Assembly: GCA_008508345.1 (NCBI GenBank)
Contig: QNGE01000124.1
Location: forward strand, 107,910-171,909
Direction: 5' to 3'
Length of the DNA: 64,000 nucleotides
DNA from: Paragonimus westermani
Lineage: Eukaryota; Platyhelminthes; Trematoda; Plagiorchiida; Troglotrematidae
The stretch's first letter is position 1. Every line of letters begins with the position of its first letter. The notes beneath the pieces are model-generated. The model worked only from the letters and a program-made list of their open reading frames with translations, had not been told where the DNA came from and ran no database searches. Positions 1 through 64,000 of this stretch are shown piece by piece. The position numbers were made by a program, and so were the translations under genes.

Positions 1-1320
1 TGGAATCCACCAAATGATTCAGGGGATCGACTGCCCCGGCAGGATTTCTCAAACAGTTCACGCTGGAATCCACCAACGCCACTGCTGAGCATAGAAATTG
101 TATTACTAATGAGTGGTGTGGCAGATTTGTGAGTTTAGATGAGACCTTTTATAAAATGGATTGATCGTTTGAGCAGAATGGTGGATCACCAGAACACATT
201 TAAAAAACTCGTGATGTGTGCCCAGTTGAATAAATAATCATAAAGCATACTTTTGGATGGTTTTCTCACGTACTCCACAGGCAACCCGAATGTTCAAGAT
301 TTGTTTGATGGGAAACTAACCACTGGAAAAGAGCATTTAGTGGCCAAGAAAAGATATGCTCGCAAGATATGAACATTTTACCCGTTCAATTGAGTATACC
401 AAATGTTTCATCCACGTGGTCCAGGCCTTCGGTACCACCCTAACCATTGGTAAGATGACACTTTGACAAAATCAGGTAGTTTTTTACATCAGCTCCGTTT
501 CCAATTCTTGAAGTTAGCTTTTTTCGGCCAATTTCCCATTTCTCTTATCTTTTTCATTCGGAATGTTCAGCACCAACGAACGTTGGTTCTATTGACTATA
601 CTGCTTGTCAAGACAGCACGGTTGTGAATGATCAACCTGCTGCACTCAGAATAACTCTTTTGAGAGGATTCAGAGAGTATAAAATTATGGGAATCACAAG
701 TAGATAGCTGGCAGCAGATACCTGCTGAAAATAGTTGTTGCCTAAATGGCGAGGCCTGAATATTCTCATAATTCGAGATGATTGTGTTTTCGTTTTTACA
801 CGTGAATCATATGGACGTAATCGTTTGTGATAGCACTCTCAGCAATTCCAACCGCACAGACTTGTATGGTAAGTTAATCTAATACTGTCCAGCCGACCCG
901 GCCGAACAGATCAAGAGGTTGACGTCTATGCTCAGTGCTAGTACCATGTAAATAGGTTCAAATCGTCTAACAGCAAAGCTTATTCAGTTGGCTGCTCCAA
1001 GTCTCAGAAAACATCTCTGGAATCACCTTGAGTGAGTGATGTTCAAAAGTGTGGAATAAATGTTTTTCGGTTTGCAAATTACGTGTTTGAGACATGCTAA
1101 CGGGAAGAGGTGATTACACCGTAAACATTATCTAAATGATGCAATCGATGCGCGGTACAGCAGTCTTTGGCGATCACAGACCTGTTCCGTGTTGATAAAA
1201 TTACTCCTTTCGAATTAAAATGATGTCGGTTGTGATCTTAACATTTTGTTCAGTCACGCCCAATCCGCGGAATATGGTAACAAGCTGAGTTCATGTAAAA
1301 TCGACAATTAGAAGACTTAC

Positions 1321-1349
1321 CTATGTCCGGCAGTAATCACTTCGCGGAT
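1321..1349 (-). CDS. Candidate 29-nt microexon
   Basis: On the minus strand a textbook acceptor (T-rich run ending TTTTGTAG) is followed after 29 nt by a textbook donor (GTAAGT). One frame is open and reads IREVITAGH plus a partial codon. The length is not a multiple of three, so it would have to be spliced with phase change. Strong sites on both sides are the only evidence; short pairs like this also arise by chance in 64 kb, and no partner exon was found on the same strand nearby. Confidence 0.25.
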
Positions 1350-4300
1350 CTACAAAAGAAAAATCGTTTAAACATAGAAGGTTGTCTGGTCGACAGCAAG
1401 AGGAGCACAATTTCTATGTCCAGTCCAAGTCAATTAGCGGCTACCAACTTCATGGGTGACAGAGTGGACAAAAGACGATAGCTTCTGTGATTTTCAACAA
1501 ACAACCTTGGTCTGCTTCGATCATACACCACAGACTGGGTAGATAAAACGGGGTGAGTCTCTGAGGGGGATTGAGTTGAAAAACGATTGAGAACGTGCAA
1601 GCCTTTGGCAGTCTACGAATTAGCCATAACTGATGGTGTTCCCAAATGCGTTTAGACGAATTCCTTGTCGTGCAACTTATCCAACAAATTCCGCAGGGAC
1701 AAAGGAAGAGGCGTACATAGTAAGAGACTGCATGAAAAAGTTTACCTTATAATGAGGCAGTAAACTTGGTTTGAAATTACACCGGACACATGAGTCCGCT
1801 GCAAAATAGGTATTCGTTAGAGCTACACTAAGTTCGATGATAGTATCTTTGAATATACTACTAGCAGGCGATGAAATACTGACTCTTGTCCGTGGTGTGT
1901 GGTTTACTTAAGCTTGTATCACAGCATACACCTGTAAGTGAATTGTTCTGGAAGGTCGTTTCAATTAACAATTTAAATACGAACTACTTTTCTTACCTTA
2001 AAGTATCACTAAAACAGATTTCCTTAGATTTGTCGCTTCTGGAACTTACACAATTATCCTACTCCTTCCCACACGATTTATCCAGGGGTGTTTTGCCAAA
2101 ACGAAGAATCTCCCGTGGTTCATACCGAACCGGTCACGCAATTCTGATCACCTTCTTGGTAGGCAACCCTACTTTGTACAATTAAATCGTGCCTGCTACG
2201 TAACCGGACCTCAAATACTAACTTTCTCCACACCTTTTTTGCCCAATAGTATATGAACCAAGTTTTGAGTTTATTGTTCAAACCACTTGGGTGAGAGAGA
2301 GGCAAGATAATATCAGACAGAATTCAAACAGTGGACTGAGTGGCATACATTCAGAAAATAATGAGTCCAATGAATTATATATGATGTGCCTTACACTGTA
2401 AATCCCCTAATATTCCGTGGAGTTGCACTTGTGGCCAAGTGCCATAAATTTTTGATGTGAGAGTAGATACAAATGGGGACCATGGAATTATCGGGATTAG
2501 TTGGATTCGACAATTTTATGAGTGCGATTGATTGACAACGTTACAGCAACAATGTCGTTACAAGATTCAATAGAGGTGGATTCCCACGTGGTGTGAAATT
2601 GAAAACTATGACTAATGACAGGGCTACCTTAAAAAGGCCAGTTTGGTCCAGGAGTCTTTGCACTAGACAGGAAAGAGTGAAGATGACATAACTTTGGAAG
2701 TTTGTCTATTTGTTTGTGAGGCTGTTTCAGGAACTCACAGAAACTTACCAAAATGCGGGTAGATTTTCTATTAGGTATCTCGTGAACCTGGTGTTCTTAC
2801 TCAACAACACGATCTTGCTGTTCACGTCGCTGTAATCCCCATTGATATGGATATCGCTGGTTCCAACCGACCGTTTTGTTACATCCCTGGTCTGCGTGCA
2901 CCTTAAAAACCTTCCGTGGTTTTAATAACCATGGCATTCAGTATCAATGTTTCCGCGTTCTACATCCAATTTTTCGAGGAGGCTGCAACAATTAACCCTA
3001 TGCGGAGAACAATTGCAAGGAAGCTGTTTCTTTTCTTTGCTTATTTGTTACATCATGGATGGGGCACATTATATTTAACATCCAGGTTATTCAGAACGCA
3101 TGCAAAATGTTCAGTACAATTTTCCAGCCAATCAAAATGCAGATTCTTGTATGCACATGTTTATTCGGGGGTCTGACGCACTGGTTGTGTCACTTTGTCT
3201 GTTCTGTTTTACTTATTCCTAAGTTCAGCTATAATAGACAGCTATTGTTCACTTTCAGTATTCTGGTTTCTGACCATTACAGTGTGTTGAGAACAAAGGA
3301 TGTCCGGTAAACCAGTTATTTCTATCAGTTCTCTTCAGACCACTGACGCTGATGAGAAAGTTATTAGCGTTACCTATTCATTTGATGATGTAGACAACGA
3401 AACTTTGTGAAGAGTACTGCTCAATGTTGCTCTGGTTTGAGCATGGTCAGTGCACAGCAATGAAGATTATGTCGTAATTGGGCGAAACATTTCGGCGATA
3501 TTTTCTCGGACGTTGACAATCAGTGGAAGTTGAAACGTCGGAATTAACCGCCATGTCCAAATGTTTGGAGTGGGCGATCGAAAGATGATTGCCATCACCG
3601 TTATAACCATAGGCAGGCAAACTGATTTTATTTGATTAATTTACACTTATAAACAGGACTGACAACAAGGGGAACATTGTCAACACACAGCGACCTATTA
3701 GGCCACTACACTACTCAGATTGTCAAGCACGATCTCGAATTTACAGATCATCTAGAACACTTGTTGCAGTTTGGAGGTAGATCATCTCTCACAGCCGTGA
3801 ACTGCGAACACTGTTCATTACTGAGTATTCCACATGTTGTTTCATGCCTCTTCCGCAGTGTTATCAACTGGTTATCGATCACCCTGCTTGGTTATTTAGA
3901 CAGCTAGTCTGTTGTTCTCAAGTACAAAGGTCTTAAGTTCAATCACTTAATGGTATACATGTACATTTACGTACATCAGCTTGCGCCTATGGTGACTAAC
4001 TGACCAACTTGTACGTCATACTGAACATGGTACCATTGCGCTTCGTTACAGAAGACAATCTATTTAACAGATTATAGCTTACTTAGGACGTTCTGAAATC
4101 AGCCTTACTAATCTTCTCATCAGTTTACAAATACATCGGCCTGCCAGTGTATTACCAACAGTAGTTCCAGCTGCATCGCATGTTATACGATCACAACATT
4201 GTGGATACCGTGACTAATTTCATACAGATAGCACTGTAATACTGAGCCACTTTGACGTTTGTGACGTGACAAACAAAATTATAGGGACAACCAATAGTCA

Positions 4301-4439
4301 GACAGGAAGATTTTCGGACATGGAATGTGATCTCTCTCGGGATAGCTTCATATATCATTGCTGGGGCCGTATACTGATCATCCGTAAGGCGGCAAGTGTA
4401 AGTAAACACAGGAATTCTCAAGGAGCTCTTCCTAATCAC

Positions 4440-4870
4440 TTAAGTTTGAACTAAGCAAAATTTAAAAGTACTAAGTATTATTAGCAAAAAACCACCTGCT
4501 TATCTGCCTATCTTTCTATCCCCTTATTTAATAACTAGCTTTCTAAATTACCATATATTTAGTCAATCAAATCGTTACTTACGTACATTCTTAGTCACCC
4601 ACTTTCTTCGTTTCTTAATTAAATAAGTGCATATAGATTTATATGAAAAACAACCAAATTCGCACTCATACATATATACTTCTACTAAGTCGAAAACTTA
4701 CTTACCAAGCCGTTTATTGTTTATAAAACTACACAATCACTTGCTTGATTGCTTAGCCACCCTCTCACTTGCTAAATTAGTAAGTTACATATCTGTTTCA
4801 TTACTGAATTACTCTGCTAAACATTTACTTAAGTTTTAACTCATTTTCTTAACTTAATACATGTTCAAAT
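4440..4870. repeat. Decayed simple-sequence tract (ACTT/TTAC and TGCC-like)
   Basis: This A+T-rich tract is full of imperfect CTTAC, TTACTTA, TATCTGCC and CTTGCTTG words without an intact array, which is the look of an old tetranucleotide microsatellite. A similar but shorter tract lies at about 5,875-6,010. It encodes nothing convincing, although a 70-codon reading frame crosses it by chance. Confidence 0.4.
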
Positions 4871-5409
4871 CTTTACTGTACAAAAGGTGTATTGTTGTTT
4901 CGAACATTAGTAACTTTCAGTTTGTCTTTGTTTTACGAAGTTACATCGGACAACATTTCAGATGTATATTTTACTAGACGTCAGGTTAGTACACAGCAAA
5001 ATGCGTTGGCCTATATCTTCATTCTTCCAGGTTTTCTCCAACTGTATACAAACACTATTCGGTTACGATACCATTTTACATAACCTGACAGACAGACCAT
5101 GAGATGATGAGAACGAATTTGATAACCAATGGATAACCTGGAAAAAATCATTGGAACATATAAGGTGAACAGAAGCATTCGACTCATGCCGGCAAGTCCT
5201 GTTTTTGTTATTCATTGATGACCATTTGGCCAAAGATATCTTGTGCAAATCAACGTTTGTCCCAGCTGGAACGTATGCGGTTGTGCCAGTGCGTATAGTT
5301 CAAACTACTAGAGAATCAGTTCTCCACAGTCCAGAAGACAGTTCGGCAAACTCTTCTGCACCTCCTGTTGTGTGCTAGGTCACTTGCGACTGCACTGACG
5401 TTCACACAG

Positions 5410-5434
5410 GAAGAATACGACAGCAGTTATCACA
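5410..5434 (+). CDS. Candidate 25-nt microexon
   Basis: An acceptor ending TTCACACAG precedes 25 nt that read EEYDSSYH plus one base in an open frame, followed directly by a GTGAGT donor. The peptide has a protein-like composition. No neighbouring exon was identified on the plus strand, so the call rests on splice signals alone and could be a chance pair. Confidence 0.22.
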
Positions 5435-5610
5435 GTGAGTGGCCGAACACACTACGAAATGGCTGAAACAACTATCGATGCACTAGGCTCAAAATGGTGG
5501 ACTGGCTGCCCAAAGTCCAACGTCATCCACTGTTAAGTACCTCATAAAAGGTCACCAAACGACATCCGAAGTTATTGGCTTTTTGTGAGGCGATACTTTT
5601 TCGAACTTAC

Positions 5611-5775
5611 CAGCCAACAGTGTAAGCAAAAATTGGTTGAGGCAACTCGATCTTGATCATGCAATAGTTGGTGTATTTCTAGACCTGTGTAGCAATTGTT
5701 TGCCTTATTTCTACGGTGTATGAAACCTGCTTCTTTTTCAGTTGGGATCGATGAGAGCAAAAGAAATGTTAACAT
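5611..5775 (-). CDS. Candidate first coding exon, unknown protein
   Basis: An ATG at 5,775 (minus) opens 55 codons that end exactly at a GTAAGT donor. The first residues, MLTFLLLSSIPTE, form a short hydrophobic stretch that might act as a weak signal sequence, followed by a polar region with two C-terminal cysteines and a tryptophan. The frame continues 12 codons past the donor before a stop, so an unspliced small ORF cannot be excluded. No domain is recognised and no upstream promoter was seen. Confidence 0.25.
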
Positions 5776-8013
5776 GTCAGAAAGCGTGTAATCGTCCTGC
5801 TCTGGTTAATGTGTAGATTTAATCGACCAATTAATCAATTATGCAAGTGCTTACATCATTAACCAGGACACCACTTGTCTCATTCCTTATTTACGTACAT
5901 AATTAAATGACTGATTACTGGGAATTTATTAACTTAGCTAGTTGTTTGCCTGCTGACGTTGCTATTTTTCTAATTCCTTGACTACATACCTACATAAGTA
6001 TAGTTATGGCTTAATTTAAACAAAAGTTTGCACAACCTTAGTAAGAACAAAGCTAGCACTAAAACCGAGCAATAAAGGTATACAAAGAAAGAATGAAATT
6101 TCAAACATGCTGGCCGTCAACTCCAGGAAGCTGAGTGATCAACAAAACTAAACTATTGTCAAGAAATTTTGCAAATGTGGCAAATGTGTTCAATTCCATT
6201 GGCATAAACGGAGAGCTTTTCGTGAGACATTCTAACATTAAGAAGGAATACTCATTTGGTCTTGAAGAATCAAAGGCTTTCTAGAGCACGCGGTTGTTGG
6301 CACGGTCGAGGCTCATGCATCTGGACCAGCAAAGGTCGTTTCCTAGTGAGACAGCGTGTAGAAAAGTAGTAATGGTCAACGGTAATTTCCTTGTATAAAT
6401 ATCTCATGGAACTTGAAGAAGTCTAAAATGGTCGTTGGATAAAAACCCGTTCTAGCCATAGAGTAGAATGACATGAAGAATAATATGATTCCTAGAAAGG
6501 TAATGATCACAGGAGGGTGATGACTTCAGTCAATGTGACGTCAAATGTAACGTGGGGGCGACTGAATAACACCATTGTGAGAGTCGGTTGTGTACTTTCC
6601 AATATTGTCGGTCCAGGCAGCCTGGCTTTGTTAGTCATCCAATATACTGATGTACAGTAAAACAGCCTTGTCACCATGAATTGCGAGTGCGTCGGGCTAG
6701 ATAAGCAAGACTGCTATTGATACCCGTAGCTCACTCGAGGCTGTATAACACGGTCTGCTCGCCAGGTCCTTGGTCAAAAGTTCGGGTCAAGTACAGCGCA
6801 CGTCGTGTGTGATCCAACACGGTGCAAGGATGGTAGCAATGCTTCCTAGTTAAATGCAGTCGCCACAACGTACAGTTAAGTGGTCAGCTCGACCATCTCG
6901 ATATTTCCGGACCTGAAACTGTAAAAGGCAGAAATGAACGTGGACAGTACTCATGAAAGTACTATGGAAAATGCAAGTTGGATAAGGCAGCCTATGAACG
7001 CAATGCTGAGAATGCGACAATTCATGAAGGCGCTAATCGCACGGAAATGGGTTATGGTCAGAGACTACTCTCTCTGTCGGTGATTTGTGCGAAATGAGGA
7101 TGGTTTCAGGTAAACTCAGAATATTCAGGCCCATGCAGCAGGCTGGGATTTGTATATAAGGGATTGACGCGTACTTGTGAAACTCGGAGCCATAACCAAC
7201 TAATCTGACAATCTGTACGGTCTTTTGCTGCCAGTGTATTGTAGTGGACCCTGTTCAGGACTAGCGAGTACTTCATCTCCGGAAAAAAAGGTAACACTCT
7301 CTGTTTCTTGTGCTCTACGTCCTAACAAATGCAGTTAATTCGTTTTATGAGCCTGACAATAGCGCAAAAGCATGGAAATATCCTTGTGTGAAAAAACCAA
7401 AGTTTGACCGAAAACGTGAGTGATACCTATAGCCTAACCCGCGGCATTTGGTGGAGAACTGTTGGACGTTTTTTGTAGGCTCAAAATACCCATATATTCA
7501 CTCAGATTGAAACAAGATGACGTACATATTTTTTGATAAACTTGTCATCAGTTCATTACACTTTCAGTGGTTACATAATAATTGTCGAAAACTTGTTCTT
7601 CAATATTTTTTACTCCGAATGTCTAAGTTACTGTTCCAAGTTTATTACGCAATCACAGTGTGTCATTGGTGTATAAAGAGCCGAATCCTTGTTTCGGCTT
7701 CCTCAGCGGACTTGCCATGATCAGTGTGTTCATCGCTTTGCTTCAGGAATTTACTGGATATTATCGTTACCCAGAGCATTTCTGGAAACATCTGTGTGCA
7801 AGCCGTATTCGTTCAGATACAATCTCAATGGGAATTCATGCTTCAAGCCACACAGATACGCCCTGTGTACAAGCGTTTGGGATCCAACGGTTGATGAATC
7901 TACTAAAAAATGTTTTGGATGGTATTATGTTCAGTCATTGCGGACAAACAAACCCCGAATAGACAGTCCGGTTAACCGAAAGTCTGATAGGCGTGAAACC
8001 CCAATACAATTTT

Positions 8014-9245
8014 ACTGATAATGCAGAAAAGTATGCCCATAAGTTTTCAAGTGTCGATTTTGATGCCACATTGCTTGAAATTTTATCACTAGGACCCAAA
8101 TTTTCTTGCTCACGTCACAGAGGTGATCGAACACCACTGAGGTTCAATCTGAGAATTCGTTAAATCAAATCATTCTAACTGTCGCTGCCGATCTAGGGAG
8201 ATTGGAATCCGACCAACTCAACTGTAGTTATCACTATAATCATTCCTTTTTGGTACACAAATGTTCACTCACTACAAAAAAACTTGGAGGCTCTAAAACA
8301 GTTACGCCCAGGTGAGAACCTAGTAACCAGTCGATCAGATAAAGGTTCTGAAATAATGATTCCAGACGAGACTGACCGTATCTCTAAAATATCACACATC
8401 TTACCCTACGAATCGACATTCAGTCAGCCGGATAAGGGAGAGGATATGACACACGCGATCGGGGGAGAGATGATTAACAGTTAAAAGCGTCTCAAACAGG
8501 CGTACTTCATTGCAAAAGCTACGTTCGACCGAATCAAGTCCAAAGGTTCCGTTACATCTCGACTTTATGGACTACCGAAAATTTCCAAGTCTAACCAACC
8601 ATTCAAGCAGATGCTTGGCACGTGTAATACTCCCTCTTTAAGAGTCTCCCGTTGGATCATGGAAATTCTGGAGTCCATAAGTCAACGTCTGTGTCAGCAC
8701 AGTCTGTGTGATACTTTTGGATTCGTGGAGGCCATAAAAAGCTGTATTTTGATACCAGGTACAAGTGCTTACCTGATGTCACCTCAATGTTTACGAACAT
8801 ATGGAAACCACTGATTAGTTGTGTTGTTATATTGATAATTCTGAGATAAGCCTACCGATTTCAACTTCGTCCCTGAAGATGTCTTTTCTTCGTTGCAAGT
8901 TCAACGTGCAATTTACGTTTAATCGATCGCTATATCGACAAATCTATGGCATGGCTATGGGATCCTCTCTCGACCCTTTGTTAGTCTGAACACGGCCAAA
9001 TGAAAAGTTCGACCGATAGGGTATGCTTCTAGCGCCGGTACGTGGATTTCACATTAGCGATAACAGATGGCTTGAACGAGATTGATAATATTCCCTGCAT
9101 TTTTAACACAGCTCATCGCTCTACCCAGTTCATGACAGAAATAGAAACGAACAGCACGTTTCATTTCCGCTATGTGAATTTAATCGACCGTAAAAACGGC
9201 TCGGTGAAACGACCTATCTGCAGGAAGACCGACATGGACAGGATA
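8014..9245 (+). pseudogene. PLE reverse transcriptase remnant
   Basis: The recognisable PLE RT blocks, in order, are: ALKQLRPGENLVTSRSDKGS near 8,288 (the LR..DIVITRPDKGS-type entry motif); SRLYGLPKISKSNQPF near 8,555; the motif-A block PDVTSMFTNIW near 8,772, keeping its aspartate; the block FNRSLYRQIYGMAMGSSLDP near 8,920-8,985; and RYVDF near 9,036. RYVDF stands where a YVDD catalytic box belongs, so the second aspartate is lost. Downstream, NLIDRKNGSVKRPICRKTD corresponds to the conserved block ending in YRKPTWTGQY in intact elements. At least three frame changes separate these blocks. The element cannot make an active polymerase. Confidence 0.8.
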
Positions 9246-9389
9246 GCATACTAATTTCAACCGCTTTGTGTCTTTGAAGCAAAAAAGGAGCCCTACCAAC
9301 AGCCTCACAAATGGAGCGGAAGAAATTTGTATGGCAGATACAACTGAACAAGGGTTTGGTCTTGATTATACTGTCCTTAGACAAAACGG

Positions 9390-10064
9390 TTGTTCTTAAA
9401 GACTCATTGCTGGAAACATGGCAAAAGATCACTCTGTCTGTTGGTTGTCCGGGTGGCTGGGAAATCTATATGCGTCAGCTTATCATTCGAAGACAATCTA
9501 GAAGCACGTTTTCCAAACCGCGGACTGTATAACGCGTTACTGAGAAAATTTCCAGCAGCTACACGACGATCCTGACTCGTAAATACGCTCATGCTCTCTC
9601 CTAACGTGGAAACCAAGTTGCCTGTCCACGCCCAAACTATGATTGTCTACTCGTTCTCCAGTTGCTCTGCCGCGGGGTATGTTGGACGCACGACGATGCA
9701 GCGTGGAAAGTGCACAAAGAACCATTACCCAACACGGCTTAGAAGCGGGGTAAGAAAACCGATAACTAGCGCTACCGTAGGATATCTGGAAGGCACAGAT
9801 CCCAACATGATCCCTGATCAGTCTCTTCCTGTAGTCAGCAGAGCACCTAGACAGCAGCCAAGATCAATACAACGTCTCGACCTAGCGGCGTCTGAAGCGG
9901 TCGCCATCCGATTACGTCATCCTATGATATGTTGTCACAAGACGTTCATGCAGGCCATTGAGCTCCCTCAGTCCAATATTCACCTACCCATAAACGCATA
10001 TTCCATTCACTTTGAGTTAACTTTGACAGACCGTCCAACCCACCTTGTCGCTGGACAGAACTGA
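9390..10064 (+). pseudogene. PLE linker and GIY-YIG endonuclease remnant
   Basis: A linker frame (LEARFPNRGLYNALLRKFPA, about 9,489-9,548) matches the K-V-Y-I...FPA region that precedes the nuclease in this family. The nuclease frame then runs 9,591-10,064. It shows IVYSFSSCSAAGYVGRTTMQ (the GIY-YIG-like core, with YVGRT as the second motif) and the C-terminal block EAVAIRLRHPMICCHKTF, equivalent to EAIAIRLRNPQLCAQKNF in the better copy at 62 kb. The expected RVREH segment is degraded. Reading the two frames together requires a frameshift. Confidence 0.75.
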
Positions 10065-11374
10065 TTTGGTTGCTTTCTTGTTGTCCAGTTGTAATTACGA
10101 TTTTCTTACGGTTTATTCGACATCGAACATCTAACCTTTAGAAGTGTGATGACACGAAGATGAATTTCCCAAAAACACATGGTCATCAACCTGTTTCATT
10201 TTGAGTATTTTAAATATATATATATGTTGAAAGCCGAATAGTATTTGTGCCAATATTTCAAATCTTATCGGTTTTCGGTTACATCAAATAGTGAACAGCG
10301 AATCCCTACGGGTTTGTTGTCTTGAACAAAACAGGCGATGTGCGCTAGTCGTGATTCATCAGTTGACAGCATATGCACGAGTACGTTGACTCTGATTCGA
10401 AGGAATACTGCTCTCCAATACTACTTGAGTATCGTTAACTTAGATGGTGGGAACAGTATACACGACTGTCATATTCACACAGACCCTCAGCACCTTTCAA
10501 CCTGCTTCAGACAAAAAGACACAATGAGCGTTCAGATCAACCAGTGATGATGATGATGATTGAAATTTATGGATTTCCCTCACGTCTGTGTCACACTGTC
10601 TAATTACTATCGGGGTTGTTCTCAGTTGCTGTGACCATGTGTCTCTTTTTCCTCTTTCAGTTGAAATGCTCCACTGATTGACAGCTTCATGAAAAAGCTC
10701 CACGGACGGGACAACAATGTGCGCATTCATGTGAATCCACGTGTGGTGAGAAATATGGTGAGTATGTGAGAAATGGAAACGGGGTTTAATTAGTTGCGCT
10801 GCTATCAGCTGTAATAGACGTGTGTAGTTGGACGTCTGGGAGAACACTTTTCGTACACCTGCTGCCAGTAGTATAGCGGTTAAATTGTTTATATTCAGTC
10901 ATTCATCTTATCTATTCGTTTGATCTCTGTATGACTACTGCTGCTGTTTTGGTGAGACTGTTTACTCTCCAGTTGATTTCACGCACGATCTAAACAACTT
11001 GTTTGTTAAAGTTGGTGTTTCCACGTCGAATCACATTCGAGGTGCTTTACGCTTATCCGGTTTTCATCTTGCTCTAATTTGTGCCGCGTCAACTCATTGT
11101 CTTCTGTACTATTTCTAACCTTTTAATCCTCGAAGATGCATATTTACCCTTCTTTCACACTATATGACGTGAATCCTTCTTCCTATCACATCGATCCGTC
11201 GTGCGCTTTTGGGACATGTTCTTATCGACTAAGTCTTGCCGACTTAGTTCAGATTCATGCTGTAGGAGCACTGCCTGTTAATGACCACCTGTCCTGTTCC
11301 AGTGCTACACAGCGTATGATAACTACTAGGTGTTTTTATTAGTCTAATATTCAGTATGGTTGACAAAGGGCCAG
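10065..11374. other. Stretch without a recognised gene
   Basis: It contains a short (TA)n run at about 10,213-10,226 and a TGATGATGATGATGAT microsatellite at about 10,542-10,560. A 116-codon minus-strand reading frame (10,497-10,847) crosses the latter and so carries a serine run. That frame has no recognised domain and I do not call it a gene. Confidence 0.45.
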
Positions 11375-11511
11375 TTTTCAAGTTGACCATCACTCACATT
11401 TGATCGCAGCGTTCGCATTCAGATAGACTTTCCAGCCAGCCTCTATCGGAAACCATCATTAGACTCGAGTTTCGCTCTCATTAGAGCTCGTCAGTAGTGC
11501 ATATCTTTGCC
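11375..11511 (-). mobile_element. Hammerhead-ribozyme SINE, copy A (5'-truncated)
   Basis: On the minus strand this is the 3' half of the SINE described at 48,911-49,274: ribozyme followed by the conserved 3' domain ending in GTGAGTGATGGTCAACTTG. The tRNA-like region and 5' domain are missing; homology stops just upstream of stem I, at the sequence that would be the end of the tRNA-like part. Such 5' truncation is typical of target-primed reverse transcription. Confidence 0.8.
11456..11500 (-). ncRNA. Hammerhead ribozyme, type I (copy A)
   Basis: The minus strand reads stem-I strand GCACTA, core CTGACGA, stem II GCTCT/AGAGC with AATG loop, GAAA, mini stem III and the cleavage-site C. The stem-I 3' strand is TAATGA instead of TAGTGC, so stem I is weakened. 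The catalytic core is intact. Confidence 0.75.
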
Positions 11512-11856
11512 ATCAGTGACGGGCCAGTTGTCCAGAGTTACGGTCAACTGAGTGCGAAATACTTACGTAAGAAGATCAAGACAAGCTAAACAAATAATAA
11601 ACGATTGTTCGCGGCACCATTGTGAAGCACACTGAGTTATGAACAGCCCCAGATTTTCCCGTCGTAGCTTGAATTTTTCTCCTGGTTGTTCAGCTTGTTA
11701 CTGAATAAAGAAGTGTGATGAGGAACTTCGAATTCAGTCGACCAGATTGAAAGATTTGTGGAAGTCTGTTTTACGACTCTAATAGATGTGTTTCTGTTTC
11801 TTGGAGTGAGTGGAATTGTGAACTCTCAGATCGGTTTACACGAGCGAATGTCAGTT

Positions 11857-11946
11857 TTGGCAAAGTAACCAGTTACATCATTCGTCCAACAGACACGTAT
11901 ATATATATATCTTCTCGACGGGAGATATGAATAGTTACTTTGCCAA
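11857..11946. repeat. Fold-back with perfect 13-bp arms around (TA)n
   Basis: TTGGCAAAGTAAC at 11,857-11,869 is the exact reverse complement of 11,934-11,946. The 64-nt interior holds a (TA)n run and a second small hairpin with ATATCT/AGATAT arms. Another (TA)n run follows the right arm. It may be a cruciform-prone site or a hairpin transcript; no function can be read from the sequence. Confidence 0.5.
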
Positions 11947-11949
11947 TGT

Positions 11950-13950
11950 ATATATATATATATAAATAGTTTTGCTGCATTGGAATGTACAATAATACCA
12001 CAACAACACTATCATATTAAAACCATTCACCTAGTTGTATTGATGATCACTGCACAACTGGTTTTACCTTATTCAGACATATTCTCTCGAAAAAACCTAG
12101 GGATTTAGGCGATCAATACCAGTGCTTCACTATAGATGATCAAATGTTGATCGAGTTAACCAAATGAAAAGCACGTGCAGTTTAAAACGAGTGATAATTT
12201 CTTAAAAACATCATTATCGAGAAACAAAGCGCCAGTCGAACCGAGCTTCCAATAGATAACTTAGGTCGTGCACAATTACACCAGAATATGAAGTTATCAT
12301 GAAGATATTTTACACACACAGAACAGTCCTCAAAAGATCGATTACAGTGTTCTTAGCAGATCGTGTGAAATGTGAGTCTTGTGAAAGCCGCAACCGAGTG
12401 CTCCATCGAGGTCAACCTCATGGCCATTATCTAGTGTATATATGTGACCCGAAGAGTTATGCTGGAAATAGAACTAAGTGTAATTGGTAGTAAGTATGTC
12501 AGATGAATCAAGGTAAAGCAACATTTTCCAATTGATTGTCAAGTGATGTGAATCCTTTTCAGCTATATAGCAATCACCTTATGCGATATAAAATGTGTTG
12601 AATAGTCAAAAGAAATACACTGCTTGCTTTCCTTACATACCATCATAAACGCTATTGTTTGGCTGCAAGGATTCCAACCAAACTAAAGTGCTCCGAAATT
12701 TTAAACCAACCAGAATCGTATTGCATTAACTAGTGTTTGAGAGTAGTGGGAGTGAAATTTATCCAATTATTGATAACTACCCAGCTGAGCAATGTGTAAC
12801 ACTAGCACCAAGTAACAGTAACGTTGGTAGGTGTTTTAGAAAAGATGCTCGGTCCACTCTCATAAGTTAACATTAATAATCAACTCATTATCAAAACATT
12901 AGAATAAGCTGTTCAGAAAAAATCTGTCCTATGAACACAACAGCAAAACTGATTTACTGTATCTGTTTTCTATCAAGAAGTCCGATATGATGTGCTGTAA
13001 CAGATAGATGATAAGGTACAGTCAACTCTCCGCCTGGCGCCTTTGTTGATTGTCCACTCAACTGGTACATCGCTGTTTCATCAAAGTTCAGTTAATATGG
13101 TTTCACAGTCATCACACAAGAAAACAAATATACAGCCTGCCGGGTATGCTTCGAAGCAATACATGCAATATGGGACAACATAGACAGGGAAAATTACATG
13201 GCCATCTGAGGACTAGCGTCTCGTAGAATGTGATGGGAAGCAGTTAATCATTTACTATTAAACACATTTCTGTAGTATCGCTAACTTGAATTACTGTCGC
13301 CAAATTCCCCCAAACAGGAAACAAGAAAACTCATCAGACTCAGCTGCGGAAGAAAACTATAAGATCTGTCCTACTACAAAACGAACTGCTTAAGAAGCAG
13401 GGATAGTAGTCCATCAAAGAGTACACTATGCCGATATGTAGGAACGAAAGTATTGTGTTTAAAGGAGGAAAGCCCATATATATCTAAATGTTACAATTCC
13501 TATTCCAGTACATTTCTTGCAGACCTTCTCAGATACGGTTGAGAAATGCAAATACACGGTATGTAACATGAAACATCTGAACAATGACTCACTGAGTCGT
13601 GTGGAGTGCCAGTGATGGAACCGGAACTAGCGAGATGCAACCGCAACATATTCTGTAACGGAAGATATGACTTCACCTTGACAAAGCGAGACTATTGCTG
13701 GTCCAGTGAGCACTGCGTTTACTTTAAAAGTAGAAATCGGAATAAAAGTGTTGTATGATTTCATAGCTTGGTTGACAGAACGTTAGTCACGGTTTCTTTC
13801 GTTTTTCTGATTTTAGCCGGAGTCTAGTCTTTGGTATACTGCTTTGTGATCAACTAATCTATACAAATATAAGAGATGTGTCGATGTGGTGAACGATCTC
13901 ATTGTCCAATACTCATCAGCAGGCCAAATACATACTTGTATTCATACGTG
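11950..13950. other. Stretch without a recognised gene
   Basis: No domain, RNA gene or repeat family that I recognise. The only ORF over 60 codons (12,299-12,490 plus) has no familiar motif. Confidence 0.45.
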
Positions 13951-14154
13951 TATGAAACAGTGTTGTCAGGGCGAAACGAAGGAAACAAGTAATCAGTTCG
14001 ATCAGTGGATGTGTTCCACGCAAGATCGATAGTAAGAAGACCTGGAATGGGCTGTCCCCACATTTTAGCAGCTTTTTTCCTCTGACGCAAAAAGGAAATT
14101 TCATGAACTTTCGGGGTGGTAGATCCATGAGAATGGGCACATGGGTGTTTTCCG

Positions 14155-14775
14155 ATGAACTGCCGTTCCTACGCACAACAAGTGCAAAATGGCTACCCGG
14201 AACTTTCTGTAGACGAGGCTATGAAGCTTCACAAGAAAAAGGACAAGGTGCCCCTGATAGAAAAGAAAACAGTGTATATTTTGTTGCCATCCAGAGGTGA
14301 CAGGCTTGCTGAAACAATAATTGGGAGACTCAATAACGTCTCAACAAAAAGTTCTATGCTACCAGATTGTGAGTTTACTTCAGCCCTGCGGACAGCTTTA
14401 TGTCTACGGCTAAAACATGAAATACCAGTTTCTGGAGCTTCCTGTTTTGTATACTCATTTGTCTGTTCATGTGGAACCAGTTACATGGGTCACACGACTA
14501 GGCTCTTAACTGAACGTGTTGATGAGCCCCATTCAACCTGGATCAACACTGGAGCCACCAACACAATTACCAGCGCAACTGTGGCATCTTTTAGATTCAC
14601 ACCTCACCATCAATCCGGCCCCCTATTTCCGTCCGAGTTGCCGGATGAAGGGCGGCCAGCCAAAAGCCGTGATGCCCAATTTTTACCACAGCTGGGGCGG
14701 CCAACCCAGGTTTGTGCGCGTAAAAGCGCTCTGTTGAAGTTTTGCGGTTGCAATGACCTAGCACCCAAACCATGA
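14155..14775 (+). pseudogene. PLE linker plus GIY-YIG endonuclease ORF, C-terminus degraded
   Basis: This 206-codon open frame from ATG starts with the block VQNGYPELSVDEAMKL and continues with VPLIEKKTVYILLPSRGD, the linker motif of this PLE family. The nuclease core SCFVYSFVCSCGTSYMGHTT then RLLTERVDEPHSTW follows, with the paired CxC before the Y-M-G turn and the RV.E.H-like helix (E-H now E-P-H). The C-terminal AIRLRNP..CAQK block is recognisable only as QVCARKSAL, so the last third has been scrambled by small indels. It is probably inactive, because the upstream RT is missing. Confidence 0.7.
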
Positions 14776-14936
14776 CTGACCAGAATGGTACGGTTTCGGT
14801 CACGTCACATTTGTGACGCAATTGTATCGAAACTTCGTCGTCATATGTATCGACTTTATGTTCGACCTCAAGTGAACTGGCTGCTTGTTTTATTGGTTTC
14901 ACCCTAACAACAATGTTTCATTCAAATGTTGTGTAA

Positions 14937-14978
14937 TTGGCCTGGGGATGACTAACCGAAAACGAGCGTGTTCGCTAC
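14937..14978 (+). ncRNA. Hammerhead-like PLE tail, degenerate (copy 2)
   Basis: GGCCTGGGGATG stands where CCTGATGA is found in copy 3, so the first catalytic box is mutated. The second half is intact: CCGAAAACGAGC then GTGTTC and GCTAC, forming a short stem III and the stem-I 3' strand. It is a probable dead relative of the motif at 22,063-22,103. Confidence 0.45.
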
Positions 14979-14989
14979 ACCGATTATTC

Positions 14990-17760
14990 TGATGATCACA
15001 CTGAGGATTTTTGACCGTTTGTAACAGAAGTCACGAAAGTTCAGCGACGAGTATCGACGCAAATGCTAGCAAAGAATGTGTGGAGTGGAAACAGTGAGGT
15101 TACTGAGTTTTCGTTTTCGTTTAAAAAGGTCAGCTGTTCTGGTAAATCGAACTGCAGTGGAAGAAAAGAGAACAAAGTCACATCCTCGACAGTTCAAACG
15201 AAATAAGTAGCGGGTATTAGAGTCCGTAAATTGAGTACTAAAAGCGGATAATTTTGAATTATCGTTATGAAATTTTCCGCGTAACAGTGGACGGCTGTAC
15301 AATTGCATTCAGGAATGCAGTTTAGTGCATTAAGTGCATAGGAGAAAACTAAAAGTTTCCTGTGCACTCTCATTGAACAGAACGTATTACACGGTAGTGT
15401 TTAGCTGTTCTAATTTTACTGATCGAAACCAACCACAAGTAAAAACATACAGTGCTCAGTGCTTTCGGTTGATCAACTGACAATTACGTATGCGATAAAT
15501 GTATTTGTTAGAGGGGTGTCGTCACTCTACTTTCACATAGGTCGGTTCACAATGCTCTGAAACAGTAAGCTATAAAGAACTTTTCCTTTAAGACACCCGC
15601 CCGCTGGACCGACAACGTGTGGAAGAGGGTGTGGAATGCATCTGCTGAACTGTTAGATGTGGAAGGTATAAAACAAAATGCACAGCTGTTTCATGTTATT
15701 TATTTATGTAGAGAAATTTTCTACCATTAATACGCGGAGAAGAACTATAACATCTCAACAATAGCCGGAAATACACATCACTGCTTTGTTTGCACTGGTT
15801 GAGTTTTTGGCTTTATTTACACCTTTTACACAACACTAATTCCTTTCGACGGATACAATGGTATTGACTGAAAAATGAAAGAATCTATAAGAGATCGCTG
15901 ACCACAATGCATGAAAGAAAAGTGACCTTTCGATTTTCGCACGTCAATGTGTACAAAACATCTACACGGAACAGTCGAGCATTATAGTGGTGACTAATTG
16001 TGATCGTCTTGAAACCAACACTATCGGTGCCATCTCATTTTCTCACGTTTTAACTTAGCGCATGTGTGTAATTACTTTAGCATATCAGATATGCACTGCT
16101 TGGTGGATTTTTTATCGGTTAGATTTATCAGAAACGACTGAAGGACGGTAGTTCGAAGTGCGCAATTCTCATAAACACCGCTCCCATATATAGGGTTCAC
16201 AGACCAATATGTGAGCATCTGCCATATTGCTTTTGACGAGCTTCGTTCATTTCTGTCTTTGAAAGCATAAACGCAAACTTCAATCCCAAAATTTGAGAAT
16301 CAGCTCAACCAATGAACTAACTCTTACAAGAAGAACAGGTACAAATTACCTTAGCTGTTGTGGATCGACAATCCCCAACTCGTGTTACAGAGGTTTTATG
16401 TTGAAACCACGGTTAGATTTCCTCAACCTGCTTGGTTCATGCAGATTTAGAACAGGCGCTAACATTAAGGTGAACAGTGAACAACATTACTATTCGACAT
16501 TCTCACTCTTTTGGTATAATTAATAGACAAAAGACGATAAAATGGACCTTGTGCATTTACTTATTAACGTACATCAGTGTGAAAAACTATCATGTGTCAC
16601 GCATCGCAGAAGGGTCTGACGATCCAGAGAATAAAATGTTTGAGTACTGACGTGAATATTTTTGGTCCTTGTGAATTTGAAGAAGAATAAAAACGGTCAA
16701 GATGGAGTATCGGTCTATCGATGAGTGCGATTATACATTCCATAGTCACTGGTTCTTGCTACGTGCGAACTAGCAATCTGAGTAGAGCTGTGCTTTATCA
16801 TGCAGTTAAAATGCAAACTGTGTCCATCCTAACACCACGCCAATATGTTCTAGTCCTGTTGTATGCTGTGCACAGCCAGCAGTCTGTCGATCTTCAGACG
16901 CTGAGTTACCGTTGAACACTGTTGTTGAATACTGTTGAGTGTTCACTTCATGGTTGTACACTTGTTACATAATGCATAGACTCAATAAGGGATAGGGTTC
17001 ACTATTCAGCTCTCGTCTTTCCTTAGTGATTTCCATCCGAATTTTTTCAATTGAGTTACACCTATGAACCTACTGATAGCCATGACCTTCATACGGTAAC
17101 AGACGTTAAGTGACTTATACATCGTTGCTTCCAACTGTGTTTGAAACTTGGGTGTCAATCAACTGTTTAATTAGTAAACAGTTTTCATCCCAAAAAAGCA
17201 CATTTTGCTAAGCATAAATTTTTGTACCGCTTACCTTTCTTGGAGAAGCGAATCTCAGATACTAGTACACCAAGCAAATTAAGTGAACCCATCCCCTTCA
17301 GGAAAGAAAGAACACGTTAACTGTGTCAAATCAAACGCACTCTGGTTACACATTTTCCATACAGTGATTGACTAATAGACACCCTTGAACGAAAAACTGG
17401 AGGGTTAGTTTTTAGTAGTCTGCCATCACTAATTAGACGTGAATATGAAGATTTCTTCTTCTATCACATTTGTTGCTATTTAATTCTGATGACTAATAAT
17501 TACTGGTTTGGTTTAGTATGCTCTTGATGAGTCTCACGAACCTTTATTATGTTGGCTGCTACAATGTTTTAAAAGCATTATGTCTAATTTCTTATGTATC
17601 TTGCAGAACTCTGGCCTTGAGACTCACTCCACCACTGTGCTTCGAAATAGTTCCTATGTGCTTACTACCAGATAACTCAGTCGGTCAAAAAATCGGCAAA
17701 TAGTTCGAGAAAATCTGAACACCTAGATAAGAATGCACTCGAAGGTAGTGATATTATATG
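14990..17760. other. Stretch without a recognised gene
   Basis: Nothing recognisable. ORFs at 15,066-15,308 (minus), 16,293-16,523 and 16,721-16,915 (plus) lack familiar motifs, and no splice-bounded frames were convincing. Confidence 0.45.
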
Positions 17761-17771
17761 CTCAAATCATT

Positions 17772-18284
17772 CTACTGTTCTGAATGGTCAGAGTAGATAG
17801 AAAAGATGCTTATATTTAACCACTGTGGCACAAACCATTGACAGGGTGTGATACATTTGCTCCTACCACTTGACAAGATGGCAACCAACACACGGATTAT
17901 AGCGTTTTCACATCTCATTGGATAAATAAGCATGCAACTGCTGAATCTCTCACAATGGAACGGCTCTTTGCAGTTCATAGATTGTTCTGCATATTCTAAC
18001 TGGTCGTCAGTTTTGCCATCTTTGTTGGTCCACACATCAGACAAGATGTTTATTAAAGGCAACATGAACCAACACCAGATTACCAGGCACCAACAGCGAT
18101 AAGTTGGTTCATTTATAAAGTAGTATACAAGACTGTTCCAGGATCTACCATCGCCTGCATACAAAATTACAAACACACACGAGCAAGTGTAATATGCATT
18201 ACCTAGCCACATAGTGAGTGCCGCAAAGCCTCTGTTGAGTTTTATACACCGGTGCACGTAATGTTGTTCGTCAACAGTTTTCAC
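17772..18284 (-). CDS. Unknown 170-residue ORF, membrane-like and Cys/Trp-rich
   Basis: This is the longest non-repeat open frame in the window after the PLE ORFs, starting at a GTG. Residues about 20-45 and 60-80 are hydrophobic (for example CWCLVIWCWFMLPLINIL), suggesting two membrane segments. A cysteine-bearing polar stretch (NCKEPFHCERFSSC) follows. A possible 48-nt in-frame intron (GTAATG ... TTTTGTATGCAG) lies inside the first third, and the frame stays open with or without it, so it may be an exon pair. I do not recognise the family. It may be a real exon, a fragment of an unrecognised transposon, or chance. Confidence 0.35.
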   Translation of the reverse strand: MKTVDEQHYVHRCIKLNRGFAALTMWLGNAYYTCSCVFVILYAGDGRSWNSLVYYFINEPTYRCWCLVIWCWFMLPLINILSDVWTNKDGKTDDQLEYAEQSMNCKEPFHCERFSSCMLIYPMRCENAIIRVLVAILSSGRSKCITPCQWFVPQWLNISIFSIYSDHSEQ

Positions 18285-18395
18285 ATATTGCTCTGATCAG
18301 TTGAACTCCAGACTACACTCGACAGAGAAGCCCAGTTTAAGGGTGTACAGACAACCTGAAAAATAGGCATGGATCAACTAACTTTTATTCTCCAG

Positions 18396-18430
18396 ACAGA
18401 CAGCAGCACATTAATCCCAATGGGTTTGAG
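18396..18430 (+). CDS. Candidate 35-nt microexon
   Basis: A CTAAC branch-like word and a pyrimidine-rich run end in TTTTATTCTCCAG at 18,395. After 35 nt comes a perfect G|GTAAGT donor at 18,431. Two frames are open (TDSSTLIPMGL or RQQHINPNGFE). These are the best-looking paired splice sites on the plus strand, but no adjoining exon was found. Confidence 0.3.
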
Positions 18431-18439
18431 GTAAGTTTG

Positions 18440-20780
18440 TATGAAAGCAACCGTTTGCAAGGCTAAGTTGGTAGAATCTGCTCTAAGCACAAACACACAA
18501 AATGATTGTCCAAACCTATACTCAATGATGTTCAATTTTGACATCTTATAAATGGAAGTGAAACCTTCGCAATTTTGTTGTCTGAGCTATACCGTGAGTA
18601 GCTGTTGACTACAAAACGAAGCTGATTGAAAACTGTCGTAGAAACGCTCGAAACCAGGATTACATTATCCTGACCGTTAGGATTTTGTCCGTTCAAAAGT
18701 AGTCTGTTAGGTATCGCTCTGGTCCAGACTGTCTGATAGCTTTCTAAACCTTTTAAAAATCATGCTGCTTGTGAGTTATGTACTGCCCAGTAATATTGTT
18801 ACCTACCAAACAAAAGTACCGAGTGTAGTTTGCTTTTTGTTTCCCTATTTTAGTCCAAACTACTTCGAGATATTTTTCCGATTCATTCTTAATTACACGT
18901 AATCCTTCAACACCGCACGATTATTGCGTAATCATGGAGAGCCGTAGTTAAGTGACTGGCCACATTCTGCCAGTGGTTTCGTAATAATTTGAGAATTTAA
19001 TAATAGCCTTGAGGAAAACGTAGTACTGAACATCAATGCAGACCTATTGTGGAAGCTAGTACGAAATAAGTGAATCGGTCATGTTTCACTAAGTTAAAGT
19101 CACTTCTCTACAAGATGAAATGTAACCATTCACAAAACACGTTCGTGTTTCTCAGAAGTTGTGATCTTTGTACTAAGCCACTATTGTACAAGATTTACTG
19201 CCGAGAATAGTTGCTCAGTGCTACGAACTCAAAATGCACCTGGTGATGTCGCACTGGCTTTATCGTCAACTTGAAGAAGTCAAAACGGGAACCTCATTGG
19301 TCCTGCCACCAATGGATGCTTTCACATGTAAACTGGAACACCAGCAACTCAGTTGTAGTAACGAAATTATCTAAACTTACTACCGACAACATGTAGGGAA
19401 TGTGCTTGTTGTGATCAGCTGAATGCACTATTTACCTGGTACACTGCAAACGTCTAGGCAATCGCGTAAACACAACTAACAGCGAAGGCCCCACGTTTTA
19501 ACGGAAATCTTGGAAAAGGAGACTATCTAGAGAGTTACAACCGCCCTTTATCTTCGGTAATACGTCACAAACAACAGGGTTACTTTAGTAAAGTCAAAAA
19601 CAATCTAAATTTTCATGATATTTGACTGTCGGATAGAATATAGCACACCTTAAAGTCTCATTGAGTCTGAAATTATAGAACACAGATGTATTATGGATAA
19701 ATGACTTTCTTGACCACTTTGTACCGCTTGTCTAGGTAGAACCGAAACACGTGAGCCGACTACCATGGTACACGTTTTGAAATAGATTCATACAAGACAA
19801 TTATCTGTCCGTTTCCTCCGTGAAAATACATATGTTTATAAAATAAAATGTTCTCTTTAAAAAGTCACTGAATCCATTTTTGTTTGTGGGGCCCCGCATT
19901 CATTCGGAAGGTTTAACTGGGTGATTATCACTTGCATCTTTTACAGACAGAGTAGGTGATGCGAAAATTTTTAAAAACACCCTGTAGTTCGATGTCCTTA
20001 CATGAGTCGTCAAACATTCAGTGAAACGTTTTACCCGCTCCACTTTGTCAACACACAACTGAAACAGTATTACGCTGATCTATTCTTCTACTCGGTGACG
20101 GAAACCACATCGTTCCTCAAATAACGACGGTAAGCGCTGTCATGAGCACAACAATACTTCCATCATATTTGAGCTTCACAATTAACAGTGCACTGGACAA
20201 ACTCGTTTTCAGTCGTTTGTCACCACTCTCAAATCGATAAATCACGACGGGTTCCGTTTCCTACTTGGCCTCTCCGGTAACGATAATGCAAACCATAATC
20301 CAGCAACCAACTTGTGTGCTAAGAGCCAAGATTTCATGCAAAACTAAAAATTTTGACAAGCCCACACATCACACCGATTATTCGTTGTGTGGACAGATGT
20401 GTGAATATATAATTGTGGCTGTCGGTTGACCGCTTCATCCGACCAGAACCCAGATGAATTGGCCATCCGTGACAGTATTCATGCAATAGACAAGCTGACA
20501 TACAACACAAACTCAATGAAATCTGCTAAAAGAGTTCTTATGAAATATGCTCAATCGAATGAAAGAGGTCAAGCGGATCGTTAACGCTACTTGACAGAGT
20601 GATCGTTCATACTTCAGTTGATTTCAAAGTGGGTGAGTAATTCGATGAACACAATGAGGGCACTTTCGGCCAAATCTCAGCTCGTCACAGTAGCCTGCTC
20701 ATATATAGTAGACGTTGAGTGATTCGTGCAGACGTCTAGAATATAAGCTGACCAGCTGTTTTGACTGCCTTGGGGGTTTG
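18440..20780. other. Stretch without a recognised gene
   Basis: No recognisable domain, RNA or repeat. One small frame at 20,334-20,516 (minus) has no known features. Confidence 0.45.
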
Positions 20781-20789
20781 TTTGCTCAC

Positions 20790-20882
20790 CGCAAAAACCC
20801 GGAGGATTATTGAAAACTGTTGTCGAACATACGTCCTCCCGCTTTGATAGCGCAGTTATTTGCTGATATTCTACACTTGTGA
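20790..20882 (-). CDS. Candidate 93-nt internal exon, unknown protein
   Basis: On the minus strand an acceptor (CCTTCATTTACAG) is followed by 93 nt that stay open in phase 2, reading TSVEYQQITALSKREDVCST and then TVFNNPPGFC. They end at a G|GTGAGC donor. Length is a multiple of three and the composition is protein-like, with two cysteines as in small extracellular modules. The surrounding frame (20,677-20,901) is also open, so splice sites are inferred, not required. The family is not recognised. Confidence 0.35.
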
Positions 20883-21768
20883 CTGTAAATGAAGGTCTCA
20901 TCTGCTGTCTGAGGTTATATTTACTGTTAAAAATATCAGTGGATGTGTTTGCTATGAACTGAAAATCGACCGAGACCTATTGCAGCTTTTGTACCCAGAT
21001 GAACTTTCTAGCCAATCCCTTTTGAAAAAAGGTGCTAAACTCAGGTTTCACCTCGGTTTAACTACGTCAGTAGCACACAGTCGCATCAAAGTCGAAGGTG
21101 GAACTTTGAGTGTTTTCGTGAGATATCTTTGTTAGTCACTGTCCCACTGACCCTATATTAAGCGTGGCCGAATTATCATTTTCAAAGTCCCAGTCAAAAG
21201 TACTTGCTAGTTGGACTTTCCTCTAGTGGTCGTCGCCTGAGTTCAACATGATAGTTAATTTGACTCCAGTCGAAGCGATCGGGCAATCACAATACTACTC
21301 ACACACGCGTGTGGTTTGTTGGTCACTTGTGATACTCCGAGCATGGTCATTGCAGCCATGTTTAACGCGGTTGATGAAGTTGAAATCCCCGACGTGTGAA
21401 GCATATACCTAACCAACAAACACTAACAAGAGCAAGACTGAAGTAAAGAGCTTTTTAGAGTCAGCTGACAGAAAGTACTGTGGAGATTCCAAGGCTGTGA
21501 TCGAGGATGTAGAATTCAGTTCCTACACATATATAGTACACATGTATTATACACCCTGTAGGGACAGTAATACAAGAACAGTAAGCATTTTACTGTTAAT
21601 ACTTGTACAATGCATGGCTCCACAACCAGTTATCGTAAACATCTAAGTGAGTTCATTACTACTTGTTGCACTGAAACCTGTTTAAAATGCGGTCAATCTT
21701 CACGACCTAGTAAAACAATAATTTGACAGACCATTTTAATATGTGGGATACATTCAAAACAGGTCAAA

Positions 21769-22103
21769 GGTCGTATACTGTCAACTGCAGAGGCCATCGC
21801 AATTCGCCTATACTCACCACCACTGTGCGCTCAAAAACGACTAATCAAAACGTTGAATCTTCCATGGCCGTGTGCGCAAACCCAGGATAGAATGACTGCG
21901 TAGATATGACGCATCGCTCGCAGACTTCGTACAACTCACGTGGACAATGCTACGTAACTAAGTCTCATGACTCAAGTCAGACAAAAACTGTTGACTGACA
22001 TCTTTCGCTTTAATGATATGTTATCTACCACCCCCATCTAACCCATATAAATGTGTTGTATTTAGCCTGATGATGAAACACCGAAAACGAGCTTGTTCGC
22101 TAC
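21769..22103 (+). mobile_element. Penelope-like element copy 3, extreme 3' end only
   Basis: A 45-codon frame (21,769-21,903) encodes the C-terminal PLE block RILSTAEAIAIRLYSPPLCA, then QKRLIKTLNLPWP, ending in its own TAG. It is followed by an untranslated tail and the hammerhead-like motif at 22,063-22,103. Upstream the nuclease core is not recognisable, so this is a strongly 5'-truncated copy. The family-specific C-terminus LNLPWP is shared with the copies at 30.1 and 62.6 kb. Confidence 0.8.
22063..22103 (+). ncRNA. Hammerhead-like ribozyme motif in PLE tail (copy 3)
   Basis: The strand reads TAGC, CTGATGA, a short spacer TGAAACACC, GAAA, then ACGAGCTTGTT, C and GCTA. TAGC pairs with GCTA (stem I). 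The last A of GAAA plus AC(G) pair with (T)GTT to make a minimal stem III, leaving C as the cleavage-site base. Stem II is the weak point, with only TG/CA able to pair. Penelope-like elements are known to carry minimal hammerheads in their terminal repeats; assignment here is by pattern only. Confidence 0.55.
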
Positions 22104-22109
22104 GCATTT

Positions 22110-25100
22110 CAAAACCGTTGGTACATCCACTAGACATGCACTAATGCCATCATCAGGAAAAGTAGGTAAGCGTTGCATAAATGGATAACAATATCACTTA
22201 ACAGGCCTACGTTGCCGAAAAAGCACACATACTCCGAGTTCACGATACCACCTGGATGGATCAATAATCAGTAGGTAGATGAACAAACCTTTCTGTCAGT
22301 AGAGAACTGGTCAGTTCTGGATCAGTCAAGTTAAGTGGTGTAGACTGTACTGTTTAATGAAAATGTGACACTTGGCTCTCTTTGTGTTTATCAGGCTACT
22401 CCACACGTAAAAACGGAACGGTATACTACAGTCTGGATGAAAAGAATGCGGTAGTTTGATTGGAATTTACTGTGGTGAAGAGGCGTTTCGAGGCGTGTTC
22501 ATGGTTTGCAATGCAGTTCAACACACATAAATCGTGTAAAGGGCAAGGGATACGTGTTAAATGTGTGAAACCCTAAAAATCAACTTACAACAATATTTAA
22601 GACGTTCACTACCATATTAGGTGGACAGAGAACTGGTTACTGTATACAGCTTTGGAAACAAGAAGGTTGTCTCGATATCTAGAGGTGCTAACTAGGCAAC
22701 CTTAAAAACAATGAGACATGCGTTTCTAGAAAGACTGACGGCGGAAGAATTCTATCGGTTTTGAAAGATGCCTTGGCACCATTTGAATTCTTGCGGACGA
22801 CCAAAATGACAACTATCTAGGTGATAAATTTGGCAAACTCCTTACAAAAGCTTTGACAAGCATGCGGAAGAACGAAATATTCCGTAGGGGAAACTGCGGC
22901 TGTTTCTTCGCAGACCAATTACGTTAGATTGTGTTTTTTGATAACAATGATGGCGTTGATGGCTGCGGTTGATATTCCCAGTGTTTGTTTGTTGGACGCG
23001 CATAGCAATTAGCTTACAAACGTTTTATCAACAAGCGAAGTAACATTATCAGCAAAAAACATGTAACTGTTAAGGAATGAGTATTGTAGTAAATGAACGT
23101 TAGCGAATGACTGTCTTTATAAACAATGTGAGAAAACCAAAATTTAAAGCAGTTCTTTCCCTTCAGAAGTTTAGAGAAAACAGTTAGAAAACGACAACTG
23201 GTAGATGCAAGCATGTCATATTGACTCATCAGTACCAAATTTACGATAAGTTGAGGCGGCATATTCATGTTGAATGTTAGAGTGGCTTTTTGACATGAAA
23301 TGGAGCAGGTCACTTGTTCTTGACTTTTGGCCTGACTTCAAATCAAAAGGATTATCGTCCTAAAGCGGATTTTTAGGTTGAAAAAATTCCTCTCGCTCAT
23401 TGTGTGAAAAAAACTGCTGAACTGTACGGCCAAATTAAGCTTTATTGTGGCATTTAAAAGTTAACGTTAACCGTAAAGGTCAGTCGGTGCTGTGGTTCGC
23501 ATGGTTACTTCCCCCACCCGCTAGTACAAGTCACGTGATTTTTAAACTGTGGAACCGATTACAGTGTTGCTAGTACTTTGGTGACCAATAGGTAGAACGC
23601 TCATTTTTACTGACACATACAAAGTGCTGAATAACACTTTTGGTACCAAAGATTTTGCCTGATTAAATGACAACATAAATTAACTGATGTGATTAGAAAA
23701 CTAATACTGGACCAATTTGCACAATACTTTTAGATCAACTTTGTATGGTGTCAAGAGACGGTTTCTCTATGATAGTTAAGCGGTAAGATTTGTCTCCGTG
23801 AATGCGTTTTGTCCGAAATTTGAGAACTGTCATTTCAGTTCTTCGTCGCTGTTCGAGAAGAACTACGTTCTAATCTTCTCTGTTGAAAAATTTTATTCTG
23901 ATTACGAAGAATATTATGTGAAGGTATTTTGCATGCTCTCTCTCTATGTCCAGAATCAGGTCCTAATGAAAATGAGTCTGAACATGGAATATCATCAAGT
24001 AAATTTATAAATATTCCGTGGCATTCTGTAGTACCCTATTTGGTCCACCAAATAATTACTACACCATTATAACACGACGCATGTCCATCCACAGTGTTGT
24101 GTTCGCTCCCTCCCCACTTACTCCTGGAGTGCCGTAAAGGGTTAACCTGTTCCCTTTGTGGTTCACAGCTTCCGTAAATGAAATTCCACGGGCGTAAGAG
24201 AACACGCCCCTCGTGTCCGCAAGTAATATTGTTCTTGAGATATCTGTAACAAAGTTTCAGCTTACGAGTGTTGCAATATACTTTGTACGCGCGGAACGAG
24301 TGGTCAGATCTTCAGCTGTTGAAACTCGTGGATTTTATTAAGCCTGTTGGTAAAAACATTCACTAACAAACCAAACAGCATCACGTGGACTCAAGCACCC
24401 AGGATTTGTCCATTCCCGTAAATAATACCTGCAATCAATCATATATTACAGTGTGCAATTGTCCAGCCATGGGAATGATGTTCCCCTAAACCTACAGAGG
24501 CTTGTTTTTATAAGATCTGTCTAAAATCGCCTCCAGTCCGAGTTCATCTCATCTCAAGACTTATTAACCCCAGCATGACTTCCCACTTGCGGTACTGTTC
24601 TCCCATAACTTTCTTTATTTTTCGAAAAGAGTTCAAGCACTTGGGTAGATCCATAAAGTGCCTAACAATGTATAGCGGCATCACATGTGCACGTTATCCG
24701 TTTTTGGTTTAATGGCACTGGAAAATATGTAAGCAGATTGGCGACAGAATCCTTCGTCATCGGCTACATCCACATCTATGTCAACCATTCTTTCAGTCTT
24801 CAACAGTCAACCAGCTGTAGAATTCCTCAACGATCCTTTAGCCAATCGGAATTTCGACCATACCAGAAGATATTTCCTTGGAGTTCAAGGGGTGAAAAGT
24901 TGAACCCCTTAGTTGCTTTGATTGTACAGCAGTAACTTTCAGGTTGGCCATCCCGAAATGTTTAGATTTTTCACACATTTGCTATTATTTGTAAACATGT
25001 GGTTGAGTTGTTAGTCTAAATCCCATCTTCAAAGATTTACAAAGTAATTGCTAGACTTGCCTAGATCGGATTTAAGTTTGAAAGACCAGATATGTGTATG

Positions 25101-26400
25101 CATACATCACTTCCTCGTGATGTGTGCACCACAACTGGAGGCGAGTGGTATTCAACAGGTTTACCATGAAATGCTGACGTCCATTTACCGTCTATCATGA
25201 TAAACTTAGTTGCCCCACTTGATCAGAACGTCGAACGAACTGTCAGAAACGCTTTATTACAGATCAGTCACATACCAGTGGTTGGTGAGGTGTATATGAC
25301 AGATGACATCTTCCCTACGACCACTACAACCGGTGTCATATTCAGTATTCACTTAGTGATTTAGTCGAAAATAGCGTCTGTCTCACTTTTTGGCATCTTA
25401 GGCGTGCAGCATCCTTTTGCAGTTTCTGCACCCTTCATTCAGTGCGTTAGTGCGTTTGCATTCTCCTTAATTGAACCCGTGCCATATTTAAAATAACCCT
25501 TGAGATGTATTCTGTGATGTTGTTTGTGCAATAGCCCCCTACTTCATTCCTGTTCAGTTTTATATGAGAAGAGAGGGATTGGAAAGTTTTACAACCAATT
25601 TGAACCGGTTTTGGTCATCTGTAAGTCTTTGCCACGCACACCTTATCACAATAGGTCAAAATCATTTCCCCATATTTATCGCCAGGTGAATTCCGTGTAG
25701 TAGGGTAGAACTTGCACGAACGAACTAGCAAACATGGACGCACTGCACCAACTTACAGATAACAGCAAATTGTCTTGAAAAATTGAATTAGGCAAACCTG
25801 AAGTAATACTGAATAGTGGAAAGAAAAGATCAAATGGTTCAGCTTATTAAATTCGTTCCCCGTAGCAACAGATTCCTAAATCTTTCGTTTATTTACACTT
25901 AATCTATTATAGTAAACATAGTGTTCTATCTTTCTCATCATTAACGAAAGAAGACAGTTTTCGCTACAAAAACTCACGAGCATGATGTTCAATTAAGATA
26001 AATTCTGTGCAAGAGAAACTCGCCGTACCACATACGTGTCAGATGGTTCGTCGATATTCGTCACCATATCTGTCACTTGTTTGCCCCGTATAGCCAAAAA
26101 GACTTCTTCCAGCAGTCACGAGGTTTAGAAAGCACACAGGCAAATTCGCGCAAAAGATAATTCCAATGCTGTACAAAGAATGCTTAACGTTTTGTGTGTT
26201 TTTATTTCCCCGTCGTGGGGATCTTTGTTTATGTGTGATGAGTGTCACGGAGAACGTATACTTTCTTGCACAGCGAATATCCGTTTTGATTTTGGAGAAT
26301 TGTCGTAGAAACAAATCAATGGTATACCGGTGAGTATCCCCAGAGGTCCAAAGGTGTCAACTATGTTTTTAGTAATAACTGAATTTCATCTGCCTGATTT
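22110..26400. other. Stretch without a recognised gene
   Basis: No recognisable domain, repeat family or RNA gene. ORFs at 23,014-23,313 (minus), 23,798-24,010 and 24,687-24,935 (plus) and 26,039-26,314 (minus) have no familiar motifs. Confidence 0.45.
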
Positions 26401-26413
26401 CACAGCTGGTACC

Positions 26414-26630
26414 AGACTCTGTAAGCAGTGTGTAGATGACATCATTGCCAGTGGTGTTCACTGTTTCTAATTTTAAACACTCTGAAAACCGACTTTTATG
26501 TTTTTTTCCATAAAGAAGTAACAGATGACAGTTTTTCTTCTCTAAACTTTTTGCTCACTAGAAAACGATATGGCTCATTACAATGTGCAGTGCATCGCAA
26601 GACTCCATTCAAGTTCCCCCTTTTGACCGG
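26414..26630 (+). mobile_element. Possible PLE reverse transcriptase fragment (copy 7)
   Basis: Two short blocks suggest a decayed RT: CVDDIIASGVH near 26,429 (a YVDD-type catalytic box with its alanine/valine neighbourhood) and LLTRKRYGSLQCAVHRKTPF near 26,549. The second has the layout of the conserved FLDVLITR..DGSL.T.VYRKPT block that follows YVDD in PLEs. Stops lie between them. No nuclease or tail follows; a decayed SINE sits directly downstream. Confidence 0.45.
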
Positions 26631-26634
26631 GCTT

Positions 26635-27000
26635 GTCAGTAGTGAATACAGTAGTCACGGCCAAGATTCGAACTCAGACCATATTTTGTTGAAACAGCCA
26701 TGTTACCTACTGTTCCAGTGTCCTTTCATTAGAAATGACCGAGTTATCGCAAGTAAAGGTATAGTCACATTCACTTGTGAGTAGTGTTCAGATTGCCCGG
26801 TCATCCAGACGGAAGGCACAGTCACCGACCCTATATTATATATGTCTGTAGTATTATATGCAAAGACTCGAATCTATAGTTCCACCGTGGCAAACAGATG
26901 AAATGATAACGCGCCGTAACAAGGGTCTAACTGGAAATTCTATGAACATGCAAGAGGTGCGATCAGTTGTGAGTGATGTTCAAAGGATTCAAATCAGAGT
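26635..27000. mobile_element. Very decayed ribozyme SINE, two opposed pieces (copy I)
   Basis: The minus-strand tRNA-like part is recognisable at about 26,637-26,680 (CACGGCCAAGATTCGAACTC against CACGGCCGGGATTTGAACTC in good copies). The 5' domain continues to about 26,835 (GATTGCCCGGTCATCC, CACAGTCACCGACC). From about 26,863 a plus-strand 3' half begins (GACTCGAATCTATAG ... GTGCGATCAGTTGTGAGTGATGTTCAA). The ribozyme core is not preserved. The opposed arrangement resembles the younger head-to-head pairs at 48.4 and 51.2 kb. Confidence 0.5.
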
Positions 27001-27004
27001 CCCC

Positions 27005-29500
27005 TACTACGTATCAGACTTTATAATTTTTTCGCGTTCCATCCGTTTTAGAGAACGACGGTGAAAAACAACTGTTTTCAATCCGTTTTCATCAATTCAA
27101 TAAAGTTACGTATTTCCAACAAAATCGAATCTATATTAGGTCAGTCGAAATTAAATCAATCCCCGCTGGTCGGCGTAATACAGTAAAAAATGTGTACAGA
27201 CTAACAGAGATTCTTGTAGTGTTTAGTTTGATCTGATCACTGGTTACAGAAAAGAGTTGTTTTGTTACCGCTCATCTACATCTGAATGAGTATTTCCAAG
27301 AGAATACTGTGCTTAAATGCTAGCTTTTCCTGTTGGTTTCCTGTCAGTGTTTGCTCAGTTCTCCTGTAGACTGTGTCAATTTTTATTTGTGATTATTGCT
27401 AACACATTAATGGCCAGTATTTTGGTGGCCATCCAGTTCCCTAAATTGAGGAATTTTCGGTATACTTGTGAGTGACCCACCAAACTATACCGCACGATCA
27501 ACGTGGATAGAGTAACAACCTTACCCGTTTTCTCACTTATACAATTTACCATAAAACCAATGAAACTATGAAGTGATGCTAATTGGCAGAAACAAACGCA
27601 TACATGGGTTGTTCGTAATACATACCCGTTCAGTTCTGTTTCCAGCTTCACAAAGCAGTGTGTTTATCGCCTTACGAGATGCTGGATCAAATTTAGAAGA
27701 GTTTAGTTCTGTCACTCTGTCCGACTATATCCAGTGGAGATTTACTAAGAGAGTTGGGTCCGAAACAGCAACTGACAGACAGTTTTGTGGGTGACACCTT
27801 GGTCGGTGTACTGCACTGCGTGTGAGAACCCTTTTTTGGAATCACTATATTTATCTGTTCTTCTGAATGTTACAGGCCATCTCAACAGTCATTCTTATCA
27901 ATCTGTCTGCCCCAAAGTAGTATTTTAACATGTGCATCTTCTACTTGGGTTTTTCCAAATCCATTCAAATTATAGTTCAGTTTTGCACTGGGGCAGTTTC
28001 CTGACTGAAGAAAGCTCATTTGATCAGAAGTCGCACACAGGCTGCTGGAAACCAGATCGCAGTCAATTGTTCCCAATCAATCAGAAGTGTCGATCAGCTG
28101 GTACATTGAATAATGCTATTCTCCTACGCAAAGAGTAGTATCATTCAAATAAACAGAGACGGCTTAGTACCAATCTACTCTAGATTTTGGAAGCCTGGTG
28201 CACGATACATTTGACTAATGGGAAAATACTGAAGGTTTGCAACTGAGGTTTTCCAGTGATATAACTAGACCTGTGAATAATCTAAGAGGCAAGTCAGTTA
28301 GCTCACTTGTTCCAATTTCGCATACGATTGCGTTTGAGTCTCTCTCGTGTGTACTGTTTAGTGGAACCCGAACTATTTTGCCAAGAATAAAGAAGCTTAG
28401 CACACCGTTAAGCAAACAGGGTTGAAACTTTACGTTTCCTTAGTAAATCACTGTATCCGCCTGCTTGCTGTGTTTGAATCAAGGGTCTTGTCTTTAAAAA
28501 TGATGAACACTAAGCCTAAGGAAAACAAGCGACCGGTGTACACTTACACCGACAAAGCCATATAAATCATTACAAACGCGCAGGTGATCATAATTTGATA
28601 GCCAGATGCTTCGAGGAAGGTATTGGACGATTATTTGGTTGCGTAAACGAAGTGCGTACTGATAAACAGATTGGGAATAACACAACGTTTCGAGCAAGTT
28701 GTAATACTCTACGTTTCAACCACCTCGGGTGGCCTCCTCAGGAGTGATGTAATCGAAACACGACGCCCAAACTATTCAACTTCATTCGTACTACATTCGG
28801 TGCGGATATATTACAGAAGTGCTTACTCATCTGGCTGTTTGAGTAATGGGTGTGTTGATGAGTATAGTACATGAATTTCCTGGTTTGATTATGGGACAAC
28901 CGAACGGATGAAATCCTCGGTGTTAACACGTGACTACCGGGCAAGTGGATACCCATAGTCATCTTATGAACCGTCACTTTGATACTGAACAAACAAAAAT
29001 GCCATTCACTTGCAAACCTATCAATCATGAACCGATTATTGCTTAAACTGTTACACAAACAACTGAATCTGTCTTTTGAAAAACGTTTTCTGTGAGTGAA
29101 TCAGATGCAAGTATCACGGCAAAAAAGAACTTACCTAAAGCTGCCATATTCGGAGTTGATCAATTTTTAAACACAAAACTCAAGACATAGAAAAAGATCG
29201 TCGTCGTAACGTTACTGCATAGAAACATCATAAGTATACTGATGATTAAGGAAGTAAATAACTGGAATATCCATACTACTACTGACTATCCCACTTGATT
29301 ATAATGCAGTTGAGCAACTTGTAAATAGCTGAGTTATTTGTCTAGTATGTGATATACCAGTGAACAGCTACTGAACGTGGAATTTGTTTGCAGAGTGTGT
29401 ATCATACCTACATGTGTTTATTTACGTTTTTGTTAAATTAAACAGTACGAAATGATTATCGGTGAACAGGCTACAGGTATCTCCGAATGTTTTTTCGCCA
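27005..29500. other. Stretch without a recognised gene
   Basis: Several 60-106 codon frames on both strands overlap one another (27.4-27.8, 27.9-28.1, 28.2-28.4, 28.5-29.1 kb), none with a recognisable motif or convincing splice boundaries. A small hairpin, CGGTGTA/TACACCG with a 4-nt loop, sits near 28,533. Confidence 0.4.
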
Positions 29501-29713
29501 CTGATGAGTAGTCGGGGATTTGGTTTATTTTCAAGTTGACCATCGCTCACATTTGATCGCAGCCTTCGCATTCGGATAGACTTTCCAGCCAGCCTCTTCC
29601 GAAAACAAGCAATAGACTCGAGTTTCGCTTTCATTAGAGCTCATCAGTAGTGCATATCCTTGCCGCGGTCAGGATTTGAACTCCGGCCATTCCAATCATG
29701 AGGCAACCGTGTT
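29501..29713 (-). mobile_element. Hammerhead-ribozyme SINE, copy B (5'-truncated in the tRNA-like part)
   Basis: Read on the minus strand, it starts inside the tRNA-like region (AACACGGTTGCCTCATGATT), runs through box B, the ribozyme and the 3' domain, and ends in the tail AATAAACCAAATCCCCGACT ACTCATCAG. That tail is shared with copy G at 51,218 and is absent from copies C, E and F, so two 3'-end variants (subfamilies) exist. The 5' domain is missing. Confidence 0.85.
29609..29653 (-). ncRNA. Hammerhead ribozyme, type I (copy B)
   Basis: The core boxes CTGATGA and GAAA and the cleavage-site C are present. Stem I (GCACTA against TATTGC) and stem II (GCTCT against AAAGC) each have one mismatch. 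The copy is probably older or less active. Confidence 0.7.
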
Positions 29714-29928
29714 GTTTTTTGTGTGACTATTTATATGTATTCACGAAACTCCACCTGAATCCAGAGTTAGTAATTTGCCCAATATTTCTGTGGATTCATT
29801 CGACTCGTTAGCCTAGTTTGCCGTTCATTATCTGTCAGTATGTGCGAACATTGTACAGCCTTGGAATTAATATTTTTCTTTATTTATTTCGTTCGAAAAT
29901 ACTCATTGAAGTCATGAGAATGACAGAG

Positions 29929-29970
29929 TGGCGAACAAGACTTGTTTTCTGTGTTTGATCGTCGGGCTAA
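29929..29970 (-). ncRNA. Hammerhead-like PLE tail motif (copy 4, 3' end)
   Basis: The minus strand reads TTAGC, CCGACGA, ATCAAACACA, GAAA, ACAAGTCTTGTT, C, GCCAC. Stem III is better than in copy 3: five pairs, AACAA/TTGTT, with a GTC loop. The first box has U4 changed (CCGACGA), so cleavage is unlikely in this copy. Confidence 0.5.
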
Positions 29971-30064
29971 TTACAACACAATAAATATGAAAACAGTGAC
30001 TAATGTGAGTCAGATAAACGGTCAATATAGGTTAAGGACGACGTGTTTGTTATCAGTTACGTGA

Positions 30065-30376
30065 TCACTGTTCCAAATCATGGGCTTGATTGATTGTGGG
30101 CCAGGGGAGGTTAGGTATCCGCACGAACTTTTTCTGAGCGCAGAGATCAGGGTTGAGCAATCGGATGCTGATGGCTTCGGCAACGGTCAGCATTCGAAAT
30201 CTCACCATTTTTGATTGATTCCTTGGCACTCGGTAGACAATCCGAAAAGCATCTTTCTTACTGACAGAATGACTGAAGTCGATCAAGTTAGCAACAATTG
30301 CGCTTGAAACCGTTTTAATCACACCACTGTTCAACCATGCAGGATGGTGTTCACGCACTCTGTCCGACGCATTGGG
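30065..30376 (-). pseudogene. PLE GIY-YIG endonuclease, C-terminal half
   Basis: An open frame reads DRVREHHPAWLNSG, then SSAIVANLIDFSHSVS, then RFRMLTVAEAISIRL and NPDLCAQKKFVRIPNLPWP, ending in a stop at 30,065. It matches copy 6 (62,103-62,669) block for block. The N-terminal GIY motif is not recognisable upstream, because the frame is broken before the RVREHH helix. Confidence 0.75.
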
Positions 30377-30463
30377 TAACCACTCTACATGAACACTTCT
30401 TGTAGAAAGTCTAGCTCAGCTTGCAAAGTATCAGAGGTGCAGATCTTTACCCCCCCCACCCGT

Positions 30464-30570
30464 CAGGCATCTTATGAAGTTTAGCTTTTGATTTAGCGGA
30501 ACAAAACTATCGAAGTGAATGTACTGGCCACTCCAAGTCTGTTTCCTGTACACCGTTCGTCGAATTGACC
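30464..30570 (-). pseudogene. PLE reverse transcriptase C-terminal fragment
   Basis: The frame reads SIRRTVYRKQTWSGQYIHFD followed by SFVPLNQKLNFIRCL, the strongly conserved PLE block after the catalytic YVDD box. A C-rich run (30,451-30,460) lies just downstream and the frame is then lost. Only about 35 codons remain. Confidence 0.75.
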
Positions 30571-30620
30571 ATTTTTCTGACCCACATTTGTCACTTTTTT
30601 TCATATTTATTATGTTGCAA

Positions 30621-30666
30621 TTAGCCTGATGGTGATCAAACACATAAAACAACTCTTGTTTGCTAC
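30621..30666 (+). ncRNA. Hammerhead-like PLE tail motif (copy 4, inverted terminal copy)
   Basis: The plus strand reads TTAGC, CTGATGG, TGATCAAACACA, TAAA, ACAACTCTTGTT, T, GCTAC. The stem III arms (AAACAA/TTGTTT) and stem I (TAGC/GCTA) pair. A9 and G12 are changed and the cleavage base is T, so it is a degraded but recognisable partner of the motif at 29,929. Confidence 0.45.
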
Positions 30667-30762
30667 TCTGTCGTTCTCATGACTTTATTTGGTTAATGAA
30701 ACAACCCGTCGGTCCACACTTAAGATTAGCGACAGCTATTATTTTATATAGTTCTTTGAGCA

Positions 30763-30771
30763 CTATATAAA
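30763..30771 (+). promoter_or_regulatory. TATA-box-like sequence
   Basis: CACTATATAAAGTC matches the TATA consensus well. It lies just beyond the inverted PLE terminus and upstream of the plus-strand exon candidate at 31,177, but no initiation site can be shown. Confidence 0.2.
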
Positions 30772-30849
30772 GTCTGGTTTCTTTGCTTCCCCGTATGACG
30801 TCCCCCAAAGTCTTAGAACCGCTGCGCTCATTAGGCCGGTTCAGATGGT

Positions 30850-31104
30850 TTAACGGAATAGTCGGACCACACTTGATTCATTGAAATAACTGTATCTACT
30901 CGGAGGAGACTTATCGAAGTTGAATACATTTCTATCTAGACTCCCAATAAAATGGTGTGTGTGAAATGAAAAACCACCATGCACTTGATTGAGGTCGTGC
31001 GACATTAGGCCACCGATAATCCTAAACGAGCTAGTGGCTGATGCACCGGCTCCACGTTGACTTAACATGACCTTGTAACGGGCGATGATTAAGAGATGGG
31101 TCAC
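30850..31104 (-). CDS. Unknown 84-residue ORF, possible terminal exon
   Basis: The minus-strand frame opens at a GTG and ends at 30,850. Its composition is protein-like (RGAGASATSSFRIIGGLMSH, FSFHTHHFIGSLDRNVF, then a C-terminal SYFNESSVVRLFR). No family is recognised. A small ORF on the opposite strand overlaps its start. It is either an exon or repeat-derived. Confidence 0.3.
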   Translation of the reverse strand: MTHLLIIARYKVMLSQRGAGASATSSFRIIGGLMSHDLNQVHGGFSFHTHHFIGSLDRNVFNFDKSPPSRYSYFNESSVVRLFR

Positions 31105-31176
31105 TCAGTAAATAAAATTTTCAGAATTCAACACAACAGTAATTTTCCGTTCAACAGCAGGTTTTGTTCATTTCAG

Positions 31177-31290
31177 ATATCTTATCAGAAACGAAAGCAT
31201 CAGGTGGTAGACATTCTGAAACAAGAAAACCCGTCGCAACTTCTAACCACACGGCCGTTGGCTAGTTATGATATAAGCCTTATTCAACGA
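31177..31290 (+). CDS. Candidate 114-nt internal exon, unknown protein
   Basis: A T-rich acceptor ending GTTCATTTCAG is followed by 38 open codons (ISYQKRKHQVVDILKQENPS, QLLTTRPLASYDISLIQR) and a GTGAAG donor. Phase is 0-0. If not spliced at the donor, the frame ends two codons later, so it could also be a terminal exon. The peptide is hydrophilic and looks helical; no domain is recognised. Confidence 0.35.
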
Positions 31291-31942
31291 GTGAAGTGAG
31301 TTCAGATTGTTTTTTTTTAAATGTTAGGTTTTCGAGCGGTTTTCAGAAAAGCGACAATCTTTTTTAGGTATCAACCTGCACTGCTTTCTAGACCCCAAAC
31401 AAATATCACCAACTAGCCATCAAACTGCTCGCACTTAATCCCAAATTTCACATATGTATAGCGTTTGCCCACACATAGCGTTCCTAAATTTGTTGTTCTC
31501 AGTGACAGTATCTCTGTTCTATTTGACTTCGTTCTAAGGTGACGAATTACAGAGAAATTTTGAGAACCACCACATACTGTTCTACTTACCTCTCAAGTTC
31601 GGATAATCCAACGCAGTAGTAATCGATCCATCCAACTACTGATAAACTGTTTGACCGTCAAGTCCAACTTTATTGCACACAAGTTCACGAACTTCCTTCC
31701 TTCACAAACGACTCACATCTGGATAGCGCATATATAATGGCTATCTTTACTATACACTCAAGCTAATAAATCGATTTTCACTACTTGAACGTCAGAGGCA
31801 ACAATTTTTGAGGGTAAGGTTAGGCCATGTCAACCAACTCAACCCGGTTGGATGAAAAATCACTTTGTGGCCCCATAAGTGCTTGCAGTACAGCGATGTG
31901 CACACTGAAGTTTTGAAATGTGCCCATGTAGGCGGTTTGGTT

Positions 31943-32305
31943 CTAGGCATCTATAATCTTTTTCTGAAGGACAGAAAGTCTTTTAATATATCCGTACCGT
32001 CTCACATAACTTGGTAGTCGCATTAGTGTGTATAACCCATCTTTTACACAGGCTCGAAAAAACAACAACCATCTCAATACATTCTCGGCAATCAGTTCAT
32101 GTGATTCACTCTGCAATATTTCGATAATCGGTTTATCTTTCAACTGGTAGATGCTGCAGAAATTAGCAAACAAAACAGCAGCGCAGTTACCAGGAGCTGT
32201 CCATTCATAATCGACTAGGTATATACTGAACAACAAGGTCCTAACCGAAAGACCGCAACTTTCGTCCAGTAAGCGGCAACAATCGCGTTTGTGTAACAGC
32301 CGCAA
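31943..32305 (-). CDS. Unknown 120-residue ORF, possible exon
   Basis: The minus-strand frame has protein-like composition (DYEWTAPGNCAAVLFANF, QSESHELIAENVLRWLLFFR, then a basic end YVRRYGYIKRLSVLQKK). An in-frame acceptor (TTGTTGTTCAG) near 32,232 would start it at YLVDYEW, and a GTGAGA donor near 32,012 could end it at RLPSY. A further minus-strand frame, reading LDGSITTALDYPNLR up to a GTAAGT donor at about 31,589, could be the next exon. No family is recognised. Confidence 0.3.
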   Translation of the reverse strand: MRLLHKRDCCRLLDESCGLSVRTLLFSIYLVDYEWTAPGNCAAVLFANFCSIYQLKDKPIIEILQSESHELIAENVLRWLLFFRACVKDGLYTLMRLPSYVRRYGYIKRLSVLQKKIIDA

Positions 32306-32309
32306 TTAA

Positions 32310-33690
32310 CCTCGCTAGAATATACGTTACTTGCAAATAAGCATTTTAAATCCCCTGAATTCCAAACAGCATTCGAGTCCGCTTGTCCATGAGTTTAATT
32401 CCACTGTGTGGTTCGCAGCTTTACAACTGGAGAACCTGTAAATTTTATGGAACTACGATTTATGCAATAAAACAGGTATAAATTGGTCAAATGGGACGAC
32501 AAAGGGCGTTGCCTTTTCGTGCATTCAAGTCCACACCCTTTACCAACTAGTCATGCATACACGCACGCAAACGCGCACACGTGCATCTCCGCACCTCAAC
32601 AAATCATGGTTATTTCGTTGCGTGACTCATCACCTAATTTGTGCCCCTATTGGAGCGATTGGTTGAGTTAATTAAGTGGCTAATTTGTGGGGTGGTGACG
32701 TTAAGCTTAGAGGCCAGTAGTGAGGGCCCCCTTAGGGATTGTGAAATAACGAGTAATCGGTATTGGAATACTGGCAATAAGAAAGTGTTGCTCCTGTAAA
32801 CCAGCGGTGACATTCACACACTGAGGTTCAATGAAAGCTTACCACGACAGAGTAAATTTCGCGCAAAGCTGGGGAAACCGGTGGGTACAAACGACCCGTA
32901 TATCACGACTGAGGAAATGTACATATCAGTGTTTTGAACCGGACCCTTGCACATTGTGGTCAGAAGAGTCGTTGGCTAAGACAGTGAAAAGTGAATCGGC
33001 AGAGCAATAAGTGGTAACGGAGAAACGGAAAAGTGTAAGGAACACTCAAAAAGTTGGAGGAATTAGCGTCGACCCTGGCATCGTCTGGAGTGCTTCTTAC
33101 CATTTGCCTGAGTGACAGCACCGTTTCTAGCGTTGTACCGAACCCTAGTTTATATTGTTCACTTCAACTGCTATGTCCTTCATAATTACTAGCCACCTAA
33201 TCACCAATCACTCTTAAAATACCCTCTGGCTAGAGGATAAAACTCTAAGGTAGGAAGTAAGACATTTAAAGAAACATCAACATTGACATGTCGGGACTTT
33301 AAATGGACTCGAATCAGTGACAAAATTGGCATGCTCAAAGAAATTCAGTGCTTTCCAAATGAGCTACAAAGATGCACCAAGAAATTACAAAATATGTTTC
33401 GTTCTCTTTGTTGGACTAAGTTCAGCCCAATCTCAGATTTATCAAAACTTGTGTGTCCTCAAACCGAACAAACTTGCCAAAATACTGATCAATAGCAGGG
33501 CTTCAATACACACCGATGAAGACGCCGGAATTAAACTTGAACTTCTTAGGAGATTCCGGTGAAAGAGTTTTACCCCCACCCCCTCCCCAGATCCTTTGGT
33601 GGATCCTATAGTACACAGTGGGACATATGTGATATTGATCCAATTGCGACGTTTCTAAGTGTTCCATGTGGCTTTGTAGTTCAATTTGTA
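32310..33690. other. Stretch with only weak reading frames
   Basis: A CACG/CGCA-rich simple tract lies at about 32,553-32,592. Overlapping plus-strand frames at 33,283-33,562, one reading HTDEDAGIKLELLRRFR at its end, look protein-like but lack recognised motifs and splice boundaries. A C-rich tract sits at about 33,571-33,588. Confidence 0.35.
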
Positions 33691-33882
33691 AAGTGCTCCC
33701 TGCAGGTTTAATGAGATCTGTGACTTCGACCTGTCTTGGAAGTTCTAATCGCGGGGTTATCGGTTGGAGTTGACAGGACAGTTACTTTGTCTCCTCTCGA
33801 GACGATCAGGCAACCTGATCACTGCTCACAAGCGAGAGTGGTTGAGCGTTCAAATTTGATAATTCGGTCGTGTCTAATGTGA

Positions 33883-33957
33883 GGTCAATGGCGCGGTGGT
33901 TAACACGGTTGCCTCATGATTGGAATGTCCGGAGTTCAAATCCCGGCCGTGGCAAGG
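33883..33957 (+). promoter_or_regulatory. tRNA-like region with pol III A and B boxes (copy C)
   Basis: Box A is TGGCGCGGTGG (consensus TRGCNNAGYGG with one change). Box B is AGTTCAAATCC (consensus GGTTCGANNCC with two changes), embedded in a CCGG...CCGG T-arm-like hairpin. It is not a functional tRNA gene: the arms do not fold into a full cloverleaf. Confidence 0.65.
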
Positions 33958-33961
33958 ATGT

Positions 33962-34006
33962 GCACTACTGACGAGCTGTAATGAGAGCGAAACTCGAGTC
34001 TAGTGC
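33962..34006 (+). ncRNA. Hammerhead ribozyme, type I (copy C)
   Basis: Stem I GCACTA/TAGTGC is perfect (six pairs). The core boxes CTGACGA and GAAA and cleavage-site C are intact, with mini stem III AC/GT around TCGA. Stem II has one G-G mismatch (GCTGT/AGAGC). It probably still folds. Confidence 0.8.
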
Positions 34007-35782
34007 TTGTTTTCGAAAGAGGCTGGCTGGAAAGTCTATCTGAATGAGAACGTTGTGATTCAGTGTGAGTGATGTTCAACTTGAAAATTCTGTTGCTCTT
34101 TCGATTTGCATGCCGAATTTTGGATATTTTATAACTGCTTCGCTTCTGAACTAACAAATCCGGCGAACTACTTATCAGTAGGTAGCAGGATAAAGCATGA
34201 CTATTAAATGGGCTCCATTAATTAACCTGAATGGACAGCCGCAATGATGTTTAAGTGCCTTAAACCCAGCAGATGTTCGGAGCCCGGGATGTATTTTCTT
34301 CCTAAAGCCTCCATGAAAGTATCCTGTGGATCGATTTTTTGCGTACACAGGTCACCTTAACACAAACTTGAGCAGTGGTTGGTCGCTATTTCAAGCGGGT
34401 CGTTAAAAATGTTAGACAGTTGTGTCAACGTTTAAGTGAAACTTACCAGTGAATTAGAACAAATGTTTTGCTGGTTTCCAGGTTAATTAAGTTTTAACTA
34501 TAATGGCAGAGACAATTTGAAGTGATATTAGTTGGAACATGTTTGAGACTGGTTCATCTGGTGTAGAGTGTTATGAGTGTGATGAGTGAAACTTTACCAA
34601 TAAAACAAATTACAAGTTGCTAGCAAGTTGTTTGGAAATTGCGAAGTGTTTCAGTTGGTTTACAGAACGATGTGCATAACGAGGTTGTTGGCTGAGTGAA
34701 TACAGTCGCTCCTAACCCGGTTGAACAGTTTACCGAACAAAGGCCCCCAAACTGTCTGCTTGTACAGAATTAACTGTGCCCCAAGTTAAAACTGCACTCG
34801 ATTACACAGCAGTCTTCAAAGGCATGTCACTTTCGGTGTCCTAGATCCACTTCCTTAATGCATAGTCCGAAATGAAAATTTTAATGGATCCCTTAAAAAG
34901 TTCGCTCTCTTTGGTAATCCACTTACAGGGAAGTCCGTTAACTTGACGATCAGTTAAAAAAATAGCATTTTCCAGGAGAAAATGTGTATGTTTGTCAGAC
35001 CGTCTTAGTTGGCTTGGATGGACTTAAAAACTAAGCGTGACCCAGAATTAAACGGCCGGATTCAACCTTATCTATAAAGTTCAGTAAATCCTTTAGTTTT
35101 GTCCCATTCTCTAAGTGGTTCGCTTGGTTTGGTGAAACTTTCCTGTCAGACTCAAAGTTTAACAATGTCAATTTTCTGAGAGAACAAATTGACTTCGTGA
35201 CATTACCTTATTGTCAATCATATCATTACCCAAAACAGCCGGGTACACGATTTTTTCAATAAAAAGTAATGAGCACCCATCAGATAATCCGAAAGAAAAT
35301 ATTATACCACTTTACTAATTAATATGTGATTCAAACATAACAGTAACAATTGGACACGTTTACTAAGTGATTGTTTGTCATTACGCGCATCAAGAGATAT
35401 CACGTGACATTATAAAGGATTCGTCACGGTCGGTACCTGTCAATCGGACTTTGTTATCAGTGAAGGTTTGGAAATTACATTACCTCTAACGAGTACGTTT
35501 ATGCAATAAACAATGAACTGTAATATTAACCTCACATCAAATTTGGACAATTATTTGCAAATGTAGTGATAACTTGTTGAGTGGTTATCAACGAACGAAC
35601 AGAATAATGCGAGATTGTAAGTGACCTAAAGGATTGTAAGAGTCACGGTTGAGTTTAACATCCTAATTATTACAGAATGACGATACGGGTAAAGTGGGAC
35701 AGACATGTCTGAAGTCTATTTCGACTCTTCGGTTTTGGCGTTTAAGACTAGGTCGTGATTAATCTGTTTAATCTAGTCAACC

Positions 35783-35810
35783 GCGTTGCCCACTCTGGTA
35801 TGGGCAACGC
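35783..35810. repeat. Perfect 10-bp hairpin with 8-nt loop
   Basis: GCGTTGCCCA and TGGGCAACGC are exact reverse complements around CTCTGGTA. Beyond a small internal loop, TCAA and TTGA extend the stem by four pairs. It is much more stable than the surrounding A+T-rich DNA would give by chance; function unknown. Confidence 0.55.
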
Positions 35811-38800
35811 CGATTGAAGTCATACGAACTACTGATAACGATTAACAACAATACGGACAAAAACACTTGTACTTTAACTTAATACGATTCCGTCGCCATC
35901 ACAGTGCATGTATGGTAGCCAAAGCCTAATGCCATTGACATGGTGCAGGTCGACATGTAAGTTAACTAGTTGCTCTCTGTTACAATAGCCCTATATCATT
36001 ACTGTCGTTTTGCTTGCTCATTTTTAATGGAACGTTCTTCATCAAGAGTACTTTGAAAAATTTCCATCAACACTCAAAAATGTCTCCCTTCAACCCTACA
36101 CGATTCAAATAACGCCTCAAAACAGTGAGTTAAACATTGAATTGAAAACATTGAATTGTCAACATAAGCCTGTACCGATCAAAGTCACTAATACGCAACT
36201 ACATTAATTTCGGTTTAAAACGGTGTCTGAATTATTTGGTAGTACGCTCAGGCTATTAAAATGTGTACTCAAACATAAGAGTGCATGGCACTTAATGGGG
36301 AAAGTATGAGTAATCTGTGAACAAAGCCTGAAACGCCATGAAATGGACATGGTGTATATGCTCAAATGTTAGTTGACCTTCGTCACTGGGAACACGGATA
36401 CGGCGGGCAATAAGGAAGGTTGCAATTAACAAAGAAACGGCGACCTCTTATACCAAGTGAATTCAACCTCCATCCATCTAGCAAAATTCGATCTACTCCG
36501 CTGGATGGGTACAAAATGTATCAAATGACAAACAATTTCACCCGGGTTTCACTTGCCGAACTGCGAAAATACCAGCAGAGGACAACCATGTTACCGACCA
36601 CTGTCCTTGAATCACATGGAGGTGTTTGATTGAGATCCAAGTCCTGGTAAGATGTCCCCGGCTTAGACTCGCATAAATGAACGAAGTTTTGTCGTTACTA
36701 ACAGTCGAGTGCCACTCTATGGCGATCGATTCTAGGAGCACACACCTAATTATATTTCTGCTACCAGTTCAGGTTGTCTTTTTAATTCATTGTCACCCGA
36801 TTAGTGAAAACAGCAGATTCGAAGCGTTGTTCCTTGAACAATGGCCATTGTGTAATGTTTACAACGTTAAGACTGAAACATTCCGAAAGAATTTATTTAG
36901 AGTTGCGGTAAAATCTCTCGTGACAAGTCTCATCTGAAGGGTCGATTTCTGTCCCCAGCCATATGCTTACTAGAGCTGAAACCGCATCATCATGGTTGTG
37001 TTGTGAGTATTCTTGGTTGAAACCACGGCATTTGAAGAAGGTGGCGTGATCGATCAACCGGGCGAATCACATGATAAAGAGTGCGCAAGGTTTTATCTAA
37101 TATGAGAAACCAGCTGAGCCTTCATTTAATACCTTATTTACAATGAACAGACCACAACCATTTATTAAGAGCACCGTTAGCACCCAGCTGAAATAGACTA
37201 AATCAGTTAAGTGATCGAGAAGCGTGTTTATCTGACACAATCTTTTAATAACAAGACGCAACATTTAGAATATTCAATAAGTAAAGAGAAAAAATTTCGC
37301 TGTTTTTCCAATGCAGTCAAATGCCTACAACATTTTATTTCCACAATTTCTCAGTTAGCTCCAGCTACTAGAAATCCATGCTTAGCACGCACACACACAT
37401 CAACATTGAAATACTGGTACATACCTTGAAATATTAAATAAAAATTATCCGTCCGAAAGACCGCATCGCCAGCAAATCTCTGCTGTTATTAATTGCGCAT
37501 CTGTCTTGAAAAATGTGTTAACTAAACGACTGCGTTTCTTTTTACAAACCTTGCGAGCGATAAACAACCAGCATTCTTTCTTTGTATCGCACTCAAAAAG
37601 GCTTCTGTCCTTTGGATTATCTAGGATTTGTGACTACCAGGTTTGTAAGTGATTGGTTCATGTCTCTTTTGGTTTCTATCACATTTTTGCCGAATAACTC
37701 ACAACTATTTAAGTTTAGGGTTCTGCGCAAAATTTCACTCCCTACTGAAATCAACAAACAGAAGCTACACACTGCTTCAATCAACAGATTTCTGACAAAA
37801 TCAAGCTATATTAAGGCAGAGAAGTATGGCGTATAGAAACACTGAGAGGTCTTGTGTCGCTGCCACTTCAGTTAATCTTCCGATCATAAAGAAAACTAGC
37901 AGGTTTAAAAAACTTTCTTATGGTGGTCACAAAATTAATGAGAGCCTAATGGATGACAACAACTGAGAGGAAGAGGAACATGGTAGAGAATTGAGTTATG
38001 AATAGGTAAACAATAAAACGCAGAAGAAATTGCCCAGTAAAAACTTGCAGGGCTGTTGCGAGACTTTTCATAGGTTCAGTTATCCTTCATTTTCCGAATA
38101 CATTTCCGGTTGGCATCTGATAAACTCAAGCCTCAATACTATCGTCCCCAATCTCTGCGATCAAGTTTGAAGGCAGTCTGCTCTAACTGATCGATTTATT
38201 TTTATGTGCAGATTATTTTCTATTTCTATTTCTTGTGGGCATTTTATTCTGAAGTCAAATCAAGTCGAATAGTGTAAGTAAGAATTTTCGCACCATTTTT
38301 GTATACAGTTCGTAATGAGTGATTTGATCTTGTGATGTAATACGAAGACATATGCACACTTTCTCTTCATGTAATTATTTGACGAGGGCACACGGATCAA
38401 GCACATATTTTGCGTTACTTCGTCACAGCTTCCACCATTCGTTGGTAAATTACATACAGCTATTTGTTTCTTCGACAGTGGTAATTAGATGTCCTATGGC
38501 AATCATTCCGAATACAAATTTATATTTTTCATGTGTTCCAACCGTTGATTGCTTTAACCGTTCTGGTTCTAATAGCGATTTGTTCCGCATTCATTCTTTC
38601 TTTCATCGCTGACAGAGAAAGTGGATACGTTCAATTTCTTAGGCAATTCAAGCGAAAAGAAATTAGTCTGAACTTTCGCGACATAATCTGTCTCCGATAG
38701 TTGTATCTGGTGACCGTTTGACTGGTTCGGCTGTCAATTCACTGAGCCCGTTAACACATCGAACATCGGCCAGAAGAACAACACAATTTTCATGTGGAAG

Positions 38801-41344
38801 TAACCAGCACCAGACTCCGTTCCAAAATCAAACGGGATCGTACTGACTGGGAGTTGAACGTTAGGTATTACAAACACTTCGCACATATCCCCGTCCGTAC
38901 AGAATTAATATTTGATCAAACTTTGTCTAGTTGAAGGATTTTGTATAAGCAAAAGTTTGAAGATTAGAAAAGGTCCTTTAACCGTGATTTCGATCGACTT
39001 CAGTCGCTTACATGTGTTTGAAGATTTCTCACAGTCGATCCAACAATTTGTGAGACTGAGTTAGAGTTCAGACGAGTTAAATCTGTGTATTTCTTTGTTT
39101 GCACAATGTTCACTCAGCAGTATGTCTTCTCCAAATCTCTGTAAAATCACATTCACGTTGTCCTCAACGTTCGTGCAAAGTCTCACACATCACACTGCTA
39201 GCTTGGTAGTTTCTATTACGTAGTACCACAGTCAACGCAAGTGACTCAATTGACCTTCGGCCAGGGTGAGTTTGATCTGTATACACAGCTTGTACAATTG
39301 ACGAACTAACGTGTACTGTTGTGTGTTTGTGTGTAAAACATTGACCAGTCTGGTAGTGTTTTCAGTTTGTTAATTCGTGCTCTCCACTAGAGTGTGAGTT
39401 CTCAAAATGTAGTGAAAAGAAAACTGGATGACACTGGTTTATGGAATTTACACGGCTATGCTAGACAACCGAAAACTGCAATGCACCATCAGAAAACCAC
39501 AACATTATCCAGCATGCCATAGTGATAATCTTACGAAGGTGATTAGGCCAGACCTCCGGCTATTCTCGAAAATGAAGGAAGTGTGCAATGTTTGAATATG
39601 GCCAACAAAAAGCATAAAACTTGTTCAACGTTAGATTTTCAGGTTCGCTGCAACAATAATAACGATCTAAACTAACGGTAATGATTGAGTCAGCATGAAG
39701 TACCAAAAACTCAAAGGCTAGTGGCTTCAACTGAAAGTTTATTGAGGAAAACATTGCACACCATGAGAAATCTTCTCATTACTTTCAAGTGATTCTGATT
39801 GTATGTGCTGGTTACCTTCGTTATCGTTCAGCTGACTAGTATCGATTGGGGTTATCATTCTGGCTTTGTGCACTCGTCCACGATGTTTCAGATGCAAAGT
39901 AATGACACTCTGGCCTTCAACTTTCGCGAATCAGTGGTGAAGTTAACGTTGTTCACGTGCAGACCATTTGACACTCAGCGACAGTAGTAATCGTCAAGTT
40001 TAAGAATAACTGCTAAGAAATTCGTTCAGTTAGGTGCACGTTTAGGCAACACATCGTGGCCGTTCACACATAAAAGGCGCTACACAATAATAATCCATAA
40101 AAGACGCGCGCCTACTGTAATAGGATTGCTGACGTAATGCAAGCGATTTGTTTGCTCACAAATGAAACCCGATGAACTAGTAATTATGTGTAGTTGCGAG
40201 AAGTAACGGACTGCTCTTGCAAATTTGAAAAACGTTGATAGGTTAATGGATGATATCTTTTATAAGAGTGATTCATTCAACTTCTTCAGTTAGAACATTC
40301 GGGATTATGGCAGTTTCATCGGTTCTTCCAGAGGCAAGTAGATTTTAGACAGTTTGGAGTTTTCAGTAAAGTACATTGTAGAATAACAACCGAACTATTA
40401 TGACTAACAAAGATCGGAATGTTGCATATTTCATAAGGTTCCAAGTAAAACTTTAGTTGTGGAATACCAACGGAGGAGAGGGAGGATGAAAGAATGTGTG
40501 CACACGGTTTCTTGTAGCTACCGCAGTGATAAGAAGCTGACCATTATTTGTGTTTTCAAACCTGTCCCAAGCTGATGACGTCCGTCTGTAACCTCCAAAA
40601 ACTGAAATCGTTTGTTACCTTTCGCATGAACGGTACCCTTGAAGACGTCCGTGTGATATACGTCGTGCGACAGACCAATCACAGCTGTTTGTATTGCTTG
40701 ACTTAACAGGATGAGATCCGCATGCCATATGACATTGTATTTGGTTGTGCGAATGACAAGATGTATTGCTGTCTTATCAACATATGTGTATTCATACATG
40801 CAGTGGTATTCGCAGCTAATATTTAATGTGACAATTAATCGTTCATGGTTGGCCAAAACCTATTGATTTTGTAGAAGCTAAAGCGGAAAGAGACAAAATG
40901 AAATGATTCACAGGATTTAAGGGTCTCTTAGCCTGTGTAGTTAACTGATGGTATCAGAAGACTACGAGATGCGATAGTGTGCGTTTCTTTGCGGCTAAAC
41001 ATCATTCTTACATAACATAAAAAACACAAGTCAGCAGCATAGAACTCTGTAACTACTAATAGGGCGATACACTGAGAAACAAGGGGATGTTGTAACCTTC
41101 AGACACCAGGTATCCCTCGGTAAGTTTTTGAGGACGCATTTAACCAGGCTGAGAAGTAACCTGAGATTCAGAGATCTGGGAATGTAAGGGTCAGAAAGAG
41201 TTTTATAACATTTAATTTTTAAGCATACCTTGCTTAATCTTGTCAACTTATCGAGCACCCGACCAGTAGCTGCACACCGATAATGATGATGACCACATCT
41301 GGTTTGACAGCCTATAGGAGACTGCGTTGTTGATACAATCTCAG

Positions 41345-41392
41345 ATTTTGCTAAGGCTGTGTTCTGGCCTCGCGAAATCGCAATATACCGAG
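41345..41392 (+). CDS. Candidate 48-nt microexon
   Basis: An acceptor ending GATACAATCTCAG and an AG|GTGAGTAA donor bound 48 nt, a multiple of three. One frame reads FAKAVFWPREIAIYR, which is protein-like; a second frame is also open. No adjoining exons were identified. Confidence 0.28.
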
Positions 41393-42284
41393 GTGAGTAA
41401 AGGTGAATACGGTGTGACCGTTGCTTGTGTTGGTTTAAGACTTCAAATTTTGTTTGATATTTTCCCCACCGCAGTTATTCCACCGCTCGTTCACACATGA
41501 GAGCGCCAACCTCTCCAGTTATTTGGCGGTAGTTGTGGTTCTTTTCCAAAGGTCCCTTTGTGGTGCCAACAGCCTTGATGTCACGTTTGTGCTCATCTGG
41601 GTGGCGCAAGACATCTTCCCTAATGTTTGAATCGAGTAGTCAGCTTACCCCGTAGTATGTCTTCGGTGCCCCGGTTGTCTTTCCTTTGGAATGTATGTAA
41701 CTCTGATTGAACAAACCGAATATAACTGGGACACCATTTATATACGTGATACCTCTGTTTCATACTAAGCCTCCTTATTTGATGTCAAGGAGATGTTCTA
41801 GGCAGCAATGATGCAGTGCCTACAGCTAACGCTTGTGGTTCGTGCACAGTGTTTGTTCCACACTATCGTGCAGAATTTTCCTGATTACAACATCTTGGTA
41901 CACCTTACTCTCCACCTTAGTAGCCATTACAGTTTCCACATACCGCCAAGAAGAAGAAAGACATTACTGACGTCATCTTTTGTATACGCTGGATAACTCA
42001 GCATTGAGGCAGGTTTGATTAAGAGTTTGACGGACTCACTCTTGTGAAAAACTAATCAATTCACTGTTTATGTAAAGCCTGACATAACAGACAATACAGA
42101 GGCGGATCTGTTCAGCGTCGCTTTACGATATGACATCTAAAATGAATAGACACTCTCACTGTTACATCTTCCGCTAATCACTGAGTTCTTCGTTCACTGT
42201 TGTACAGATTAGATAACGGTTTGTGATGTTGCATGTGCGACTGATGTCAGTCAATGCCAGAGGCCGGTTTCTCACAAGGTGACG

Positions 42285-42292
42285 TATAAATA
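42285..42292 (+). promoter_or_regulatory. TATA-box-like sequence
   Basis: TATAAATA within a GACGTATAAATACGCG context is a near-perfect core TATA element. No following ORF or exon could be tied to it, so it is a weak call. Confidence 0.2.
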
Positions 42293-45200
42293 CGCGTGTG
42301 TTCTTGTTCAGAGATTGAAAGCTGGTTATAACAACCAGACAGAGGTCTACTCCTCATTAATTTATCGGGACATTCGAAGTCCCGAATTCTGACTACTATA
42401 ACTGTATCGTAATTTCAAGGGTGTGTCCATCACTACAAACACTAAATGATATACTATTAAATCCTTTATCAACAATTCTTGAGCGGATTTAAATTTCAAC
42501 GTTGTTTTGGGCGAAACATTTGGCTTTCTGTTGGGGTAATATATTCACCCTGAGGAACTTAGTAGGACATCTGATTTGGGACAGCAACACGTGTAGATAG
42601 ACGACAAGGCTTTCGTTACGGCATTGAAGGCGATGTGCATGGGTTTTTTATTGCAACTTTCGTCAGACACATTAATCAAAACAACACAACAGCGTAAACA
42701 TGTAATCGAAATAGCCTACTTGTGTCTACCACGCCCGTCCTCTCCTCGTTGATAGTTGGATGTCAGTACGCTGTTAACCTCCCACTCCGAGATGGCCGTT
42801 GGTTTCTCAGCCATGTACGTCGCACAGCACCATGATTTATGTCAGTTATCCGATGTATTGCCCTAGTCAGCAAAACTGACTGAACATCGAGATAGGTAAA
42901 ATCCCGTTCAAGTCTGCTCATTAAATTTATTGAGTGTACAAAATCATGTTCAAACACCAGACACCCAAAATTTGCCTCGGATAGTTAAAGCGGAAGCGAC
43001 TCAACTACCGCACACTTCCTTGATAGAGTGCCCAGATTGCTCTGCTACACAACCTTGTAGACAACTGCGGTAAACAAGTAGTCTCTTCCGTCCTTAGACT
43101 GTGGATCCTTCAGGCATGTCTTTTAAGATAACACGATTGGAAAATTGCCCTAAAAACGCGCGTTCACCGCCAGCGGTTGTTTCCGAACTGTCTGATCGTC
43201 CTTCAAACCAACGCCTGGTCAAAAGTGAAGGTAAATGAGTATTTGGTGACTTCTTCTCAGAAGTTATTTTGTGTCATCCAATTACTTTAGCAGGCTAATA
43301 CAGGTACCTGTCAGAGTGTCTGCACCGCATCCAGTTGTGCGCGCGAAACGGTAGAGGCTGTATCCACGAGTATGTAGTACACTGGATGGATGGAGCTAAA
43401 CTCGCTCAAGCGAACCCTAGAATTTCTTGTATTATCGTCTGGCAGGATAGTCTTGCATGAAAATCCCCCCACTTTTTCATCACTCATCCCTCCTGCCGCT
43501 CAGTTGTTCCGTCTGTTGACTATGAGAGTTATGAGAAGATGTATTCTTGTGAAACATGCTGAGGACTAAAGTGAAAAACGCTTCGTTATTTTTTCTCTCC
43601 GAGACGGGTGCAATATCAGTTTCGAATGTGAGTCAGTTCGAAAGTTTCGGACACTGGTTAACACTTGCTTTAGTAGCTGTATACTCTTTGGGGTTTTGCT
43701 CCATACTGTCAGGATTCGCGAACTTGGAACCTGGAACATAAACTTCGTCGTTGTGTTACCCGATTGCATAACGTTCAAGCTCCAGAGCCGACAGATCCAT
43801 TTACAATAAACGGATTCAGGAAAATGAATCAACAATTTGATCCTAGTCAGCCTACTCTCCGGTGCAATATTCAGTCTTGTGCATCACCTGCATGTTACTT
43901 ACTTCGCGGATGTCGTTCCGTCGCGTGATTAAATAACCAATCTAACCTCACAACTCATGAATGAAAGTCGCGTTACTGTACGTATCCAGCTAGAAATAGG
44001 CGTTTGTTAGACCTAACTGGCGGGTGTCACACGTGTAAATTTATCGTAATCAGTCACAGCGATACTCAGCTAAGCCCCAAAGTTGCGTCCAACCCGTTGG
44101 TTGAAACAACTTGAAAAAACGATCGCTCACTCACCGGCGCCGAGGAAATTTGGACTAAAAGCTGACCCTAGAACTGATAACTTGTATGGTCGATATGACA
44201 CGTGTTTGGGTCATAAACTGACAATAACCAAGTTTTAAGAGCATGGACAAAAGTTGAAGGCTGATACTGCACACTTCTCTACTCATCAAAGAACTCACAT
44301 GATCAGTTGCCACAAAATAGATACCGCGCTCAACGAACCTTTTGCTGAAAAACCAAACTGGGACGGGATAATTCCAGCACTTGTTTCCCGAAACATACGT
44401 GGACGAGATGAAAACCGTAGTGACTCAGTTCTATCAATCTCAAAGCTTTGTAACCCGTCGGCCGTCCGATAATACAGTAATCTAGCAACAAACACATTCT
44501 ACTCCCTAACACACTGCATCTTGCTTCCACAGGCATGGTTCATATTGGTCTGAGGAACCCCATACGAGAACTCTGATTCCAAAATGTAACGAACGTATCA
44601 TCAAAGTACGAGGTCTTCTCCGCAGTTCTGCCCTTCAACCAAATACTCAACCGTCTGATTCATTTGGCACCGACAGCTGACTAAGTCTGGGGCAGCAGTT
44701 AGTAGGATAGTGATGCCTGATTCCGACTATCGCTGCGCACAGTAGCTACGACAAAAATTACATCAAACTTCTGAGTGGCACCATATTAGACAGTATGCTT
44801 ACGATCACGATTTGTAGGTGCAACTGTTTGTCCTGGCTGTTTCCCTTCGATCTTTTTGACACTGTAGAACCTTACTGGACCGAACCTCAAGTCAACTTTC
44901 GAAATGTACACAACAAACCAGCCTAACCAACAATCCCGGATAGATTAGTGAATCAGTAAAGAACCCCACATATGAAAGCAAGCATACGCTCACAGCTCAT
45001 TTCAGCACGTCAGCAACCAAAGTAGCCTGGCACTGAATAACACGGTTTTCTGTTGATATGTGGCTGGTTACCGTATGTTAATGATCACTGTCTTTGTGAA
45101 CCAAAGAAGTCTGCCAGTTGGTTATGCAACACTTATGAAGGACTAGTTACAAGTTAACTTGAGGTCAACAAGTCGACAGAAACGGGCTGGCTCACTAATT

Positions 45201-46379
45201 CCTCTGAATGAAAAAACGGATCACATGTGAGTGGTCTTCAAGCCGATTCACTCCTTAAACAACCAATTTCTACTTAAAATCAGTTATTCTATCGGTAGTG
45301 CTTATTCTAACCGTAATTCTCCTCAATTTCACTACAGTGTAATCTGGACTGACGGAGATTTTTTGAGTGAAACATACATACGAACGCGAGTATCTCTTGT
45401 GATCCCACCGTTTATGACGATTACCCAATAAGTGAGCGCAATACAAAATGAAATCCACCAAGATTTTTTGTTATGTGCAAGTCTTGTAGAATTCATAAAA
45501 GTGTACTTTGCAAACAAATGTTTCACGCAGTTCTCTTCAGGTTTATACCACTGAATGGACATACATCGAACGAAAAGTTAAGTAGTAACTGGAAACACTT
45601 TTTGAATTTATGGTGGAATAGTTATAGTATAGTTTATTGAAAAAATCGACTACCTCGTTATTCTTGCCAGTCACCAGGAAAGCATAGTTTACGATTGAGT
45701 TTCTGAAGTTCCATCGAAATTGCCTACTGTCCGTACTACATAGTCGTCTAGTTTGAGTCTGGCATTTATAGTGAAACTACTGGCAAATGAGTTGTCCAGG
45801 TTTGCTTTCGAATGTTTCGTCTCACTGAAACACCGCAAACTTTGAGCACAAATTCTACCAGCCTGTGAACAGATTCAGATCTCCTGTTAGCCTGTCCAAT
45901 ACTGACATTAAAACAGAAAGCAAGCTTTATTGGCGTGACATTCTCGATTAATTTTTGGAATGATTACGTGTTAATTCATAACCAAGTGTTTATAAAAACC
46001 AGAGCAATTCTTACTTGCTTCCTGATAGGGTGAAAAAATCATGAAGGATGGGTGGAATAAAGAATCTGGAAATAAAACTTACTAAACCGGATGTTCAAAT
46101 TGGGCGTAGCCGTGGCCGTCTTAAAAGACCGACCGATAAGACAAACGCTCGTTTCTTCTGTACGTGTTTGCTAACGACGGATCGTGACCTGAATAGGTCC
46201 AAGCTACTACGTTTTTAAATATCTCTTTTATTCACAGATAAAGTGAAATAATTCACGACCCGTTCCGCCCGTCAGTTAGGTTGAATCGTGACCTAAGGGC
46301 GTGAGATAAGAAGCATTACGGTGTGAACATTTGGAATAAGGTGGTTATTTGCTCTAACGTAAATCTGTCAGATTTTCAG

Positions 46380-46613
46380 AGACCACCTCTGTTTCTTCAA
46401 TGTTATTTCACAGAAGCCGCAGTCGCTCACTTCCTGTACGACCCTATGCCGAACCAATCATCCAGTCTGGTCCTCAGAGTCAAGTTTCGAAATTCTCATC
46501 TGATAATTCGGGTTATGTCAAATATTATTGGTTTGGCCTATCGCAGCTTTAGAAAGTTCTCAAGAATAACTGAAGGTTCACTTTCCGTTTATGAACGCCC
46601 GTCTTCTTTCTAA
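46380..46613 (+). CDS. Possible terminal exon, 77 residues, unknown
   Basis: A CTAAC word and the acceptor CTGTCAGATTTTCAG precede 77 open codons ending in a stop at 46,613. The peptide starts RPPLFLQCYFTEAAVAHFL and ends in a basic, serine-containing stretch. No family is recognised and no polyadenylation signal was seen close by. Confidence 0.3.
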   Translation, partial: RPPLFLQCYFTEAAVAHFLYDPMPNQSSSLVLRVKFRNSHLIIRVMSNIIGLAYRSFRKFSRITEGSLSVYERPSSF

Positions 46614-46974
46614 TACTGGGCAGTGAAAATGGCATCGAAGGGAACATAAAACGAAATGATTGGACAACATCTACTGTCCTTGAACCGGTGATATGATCAC
46701 TTTGCTTACACCATGACGGAAGCATTGGACATCAAGCTTAAAGTAACAGAACAAACCATTGACTGAAGTGTTACTATTGTTCATACAAAATATGGCGTCA
46801 ACCAAAACGAATTTGTGGGGATTGTGATGTGACTACACTGGTGGCCTCGAACTACTTGACAGGCTGACTGGTGCGTTGTTCCCTATACACGCAGAACTAG
46901 ACAATGGCTTTCCTCTTCCGTTTTAGCTAAATGGTACCAGTTTGGGAAGTAACCATCAACTAAGGACAACTTAC

Positions 46975-47018
46975 CAAGATGATATCTTTCTTGTTTGTAG
47001 ATTCAAATTTTACGCTTG
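46975..47018 (-). CDS. Candidate 44-nt exon
   Basis: On the minus strand, SVKFESTNKKDIIL lies between a moderate acceptor (GTGCAGTTCAG) and a perfect GTAAGT donor. It lies 270 bp downstream of the exon candidate at 47,286-47,518, but that frame ends in a stop, so the two do not join simply. Confidence 0.22.
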
Positions 47019-47285
47019 CTGAACTGCACCACTTAGACTGAAAGCTGTAGCGTACAAGATAGCTATTTGCATAAAACGTAGATGATATTGTTTATTGTGT
47101 GCACATTAAAGACCATATGCTTTTGAGATTGTTCGAACAGGTTCCCTATCCTTGTTGACGTGCATTTCTGGTTCCATTTGAAAAGCATACTTCGACTGAA
47201 CAATCTCCTTCAGCAAGTAAATTTGCCAGTCTACATAGTAGAACGTTGTAACAAAGCTCCCGTTGCCAGAAACCTAAATAACTTT

Positions 47286-47518
47286 TCAAGGCGCATCAAT
47301 GGTTAGTAGATATTCTTTTTCTCCAACACATTTCGGACCAACCATACTACTGAGTTTCTGAATACTAGCAATTTCTCGGGCACTCGGCAACTCGTAATTT
47401 GCAACTGGATCTTCATCCATGTTCCCTAGCTTTCCTGTTTCGACGGTTATGTCACTTTCAAAACATATATCCAAGGAAAAAATTAGTGCGATGTTTCCAA
47501 TGTCTTCTCCATAAAACT
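47286..47518 (-). CDS. Probable terminal exon, 76 residues, unknown protein
   Basis: One of the best acceptors in the window (GATTTTCCTCTCCACAG) is followed by 233 nt that stay open in phase 2 and end in TGA. The peptide begins FYGEDIGNIALIFSLDICFE and continues with NMDEDPVANYELPSAREI, then a C-terminal GPKCVGEKEYLLTIDAP. It is acidic, with mixed composition typical of a real protein. A GTAAGT donor sits about 90 bp upstream on the same strand (near 47,609), but the frames do not join without a stop. The family is not recognised. Confidence 0.4.
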
Positions 47519-48457
47519 CTGTGGAGAGGAAAATCAACATCTTAGAATATTTTGCATAACCCATAGAAGTTTTGGATGCGTCCCTAATCTGTTTTGTCCA
47601 AAACTTACCTCAGAAATACTTATTTTGAAGAATTGTAACTCTTCTTGTCAACTGTCACATAGGCAAACCCGAATCGCTATTCGCTCAGTCTTATTTTGAG
47701 GACGTTTCTAATTCCCCGAACAAGTGACTGCACTCGTTTTGTCCTGGCCGGGTGAAAAAAACATCAGCTTGGCTGTGATATCACCGCTCTTGGGAAAACA
47801 AGGCTCTAGACAGAAATCCCAATAACAGGAAATACGCTTCACCATATGCCTGTGATCCAGCTTAGGAATCTAGCTGCTATGAAGTCTTCCTGCTGAACAC
47901 TTTCGTGTCTTAGATGAGTGACGGACACAGTGGGACTATTTTGTGGTTTGGTTTGTACTTGTGTGGTGTAAGAGTTACATCGAAAACATGTCTGAGCTAT
48001 TGGAGAACTGGCGCTGCTACATAGGCTTAGCCCAAACATTTAATGCGGAGGAAGTGTTGGCAAACAATAGGTACAGTAGAAGACGAAGATACTATAAAAG
48101 TTTTAGAACAAACATGGATTAAAAGTGGGAAAGGGCTGTAGTGTAAGTAAACGAAACACTTGTGGCCGTTTACAGTAACTCCTACCGTCACCAGCCAGCT
48201 CCATCATAGTAGATAGGCTGGTAAAACAACACTTCACCTCAAGATAAATACCGCCATCACACTGAGCAGATCTCCGTTTCCTTGGTTTCTCAGCTTGAAA
48301 TTTCTCTCTCCTTTGGCTTCATCTGTAATGCAGACATCTAAACAGACTTGATTTAGACAGTGTGTTGATAACTGTCATGATTGCCTCACTTTGAGTTGGA
48401 TTGAGCAAACAGGTTTAAACACAAATAGAATCTCCAGCCAGCCCCTTTCGAAAAGAA

Positions 48458-48502
48458 GCACTAGACTCGAGTTTCGCTCTCATTAGAGCTCGTCAGTAGT
48501 GC
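48458..48502 (-). ncRNA. Hammerhead ribozyme, type I (copy D)
   Basis: Core boxes CTGACGA and GAAA, perfect stem I (GCACTA/TAGTGC), perfect stem II (GCTCT/AGAGC with AATG loop) and mini stem III are all present. It is identical to the copies at 49,137 and 51,326 over the core. Confidence 0.85.
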
Positions 48503-48595
48503 ATATCCTTACCACGGCCGGGATTTGAACTCCGGCCATTCCAATCATGAGGCAACCGTGTTAACCACTGCGCCATTGACCTCACATTAGGCACG

Positions 48596-48705
48596 NNNNN
48601 NNNNNNNNNNNNNNNNNNNNNNNNNNNNNNNNNNNNNNNNNNNNNNNNNNNNNNNNNNNNNNNNNNNNNNNNNNNNNNNNNNNNNNNNNNNNNNNNNNNN
48701 NNNNN
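48596..48705. other. Assembly gap (110 N)
   Basis: The unknown bases lie exactly at the centre of the head-to-head SINE pair, where the left side ends with the start of the tRNA-like region on the minus strand and the right side resumes inside it on the plus strand. Palindromes of this kind are hard to assemble, so the true length may differ. Confidence 0.95.
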
Positions 48706-48763
48706 CACGGTTGCCTCATGATTGGAATGGCCGGAGTTCAAATCCCGGCCGTGGCAAGGATAT

Positions 48764-48808
48764 GCACTACTGATGAGCTCTAATGAGAGCGAAACTCGAG
48801 TCTAATGC
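48764..48808 (+). ncRNA. Hammerhead ribozyme, type I (copy E)
   Basis: CTGATGA core, perfect stem II, GAAA, mini stem III and cleavage-site C are intact. The stem I 3' strand is TAATGC, giving one mismatch against GCACTA. Confidence 0.8.
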
Positions 48809-49057
48809 TTCATTTCGAAAGAGGCTGGCTGGAAAGTCTATCTGAATGCGAACGGTGCGATCAAATGTGAGTGATGGTCAACTTGAAAACAAATAGAATC
48901 TAAAATATCGCCTTGCAGGTTTAATGAGTTCAGTGATCTCGACCTGTCTCGGAAGTCCGAATCGCGGAGTCTCGAGACTATCGGGCAACCTGATCATTGC
49001 TCACAAGCGAGAGTGGTTGAGCTTTCAGATTTGATGATTCGGTCGTGTCTAATGTGA

Positions 49058-49132
49058 GGTCAATGGCGCAGTGGTTAACACGGTTGCCTCATGATTGGAA
49101 TGGCCGGAGTTCAAATCCCGGCCGTGGTAAGG
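49058..49132 (+). promoter_or_regulatory. tRNA-like region with pol III A and B boxes (copy F)
   Basis: Box A TGGCGCAGTGG fits TRGCNNAGYGG exactly. Box B AGTTCAAATCC fits GGTTCGANNCC with two changes and sits in a hairpin with GGCCGG/CCGGCC arms. A CAT triplet lies between the boxes where an anticodon would be, but the anticodon stem does not pair. Unusually for a SINE, this promoter lies about 150-190 bp inside the element. Confidence 0.7.
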
Positions 49133-49136
49133 ATAT

Positions 49137-49181
49137 GCACTACTGACGAGCTCTAATGAGAGCGAAACTCGAGTCTAGTGC
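49137..49181 (+). ncRNA. Hammerhead ribozyme, type I, canonical (copy F)
   Basis: Everything required can be read: stem I GCACTA/TAGTGC (six pairs); CTGACGA (fits CUGANGA); stem II GCTCT/AGAGC with tetraloop AATG (five pairs); GAAA; a two- to three-pair stem III (AC, loop TCGA, GT); and C as the base 5' of the cleavage site. Predicted cleavage is between C at 49,175 and T at 49,176. The tiny stem III matches the architecture of the schistosome Sm-alpha hammerhead, whose monomers are inefficient and may act as dimers. Confidence 0.9.
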
Positions 49182-49265
49182 TTCTTTTCGAAAGAGGCTG
49201 GCTAGAAGGTCTAACTGAATGCGAACGCTACAATCAAATGTGAGTGATGTTCAACTTGAAGACGA

Positions 49266-49505
49266 ATGGAATCGTTGGTGAGTAATGCTCAGCGCATCTC
49301 CGGAAGTGAAAAGGTAATTCCTCTGGAAATATGTTTACTATCCCTCAACCAGGGCTTGTCAGTCAAGCCGAACATTCCGGAGAAACCGAAATCTGTTGAG
49401 AATTCTGTTCCGTTTATTGACTCACCCCTCAACGGTGACCACAGATTTGAATTCGGACAAATGGCTTTGGATGATCTTTCAACTAAAGTAAACTGTGTAC
49501 CCTAA
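49266..49505 (+). CDS. Unknown 79-residue ORF beside SINE copy F
   Basis: An ATG in the SINE's edge opens 79 codons whose later part is protein-like (SGSEKVIPLEICLLSLNQGL, NGDHRFEFGQMALDDLS). The start lies in repeat-derived DNA, so if real it would more likely be an exon starting further in. No family is recognised. Confidence 0.22.
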   Translation: MESLVSNAQRISGSEKVIPLEICLLSLNQGLSVKPNIPEKPKSVENSVPFIDSPLNGDHRFEFGQMALDDLSTKVNCVP

Positions 49506-49509
49506 TCTG

Positions 49510-51200
49510 TCGCCTTAAGCAGTATACTTAGACGGTTATGTCGCAATGAGGAGTTTCCGGTTCCGACAAAATGGTCGCTTGTCGGCGAAAGCGACAATTT
49601 AGACTAAAGAGCTATTATGTAGGCAGACGTCCACTAAACATAGCCTCGGACCATTATTTATTGATTGTAGGTCTGATACTGTGAACTGTTTAATCAGCTT
49701 GACTGAAACCGCCTTCAACAATAAATAACCCACTTCTAGTGTGTAGTGCTTTGGAGCGCTGCTACCATTAGCGGTCCTCTGATAATCTATTTCTGTTCTA
49801 ACTCACTTAGTGTCGTCAAAAACAGGATAGAGTAAACTGCATTCTTACCACGTAAAGTTACTTCGGATAAACCTTGGTTTCACCTTGTATGTAAATTTGT
49901 GGGGCAGTCCACAGTCTACGACTAGTCAGACGTTCGACTGGTCGACGCAGTGTGCTTAACTTGTGCCATTCAGGGAGCAAAAATGACACAAGTGGGGTTG
50001 ATTGCTATTCTGGTTAAACAGTAGATTCCTTCACTTTGTAGCAGACTTACGATTTCTTTCACGAAAACTGTAGGTTTCTCCGTACAAAACCCATTTAATA
50101 GCATTGGTTTTTCATAGGTTCAACCTTCTTCTCATTAGCCATTCAGGAGAATTGTCAGTTCACATGCTACAAGCTTAGCCAATCGTGAATGTAATAGACA
50201 GTTTCTTCTTACCACGTATAAACAATCAAAATAAGACGAACGGTAGTTCAAAGTGAGCCAAATGTGAACGAGTCATGAAACACTCATACTGATCAAAAAC
50301 TGTCGTTGTTGACCACTAAACGTCACAGTGGCAGTTATAGTAAATAGAATGAAATAACTTCCAGAATGACAAACGTGATAAATACACGAATTGTTGATCA
50401 CGGGGTAACGTCGGTTTCCATGTCAACGCCATGTGCAGATCCTAAACATAACGGAAATCCCTTGTGATTGATAACCACTACTACAAAATTAAATACTGCT
50501 ACAGGTGGACTTTTAACCAGATAAGTGACAGAGGTTTAACCTTACGTTTGATAACCATGGTGCATATTGTCCTCAATAAACTGGCCTTCAGAAATGCTTA
50601 AGAGAGCTAAGCAAATCCAATCACGCGTACGCCATCCATTAAAAAGTGTAAATACACTAACAGATTGTTAGTTAGTAGTTTTGAGCTCCTTATGAAAGGT
50701 CTCATTGAGTCGCACCTGTTGGTGTACCTGTTTACCTGCTGTTGCCAAGTGTTGGTCTGACGACTAAGAGTTTGTCAGGACCGGCCAAAGAGCAACGGCT
50801 GATGTAGTTTAAGACCAGAATGGTTAAAACCATCAAATAGTGAACGGGAGCACAGCTGGCTGATAAGAGCTGACATTTGTTGAGTTTAGGCGGAATCTGC
50901 ATGTAGTCCTACTCAGCCCGAATGTTTCGACAGATTCTGCTATCTATCGATAACTCGATTTTCATCTGGATAGGGAATCCAGATGTTTAATCAAATGGTC
51001 AGTTTGTCCAAGTCTTACAGTGAGCGTCGCCTGAGGTCATGCCAACTGGCTCTATAAATCCACGAGTTGAACATTCACTTTGTGACTTACTTGTAATGGT
51101 TTTCAAATCACTTATCTCCAACATTAGAGATTGACGGTTAAAGTACTGGGCCCATGTTTAAGTTGAGTTTTGTGAGCACTGATAATGATGAGTGATATGT
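49510..51200. other. Stretch without a recognised gene
   Basis: Almost no ORFs over 60 codons in any frame; no repeats or RNA genes recognised. Probably intergenic or intronic. Confidence 0.5.
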
Positions 51201-51206
51201 CAAGTA

Positions 51207-51785
51207 TGTTCACTTTACTGATGAGTAGTCGGGGATTTGGTTTATTTTCAAGTTGACCATCACTCACATTTGATCGCAGCGTTCGCATTCAGATAGACTT
51301 TCCAGCCAGCCTCTTTCGAAAAGAAGCACTAGACTCGAGTTTCGCTCTCATTAGAGCTCGTCAGTAGTGCATATCCTTACCACGGCCGGGATTTGAACTC
51401 CGGCCATTCCAATCATGAGGCAACCGTGTTAACCACTGCGCCATTAACCTCACGTTAGGCACGACCGAAACATCAAATCTGAACGCTCAACCACTTTCGG
51501 TTGTCAGTAATGATCAGGTTGCCCGATCATTTCAAGAGAAGACACAGTAACTGTCCTGTTAACTCCAATCGATAACCCCGCGATTAGGACTTCCGAGACA
51601 GGTCTAGATCACAGAACTCATTAAACCTGCAAGGCGAGAGTGCAAGCGAGAGTGGTTGAGCTTTCAGGTTTGATGATTCGGTCGTGCCTAACGTGAGGTC
51701 AATGGCTCAGTGGTTAACACGGTTGCCTGATGATTGGAATGTCCGGAGTTCAAATCCCGGCCGTGGCAAGGATGTGTTCACTTTA
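51207..51785. mobile_element. Head-to-head pair of ribozyme SINEs (copies G and H) with 11-bp target-site duplication
   Basis: Copy G (minus, about 51,218-51,636) is full length. It ends at its head (CTCATTAAACCTGCAAGGCG) and is joined directly to copy H (plus, about 51,640-51,774), which is truncated at both ends: it starts within the 5' domain (CAAGCGAGAGTGG) and stops just after the tRNA-like region. TGTTCACTTTA at 51,207-51,217 is repeated exactly at 51,775-51,785, so the pair seems to have inserted as one unit. Confidence 0.8.
51326..51370 (-). ncRNA. Hammerhead ribozyme, type I, canonical (copy G)
   Basis: On the minus strand it is identical over the core to the ribozyme at 49,137: perfect stem I, perfect stem II, CTGACGA, GAAA, mini stem III and cleavage-site C. 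Confidence 0.88.
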
Positions 51786-51789
51786 TTCA

Positions 51790-52960
51790 CTCTACTATAA
51801 ATTATCTTACATCCTGAGCCGTGATGGGGTCGTTTTTGATCCGTCTAATGTGCACTTTTGAAATCAGCGTGAATTGAGTTTTGTCAACCTGCAAGAAACT
51901 ACAGTAGTTTTTCATTATTCCGTCACTCGTATGGACCGTTAACTACCGACGAGTCACGTGATATGACGTATTAACAAGCCTCCACCTAATCTTTAGCTTT
52001 GAGGGTAACAACGACCGATTAAAGGGTGAAGCTTACGCATCATGCGGTTCCGATGGACCTTTGTCAATGTTAATTTAATCAGGTTAAGCTGCTGTATGTT
52101 TTTACTTAATCGTTTGCTGCTGGGGCCGAACTTGTATGAAAATTCATACACTGGAATGGTAAGGAAATGTCATTGGGTAGAAACATATGAACGTGGATAA
52201 TTAATTTGTAAAAGAGGTTAAACTGACAAACAAACGTAGTATACCATGGTAATACCTGTAATATGATTTAACAAGTTTTGTGCATCTGGTTCATGGAATA
52301 GGTAAGGGTGGATCGACGTTTCAACGAATGCGTGCGTTTGTAATCAGTCCAGATTGAACCCAACTACAATCGGATTCTACAACTGAACTCACATTGTAGA
52401 GGGATATACGGATGGCCAGCTTCCACTTATGGAAGTCTATCTAGATCACAACGCCATTCCATCCTGAGGTTCAGTGCACCTGAGTGGCATCTTTACTCAA
52501 AAGTCACACAGAAACCTTCAGTGTTGTGAATAACAGCTTATTATGAATTGAGATATCAGTTATCCGGTTCCCTCAGTTTGAGGATCCCAATAATGAGTTA
52601 CCTTAGTGACATCAAATAATTCAGTCTGAAGGGAGAACACGGCGGGGCTCTGGTAAGTTCATAGTCGTTAAATGTCATTGCATCTTTCTGTTCTGGCGGT
52701 AGAGCAAGTGATAAATTCTACTGCAAAATGACGTATTTCCATTCGAAGTTTTACGTTTGTATACTCATATTTTACACACAGGTCAATCTGGTCATGTTCA
52801 TGGTGGCCGTTTGACAGAAGCTACTTGGATGTTAATCTATTCTAGATAACCTAGTTGATTGTATTAGCCATACCGCAAATTCGGTCGTGGAAGTTACTCA
52901 TGAAAAGAGTTCATTTTTCAAGTATAGCTTCAAATGAAACGTATCAAACCTGCGATCAAC
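51790..52960. other. Stretch without a recognised gene
   Basis: No ORFs of note and no recognised repeats. Confidence 0.45.
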
Positions 52961-52964
52961 CTGA

Positions 52965-53162
52965 ATGGAATGTACAATAGACCAAATTTTGGAGAAGCTA
53001 GCCTACGGCAGGATCCAGATAAGTAGCATAAACGGCATATCCAAAAGCAGTACACGCAGTGTCAGACGAGCAACGGAAACAAACCGAGATACTATATTTC
53101 GGTTGAGTCACTCAGACATGCTTAATGCTTCAATAAATCGGCTAGGTGATCGGTGTGATTGA
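52965..53162 (+). CDS. Unknown 65-residue ORF
   Basis: A complete ATG-to-stop frame with soluble, helix-prone composition (MECTIDQILEKLAYGRI then a Ser/Arg-rich middle and SHSDMLNASINRLGDRCD). No family, signal peptide or splice boundary is recognised. May be a small gene, an exon or chance. Confidence 0.25.
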   Translation: MECTIDQILEKLAYGRIQISSINGISKSSTRSVRRATETNRDTIFRLSHSDMLNASINRLGDRCD

Positions 53163-53978
53163 TTATCTTATTAGGGTTTCTCGAGGTTCACTCGAGAGTA
53201 TATTGACATTCATATTGAGCAATTAAACTGTTACCTGTAGGACTAGAACTCAGGTCATTTACTCGGCTCCACACGACACCGTATGTGGTTGAGTGAATGA
53301 ATCCAAACGTTCAATTTCTAAGCTTCCGGTTTGGTTTTGTATCTCTGCTGGTGAAACATCTGGCACATGTGGGGACACCAAACTCGTTGCTCGATGGAAT
53401 TTAGCTAAAACCTACATTTCTCTGCTGGGTCTCCAAATCTGCCTCACAACTTATCAGTGATACAAATTAAATATGGTAAGATTAACATAGCAACCAGTTG
53501 TGCACTTTTATTGAGTAATTCCAACAAAATGCATCAGTTCTGTCAAGCTACTCAATCGCACCGACTGGTCGACCCCAAAAATCACCGGAACATTGGAGAA
53601 GCCAAAAGCAGTAGACCATATTGCCTGTCGTTTTCCGCAGGTCAACATGAGAACAAGTTGTTCTGAACTACTGTTTCTGTTCAGAAGATAAAAGCCGGAC
53701 TTCATATTTTTTTAAATAACTGTGTTTGAATCTTATTAGCTCACATGTGCCTCCGAACTCAGCTTACAGGTCAGAAGATGAAGTGTCCTCAATACGTTAA
53801 AACATACCCTTACACCATTATATTGTCTCACAGTGAGCATAGTGTTAGTCTCCAAAATTACAGTCGGCCTACTGATGACGATGTTAATTTAATCGCGCAG
53901 GTTTATGTGTAACTGAACAGGATAGAACGGTGAGAACTCGGAACTGCACAGTAGACAATAGGAGCTTAATTTCTACAG

Positions 53979-54160
53979 TTCTTTTAAGCATAAATTCTAT
54001 CATGAACAAAAAAAACACTAGAAAGACCGGCAGTGTCGAAAACTGGCCAAAAATAATCAGGGATACTGTTTCTCGCTGGGATTTGTTGTATAAGTTGATT
54101 AGCCCATATCCAATTCACGAAGAAAGTACACAGCTCGCGGTCACGGTCAAAGGAAATTGA
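53979..54160 (+). CDS. Possible terminal exon, 59 residues, unknown
   Basis: The acceptor GAGCTTAATTTCTACAG is followed by a phase-2 frame open to a TGA at 54,160. It includes KKNTRKTGSVENWPKIIRD then SRWDLLYKLISPYPIHEE and ends QLAVTVKGN. The composition is convincingly protein-like. An internal ATG at 54,002 could serve as a start instead. No domain is recognised. Confidence 0.33.
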
Positions 54161-55100
54161 ATGAGTCTACAAACGTATCGATGGTACCACTTTGAGATCC
54201 AGACCCAACTACAGATTTTGTCGAAAACGACCGTTGATAAAGTCGAATTATGATGGTTAATGAGTTGTAGAGGAATTTTTGTTGAAAAATTACAAACACC
54301 ACTGAAAATTGATTGCACCCTTTGTGTTCGCACAAACTTTTTCAGATAGCCCATTCGAAATTAGATAGTAGAATGTAGTTTCATTCCTGTAATAGCATCA
54401 ACGATCGAAATGCCAGTGGACAAGTACAGCTACTTATGATTTCCACTGAAAGAATGGTCCTAGACGTGGGAACATCGGATGGAGTTAACAAAGGAGGTGC
54501 TGTGCTTCTTCTCGAAAATAGCGGACAAACTGGGTGTCTATCAAGGGTGAATGTGGTTGCGTTTACGTGCGATGTTTCAGGCTGTATAGTGTGATCAGTA
54601 CGGTTGTATCTTAACAGCTTGGCCAGATTTTAAATGCAGAAAGTAACGAACAATTGCACTACTGACCAGTTCCAACAAGAGTGACATTCAAATCTAGCGT
54701 CTCAGTTTCCGACGCTTGAATTTGTATCCGGTTTACGTAATTTGGTCACCAGATTGTTTTTTTGGTCAATTGTGCGATATGACGTAACTCTTTTCACATA
54801 CTTTGCTACAAACGGTCGCAGCCGGTTGCTCGAACCGGCCAAAACTGCGAGAACTCCGACTGTTACAAATGTGAAGTTTTATGATTTTTAATCTCGAACC
54901 AACATTCGACCAGGTCCGTTGTTTTCCCTGCATAGTTTCGTCAACAACAAGCAGTATAAACTTGTCAGTATTGTCCAGGTGGAAGAGGAATAGTTTCGCC
55001 ATTACACCGTGGGTGAGTAGAATTAATCATCTCCAGCAGGAGTAATTTGGTTATGACAAGATTATTTCGGTTGGCAACACTGTGAAATGCTGGTTCCAAG

Positions 55101-55463
55101 CTACCAGTCAAATTTGCGTAGAAACAAAACAAATCCGATCAGAAAGGCAGTGAAAATCCCTACAGTACAGTAGAAACAGTTAGTGACTGACGAAGCATGC
55201 ATTCCATGTCCAACCGAGCTGATGCTGTAATTTAGCAACTCATACAGAACAACTTGCTGATCGGAACAGAATAAACACGCGGTATCGCGCATTCTACTCA
55301 GAAAACTCATCACTTCACCGTTGAAGCAATAAAGACAAGTGGTTAGGCATGCAAAGAAATGAGAAGTGAAGGAATGAATATCTAGGTATGTTGAACATAA
55401 TTTCTCACATGTAATCTGAGAGATTCCATTCTGCGTTAAAGTTGCTGAGGTAATCCGAAACAA
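55101..55463 (-). CDS. Unknown 120-residue ORF, Cys-rich with C-terminal membrane segment
   Basis: The minus-strand frame opens at a TTG and is also open about 45 nt further upstream, so the start is uncertain. It holds about eight cysteines and ends with a hydrophobic run (CTVGIFTAFLIGFVLFL) followed by RKFDW and a stop, the pattern of a C-terminal membrane anchor. It could be the last exon of a surface protein, which would fit a parasite, but no family is recognised and acceptor quality is poor. Confidence 0.3.
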   Translation of the reverse strand: MFRITSATLTQNGISQITCEKLCSTYLDIHSFTSHFFACLTTCLYCFNGEVMSFLSRMRDTACLFCSDQQVVLYELLNYSISSVGHGMHASSVTNCFYCTVGIFTAFLIGFVLFLRKFDW

Positions 55464-56118
55464 CGTGGACTTTGTTTCATGCTTTTTGTTAAGAAATCCA
55501 TTTTACATCAAGCAGTTAAAAATACCTTTCTTTGAGGGGTACAAAATCGGCAAATTCAATGAGGTGCTCAGAGAACGAAACTCAGAATAGGGCAACATTC
55601 GCACTTGCAACGTTCAGAAACACGCGACTAACGTGAAGGTACCACATTAACCTACATCATGGGTGATGCACGCTGACGAACCACCGAAGGGCAAAGAGTG
55701 GCAGAAGATTGATTCTAAACGCACAGGGTCGTTCACCTGTGTTCATGATAAGTTAATTGTAGGTTTCTAAATTCGTCGAAGTTTGTTTGGTACACTCGAT
55801 GCATTGTTTGTTGCTATGTTGAATGCTAAACTCTTCAAAGTAGGTTTGGTTGTCCTGCACAAAGCCAGTCCCTAATTTGCTTTTGACTGCTTGCAGATAG
55901 CAATTTCGACTAATTACGTATTATAACTACATGCAGAGAACGTACCTCGGTTGGTTACAATTTGTGGTTTGCGGTTGGCACACGTGCTTCGATTGAGAAC
56001 ACAGCATCTCGTGGTCACTGATTCACTTACCAATCGTGATAATTCCTCCCTCAGTTCTTTCAGTGTGCCCTCCTTGACCTTGGTTTCATGCTTTTCTTCT
56101 ACCGTGGCGGTTTAATCT

Positions 56119-56518
56119 TTGAGTGTAAACCGGAGGACCTTCTGCCCTTGTCTTATGTTGTGTAAACTCAAACCAAATGTCTTCATCAAGCGTTCACTTC
56201 ACCACAAGCCAAGGGGAGCATCCAGGAGTATCCGTTGTATTTGGTTCCCATGGACTAAACAGGCAGTATTACAAGAAACACCTCTTGTTAATGGCGTCGG
56301 GAAACCTTTCATAAAAACACGTGAAATCGCTTCCTCAGATGAACAAGCAGTGGGAGCAACCTCCAAAAAGCAGTCTATGGGAGAACAATATGTACAAGAG
56401 ACATCTCACTGACCATGTTTGGCCACCTGGTAGGTATCACATTGAAGCGCGCATTCCACACCGCAAAACTCAAACTCCCACAGTGACCAGCCTGGTGAAC
56501 TCTGTTTCTGCACAGTGA
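56119..56518 (+). CDS. Two overlapping protein-like frames, possible broken gene
   Basis: The frame 56,119-56,412 ends KTREIASSDEQAVGATSKKQ and a little more. The overlapping frame 56,321-56,518 continues with LTDHVWPPGRYHIEARIPHR and ends LVNSVSAQ. Both have plausible composition, and a single frameshift near 56,400 would join them, which suggests a pseudogene or an unrecognised repeat. No domain is recognised. Confidence 0.22.
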
Positions 56519-57039
56519 CTGAATCGGTCAATTTTCATGCAGTAGTAAAGACAATTATTTCGACATAAAACAAAGGACTTTTGAAGCCAGGGCGAAAAGA
56601 CAAAGTAGGCCAGTGACAGATTAGTAGAAGGACTGATCAAGAAATGCCGTGTCCTCCGGTACAGTATATTTGGCAACGACAAATCACAGCTGCGACATTT
56701 GGCCATCGTTTACTGCCCTAACAAGTGGCCCTAGTTCACATATTCTGAAAGTCAGTTACATCTATCCATGGTTTAACAGTCATATCGATCATATTTCACA
56801 AAATTAAAATGTCACCTCTAGGGGAGATGTGACGTTTCTACTGTAGAATTATTTTCATGTTCTCCTTAGGACTATTTTGTTAGAAAAGTGACGTAATTAG
56901 AAACGGCTATTTTCTCCTTATGAAACTTAAGCGGTACAGATGAAGAAAGTGTGCATTAAAACTACAACAATCGATCAGTAAGTTTTTACTGAACGAGCTC
57001 AACCCGGCGCATTGTCTTGTAAATACAAATAACAGCCTG

Positions 57040-57638
57040 TTATGCTTCGATTTTCCCCGTTTTTGTCTGGTTGCCGCTTTGGAAAAGTACCCTGGTTTTG
57101 TCCGTTCCTATTGTGGCGGATTGCCAGGTCGGAGGTGCGAGTTTTCGAACACTCGGCCGAATGCCTCAACGCGGGGAGGTACGTCCAAAAGCCTGCTGCG
57201 ATCGGATCAAGAACAACGTGTGCGATCGGATGAGTCATCGCTCGACTGGATCGGACCAACGGGCGAGGCAGGGCAGGCAAAATACGACAGATGGCCAAAT
57301 CGGAGGTGTGGTTTTTCCAACATTCAGAGGAACATCTCGACACGATGTAGGAACACGGCCAAGGCCAACATTGGGTGGATGGTGGACAGCACGAGCAGCC
57401 GGACGAGCCATTGCGCAACGAAATCGGACAAACAGACGAAGGATGGCAGGCAGAAAACCCCCCGATAGAAGGCGCCGATCACACACGTAAACCGATCAGA
57501 AGTGCACACGACGTGTGAACGGAAACCGGGGGATGTTGCGGGTTAGCATTATGACTCATAAACGAGAGAGAGCGCGTTGCATGTGACTGGCGATTTGGAC
57601 AATAAAGATTGTGCTTTATTGGACGCCTTCTCTCTACA
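57040..57638. mobile_element. GC-rich repeat-derived island with LTR-like right end
   Basis: Base composition switches sharply to GC-rich, with open frames on both strands. Two related segments, about 57,117-57,175 and 57,285-57,343, each contain a GGCCA(A/G)(A/G)TCGGAGGTG-like word and look like an old duplication. At 57,520-57,533 a purine-rich run (GGAAACCGGGGGA) directly precedes TGTTGCGGGTTAGC. The next 105 bp end TACA and contain an AATAAAG/CTTTATT hairpin with a polyadenylation signal. This looks like a polypurine tract followed by a short 3' LTR, but no RT or integrase block is seen. Confidence 0.4.
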
Positions 57639-57644
57639 CTATCA

Positions 57645-59440
57645 CTGATCGAGTCAGCCTCATGCGCAGTCAGTACTGGTTTTCAATTCGAATGCGCTCA
57701 CCCGCACATCTCGAAATCCGTGTGATTACTTGCAATGTCTAAAAGTGGTCTTGTCAGCACAGGTTTCTTGCGACTAGAGTAACAGATCATACGCTTTCCA
57801 TGCCCGTATTTCCGAAAGGCTAATCCAAAGGGTCACACATTGCGTTAGTTTAGAACCTGTGATTCGTTCAATGACGCCGTGTTCGGCGATTAGCGAAGCG
57901 ATGATCGAAACGTGAATAGTTCTAACAATTTACCAGTTGTCCATATGGCACGCTGCCTATCCTAATTAGTCGCAAAAATTGAGATCAGGGAAAGACAGAT
58001 CATAACCATTAGAGTAGATGATCCATAAACCAATACAGTGTATTAAACGGAAATTACTAACCCACGGACCAGAAAATGATCGGGGGCATTTCCAACTACT
58101 GGCCCAGTAAGCCAGTGATAAAAGAAATGAAGCAAAACGTTAACAGTTAATTTACTCTTATCAGTTGTGAACAAAGAACATCAGTTTGTATTTAGCATAG
58201 GGCTGGCAAAAATAAAAACCACCAGCCCTTGAGCTTTACCCAAAATGATCTGTTGTTTTCAGTTCCAGAGCAGGTAAACCACCCTAGTCAACGGTTTACA
58301 CATACACAGGGCCAGGCGACGATTATTGACTGGCATTACGCCGGAGAAACTGGACAATCTAGGGCTTCGATTACCCACTAACACGTCAAACGAGTTGACC
58401 GGGTCAACATTGTGACCAATCGCTATTATGCCTTGAAGTGGATGAGGTCAGGCTTTTGATCTCACGTTCCGTTATCACTGTCGGCTGCGTCATCACAGGC
58501 ATCAGTCAATGGAATATGCGCAATCCTCTTTTGTCAGAGGCGTCCATTTGTTCTGCCGATGCAGACGTCAACACAACTGCAAATGAACCGATAGATTGCA
58601 TGATAGATGTGATAACTTGGTAAGATACTGATGTGGACAGGTTGAACAACATTCTGAATTAAAAGTGGCTGACTCATTTAAGCTGCATTTCATCAGCAAG
58701 CCAATGTAAACTATAATTTACAACTTGCGTCTGTCATGATACGGTCATCATAGAAAGGCGGTGTTAAAAAACCTTGCTTATTTACTATATACATACTTGT
58801 CTTGTTCACTCTTCGTTCGGTGAGAATATCGACAAAATTCTGACGTATAGGTTTGCGATTAGGGCGTTCGTTAATATTGGAAATATTTGTGAACCACTGC
58901 TCTTATGAGGCCTCGACTTTGCACGGCTAGCGTAAACCACTACCTAACCTCCTAGAAATTGGCATCCGGGCCACGTGACACCATAATAACCGCTACCCAT
59001 TCTGATAAGTAGGCATGTCTCCAACTGCCTTCGATATACTACTCACAAACCAAACTGGGCATCTTACTGTACCCTTCTTGGCAAAAGCAACACATCTAAA
59101 GACCCACCTACAATGAAGTTTGTCGCGACGACAAACTTATGGTGTAACCACTCGTTCGGGTTAAGGACATTCCCGTCAGACCGAACCACCTTTTAATCCA
59201 TATGTTTCTTCTGAGACTAAGCATGAGGACAAATGGCAGTCTCATGGGATAGTTCACGTAAAACTTGACGACATATCTGACTGACAAGTGTATCGTACAA
59301 TTGATAATTAAACTTAAATTTTCTCACTGAACACAGCAGATTCTCTAGAGTGTTGGGGAAAATAAAAATTTTGACTAGTTTGAGCTTACCATTTTACACG
59401 TGAAACGGATGTGAGTGATGGAAAACTAATGTTTTTTTCA
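57645..59440. other. Stretch without a recognised gene
   Basis: No recognised repeats or domains. The small plus-strand frame at 58,438-58,623 has no familiar motif. Confidence 0.4.
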
Positions 59441-59442
59441 AC

Positions 59443-59917
59443 TTATTGTTCCCAAGCTTTTTCAGTAACATGTGTATCACTCCTGACAATGCACAGAAGA
59501 TTTACGGTACTGGAGTACCACCCACAACCATTACAGTAATAGCTTTTCGGCGTGCTAACACTACAGCCACTGTACCCAGATTGGGCTTTTTTTTCTTGAA
59601 GTTTGCTCCCCTTGGTACAGACTCTTTCAAATCTGGGAAACACAGTCCTAAGTCGGGCTGCTTGAGGGCAAAAAGATGGCTTTGACACAATGCCAAGTGG
59701 TCCAAACAGAAGCAAACAAACTGGTACAGTGAAGCAGACTGAAGAAAACATTGCTCTACAGTCTCCTTTCACGGTAAGCGAAAGTAGACTGTCCTCGCAG
59801 GGATGTACAACATGTCTGTGTTACATCATTCAGTTTCGTTGCCCCAGCGCTTTCGGCGCCCGACCAATGGCGCGTGGGTTTGAAAATGATTTGTCAGTTT
59901 GGTACGTCAACCGATAA
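59443..59917. other. Region open in several frames on both strands
   Basis: Long frames overlap here: plus 59,446-59,685, minus 59,443-59,772 and minus 59,502-59,705. The first minus frame starts with a hydrophobic, signal-like stretch (SSVCFTVPVCLLLFGPLG). A further plus frame from ATG 59,690 reads MPSGPNRSKQTGTVKQTEEN and reaches a GTAAGC donor at 59,774. Multi-frame openness in a short block suggests a conserved repeat more than a gene; I do not recognise it. Confidence 0.3.
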
Positions 59918-60798
59918 TAGTACATGGACTGGACGGTTTTTTAGCCAGCCACTTATCCGAAACCCTCTGAAGACATTCTGTCGGCCGAAAGCATGATTCT
60001 TGATAATAGAAAAGGCCCAGTAGATGTGTTTGTTCCTCTTTTAACAGATCATGCAAATGCAAGTCCAAAACATCCGTTTACACCACTTGCTCAGTAAAAC
60101 TGTCAGTTCTATTTCAAGTTATTTCCAAGACTTTTCTCAGGAAATGAAGACACAGTAGTACGGAAGATCAGTTTGCGCAGTTTATGTTCGAAACTGTCCT
60201 GCAATTGTTTCAGGTACGCATGTTTGAGTCCTTCTGTTCTACAAGTTTTCTGTAGGCCCATAATGCAATTTGGCATCATAGCGTACTCCTGACTGACTTC
60301 TAACAGTTTATAAAGAAAAGCCTAGAGTTTAGTTCTTGTGTGCTGCTGCAAGTATGATGCTAAATTTGAGACCACTGTGATGTTTTTAAAAACCTAGCAA
60401 CCATTCTTCCCACGTGCGTTCACATCCCTTTCCGCAAATCAGAACAAGAAACTGGGACAGCAGCGCCAGTTTGACGAAGTCAGTCGTCAGTCGAGCTGTC
60501 GACAGCCGATTGGCCCAAAACTGGTTACTATTTATAGTGATATAGGTGCGTCGCGTGTTTTAAAACTACCTTGCAGTACACTTGGCTGTTTTCCGATTTG
60601 TTTGAGTTCTTCCTCAGATGTGGTGAATGCATGTTTTAAAGATCAGCCACCCGTACGACCAGGAGCTATCACAATTTCAAACGCAAGATTTGTATTATTT
60701 TTAATCGATATTGAATCCTTTCCCATACACAGACAAATATATAACTAGTTTACATCGTTCAGGTTTGAAGAACAGTCTCCTTGTCTCACGGTTCTTGC

Positions 60799-61014
60799 TC
60801 AGTCTTGATTTGGTGGCCTTCTTCTGTTGTATGAAAGTGATGCGAATTGAACATAAGCTGGTTGGTTGAAAAACGATACCTTTTTTACGCCCTTCATTGC
60901 CTCAGCAAGTTTGCTGTCACCAAAGTTGGCCACATCGGTCTTTCGCTTGTAATTTTTCGCCACACAAAAGACTTGCTTAACACCAAATATCCGTTCACTC
61001 CATATTTTCGACAC
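60799..61014 (-). CDS. Unknown 71-residue ORF, basic
   Basis: The minus-strand frame includes RKTDVANFGDSKLAEAMKGV followed by KK and a GTATCG donor-like word, then a basic end. The composition is protein-like, but the opposite strand is also open and no domain is recognised. Confidence 0.22.
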   Translation of the reverse strand: MSKIWSERIFGVKQVFCVAKNYKRKTDVANFGDSKLAEAMKGVKKVSFFNQPAYVQFASLSYNRRRPPNQD

Positions 61015-61865
61015 GTTGCACTACGCCTTACATCTCAATGTCGCGTTCATTTAGATAACTAGACAGTATGCTTTAATACCAATGATTCCTTTCCACGAAA
61101 TCCCACTGCGCTGTACTGCAATGTTTTTAAAACGCATGAGTGATAAGCATTGCGTCAAGATACAAGCCTTGTGGTGGTCCTTACTTTGAAGAATCCCGCT
61201 GTCTGTAAGCGCTGTTGATGTGCATGACACGACGTAACTGGACGTTTCCCTCTCATGGTAACTATATATATGAAATATGTGTACTCTAACCGGACCTCAT
61301 CCGTGGTGTTCATTTAAAAGAAACTACCACCTCAATTTCACGGTTTCACTGCTTCTACTGCCCATCTGTGGGCTGACATTGGAAGTTGTGACTTGTCGAA
61401 CCATTACTAGCTTGCCCACATAGCTCACAACAGTTACCCTGTATTCGGTTCGAAATCTTATTCAGTCTCCATCAAACAAACTTGATTACAAAGTTATCTC
61501 AATGTGATCGCAGGAGATATGCGCCTCCTGGTGGAAAAATGAGCCGACGCTATCAGTACAATAAGTCCAATTTACATCGGTTATGCCTACCATGACGGTG
61601 AAGTTGAATGTTCCAACCATAACCGAACGCATATCCACAACCAGAAAAACCTAAGCTGTTTTAGAATAAGTTTTACCCCCGACGCTTCCCAATGTAGGTT
61701 CTAGCAGAGTGTTAGTGTTACTTCATAATCCTCTACTTACTATGTCAGAGTTTGCATGACTCACGTTCGTGTGGTCGGATTATCTTGACTCGCATTAAAT
61801 ATGGCGTTGTTAGGAATGTGTTGGTAAACTACACCGAGTTGCAAATGCAAACTTTCCACGAAGTT

Positions 61866-62054
61866 TACCGTATAGGCGTTCTCCGCGAATATCCGCCGTA
61901 AACAAGCATTTCTGTTCCAATCATGTCATCAGTACATATCCTCATAGCTCTGTGTGTTAAACTAAGAACGAACTTTCTCTTCTGTCTGAGCGGTACGTAA
62001 CTGAAAAAGTGAGTATACTGACCGTTCCAAGTCCCCTTCCTGTGAATATCTCTC
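61866..62054 (-). pseudogene. PLE reverse transcriptase C-terminal fragment (copy 5)
   Basis: Translating the minus strand in one frame gives RDIHRKGTWNGQYTHFFSYV, then PLRQKRKFVLSLTHRAMRIC, then TDDMIGTEMLVYGGYSRRTP. These match the block that follows the catalytic box in PLE RTs (YRKPTWTGQYTHFDSF...RARRIC..D). About 60 codons without a stop, so this piece is fairly young. It points away from the GIY-YIG fragment that starts about 50 bp to its right. Confidence 0.75.
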
Positions 62055-62102
62055 GTGGATAAACAAATGGAACTGATGTAACCAAAAGTTAGGCTCCTAT
62101 CT

Positions 62103-62669
62103 GTGGAAAAGAAGTCCGTTTACATGACGCTAGACTACAAAGGCGATGCCTTGGCCGAACTGGTGACTCGTGGAATACTTAACGCAAATGAAAAGACCTA
62201 CAGCGCGGCACAACTGAGAATCACATTCGGATCAAACATGGTAGTCCACGTACAACTCAAAGATACGTTGCCTAAATGTGTGACTTCATTTTGTGTTTAC
62301 TCCTTCACATGCTCTTCTGGAGCAGGTTTTGTCGGTCGCACAACCAGGCGCCTTTCTCAGAGGATACGTGAGCACCACCCCATTTGGCTAGCTAAGGGCG
62401 AGGTGAAGTCCATTTCGAGTGTAATTCCGGTGCACCTTGTAGACACAGGGCACCAAATCTCCCCGGAAGTGGCTTTCCAGTCCATTTACCGCCTGCCCAG
62501 CGGTCATTCTAGAGGAGTCAAATTTCGTGTTCTGGCCATCGCGGAAGCGATTGGAATTCGGTTGCGCAATCCACAGTTGTGCGCTCAGAAGAATTTTGTT
62601 CAGGCTCTACGGTTACCTTGGCCCCCCATTACCCACTTGACAACTCCGGATGTCAGTTTTGTCACCTAA
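62103..62669 (+). pseudogene. PLE linker plus complete GIY-YIG endonuclease, best-preserved copy (copy 6)
   Basis: This 188-codon open frame starts in the linker (KKSVYMTLDYKGDALAELVT, then YSAAQLRITFG) and runs through the whole nuclease: CVYSFTCSSGAGFVGRTTRR with the GIY-YIG-like motifs, then LSQRIREHHPIWL, the catalytic-helix region, and AEAIGIRLRNPQLCAQKNFV, then LRLPWPPITH and a stop. No upstream RT in the same direction remains, so it is a 5'-truncated insertion and not an autonomous gene, although this domain could in principle still be translated. Confidence 0.8.
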
Positions 62670-62764
62670 TTGTCCTCCACTTCACAACCGTTTGATGTAG
62701 TTGAGTGATTAATTGCTCTTGATTTTTTCTCGCCTGACAACCATGATGGTATAAAATGTTATGT

Positions 62765-62806
62765 ATTTAGCTCGATGATGAATAACCGAATACATACTGT
62801 TCGCCA
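62765..62806 (+). ncRNA. Hammerhead-like PLE tail, degenerate (copy 6)
   Basis: TTTAGCTCGATGATGAATAA, then CCGAATAC and CTGTTCGCC correspond position by position to the motif at 22,063. The first box (CTCGATGA) and GAAA (now GAAT) are both mutated, so it is a fossil. Confidence 0.45.
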
Positions 62807-62809
62807 AAA

Positions 62810-63925
62810 TCACCTGTCTTCTAATGAACTCAAGGGTCTATTCGAATCGTTAGTGTTGTAAGCTCGGATAACTCTTCACACCATCTTTCGGTAATGTGGT
62901 TAAACACTCAAAAGACAACTGTTCAAACTACGGATAAGAGAGCACTTGAGTCAGTCACCTACTGCATCCAAAGCTATTGCTGGAGTTTATCGTGAGCAAA
63001 ACCGACATCGACTGGAGCGCAGAAATGATATACAGATTACTCACTTGTTACAGGTACTAAAGTTCATCGACTTTTTGTGGACTGAAGTTTCGGGGAGGGG
63101 GAATGTTTTTAGGATACTCCTATTCACAGAATTGTTATGGTTTGAATCAATAAAAAAAACTTGGTTCAGTTCGCCATGAGCGAAGATAAACCGTTTGCAG
63201 AGTGTAGGTGGAACAAACTGGTCGGGAAACAGACACCTTTCTCTTACTGTGATCCATCAATTTGTTGTAAATTTTGGGATGGGTAGATTTTCAACCGAAT
63301 AATGTACCTAACGTTGGGATAACAGAAGAGGGTTGAAGTTGTTGATTCAGATTCAATAGAGAAGTCCGCAATACCTTCAATGTGAGCTGTGTTTGTTGTG
63401 GGATCCCATTAACGTAGAAGCGACCACCTATTGTTTTTTAATTCTCCAAATATACAAAGAGGTGTGTCGTGAAAAGTCTTTGCAACGAAGAAACAGTCGA
63501 TTGTGTTTGATCACGGCAACGTCGAGATTAGCAGGGTGTAGACTAGTCGGTGTTCGTTGATCTTTCCTTAGGGTATTTTGATAATTTCCCGCTGATTTTC
63601 TGTGAAGCATAGTTCATGTTATTGGTTAGTCCTGGAAAAGATTACTTGTCTGTGTTTACCAGAAGTCAGATTCTTCTTGTGGTCGCTTCACTTGATGGTA
63701 ACATTTAATAACGCCAAAGCGTTACCTGCTAAGTCGTTCGTTGAATGACGCAGCTACCGACACGCAGTGCCCAATCAACCGAGTGAAAAGTAACCCAATT
63801 CTTAATAACCCAGTTTCCTACACAATTAAACTCATTGTCTCAGTGTTGTAAAGAAGAGAAAATTGATATTCCTATAACAACAAATGTGGTCACATTAATC
63901 ATTTTATGATTACGGCTACGTCACA
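62810..63925. other. Stretch without a recognised gene; upstream region of the final gene
   Basis: No domain or repeat recognised. Just before the exon at 63,928 there is a CRE-like TACGTCA (63,916-63,922), which might belong to that gene's promoter; no clear TATA box was seen. Confidence 0.35.
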
Positions 63926-63927
63926 AA

Positions 63928-63980
63928 ATGAAGGTGCTCGTTTTGTTGTTCTTCACCCTCTGTCTGGTTACAAGTAATCT
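63928..63980 (+). CDS. First coding exon of a secreted protein (partial gene at window end)
   Basis: An ATG in good context (ACAAAATGA) opens MKVLVLLFFTLCLVTSN, a textbook signal peptide: one lysine, an 11- to 13-residue hydrophobic core and a small-residue end (VTS) suited to signal peptidase. It runs directly into a consensus donor GTAAGT at 63,981. A short first exon made of just the signal peptide is common in trematode secreted proteins, including micro-exon genes, cathepsins and other gut or gland products. The mature protein is outside the window, so its identity is unknown. Confidence 0.6.
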
Positions 63981-64000
63981 GTAAGTAACCTAAGTTACTT

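Follow-up and report, generated by a model that had tools for sequence, protein, structure and literature searches.

The hammerhead motif at positions 49,137-49,181 of the window (the whole 64,000-nt stretch of Paragonimus westermani DNA analysed here) lies within a 431-nt repeat, and both the ribozyme and the repeat are real and very abundant. The best explanation is that this repeat is probably a non-autonomous hammerhead retroelement, retrozyme-like and resembling Sm-alpha, which is integrated by the machinery of Penelope-like elements (PLEs); the PLE partner, the cleavage and the RNA circles of the 431-nt element are presumed from patterns in the DNA. Elements of this kind are already known (Sm-alpha, retrozymes), and what is new is the Penelope-type footprint of the insertions, together with evidence of a template that was either circular or multimeric.

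The hammerhead motif

49,137..49,181, + strand: hammerhead ribozyme of copy A, fully paired, predicted cut between 49,175 and 49,176

Read directly, the sequence contains all of the hammerhead parts claimed in the first-pass annotation, in order and in place. Stem I (GCACTA/TAGTGC) is followed by CTGACGA, stem II (GCTCT-AATG-AGAGC), GAAA and a loopless stem III of 4 bp (ACTC/GAGT), and the cleavage-site C is at 49,175. The motif thus has the features of a type I hammerhead, namely the CUGANGA and GAAA core, three stems and an NUH cleavage site. A 25-nt core with up to three mismatches occurs seven times in the window, compared to zero times in 100 dinucleotide shuffles, and a general hammerhead descriptor detects five window sites, four of them in the 431-nt repeat family (mean of 0.07 sites per shuffle, n = 100 shuffles). 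The six other window copies had been said to keep the core, and CTGANGA...GAAA is indeed preserved in all seven. Three hammerheads (A, B and E) are fully paired; the others carry one mismatch in stem II (C), one in stem I (D), one in each of these stems (F) or two in stem I (G).

The proposed covariance-model check had a divided outcome: the best Rfam clan match, Hammerhead_HH9, is significant (E 2e-5), but at 36 bits it is below the curated gathering score of 52. With a limit of E ≤ 1, Rfam matches six of the seven window copies, the exception being copy F, and none of the seven reaches a curated gathering cut-off. The type I model is listed for copy G only (24.4 bits, gathering score 34), a listing limited by the omission of weaker overlapping clan matches from the Rfam output, and the stem sequences of the 431-nt element differ from the Rfam type I consensus. 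HH9, an amniote-type intronic hammerhead, has the stem II GCUC/GAGC in common with copy A, but differs from the 431-nt element, in which stem III has no loop.

Folding likewise bore out part of the expectation, since stems I and II appear in the best fold of a 74-nt monomer but stem III is absent; the stability of this fold is like that of shuffled sequences (z -0.26). When two motifs are folded together, two hammerheads are predicted, with a common 8-bp stem III formed from the palindrome ACTCGAGT. Because stem III is present in the dimer and missing from the monomer, the predicted cleavage may require tandem transcripts. A parallel is drawn with the newt ribozyme, for which such a dependence is described in the cited section (PMC6155905).

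The repeat unit and its pol III-type boxes

49,064..49,074, + strand: pol III A-box match TGGCGCAGTGG, consensus match
49,108..49,118, + strand: pol III B-box match AGTTCAAATCC, 10 of 11 consensus places
49,185..49,188, + strand: TTTT, a possible pol III stop, which follows five of the seven window hammerheads

The hammerhead had been placed directly after an A/B-box region, and this is correct, with a gap of 18 nt between box B and the ribozyme. The box starts in copy A are 44 nt apart, a tRNA-like spacing, and all four window matches to the A/B-box pattern are in the 431-nt repeat family; the boxes were assigned with what are taken to be the A-box and B-box consensus sequences. No tRNA is found in the element head by ARAGORN at default settings, a relaxed score gives poor folds only, and no Rfam tRNA match is obtained at E ≤ 10. 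A tRNA-derived origin of the head is plausible. The TTTT at 49,185-49,188 could end a pol III transcript, giving a tRNA-like-plus-ribozyme RNA of ~135 nt that is distinct from the mobile 431-nt RNA. Weak Rfam matches to IRES_Cx43 (58,135-58,337, + strand) and to an MS2 hairpin (49,078-49,112, − strand) are far under their gathering scores and were taken as chance.

The unit length of 431 nt is the tandem period in locus L013, and the unit is circularly continuous. In unit coordinates (u), the boxes occupy u229-239 and u273-283, the hammerhead occupies u302-346, and the predicted cut follows u340. The GC content is 47.6%, the longest stop-free frame is 53 amino acids, and the predicted monomer fold is 63-64% paired; a 373-nt piece spanning copies D and A folds with a z of -1.80. 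Searches of viral contigs and of bacterial and archaeal genomes with exact element patterns gave no match. The annotation as a simple tRNA-derived SINE is not sustained: the 5' end of a classical tRNA SINE is a few nucleotides before box A, whereas the present unit runs ~190-230 nt upstream of box A and joins its own 3' end. A plain SINE was rejected for this reason.

Abundance, template form and sequence constraint

The genome search covered 823,446,929 bases in 9,701 contigs. An exact 33-nt core pattern, which leaves stem I out, occurs at 3,268 places in the whole 823-Mb genome (1,603 + 1,665), and the reversed pattern at none. A search with 49,050-49,250 yielded 1,748 first-look candidates, and scoring of 40 of them gave 46 matches; the best-scoring matches outside the window form 38 loci of ~2.6 kb each. 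These loci were picked by score, and therefore their layout and ribozyme intactness are not a random sample. In these best-scoring loci, 37 of 46 core-bearing regex matches have all six pairs of stem I and a stem II of five, and at least two of the 46 lie outside the 431-nt repeat family.

Five seamless tandem joints were detected in four loci, with an identical linker in four joints and a few different letters in the fifth (L045). These joints account for five of the seven cases of same-strand neighbours within 100 nt; the remaining two, both in L033, are old copies joined through other sequence. The first 100 of the 3,268 cores in contig order include ten neighbour pairs less than 2 kb apart, six head-to-head, four head-to-tail and none tail-to-tail, and all four tandem neighbours are exactly 431 nt apart. 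Five single copies (L010, L017, L029, L032 and L035) are one turn long, at 428-438 nt, and have their start and end at about the same place, which is one of two points. In the 37 loci, ends within 3 nt of the cleavage site are found for none of 52 3' ends and one of 52 5' ends. A linear cleaved monomer was considered as the reverse-transcription template and rejected, since hardly any copy ends at the cleavage site. The seamless 431-nt tandems imply a template that is multimeric or circular, and a circular or multimeric RNA is therefore supported as the template for reverse transcription.

The tRNA-like and ribozyme parts of the repeat are comparatively well preserved. In copies A, B and C, 7 of 129 columns are variable in the tRNA-like region and hammerhead, compared to 37 of 214 in the flanks (p 0.0013), and with D and F added the figures are 10 of 103 and 18 of 77 (p 0.021). 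Among 51 genome arms, the mismatch rate within the region used for the search is 2.1% in the tRNA-like part, 1.9% in the hammerhead and 4.4% in the 3' part. Mismatches in the hammerheads of genome arms number 8 of 600 at the 12 catalytic places and 35 of 1,650 at the rest. In a set of ten hammerheads, three of them old, both partners have changed in 5 of 15 stem pairs. As many such pairs arise in 9 of 500 shuffles, and there are 0-2 in slid controls; further pair types are no more numerous than in shuffles, 381 of 500 of which have at least that number.

These data bear on whether the hammerhead is a fossil, a motif that hitch-hikes in the repeat and is inactive or unneeded. In favour of this are the sub-threshold Rfam score, the loopless stem III and the broken cores of the old window copies. 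However, the thousands of exact cores, the lower divergence of the hammerhead than of the neighbouring 3' sequence and the compensatory stem changes speak against it, and this explanation is considered unlikely.

Copies in the window

48,433..48,595, − strand: copy E, inverted arm facing D across an N gap; hammerhead 48,458-48,502, fully paired
48,706..48,893, + strand: copy D; hammerhead 48,764-48,808; 5' side lost in the N gap 48,596-48,705
48,908..49,260, + strand: copy A, without a 38-nt internal stretch found in B and C
51,215..51,637, − strand: copy B, 422 nt, nearly one turn, with a long 3' tail; hammerhead 51,326-51,370, fully paired
51,643..51,776, + strand: copy H, the inverted arm paired with B; its 3' end is internal and precedes the hammerhead
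51,207..51,217, no strand: TGTTCACTTTA, resembling a target-site duplication, on the left of the B-H insertion and repeated at 51,775-51,785
33,698..34,088, + strand: copy C; hammerhead 33,962-34,006, one stem II mismatch
29,500..29,713, − strand: copy F, 5'-truncated, with a long 3' tail; hammerhead 29,609-29,653, with mismatches
11,375..11,512, − strand: copy G, 5'-truncated; hammerhead 11,456-11,500, two stem I mismatches
20,979..21,505: old head-to-head pair J/J' (J 20,979-21,189, −; J' 21,224-21,505, +), from the profile search
26,629..26,983: old head-to-head pair I/I' (I 26,629-26,831, −; I' 26,921-26,983, +), from the profile search
54,295..54,712: old head-to-head pair K'/K (K' 54,295-54,385, −, weak, E 0.0023; K 54,457-54,712, +), from the profile search

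The older and much more diverged copies were located with a profile of eight young copies, and their hammerhead cores are broken. Five of the six neighbouring pairs in the window are head-to-head (chance 0.005 at 1/4 each). A snap-back origin of the arms was ruled out, as B and H differ at 13 of 136 positions and E and D at 5 of 128; the arms therefore look as if they were copied from different templates or have diverged since.

Copy A is head-to-tail with copy D, with a short linker between them. This linker, at 48,893-48,916, is ~24 nt shorter than usual, and the missing part is roughly the segment between the two 3' termini S and L (vide infra), so that it looks like a copy ending at S joined to a copy starting at L. 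The 110-N assembly gap at 48,596-48,705 lies within the E-D inverted pair and hides its junction. E-D was also considered as an insertion with its own 12-13-nt duplication, but the same letters recur in the D-A linker, and E-D-A was therefore scored as having no outer repeat; its borders by eye are ACAAATAGAATC on the left and ACGAATGGAATC on the right. A tail-like ACAAATCCGGCGAACTACTTATCAGTAGG is present at 34,150-34,182, ~60 nt past the 3' end of copy C, and may be an interrupted or second tail.

Insertion anatomy

Layout was scored in 42 clusters, comprising 37 genome loci and five window stretches, one each. L028, which has the same insertion as L022, was left out, as was a 43rd cluster, the old copy at 20-225 of L036 (76% identity); L036 contains two abutting head-to-head pairs with a shared plus-minus border and was counted once as head-to-head. 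The L022 and L028 insertion, head-to-head with identical flanks on two contigs, may reflect a segmental duplication or an uncollapsed haplotype. In this best-scoring sample, 20 of the 42 clusters are head-to-head and 22 are single or tandem, and none contains a free-standing tail-to-tail pair. In three of the 20 head-to-head clusters (L040, L041 and E-D), an N gap separates the two facing arms.

Outer direct repeats of at least 8 nt flank 12 of the 20 head-to-head clusters, compared to 6 of 380 control cross-pairings, and are absent from the other eight. They are mostly 10-15 nt long, and the median over all 20 clusters is 11.5. Such repeats were found at 4 of the 20 testable single or tandem clusters (the other two having N flanks) versus 8 of 380 controls. 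The 3' ends of the 52 arms fall largely into two windows, with 27 in a short window S (u424-u7), 22 in a long window L (u15-36) and three elsewhere. Both outer ends are at a terminus in 14 of the 20 head-to-head clusters, and at least one is internal in the remaining six. Of the 14 scorable pairs, 13 combine one S with one L end, one has two L ends (L031) and none has two S ends; 13 of 14 has a chance of 0.0009 if the ends are independent. The distance from S to L is 16-34 nt by BLAST borders, with a median of 29.

Two alternatives can be assessed against this anatomy. The first is an ordinary pol III SINE, similar to Sm-alpha and mobilised by a LINE, with head-to-head pairs arising through twin priming, which is known for LINEs, and tandems through read-through of tandem loci. 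The A/B boxes with tRNA-like spacing and the 5'-truncated copies are compatible with this, and the internal ends in six of 20 head-to-head clusters are what twin priming would give. However, the unit extends well upstream of box A, and by eye the listed 3' ends have no poly(A) or microsatellite tail. The 14 clusters in which both outer ends are element 3' termini count further against a LINE, because one linear RNA with internal twin priming would not produce them, and so do the S/L alternation and the occurrence of the same ends in two PLE inserts of this genome, in a comparison that covers PLEs. This explanation is rather improbable.

The second alternative, satellite-like amplification at the DNA level with inverted pairs and tandems produced by recombination or assembly error, is very improbable. 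Metazoan hammerhead repeats were originally termed satellites, and the N gaps between the arms of three clusters would be in keeping with assembly error. Against this, the copies are dispersed over many contigs, the head-to-head pairs have outer repeats, the flanks differ by eye from locus to locus except for L022 and L028, and 49 of 52 3' ends fall in two defined terminus windows.

Penelope-like elements

62,082..62,669, + strand: PLE endonuclease-region ORF, candidate mobiliser lineage; GIY-YIG Pfam match below cut-off
29,909..30,685, − strand: PLE remnant whose 3' segment recurs in inverted form (29,909-30,026 and 30,564-30,685)
13,881..14,983, + strand: PLE remnant whose 3' segment recurs in inverted form (13,881-13,999 and 14,874-14,983)

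The anatomy of the 431-nt element was compared with that of PLEs. In the cited parts of work by Arkhipova and colleagues, the pLTRs of PLE inserts are found in direct and in inverted orientation, the commonest arrangement being head-to-head, and one of the inverted pLTRs may have an additional 31-bp tail; partial tandems and, in the examples given, duplications of 8-10 bp also occur (PMC3846280). In the window, the PLE ORF adjoins an inverted PLE piece at 61,880-62,053 (− strand) and has 34 protein matches, two of them named, both from Paragonimus westermani and 55% and 43% identical. Pfam searches with five window ORFs gave sub-threshold matches only. When the window is compared with itself, the inverted duplications separated by less than 1 kb are those of the 431-nt element or of PLE remnants, the sole exception being a weak self-palindrome at 11,857-11,946.

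In the genome, at least 12 of 150 scored PLE matches (24,684 first-look candidates) contain stop-free frames of 803-872 amino acids. Sixteen PLE loci were chosen by long open frames or PLE matches, and inverted repeats are found in eight, direct repeats in eight, both in three and neither in three. Ends were read in five of the eight inverted-repeat loci (L063, L069 and L074 being left out), and two of these five inserts have the full footprint with an above-control outer repeat. L065 is head-to-head, with a 13-nt outer repeat and a tail 28 nt longer on one arm, and L071 has a 12-nt outer repeat and a tail 27 nt longer on one arm. L070 has a 9-nt outer repeat, equal to the maximum of 20 control pairings, and a tail difference of ~38 nt, and L064 and L066 have no outer repeat at their ends.

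The 3' tail of one PLE family (L064 and L065) resembles the S-L segment of the element in reverse complement, and by eye the long arm of L071 does as well. This likeness is reached by 0 of 300 dinucleotide shuffles for each of L064 and L065 and, for L065, by 1 of 20,000 simple shuffles. Of the 20 PLE 3' flanks, the remaining 18 show no clear S-L match (best 6 of 300 shuffles), and scores nearly as high occur at unassigned positions, L068 5,721 and window 81. As 20 flanks and two orientations were tried, the likeness is a lead and not a proof. No chimeric pair of a PLE and the element was found in the 38 loci and five window stretches; PLE pieces lie in L021 and beside copy F, not abutting the element.

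It is improbable that the repeat represents the terminal repeat (pseudo-LTR) of a PLE, dispersed in solo form with a PLE-associated hammerhead, even though its anatomy is the same as that of PLE pLTRs, in which hammerhead motifs occur according to the cited section of a review (PMC7761336). A unit copy is present downstream (506-887 nt searched) of one of eight window PLE pieces, and this is the 5'-truncated copy F near 30 kb, while the five PLE ends that were read carry other sequences. The present hammerhead has a stem III and is accompanied by pol III boxes, unlike the PLE motif. As generally reviewed, the latter is minimal and has neither of these.

Two further observations concern hammerhead-like motifs at PLEs. 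A minimal motif at ~28,700-28,745 (28,741, − strand), with CTGAGGA, a 7-bp stem II, GAAACGTA and almost no stem III, is one of the five descriptor sites in the window (0.07 expected), and like motifs are reported for PLEs. A conserved stretch of 40-55 nt is found shortly 3' of PLE endonuclease ORFs (22,049-22,103, 14,924-14,978, 29,928-29,980 and 62,754-62,793), and in some copies contains CTGATGA...CCGAAAAC, a degenerate hammerhead-like sequence as reported for PLE pLTRs.

Comparison with known systems

The Sm-alpha and Sj-alpha elements of schistosomes were reportedly described by Ferbeyre in 1998 and Laha in 2000. Compared by description, as given in the sections cited below, they too are high-copy fluke repeats with a very short stem III. 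The likeness to Sm-alpha put forward in the first-pass annotation is upheld in the order of parts, a high-copy repeat with pol III-type boxes followed by a type I hammerhead with a short stem III; in Sm-alpha, according to the cited part of its description, boxes A and B also precede the ribozyme (PMC2576457). However, the Sm-alpha unit is given there as 335 bp (PMC8490949), compared to 431 nt here, and its head is recognised as tRNA-Gln-derived in the section cited (PMC2770079), tRNAscan-SE being the program applied to Sm-alpha, whereas ARAGORN at default settings and Rfam at E ≤ 10 make no tRNA call for the present head.

Metazoan retrozymes, as outlined in the cited parts of three sources (PMC4918200, PMC7761336, PMC7229834), are similar in that their tandem repeats, a few hundred bp long, contain type I hammerheads, and the seamless 431-nt period likewise consists of tandem units bounded by type I hammerheads. 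Duplications of more than 4 bp, a GC content below 50%, the lack of a long ORF and an apparently circular or multimeric template are also shared. The same sections give retrozymes as typically ~150-400 bp and more than 70% paired, which are typical values rather than a definition, whereas the present element is slightly longer and has lower predicted pairing. It is also stated there that retrozymes seem to have no promoters, whereas the present element has pol III-type boxes, and head-to-head pairs with S and L termini are not among the retrozyme features described in them.

The insertions have a parallel in PLEs, as portrayed in the cited part of PMC3846280. Head-to-head arms, an optional ~30-nt tail on one arm and duplications of ~8-13 nt are common to both, as are partial tandems and 5' truncation, and the head-to-head arms with duplications and the ~30-nt tail on one arm are those of PLE-type integration. 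Unlike PLEs, the 431-nt element has no RT/GIY-YIG ORF, and its hammerhead has a stem III and is accompanied by pol III boxes. Among the titles and abstracts listed in searches of open-licence literature, none describes insertions of the PLE type for a hammerhead SINE or retrozyme.

Proposed mechanism and implications

Under the retroelement explanation, transcription of the copies would be driven by the internal pol III-type boxes or be due to read-through. Ribozymes in tandem transcripts may then cut after u340, either singly or as dimers that form through the palindromic stem III, and this would yield 431-nt monomers that could be ligated into circles. A circular or multimeric RNA would serve as the template for reverse transcription, as supported by the seamless tandems, the one-turn copies and the scarcity of ends at the cleavage site. 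A Penelope-like RT/endonuclease, a presumed enzyme with an observed footprint, would prime at both of the staggered ends of the target, with S and L as alternative sites ~29 nt from each other, and the joining of the two cDNAs head-to-head would leave duplications of ~12 nt.

A more specific version, in which the RNA circle is a Penelope client and a PLE RT/endonuclease copies circular hammerhead RNA from both target ends at two priming sites, is proposed tentatively, with somewhat less than even confidence. The same tentative standing applies to its joint corollary, that the priming sites flank a terminal signal of ~28 nt shared, in inverted form, with one PLE family (CTGATGAGTA...GGGGATTT).

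According to the cited part of a review, animal hammerhead retroelements show no conserved motif that reveals the mobilising retrotransposon, and PLEs are likely mobilisers on the grounds that they share type I hammerheads with these retroelements and occur alongside them (PMC7761336). The insertion anatomy described here supplies a mark for the mobiliser, in the form of head-to-head arms, alternating S and L ends and duplications of ~12 nt, and this mark is common to the element and to some PLE inserts of one genome. The element also offers genomic evidence for a circular or multimeric template. If the Penelope-client reading is true, it would name the autonomous partner of animal retrozymes.
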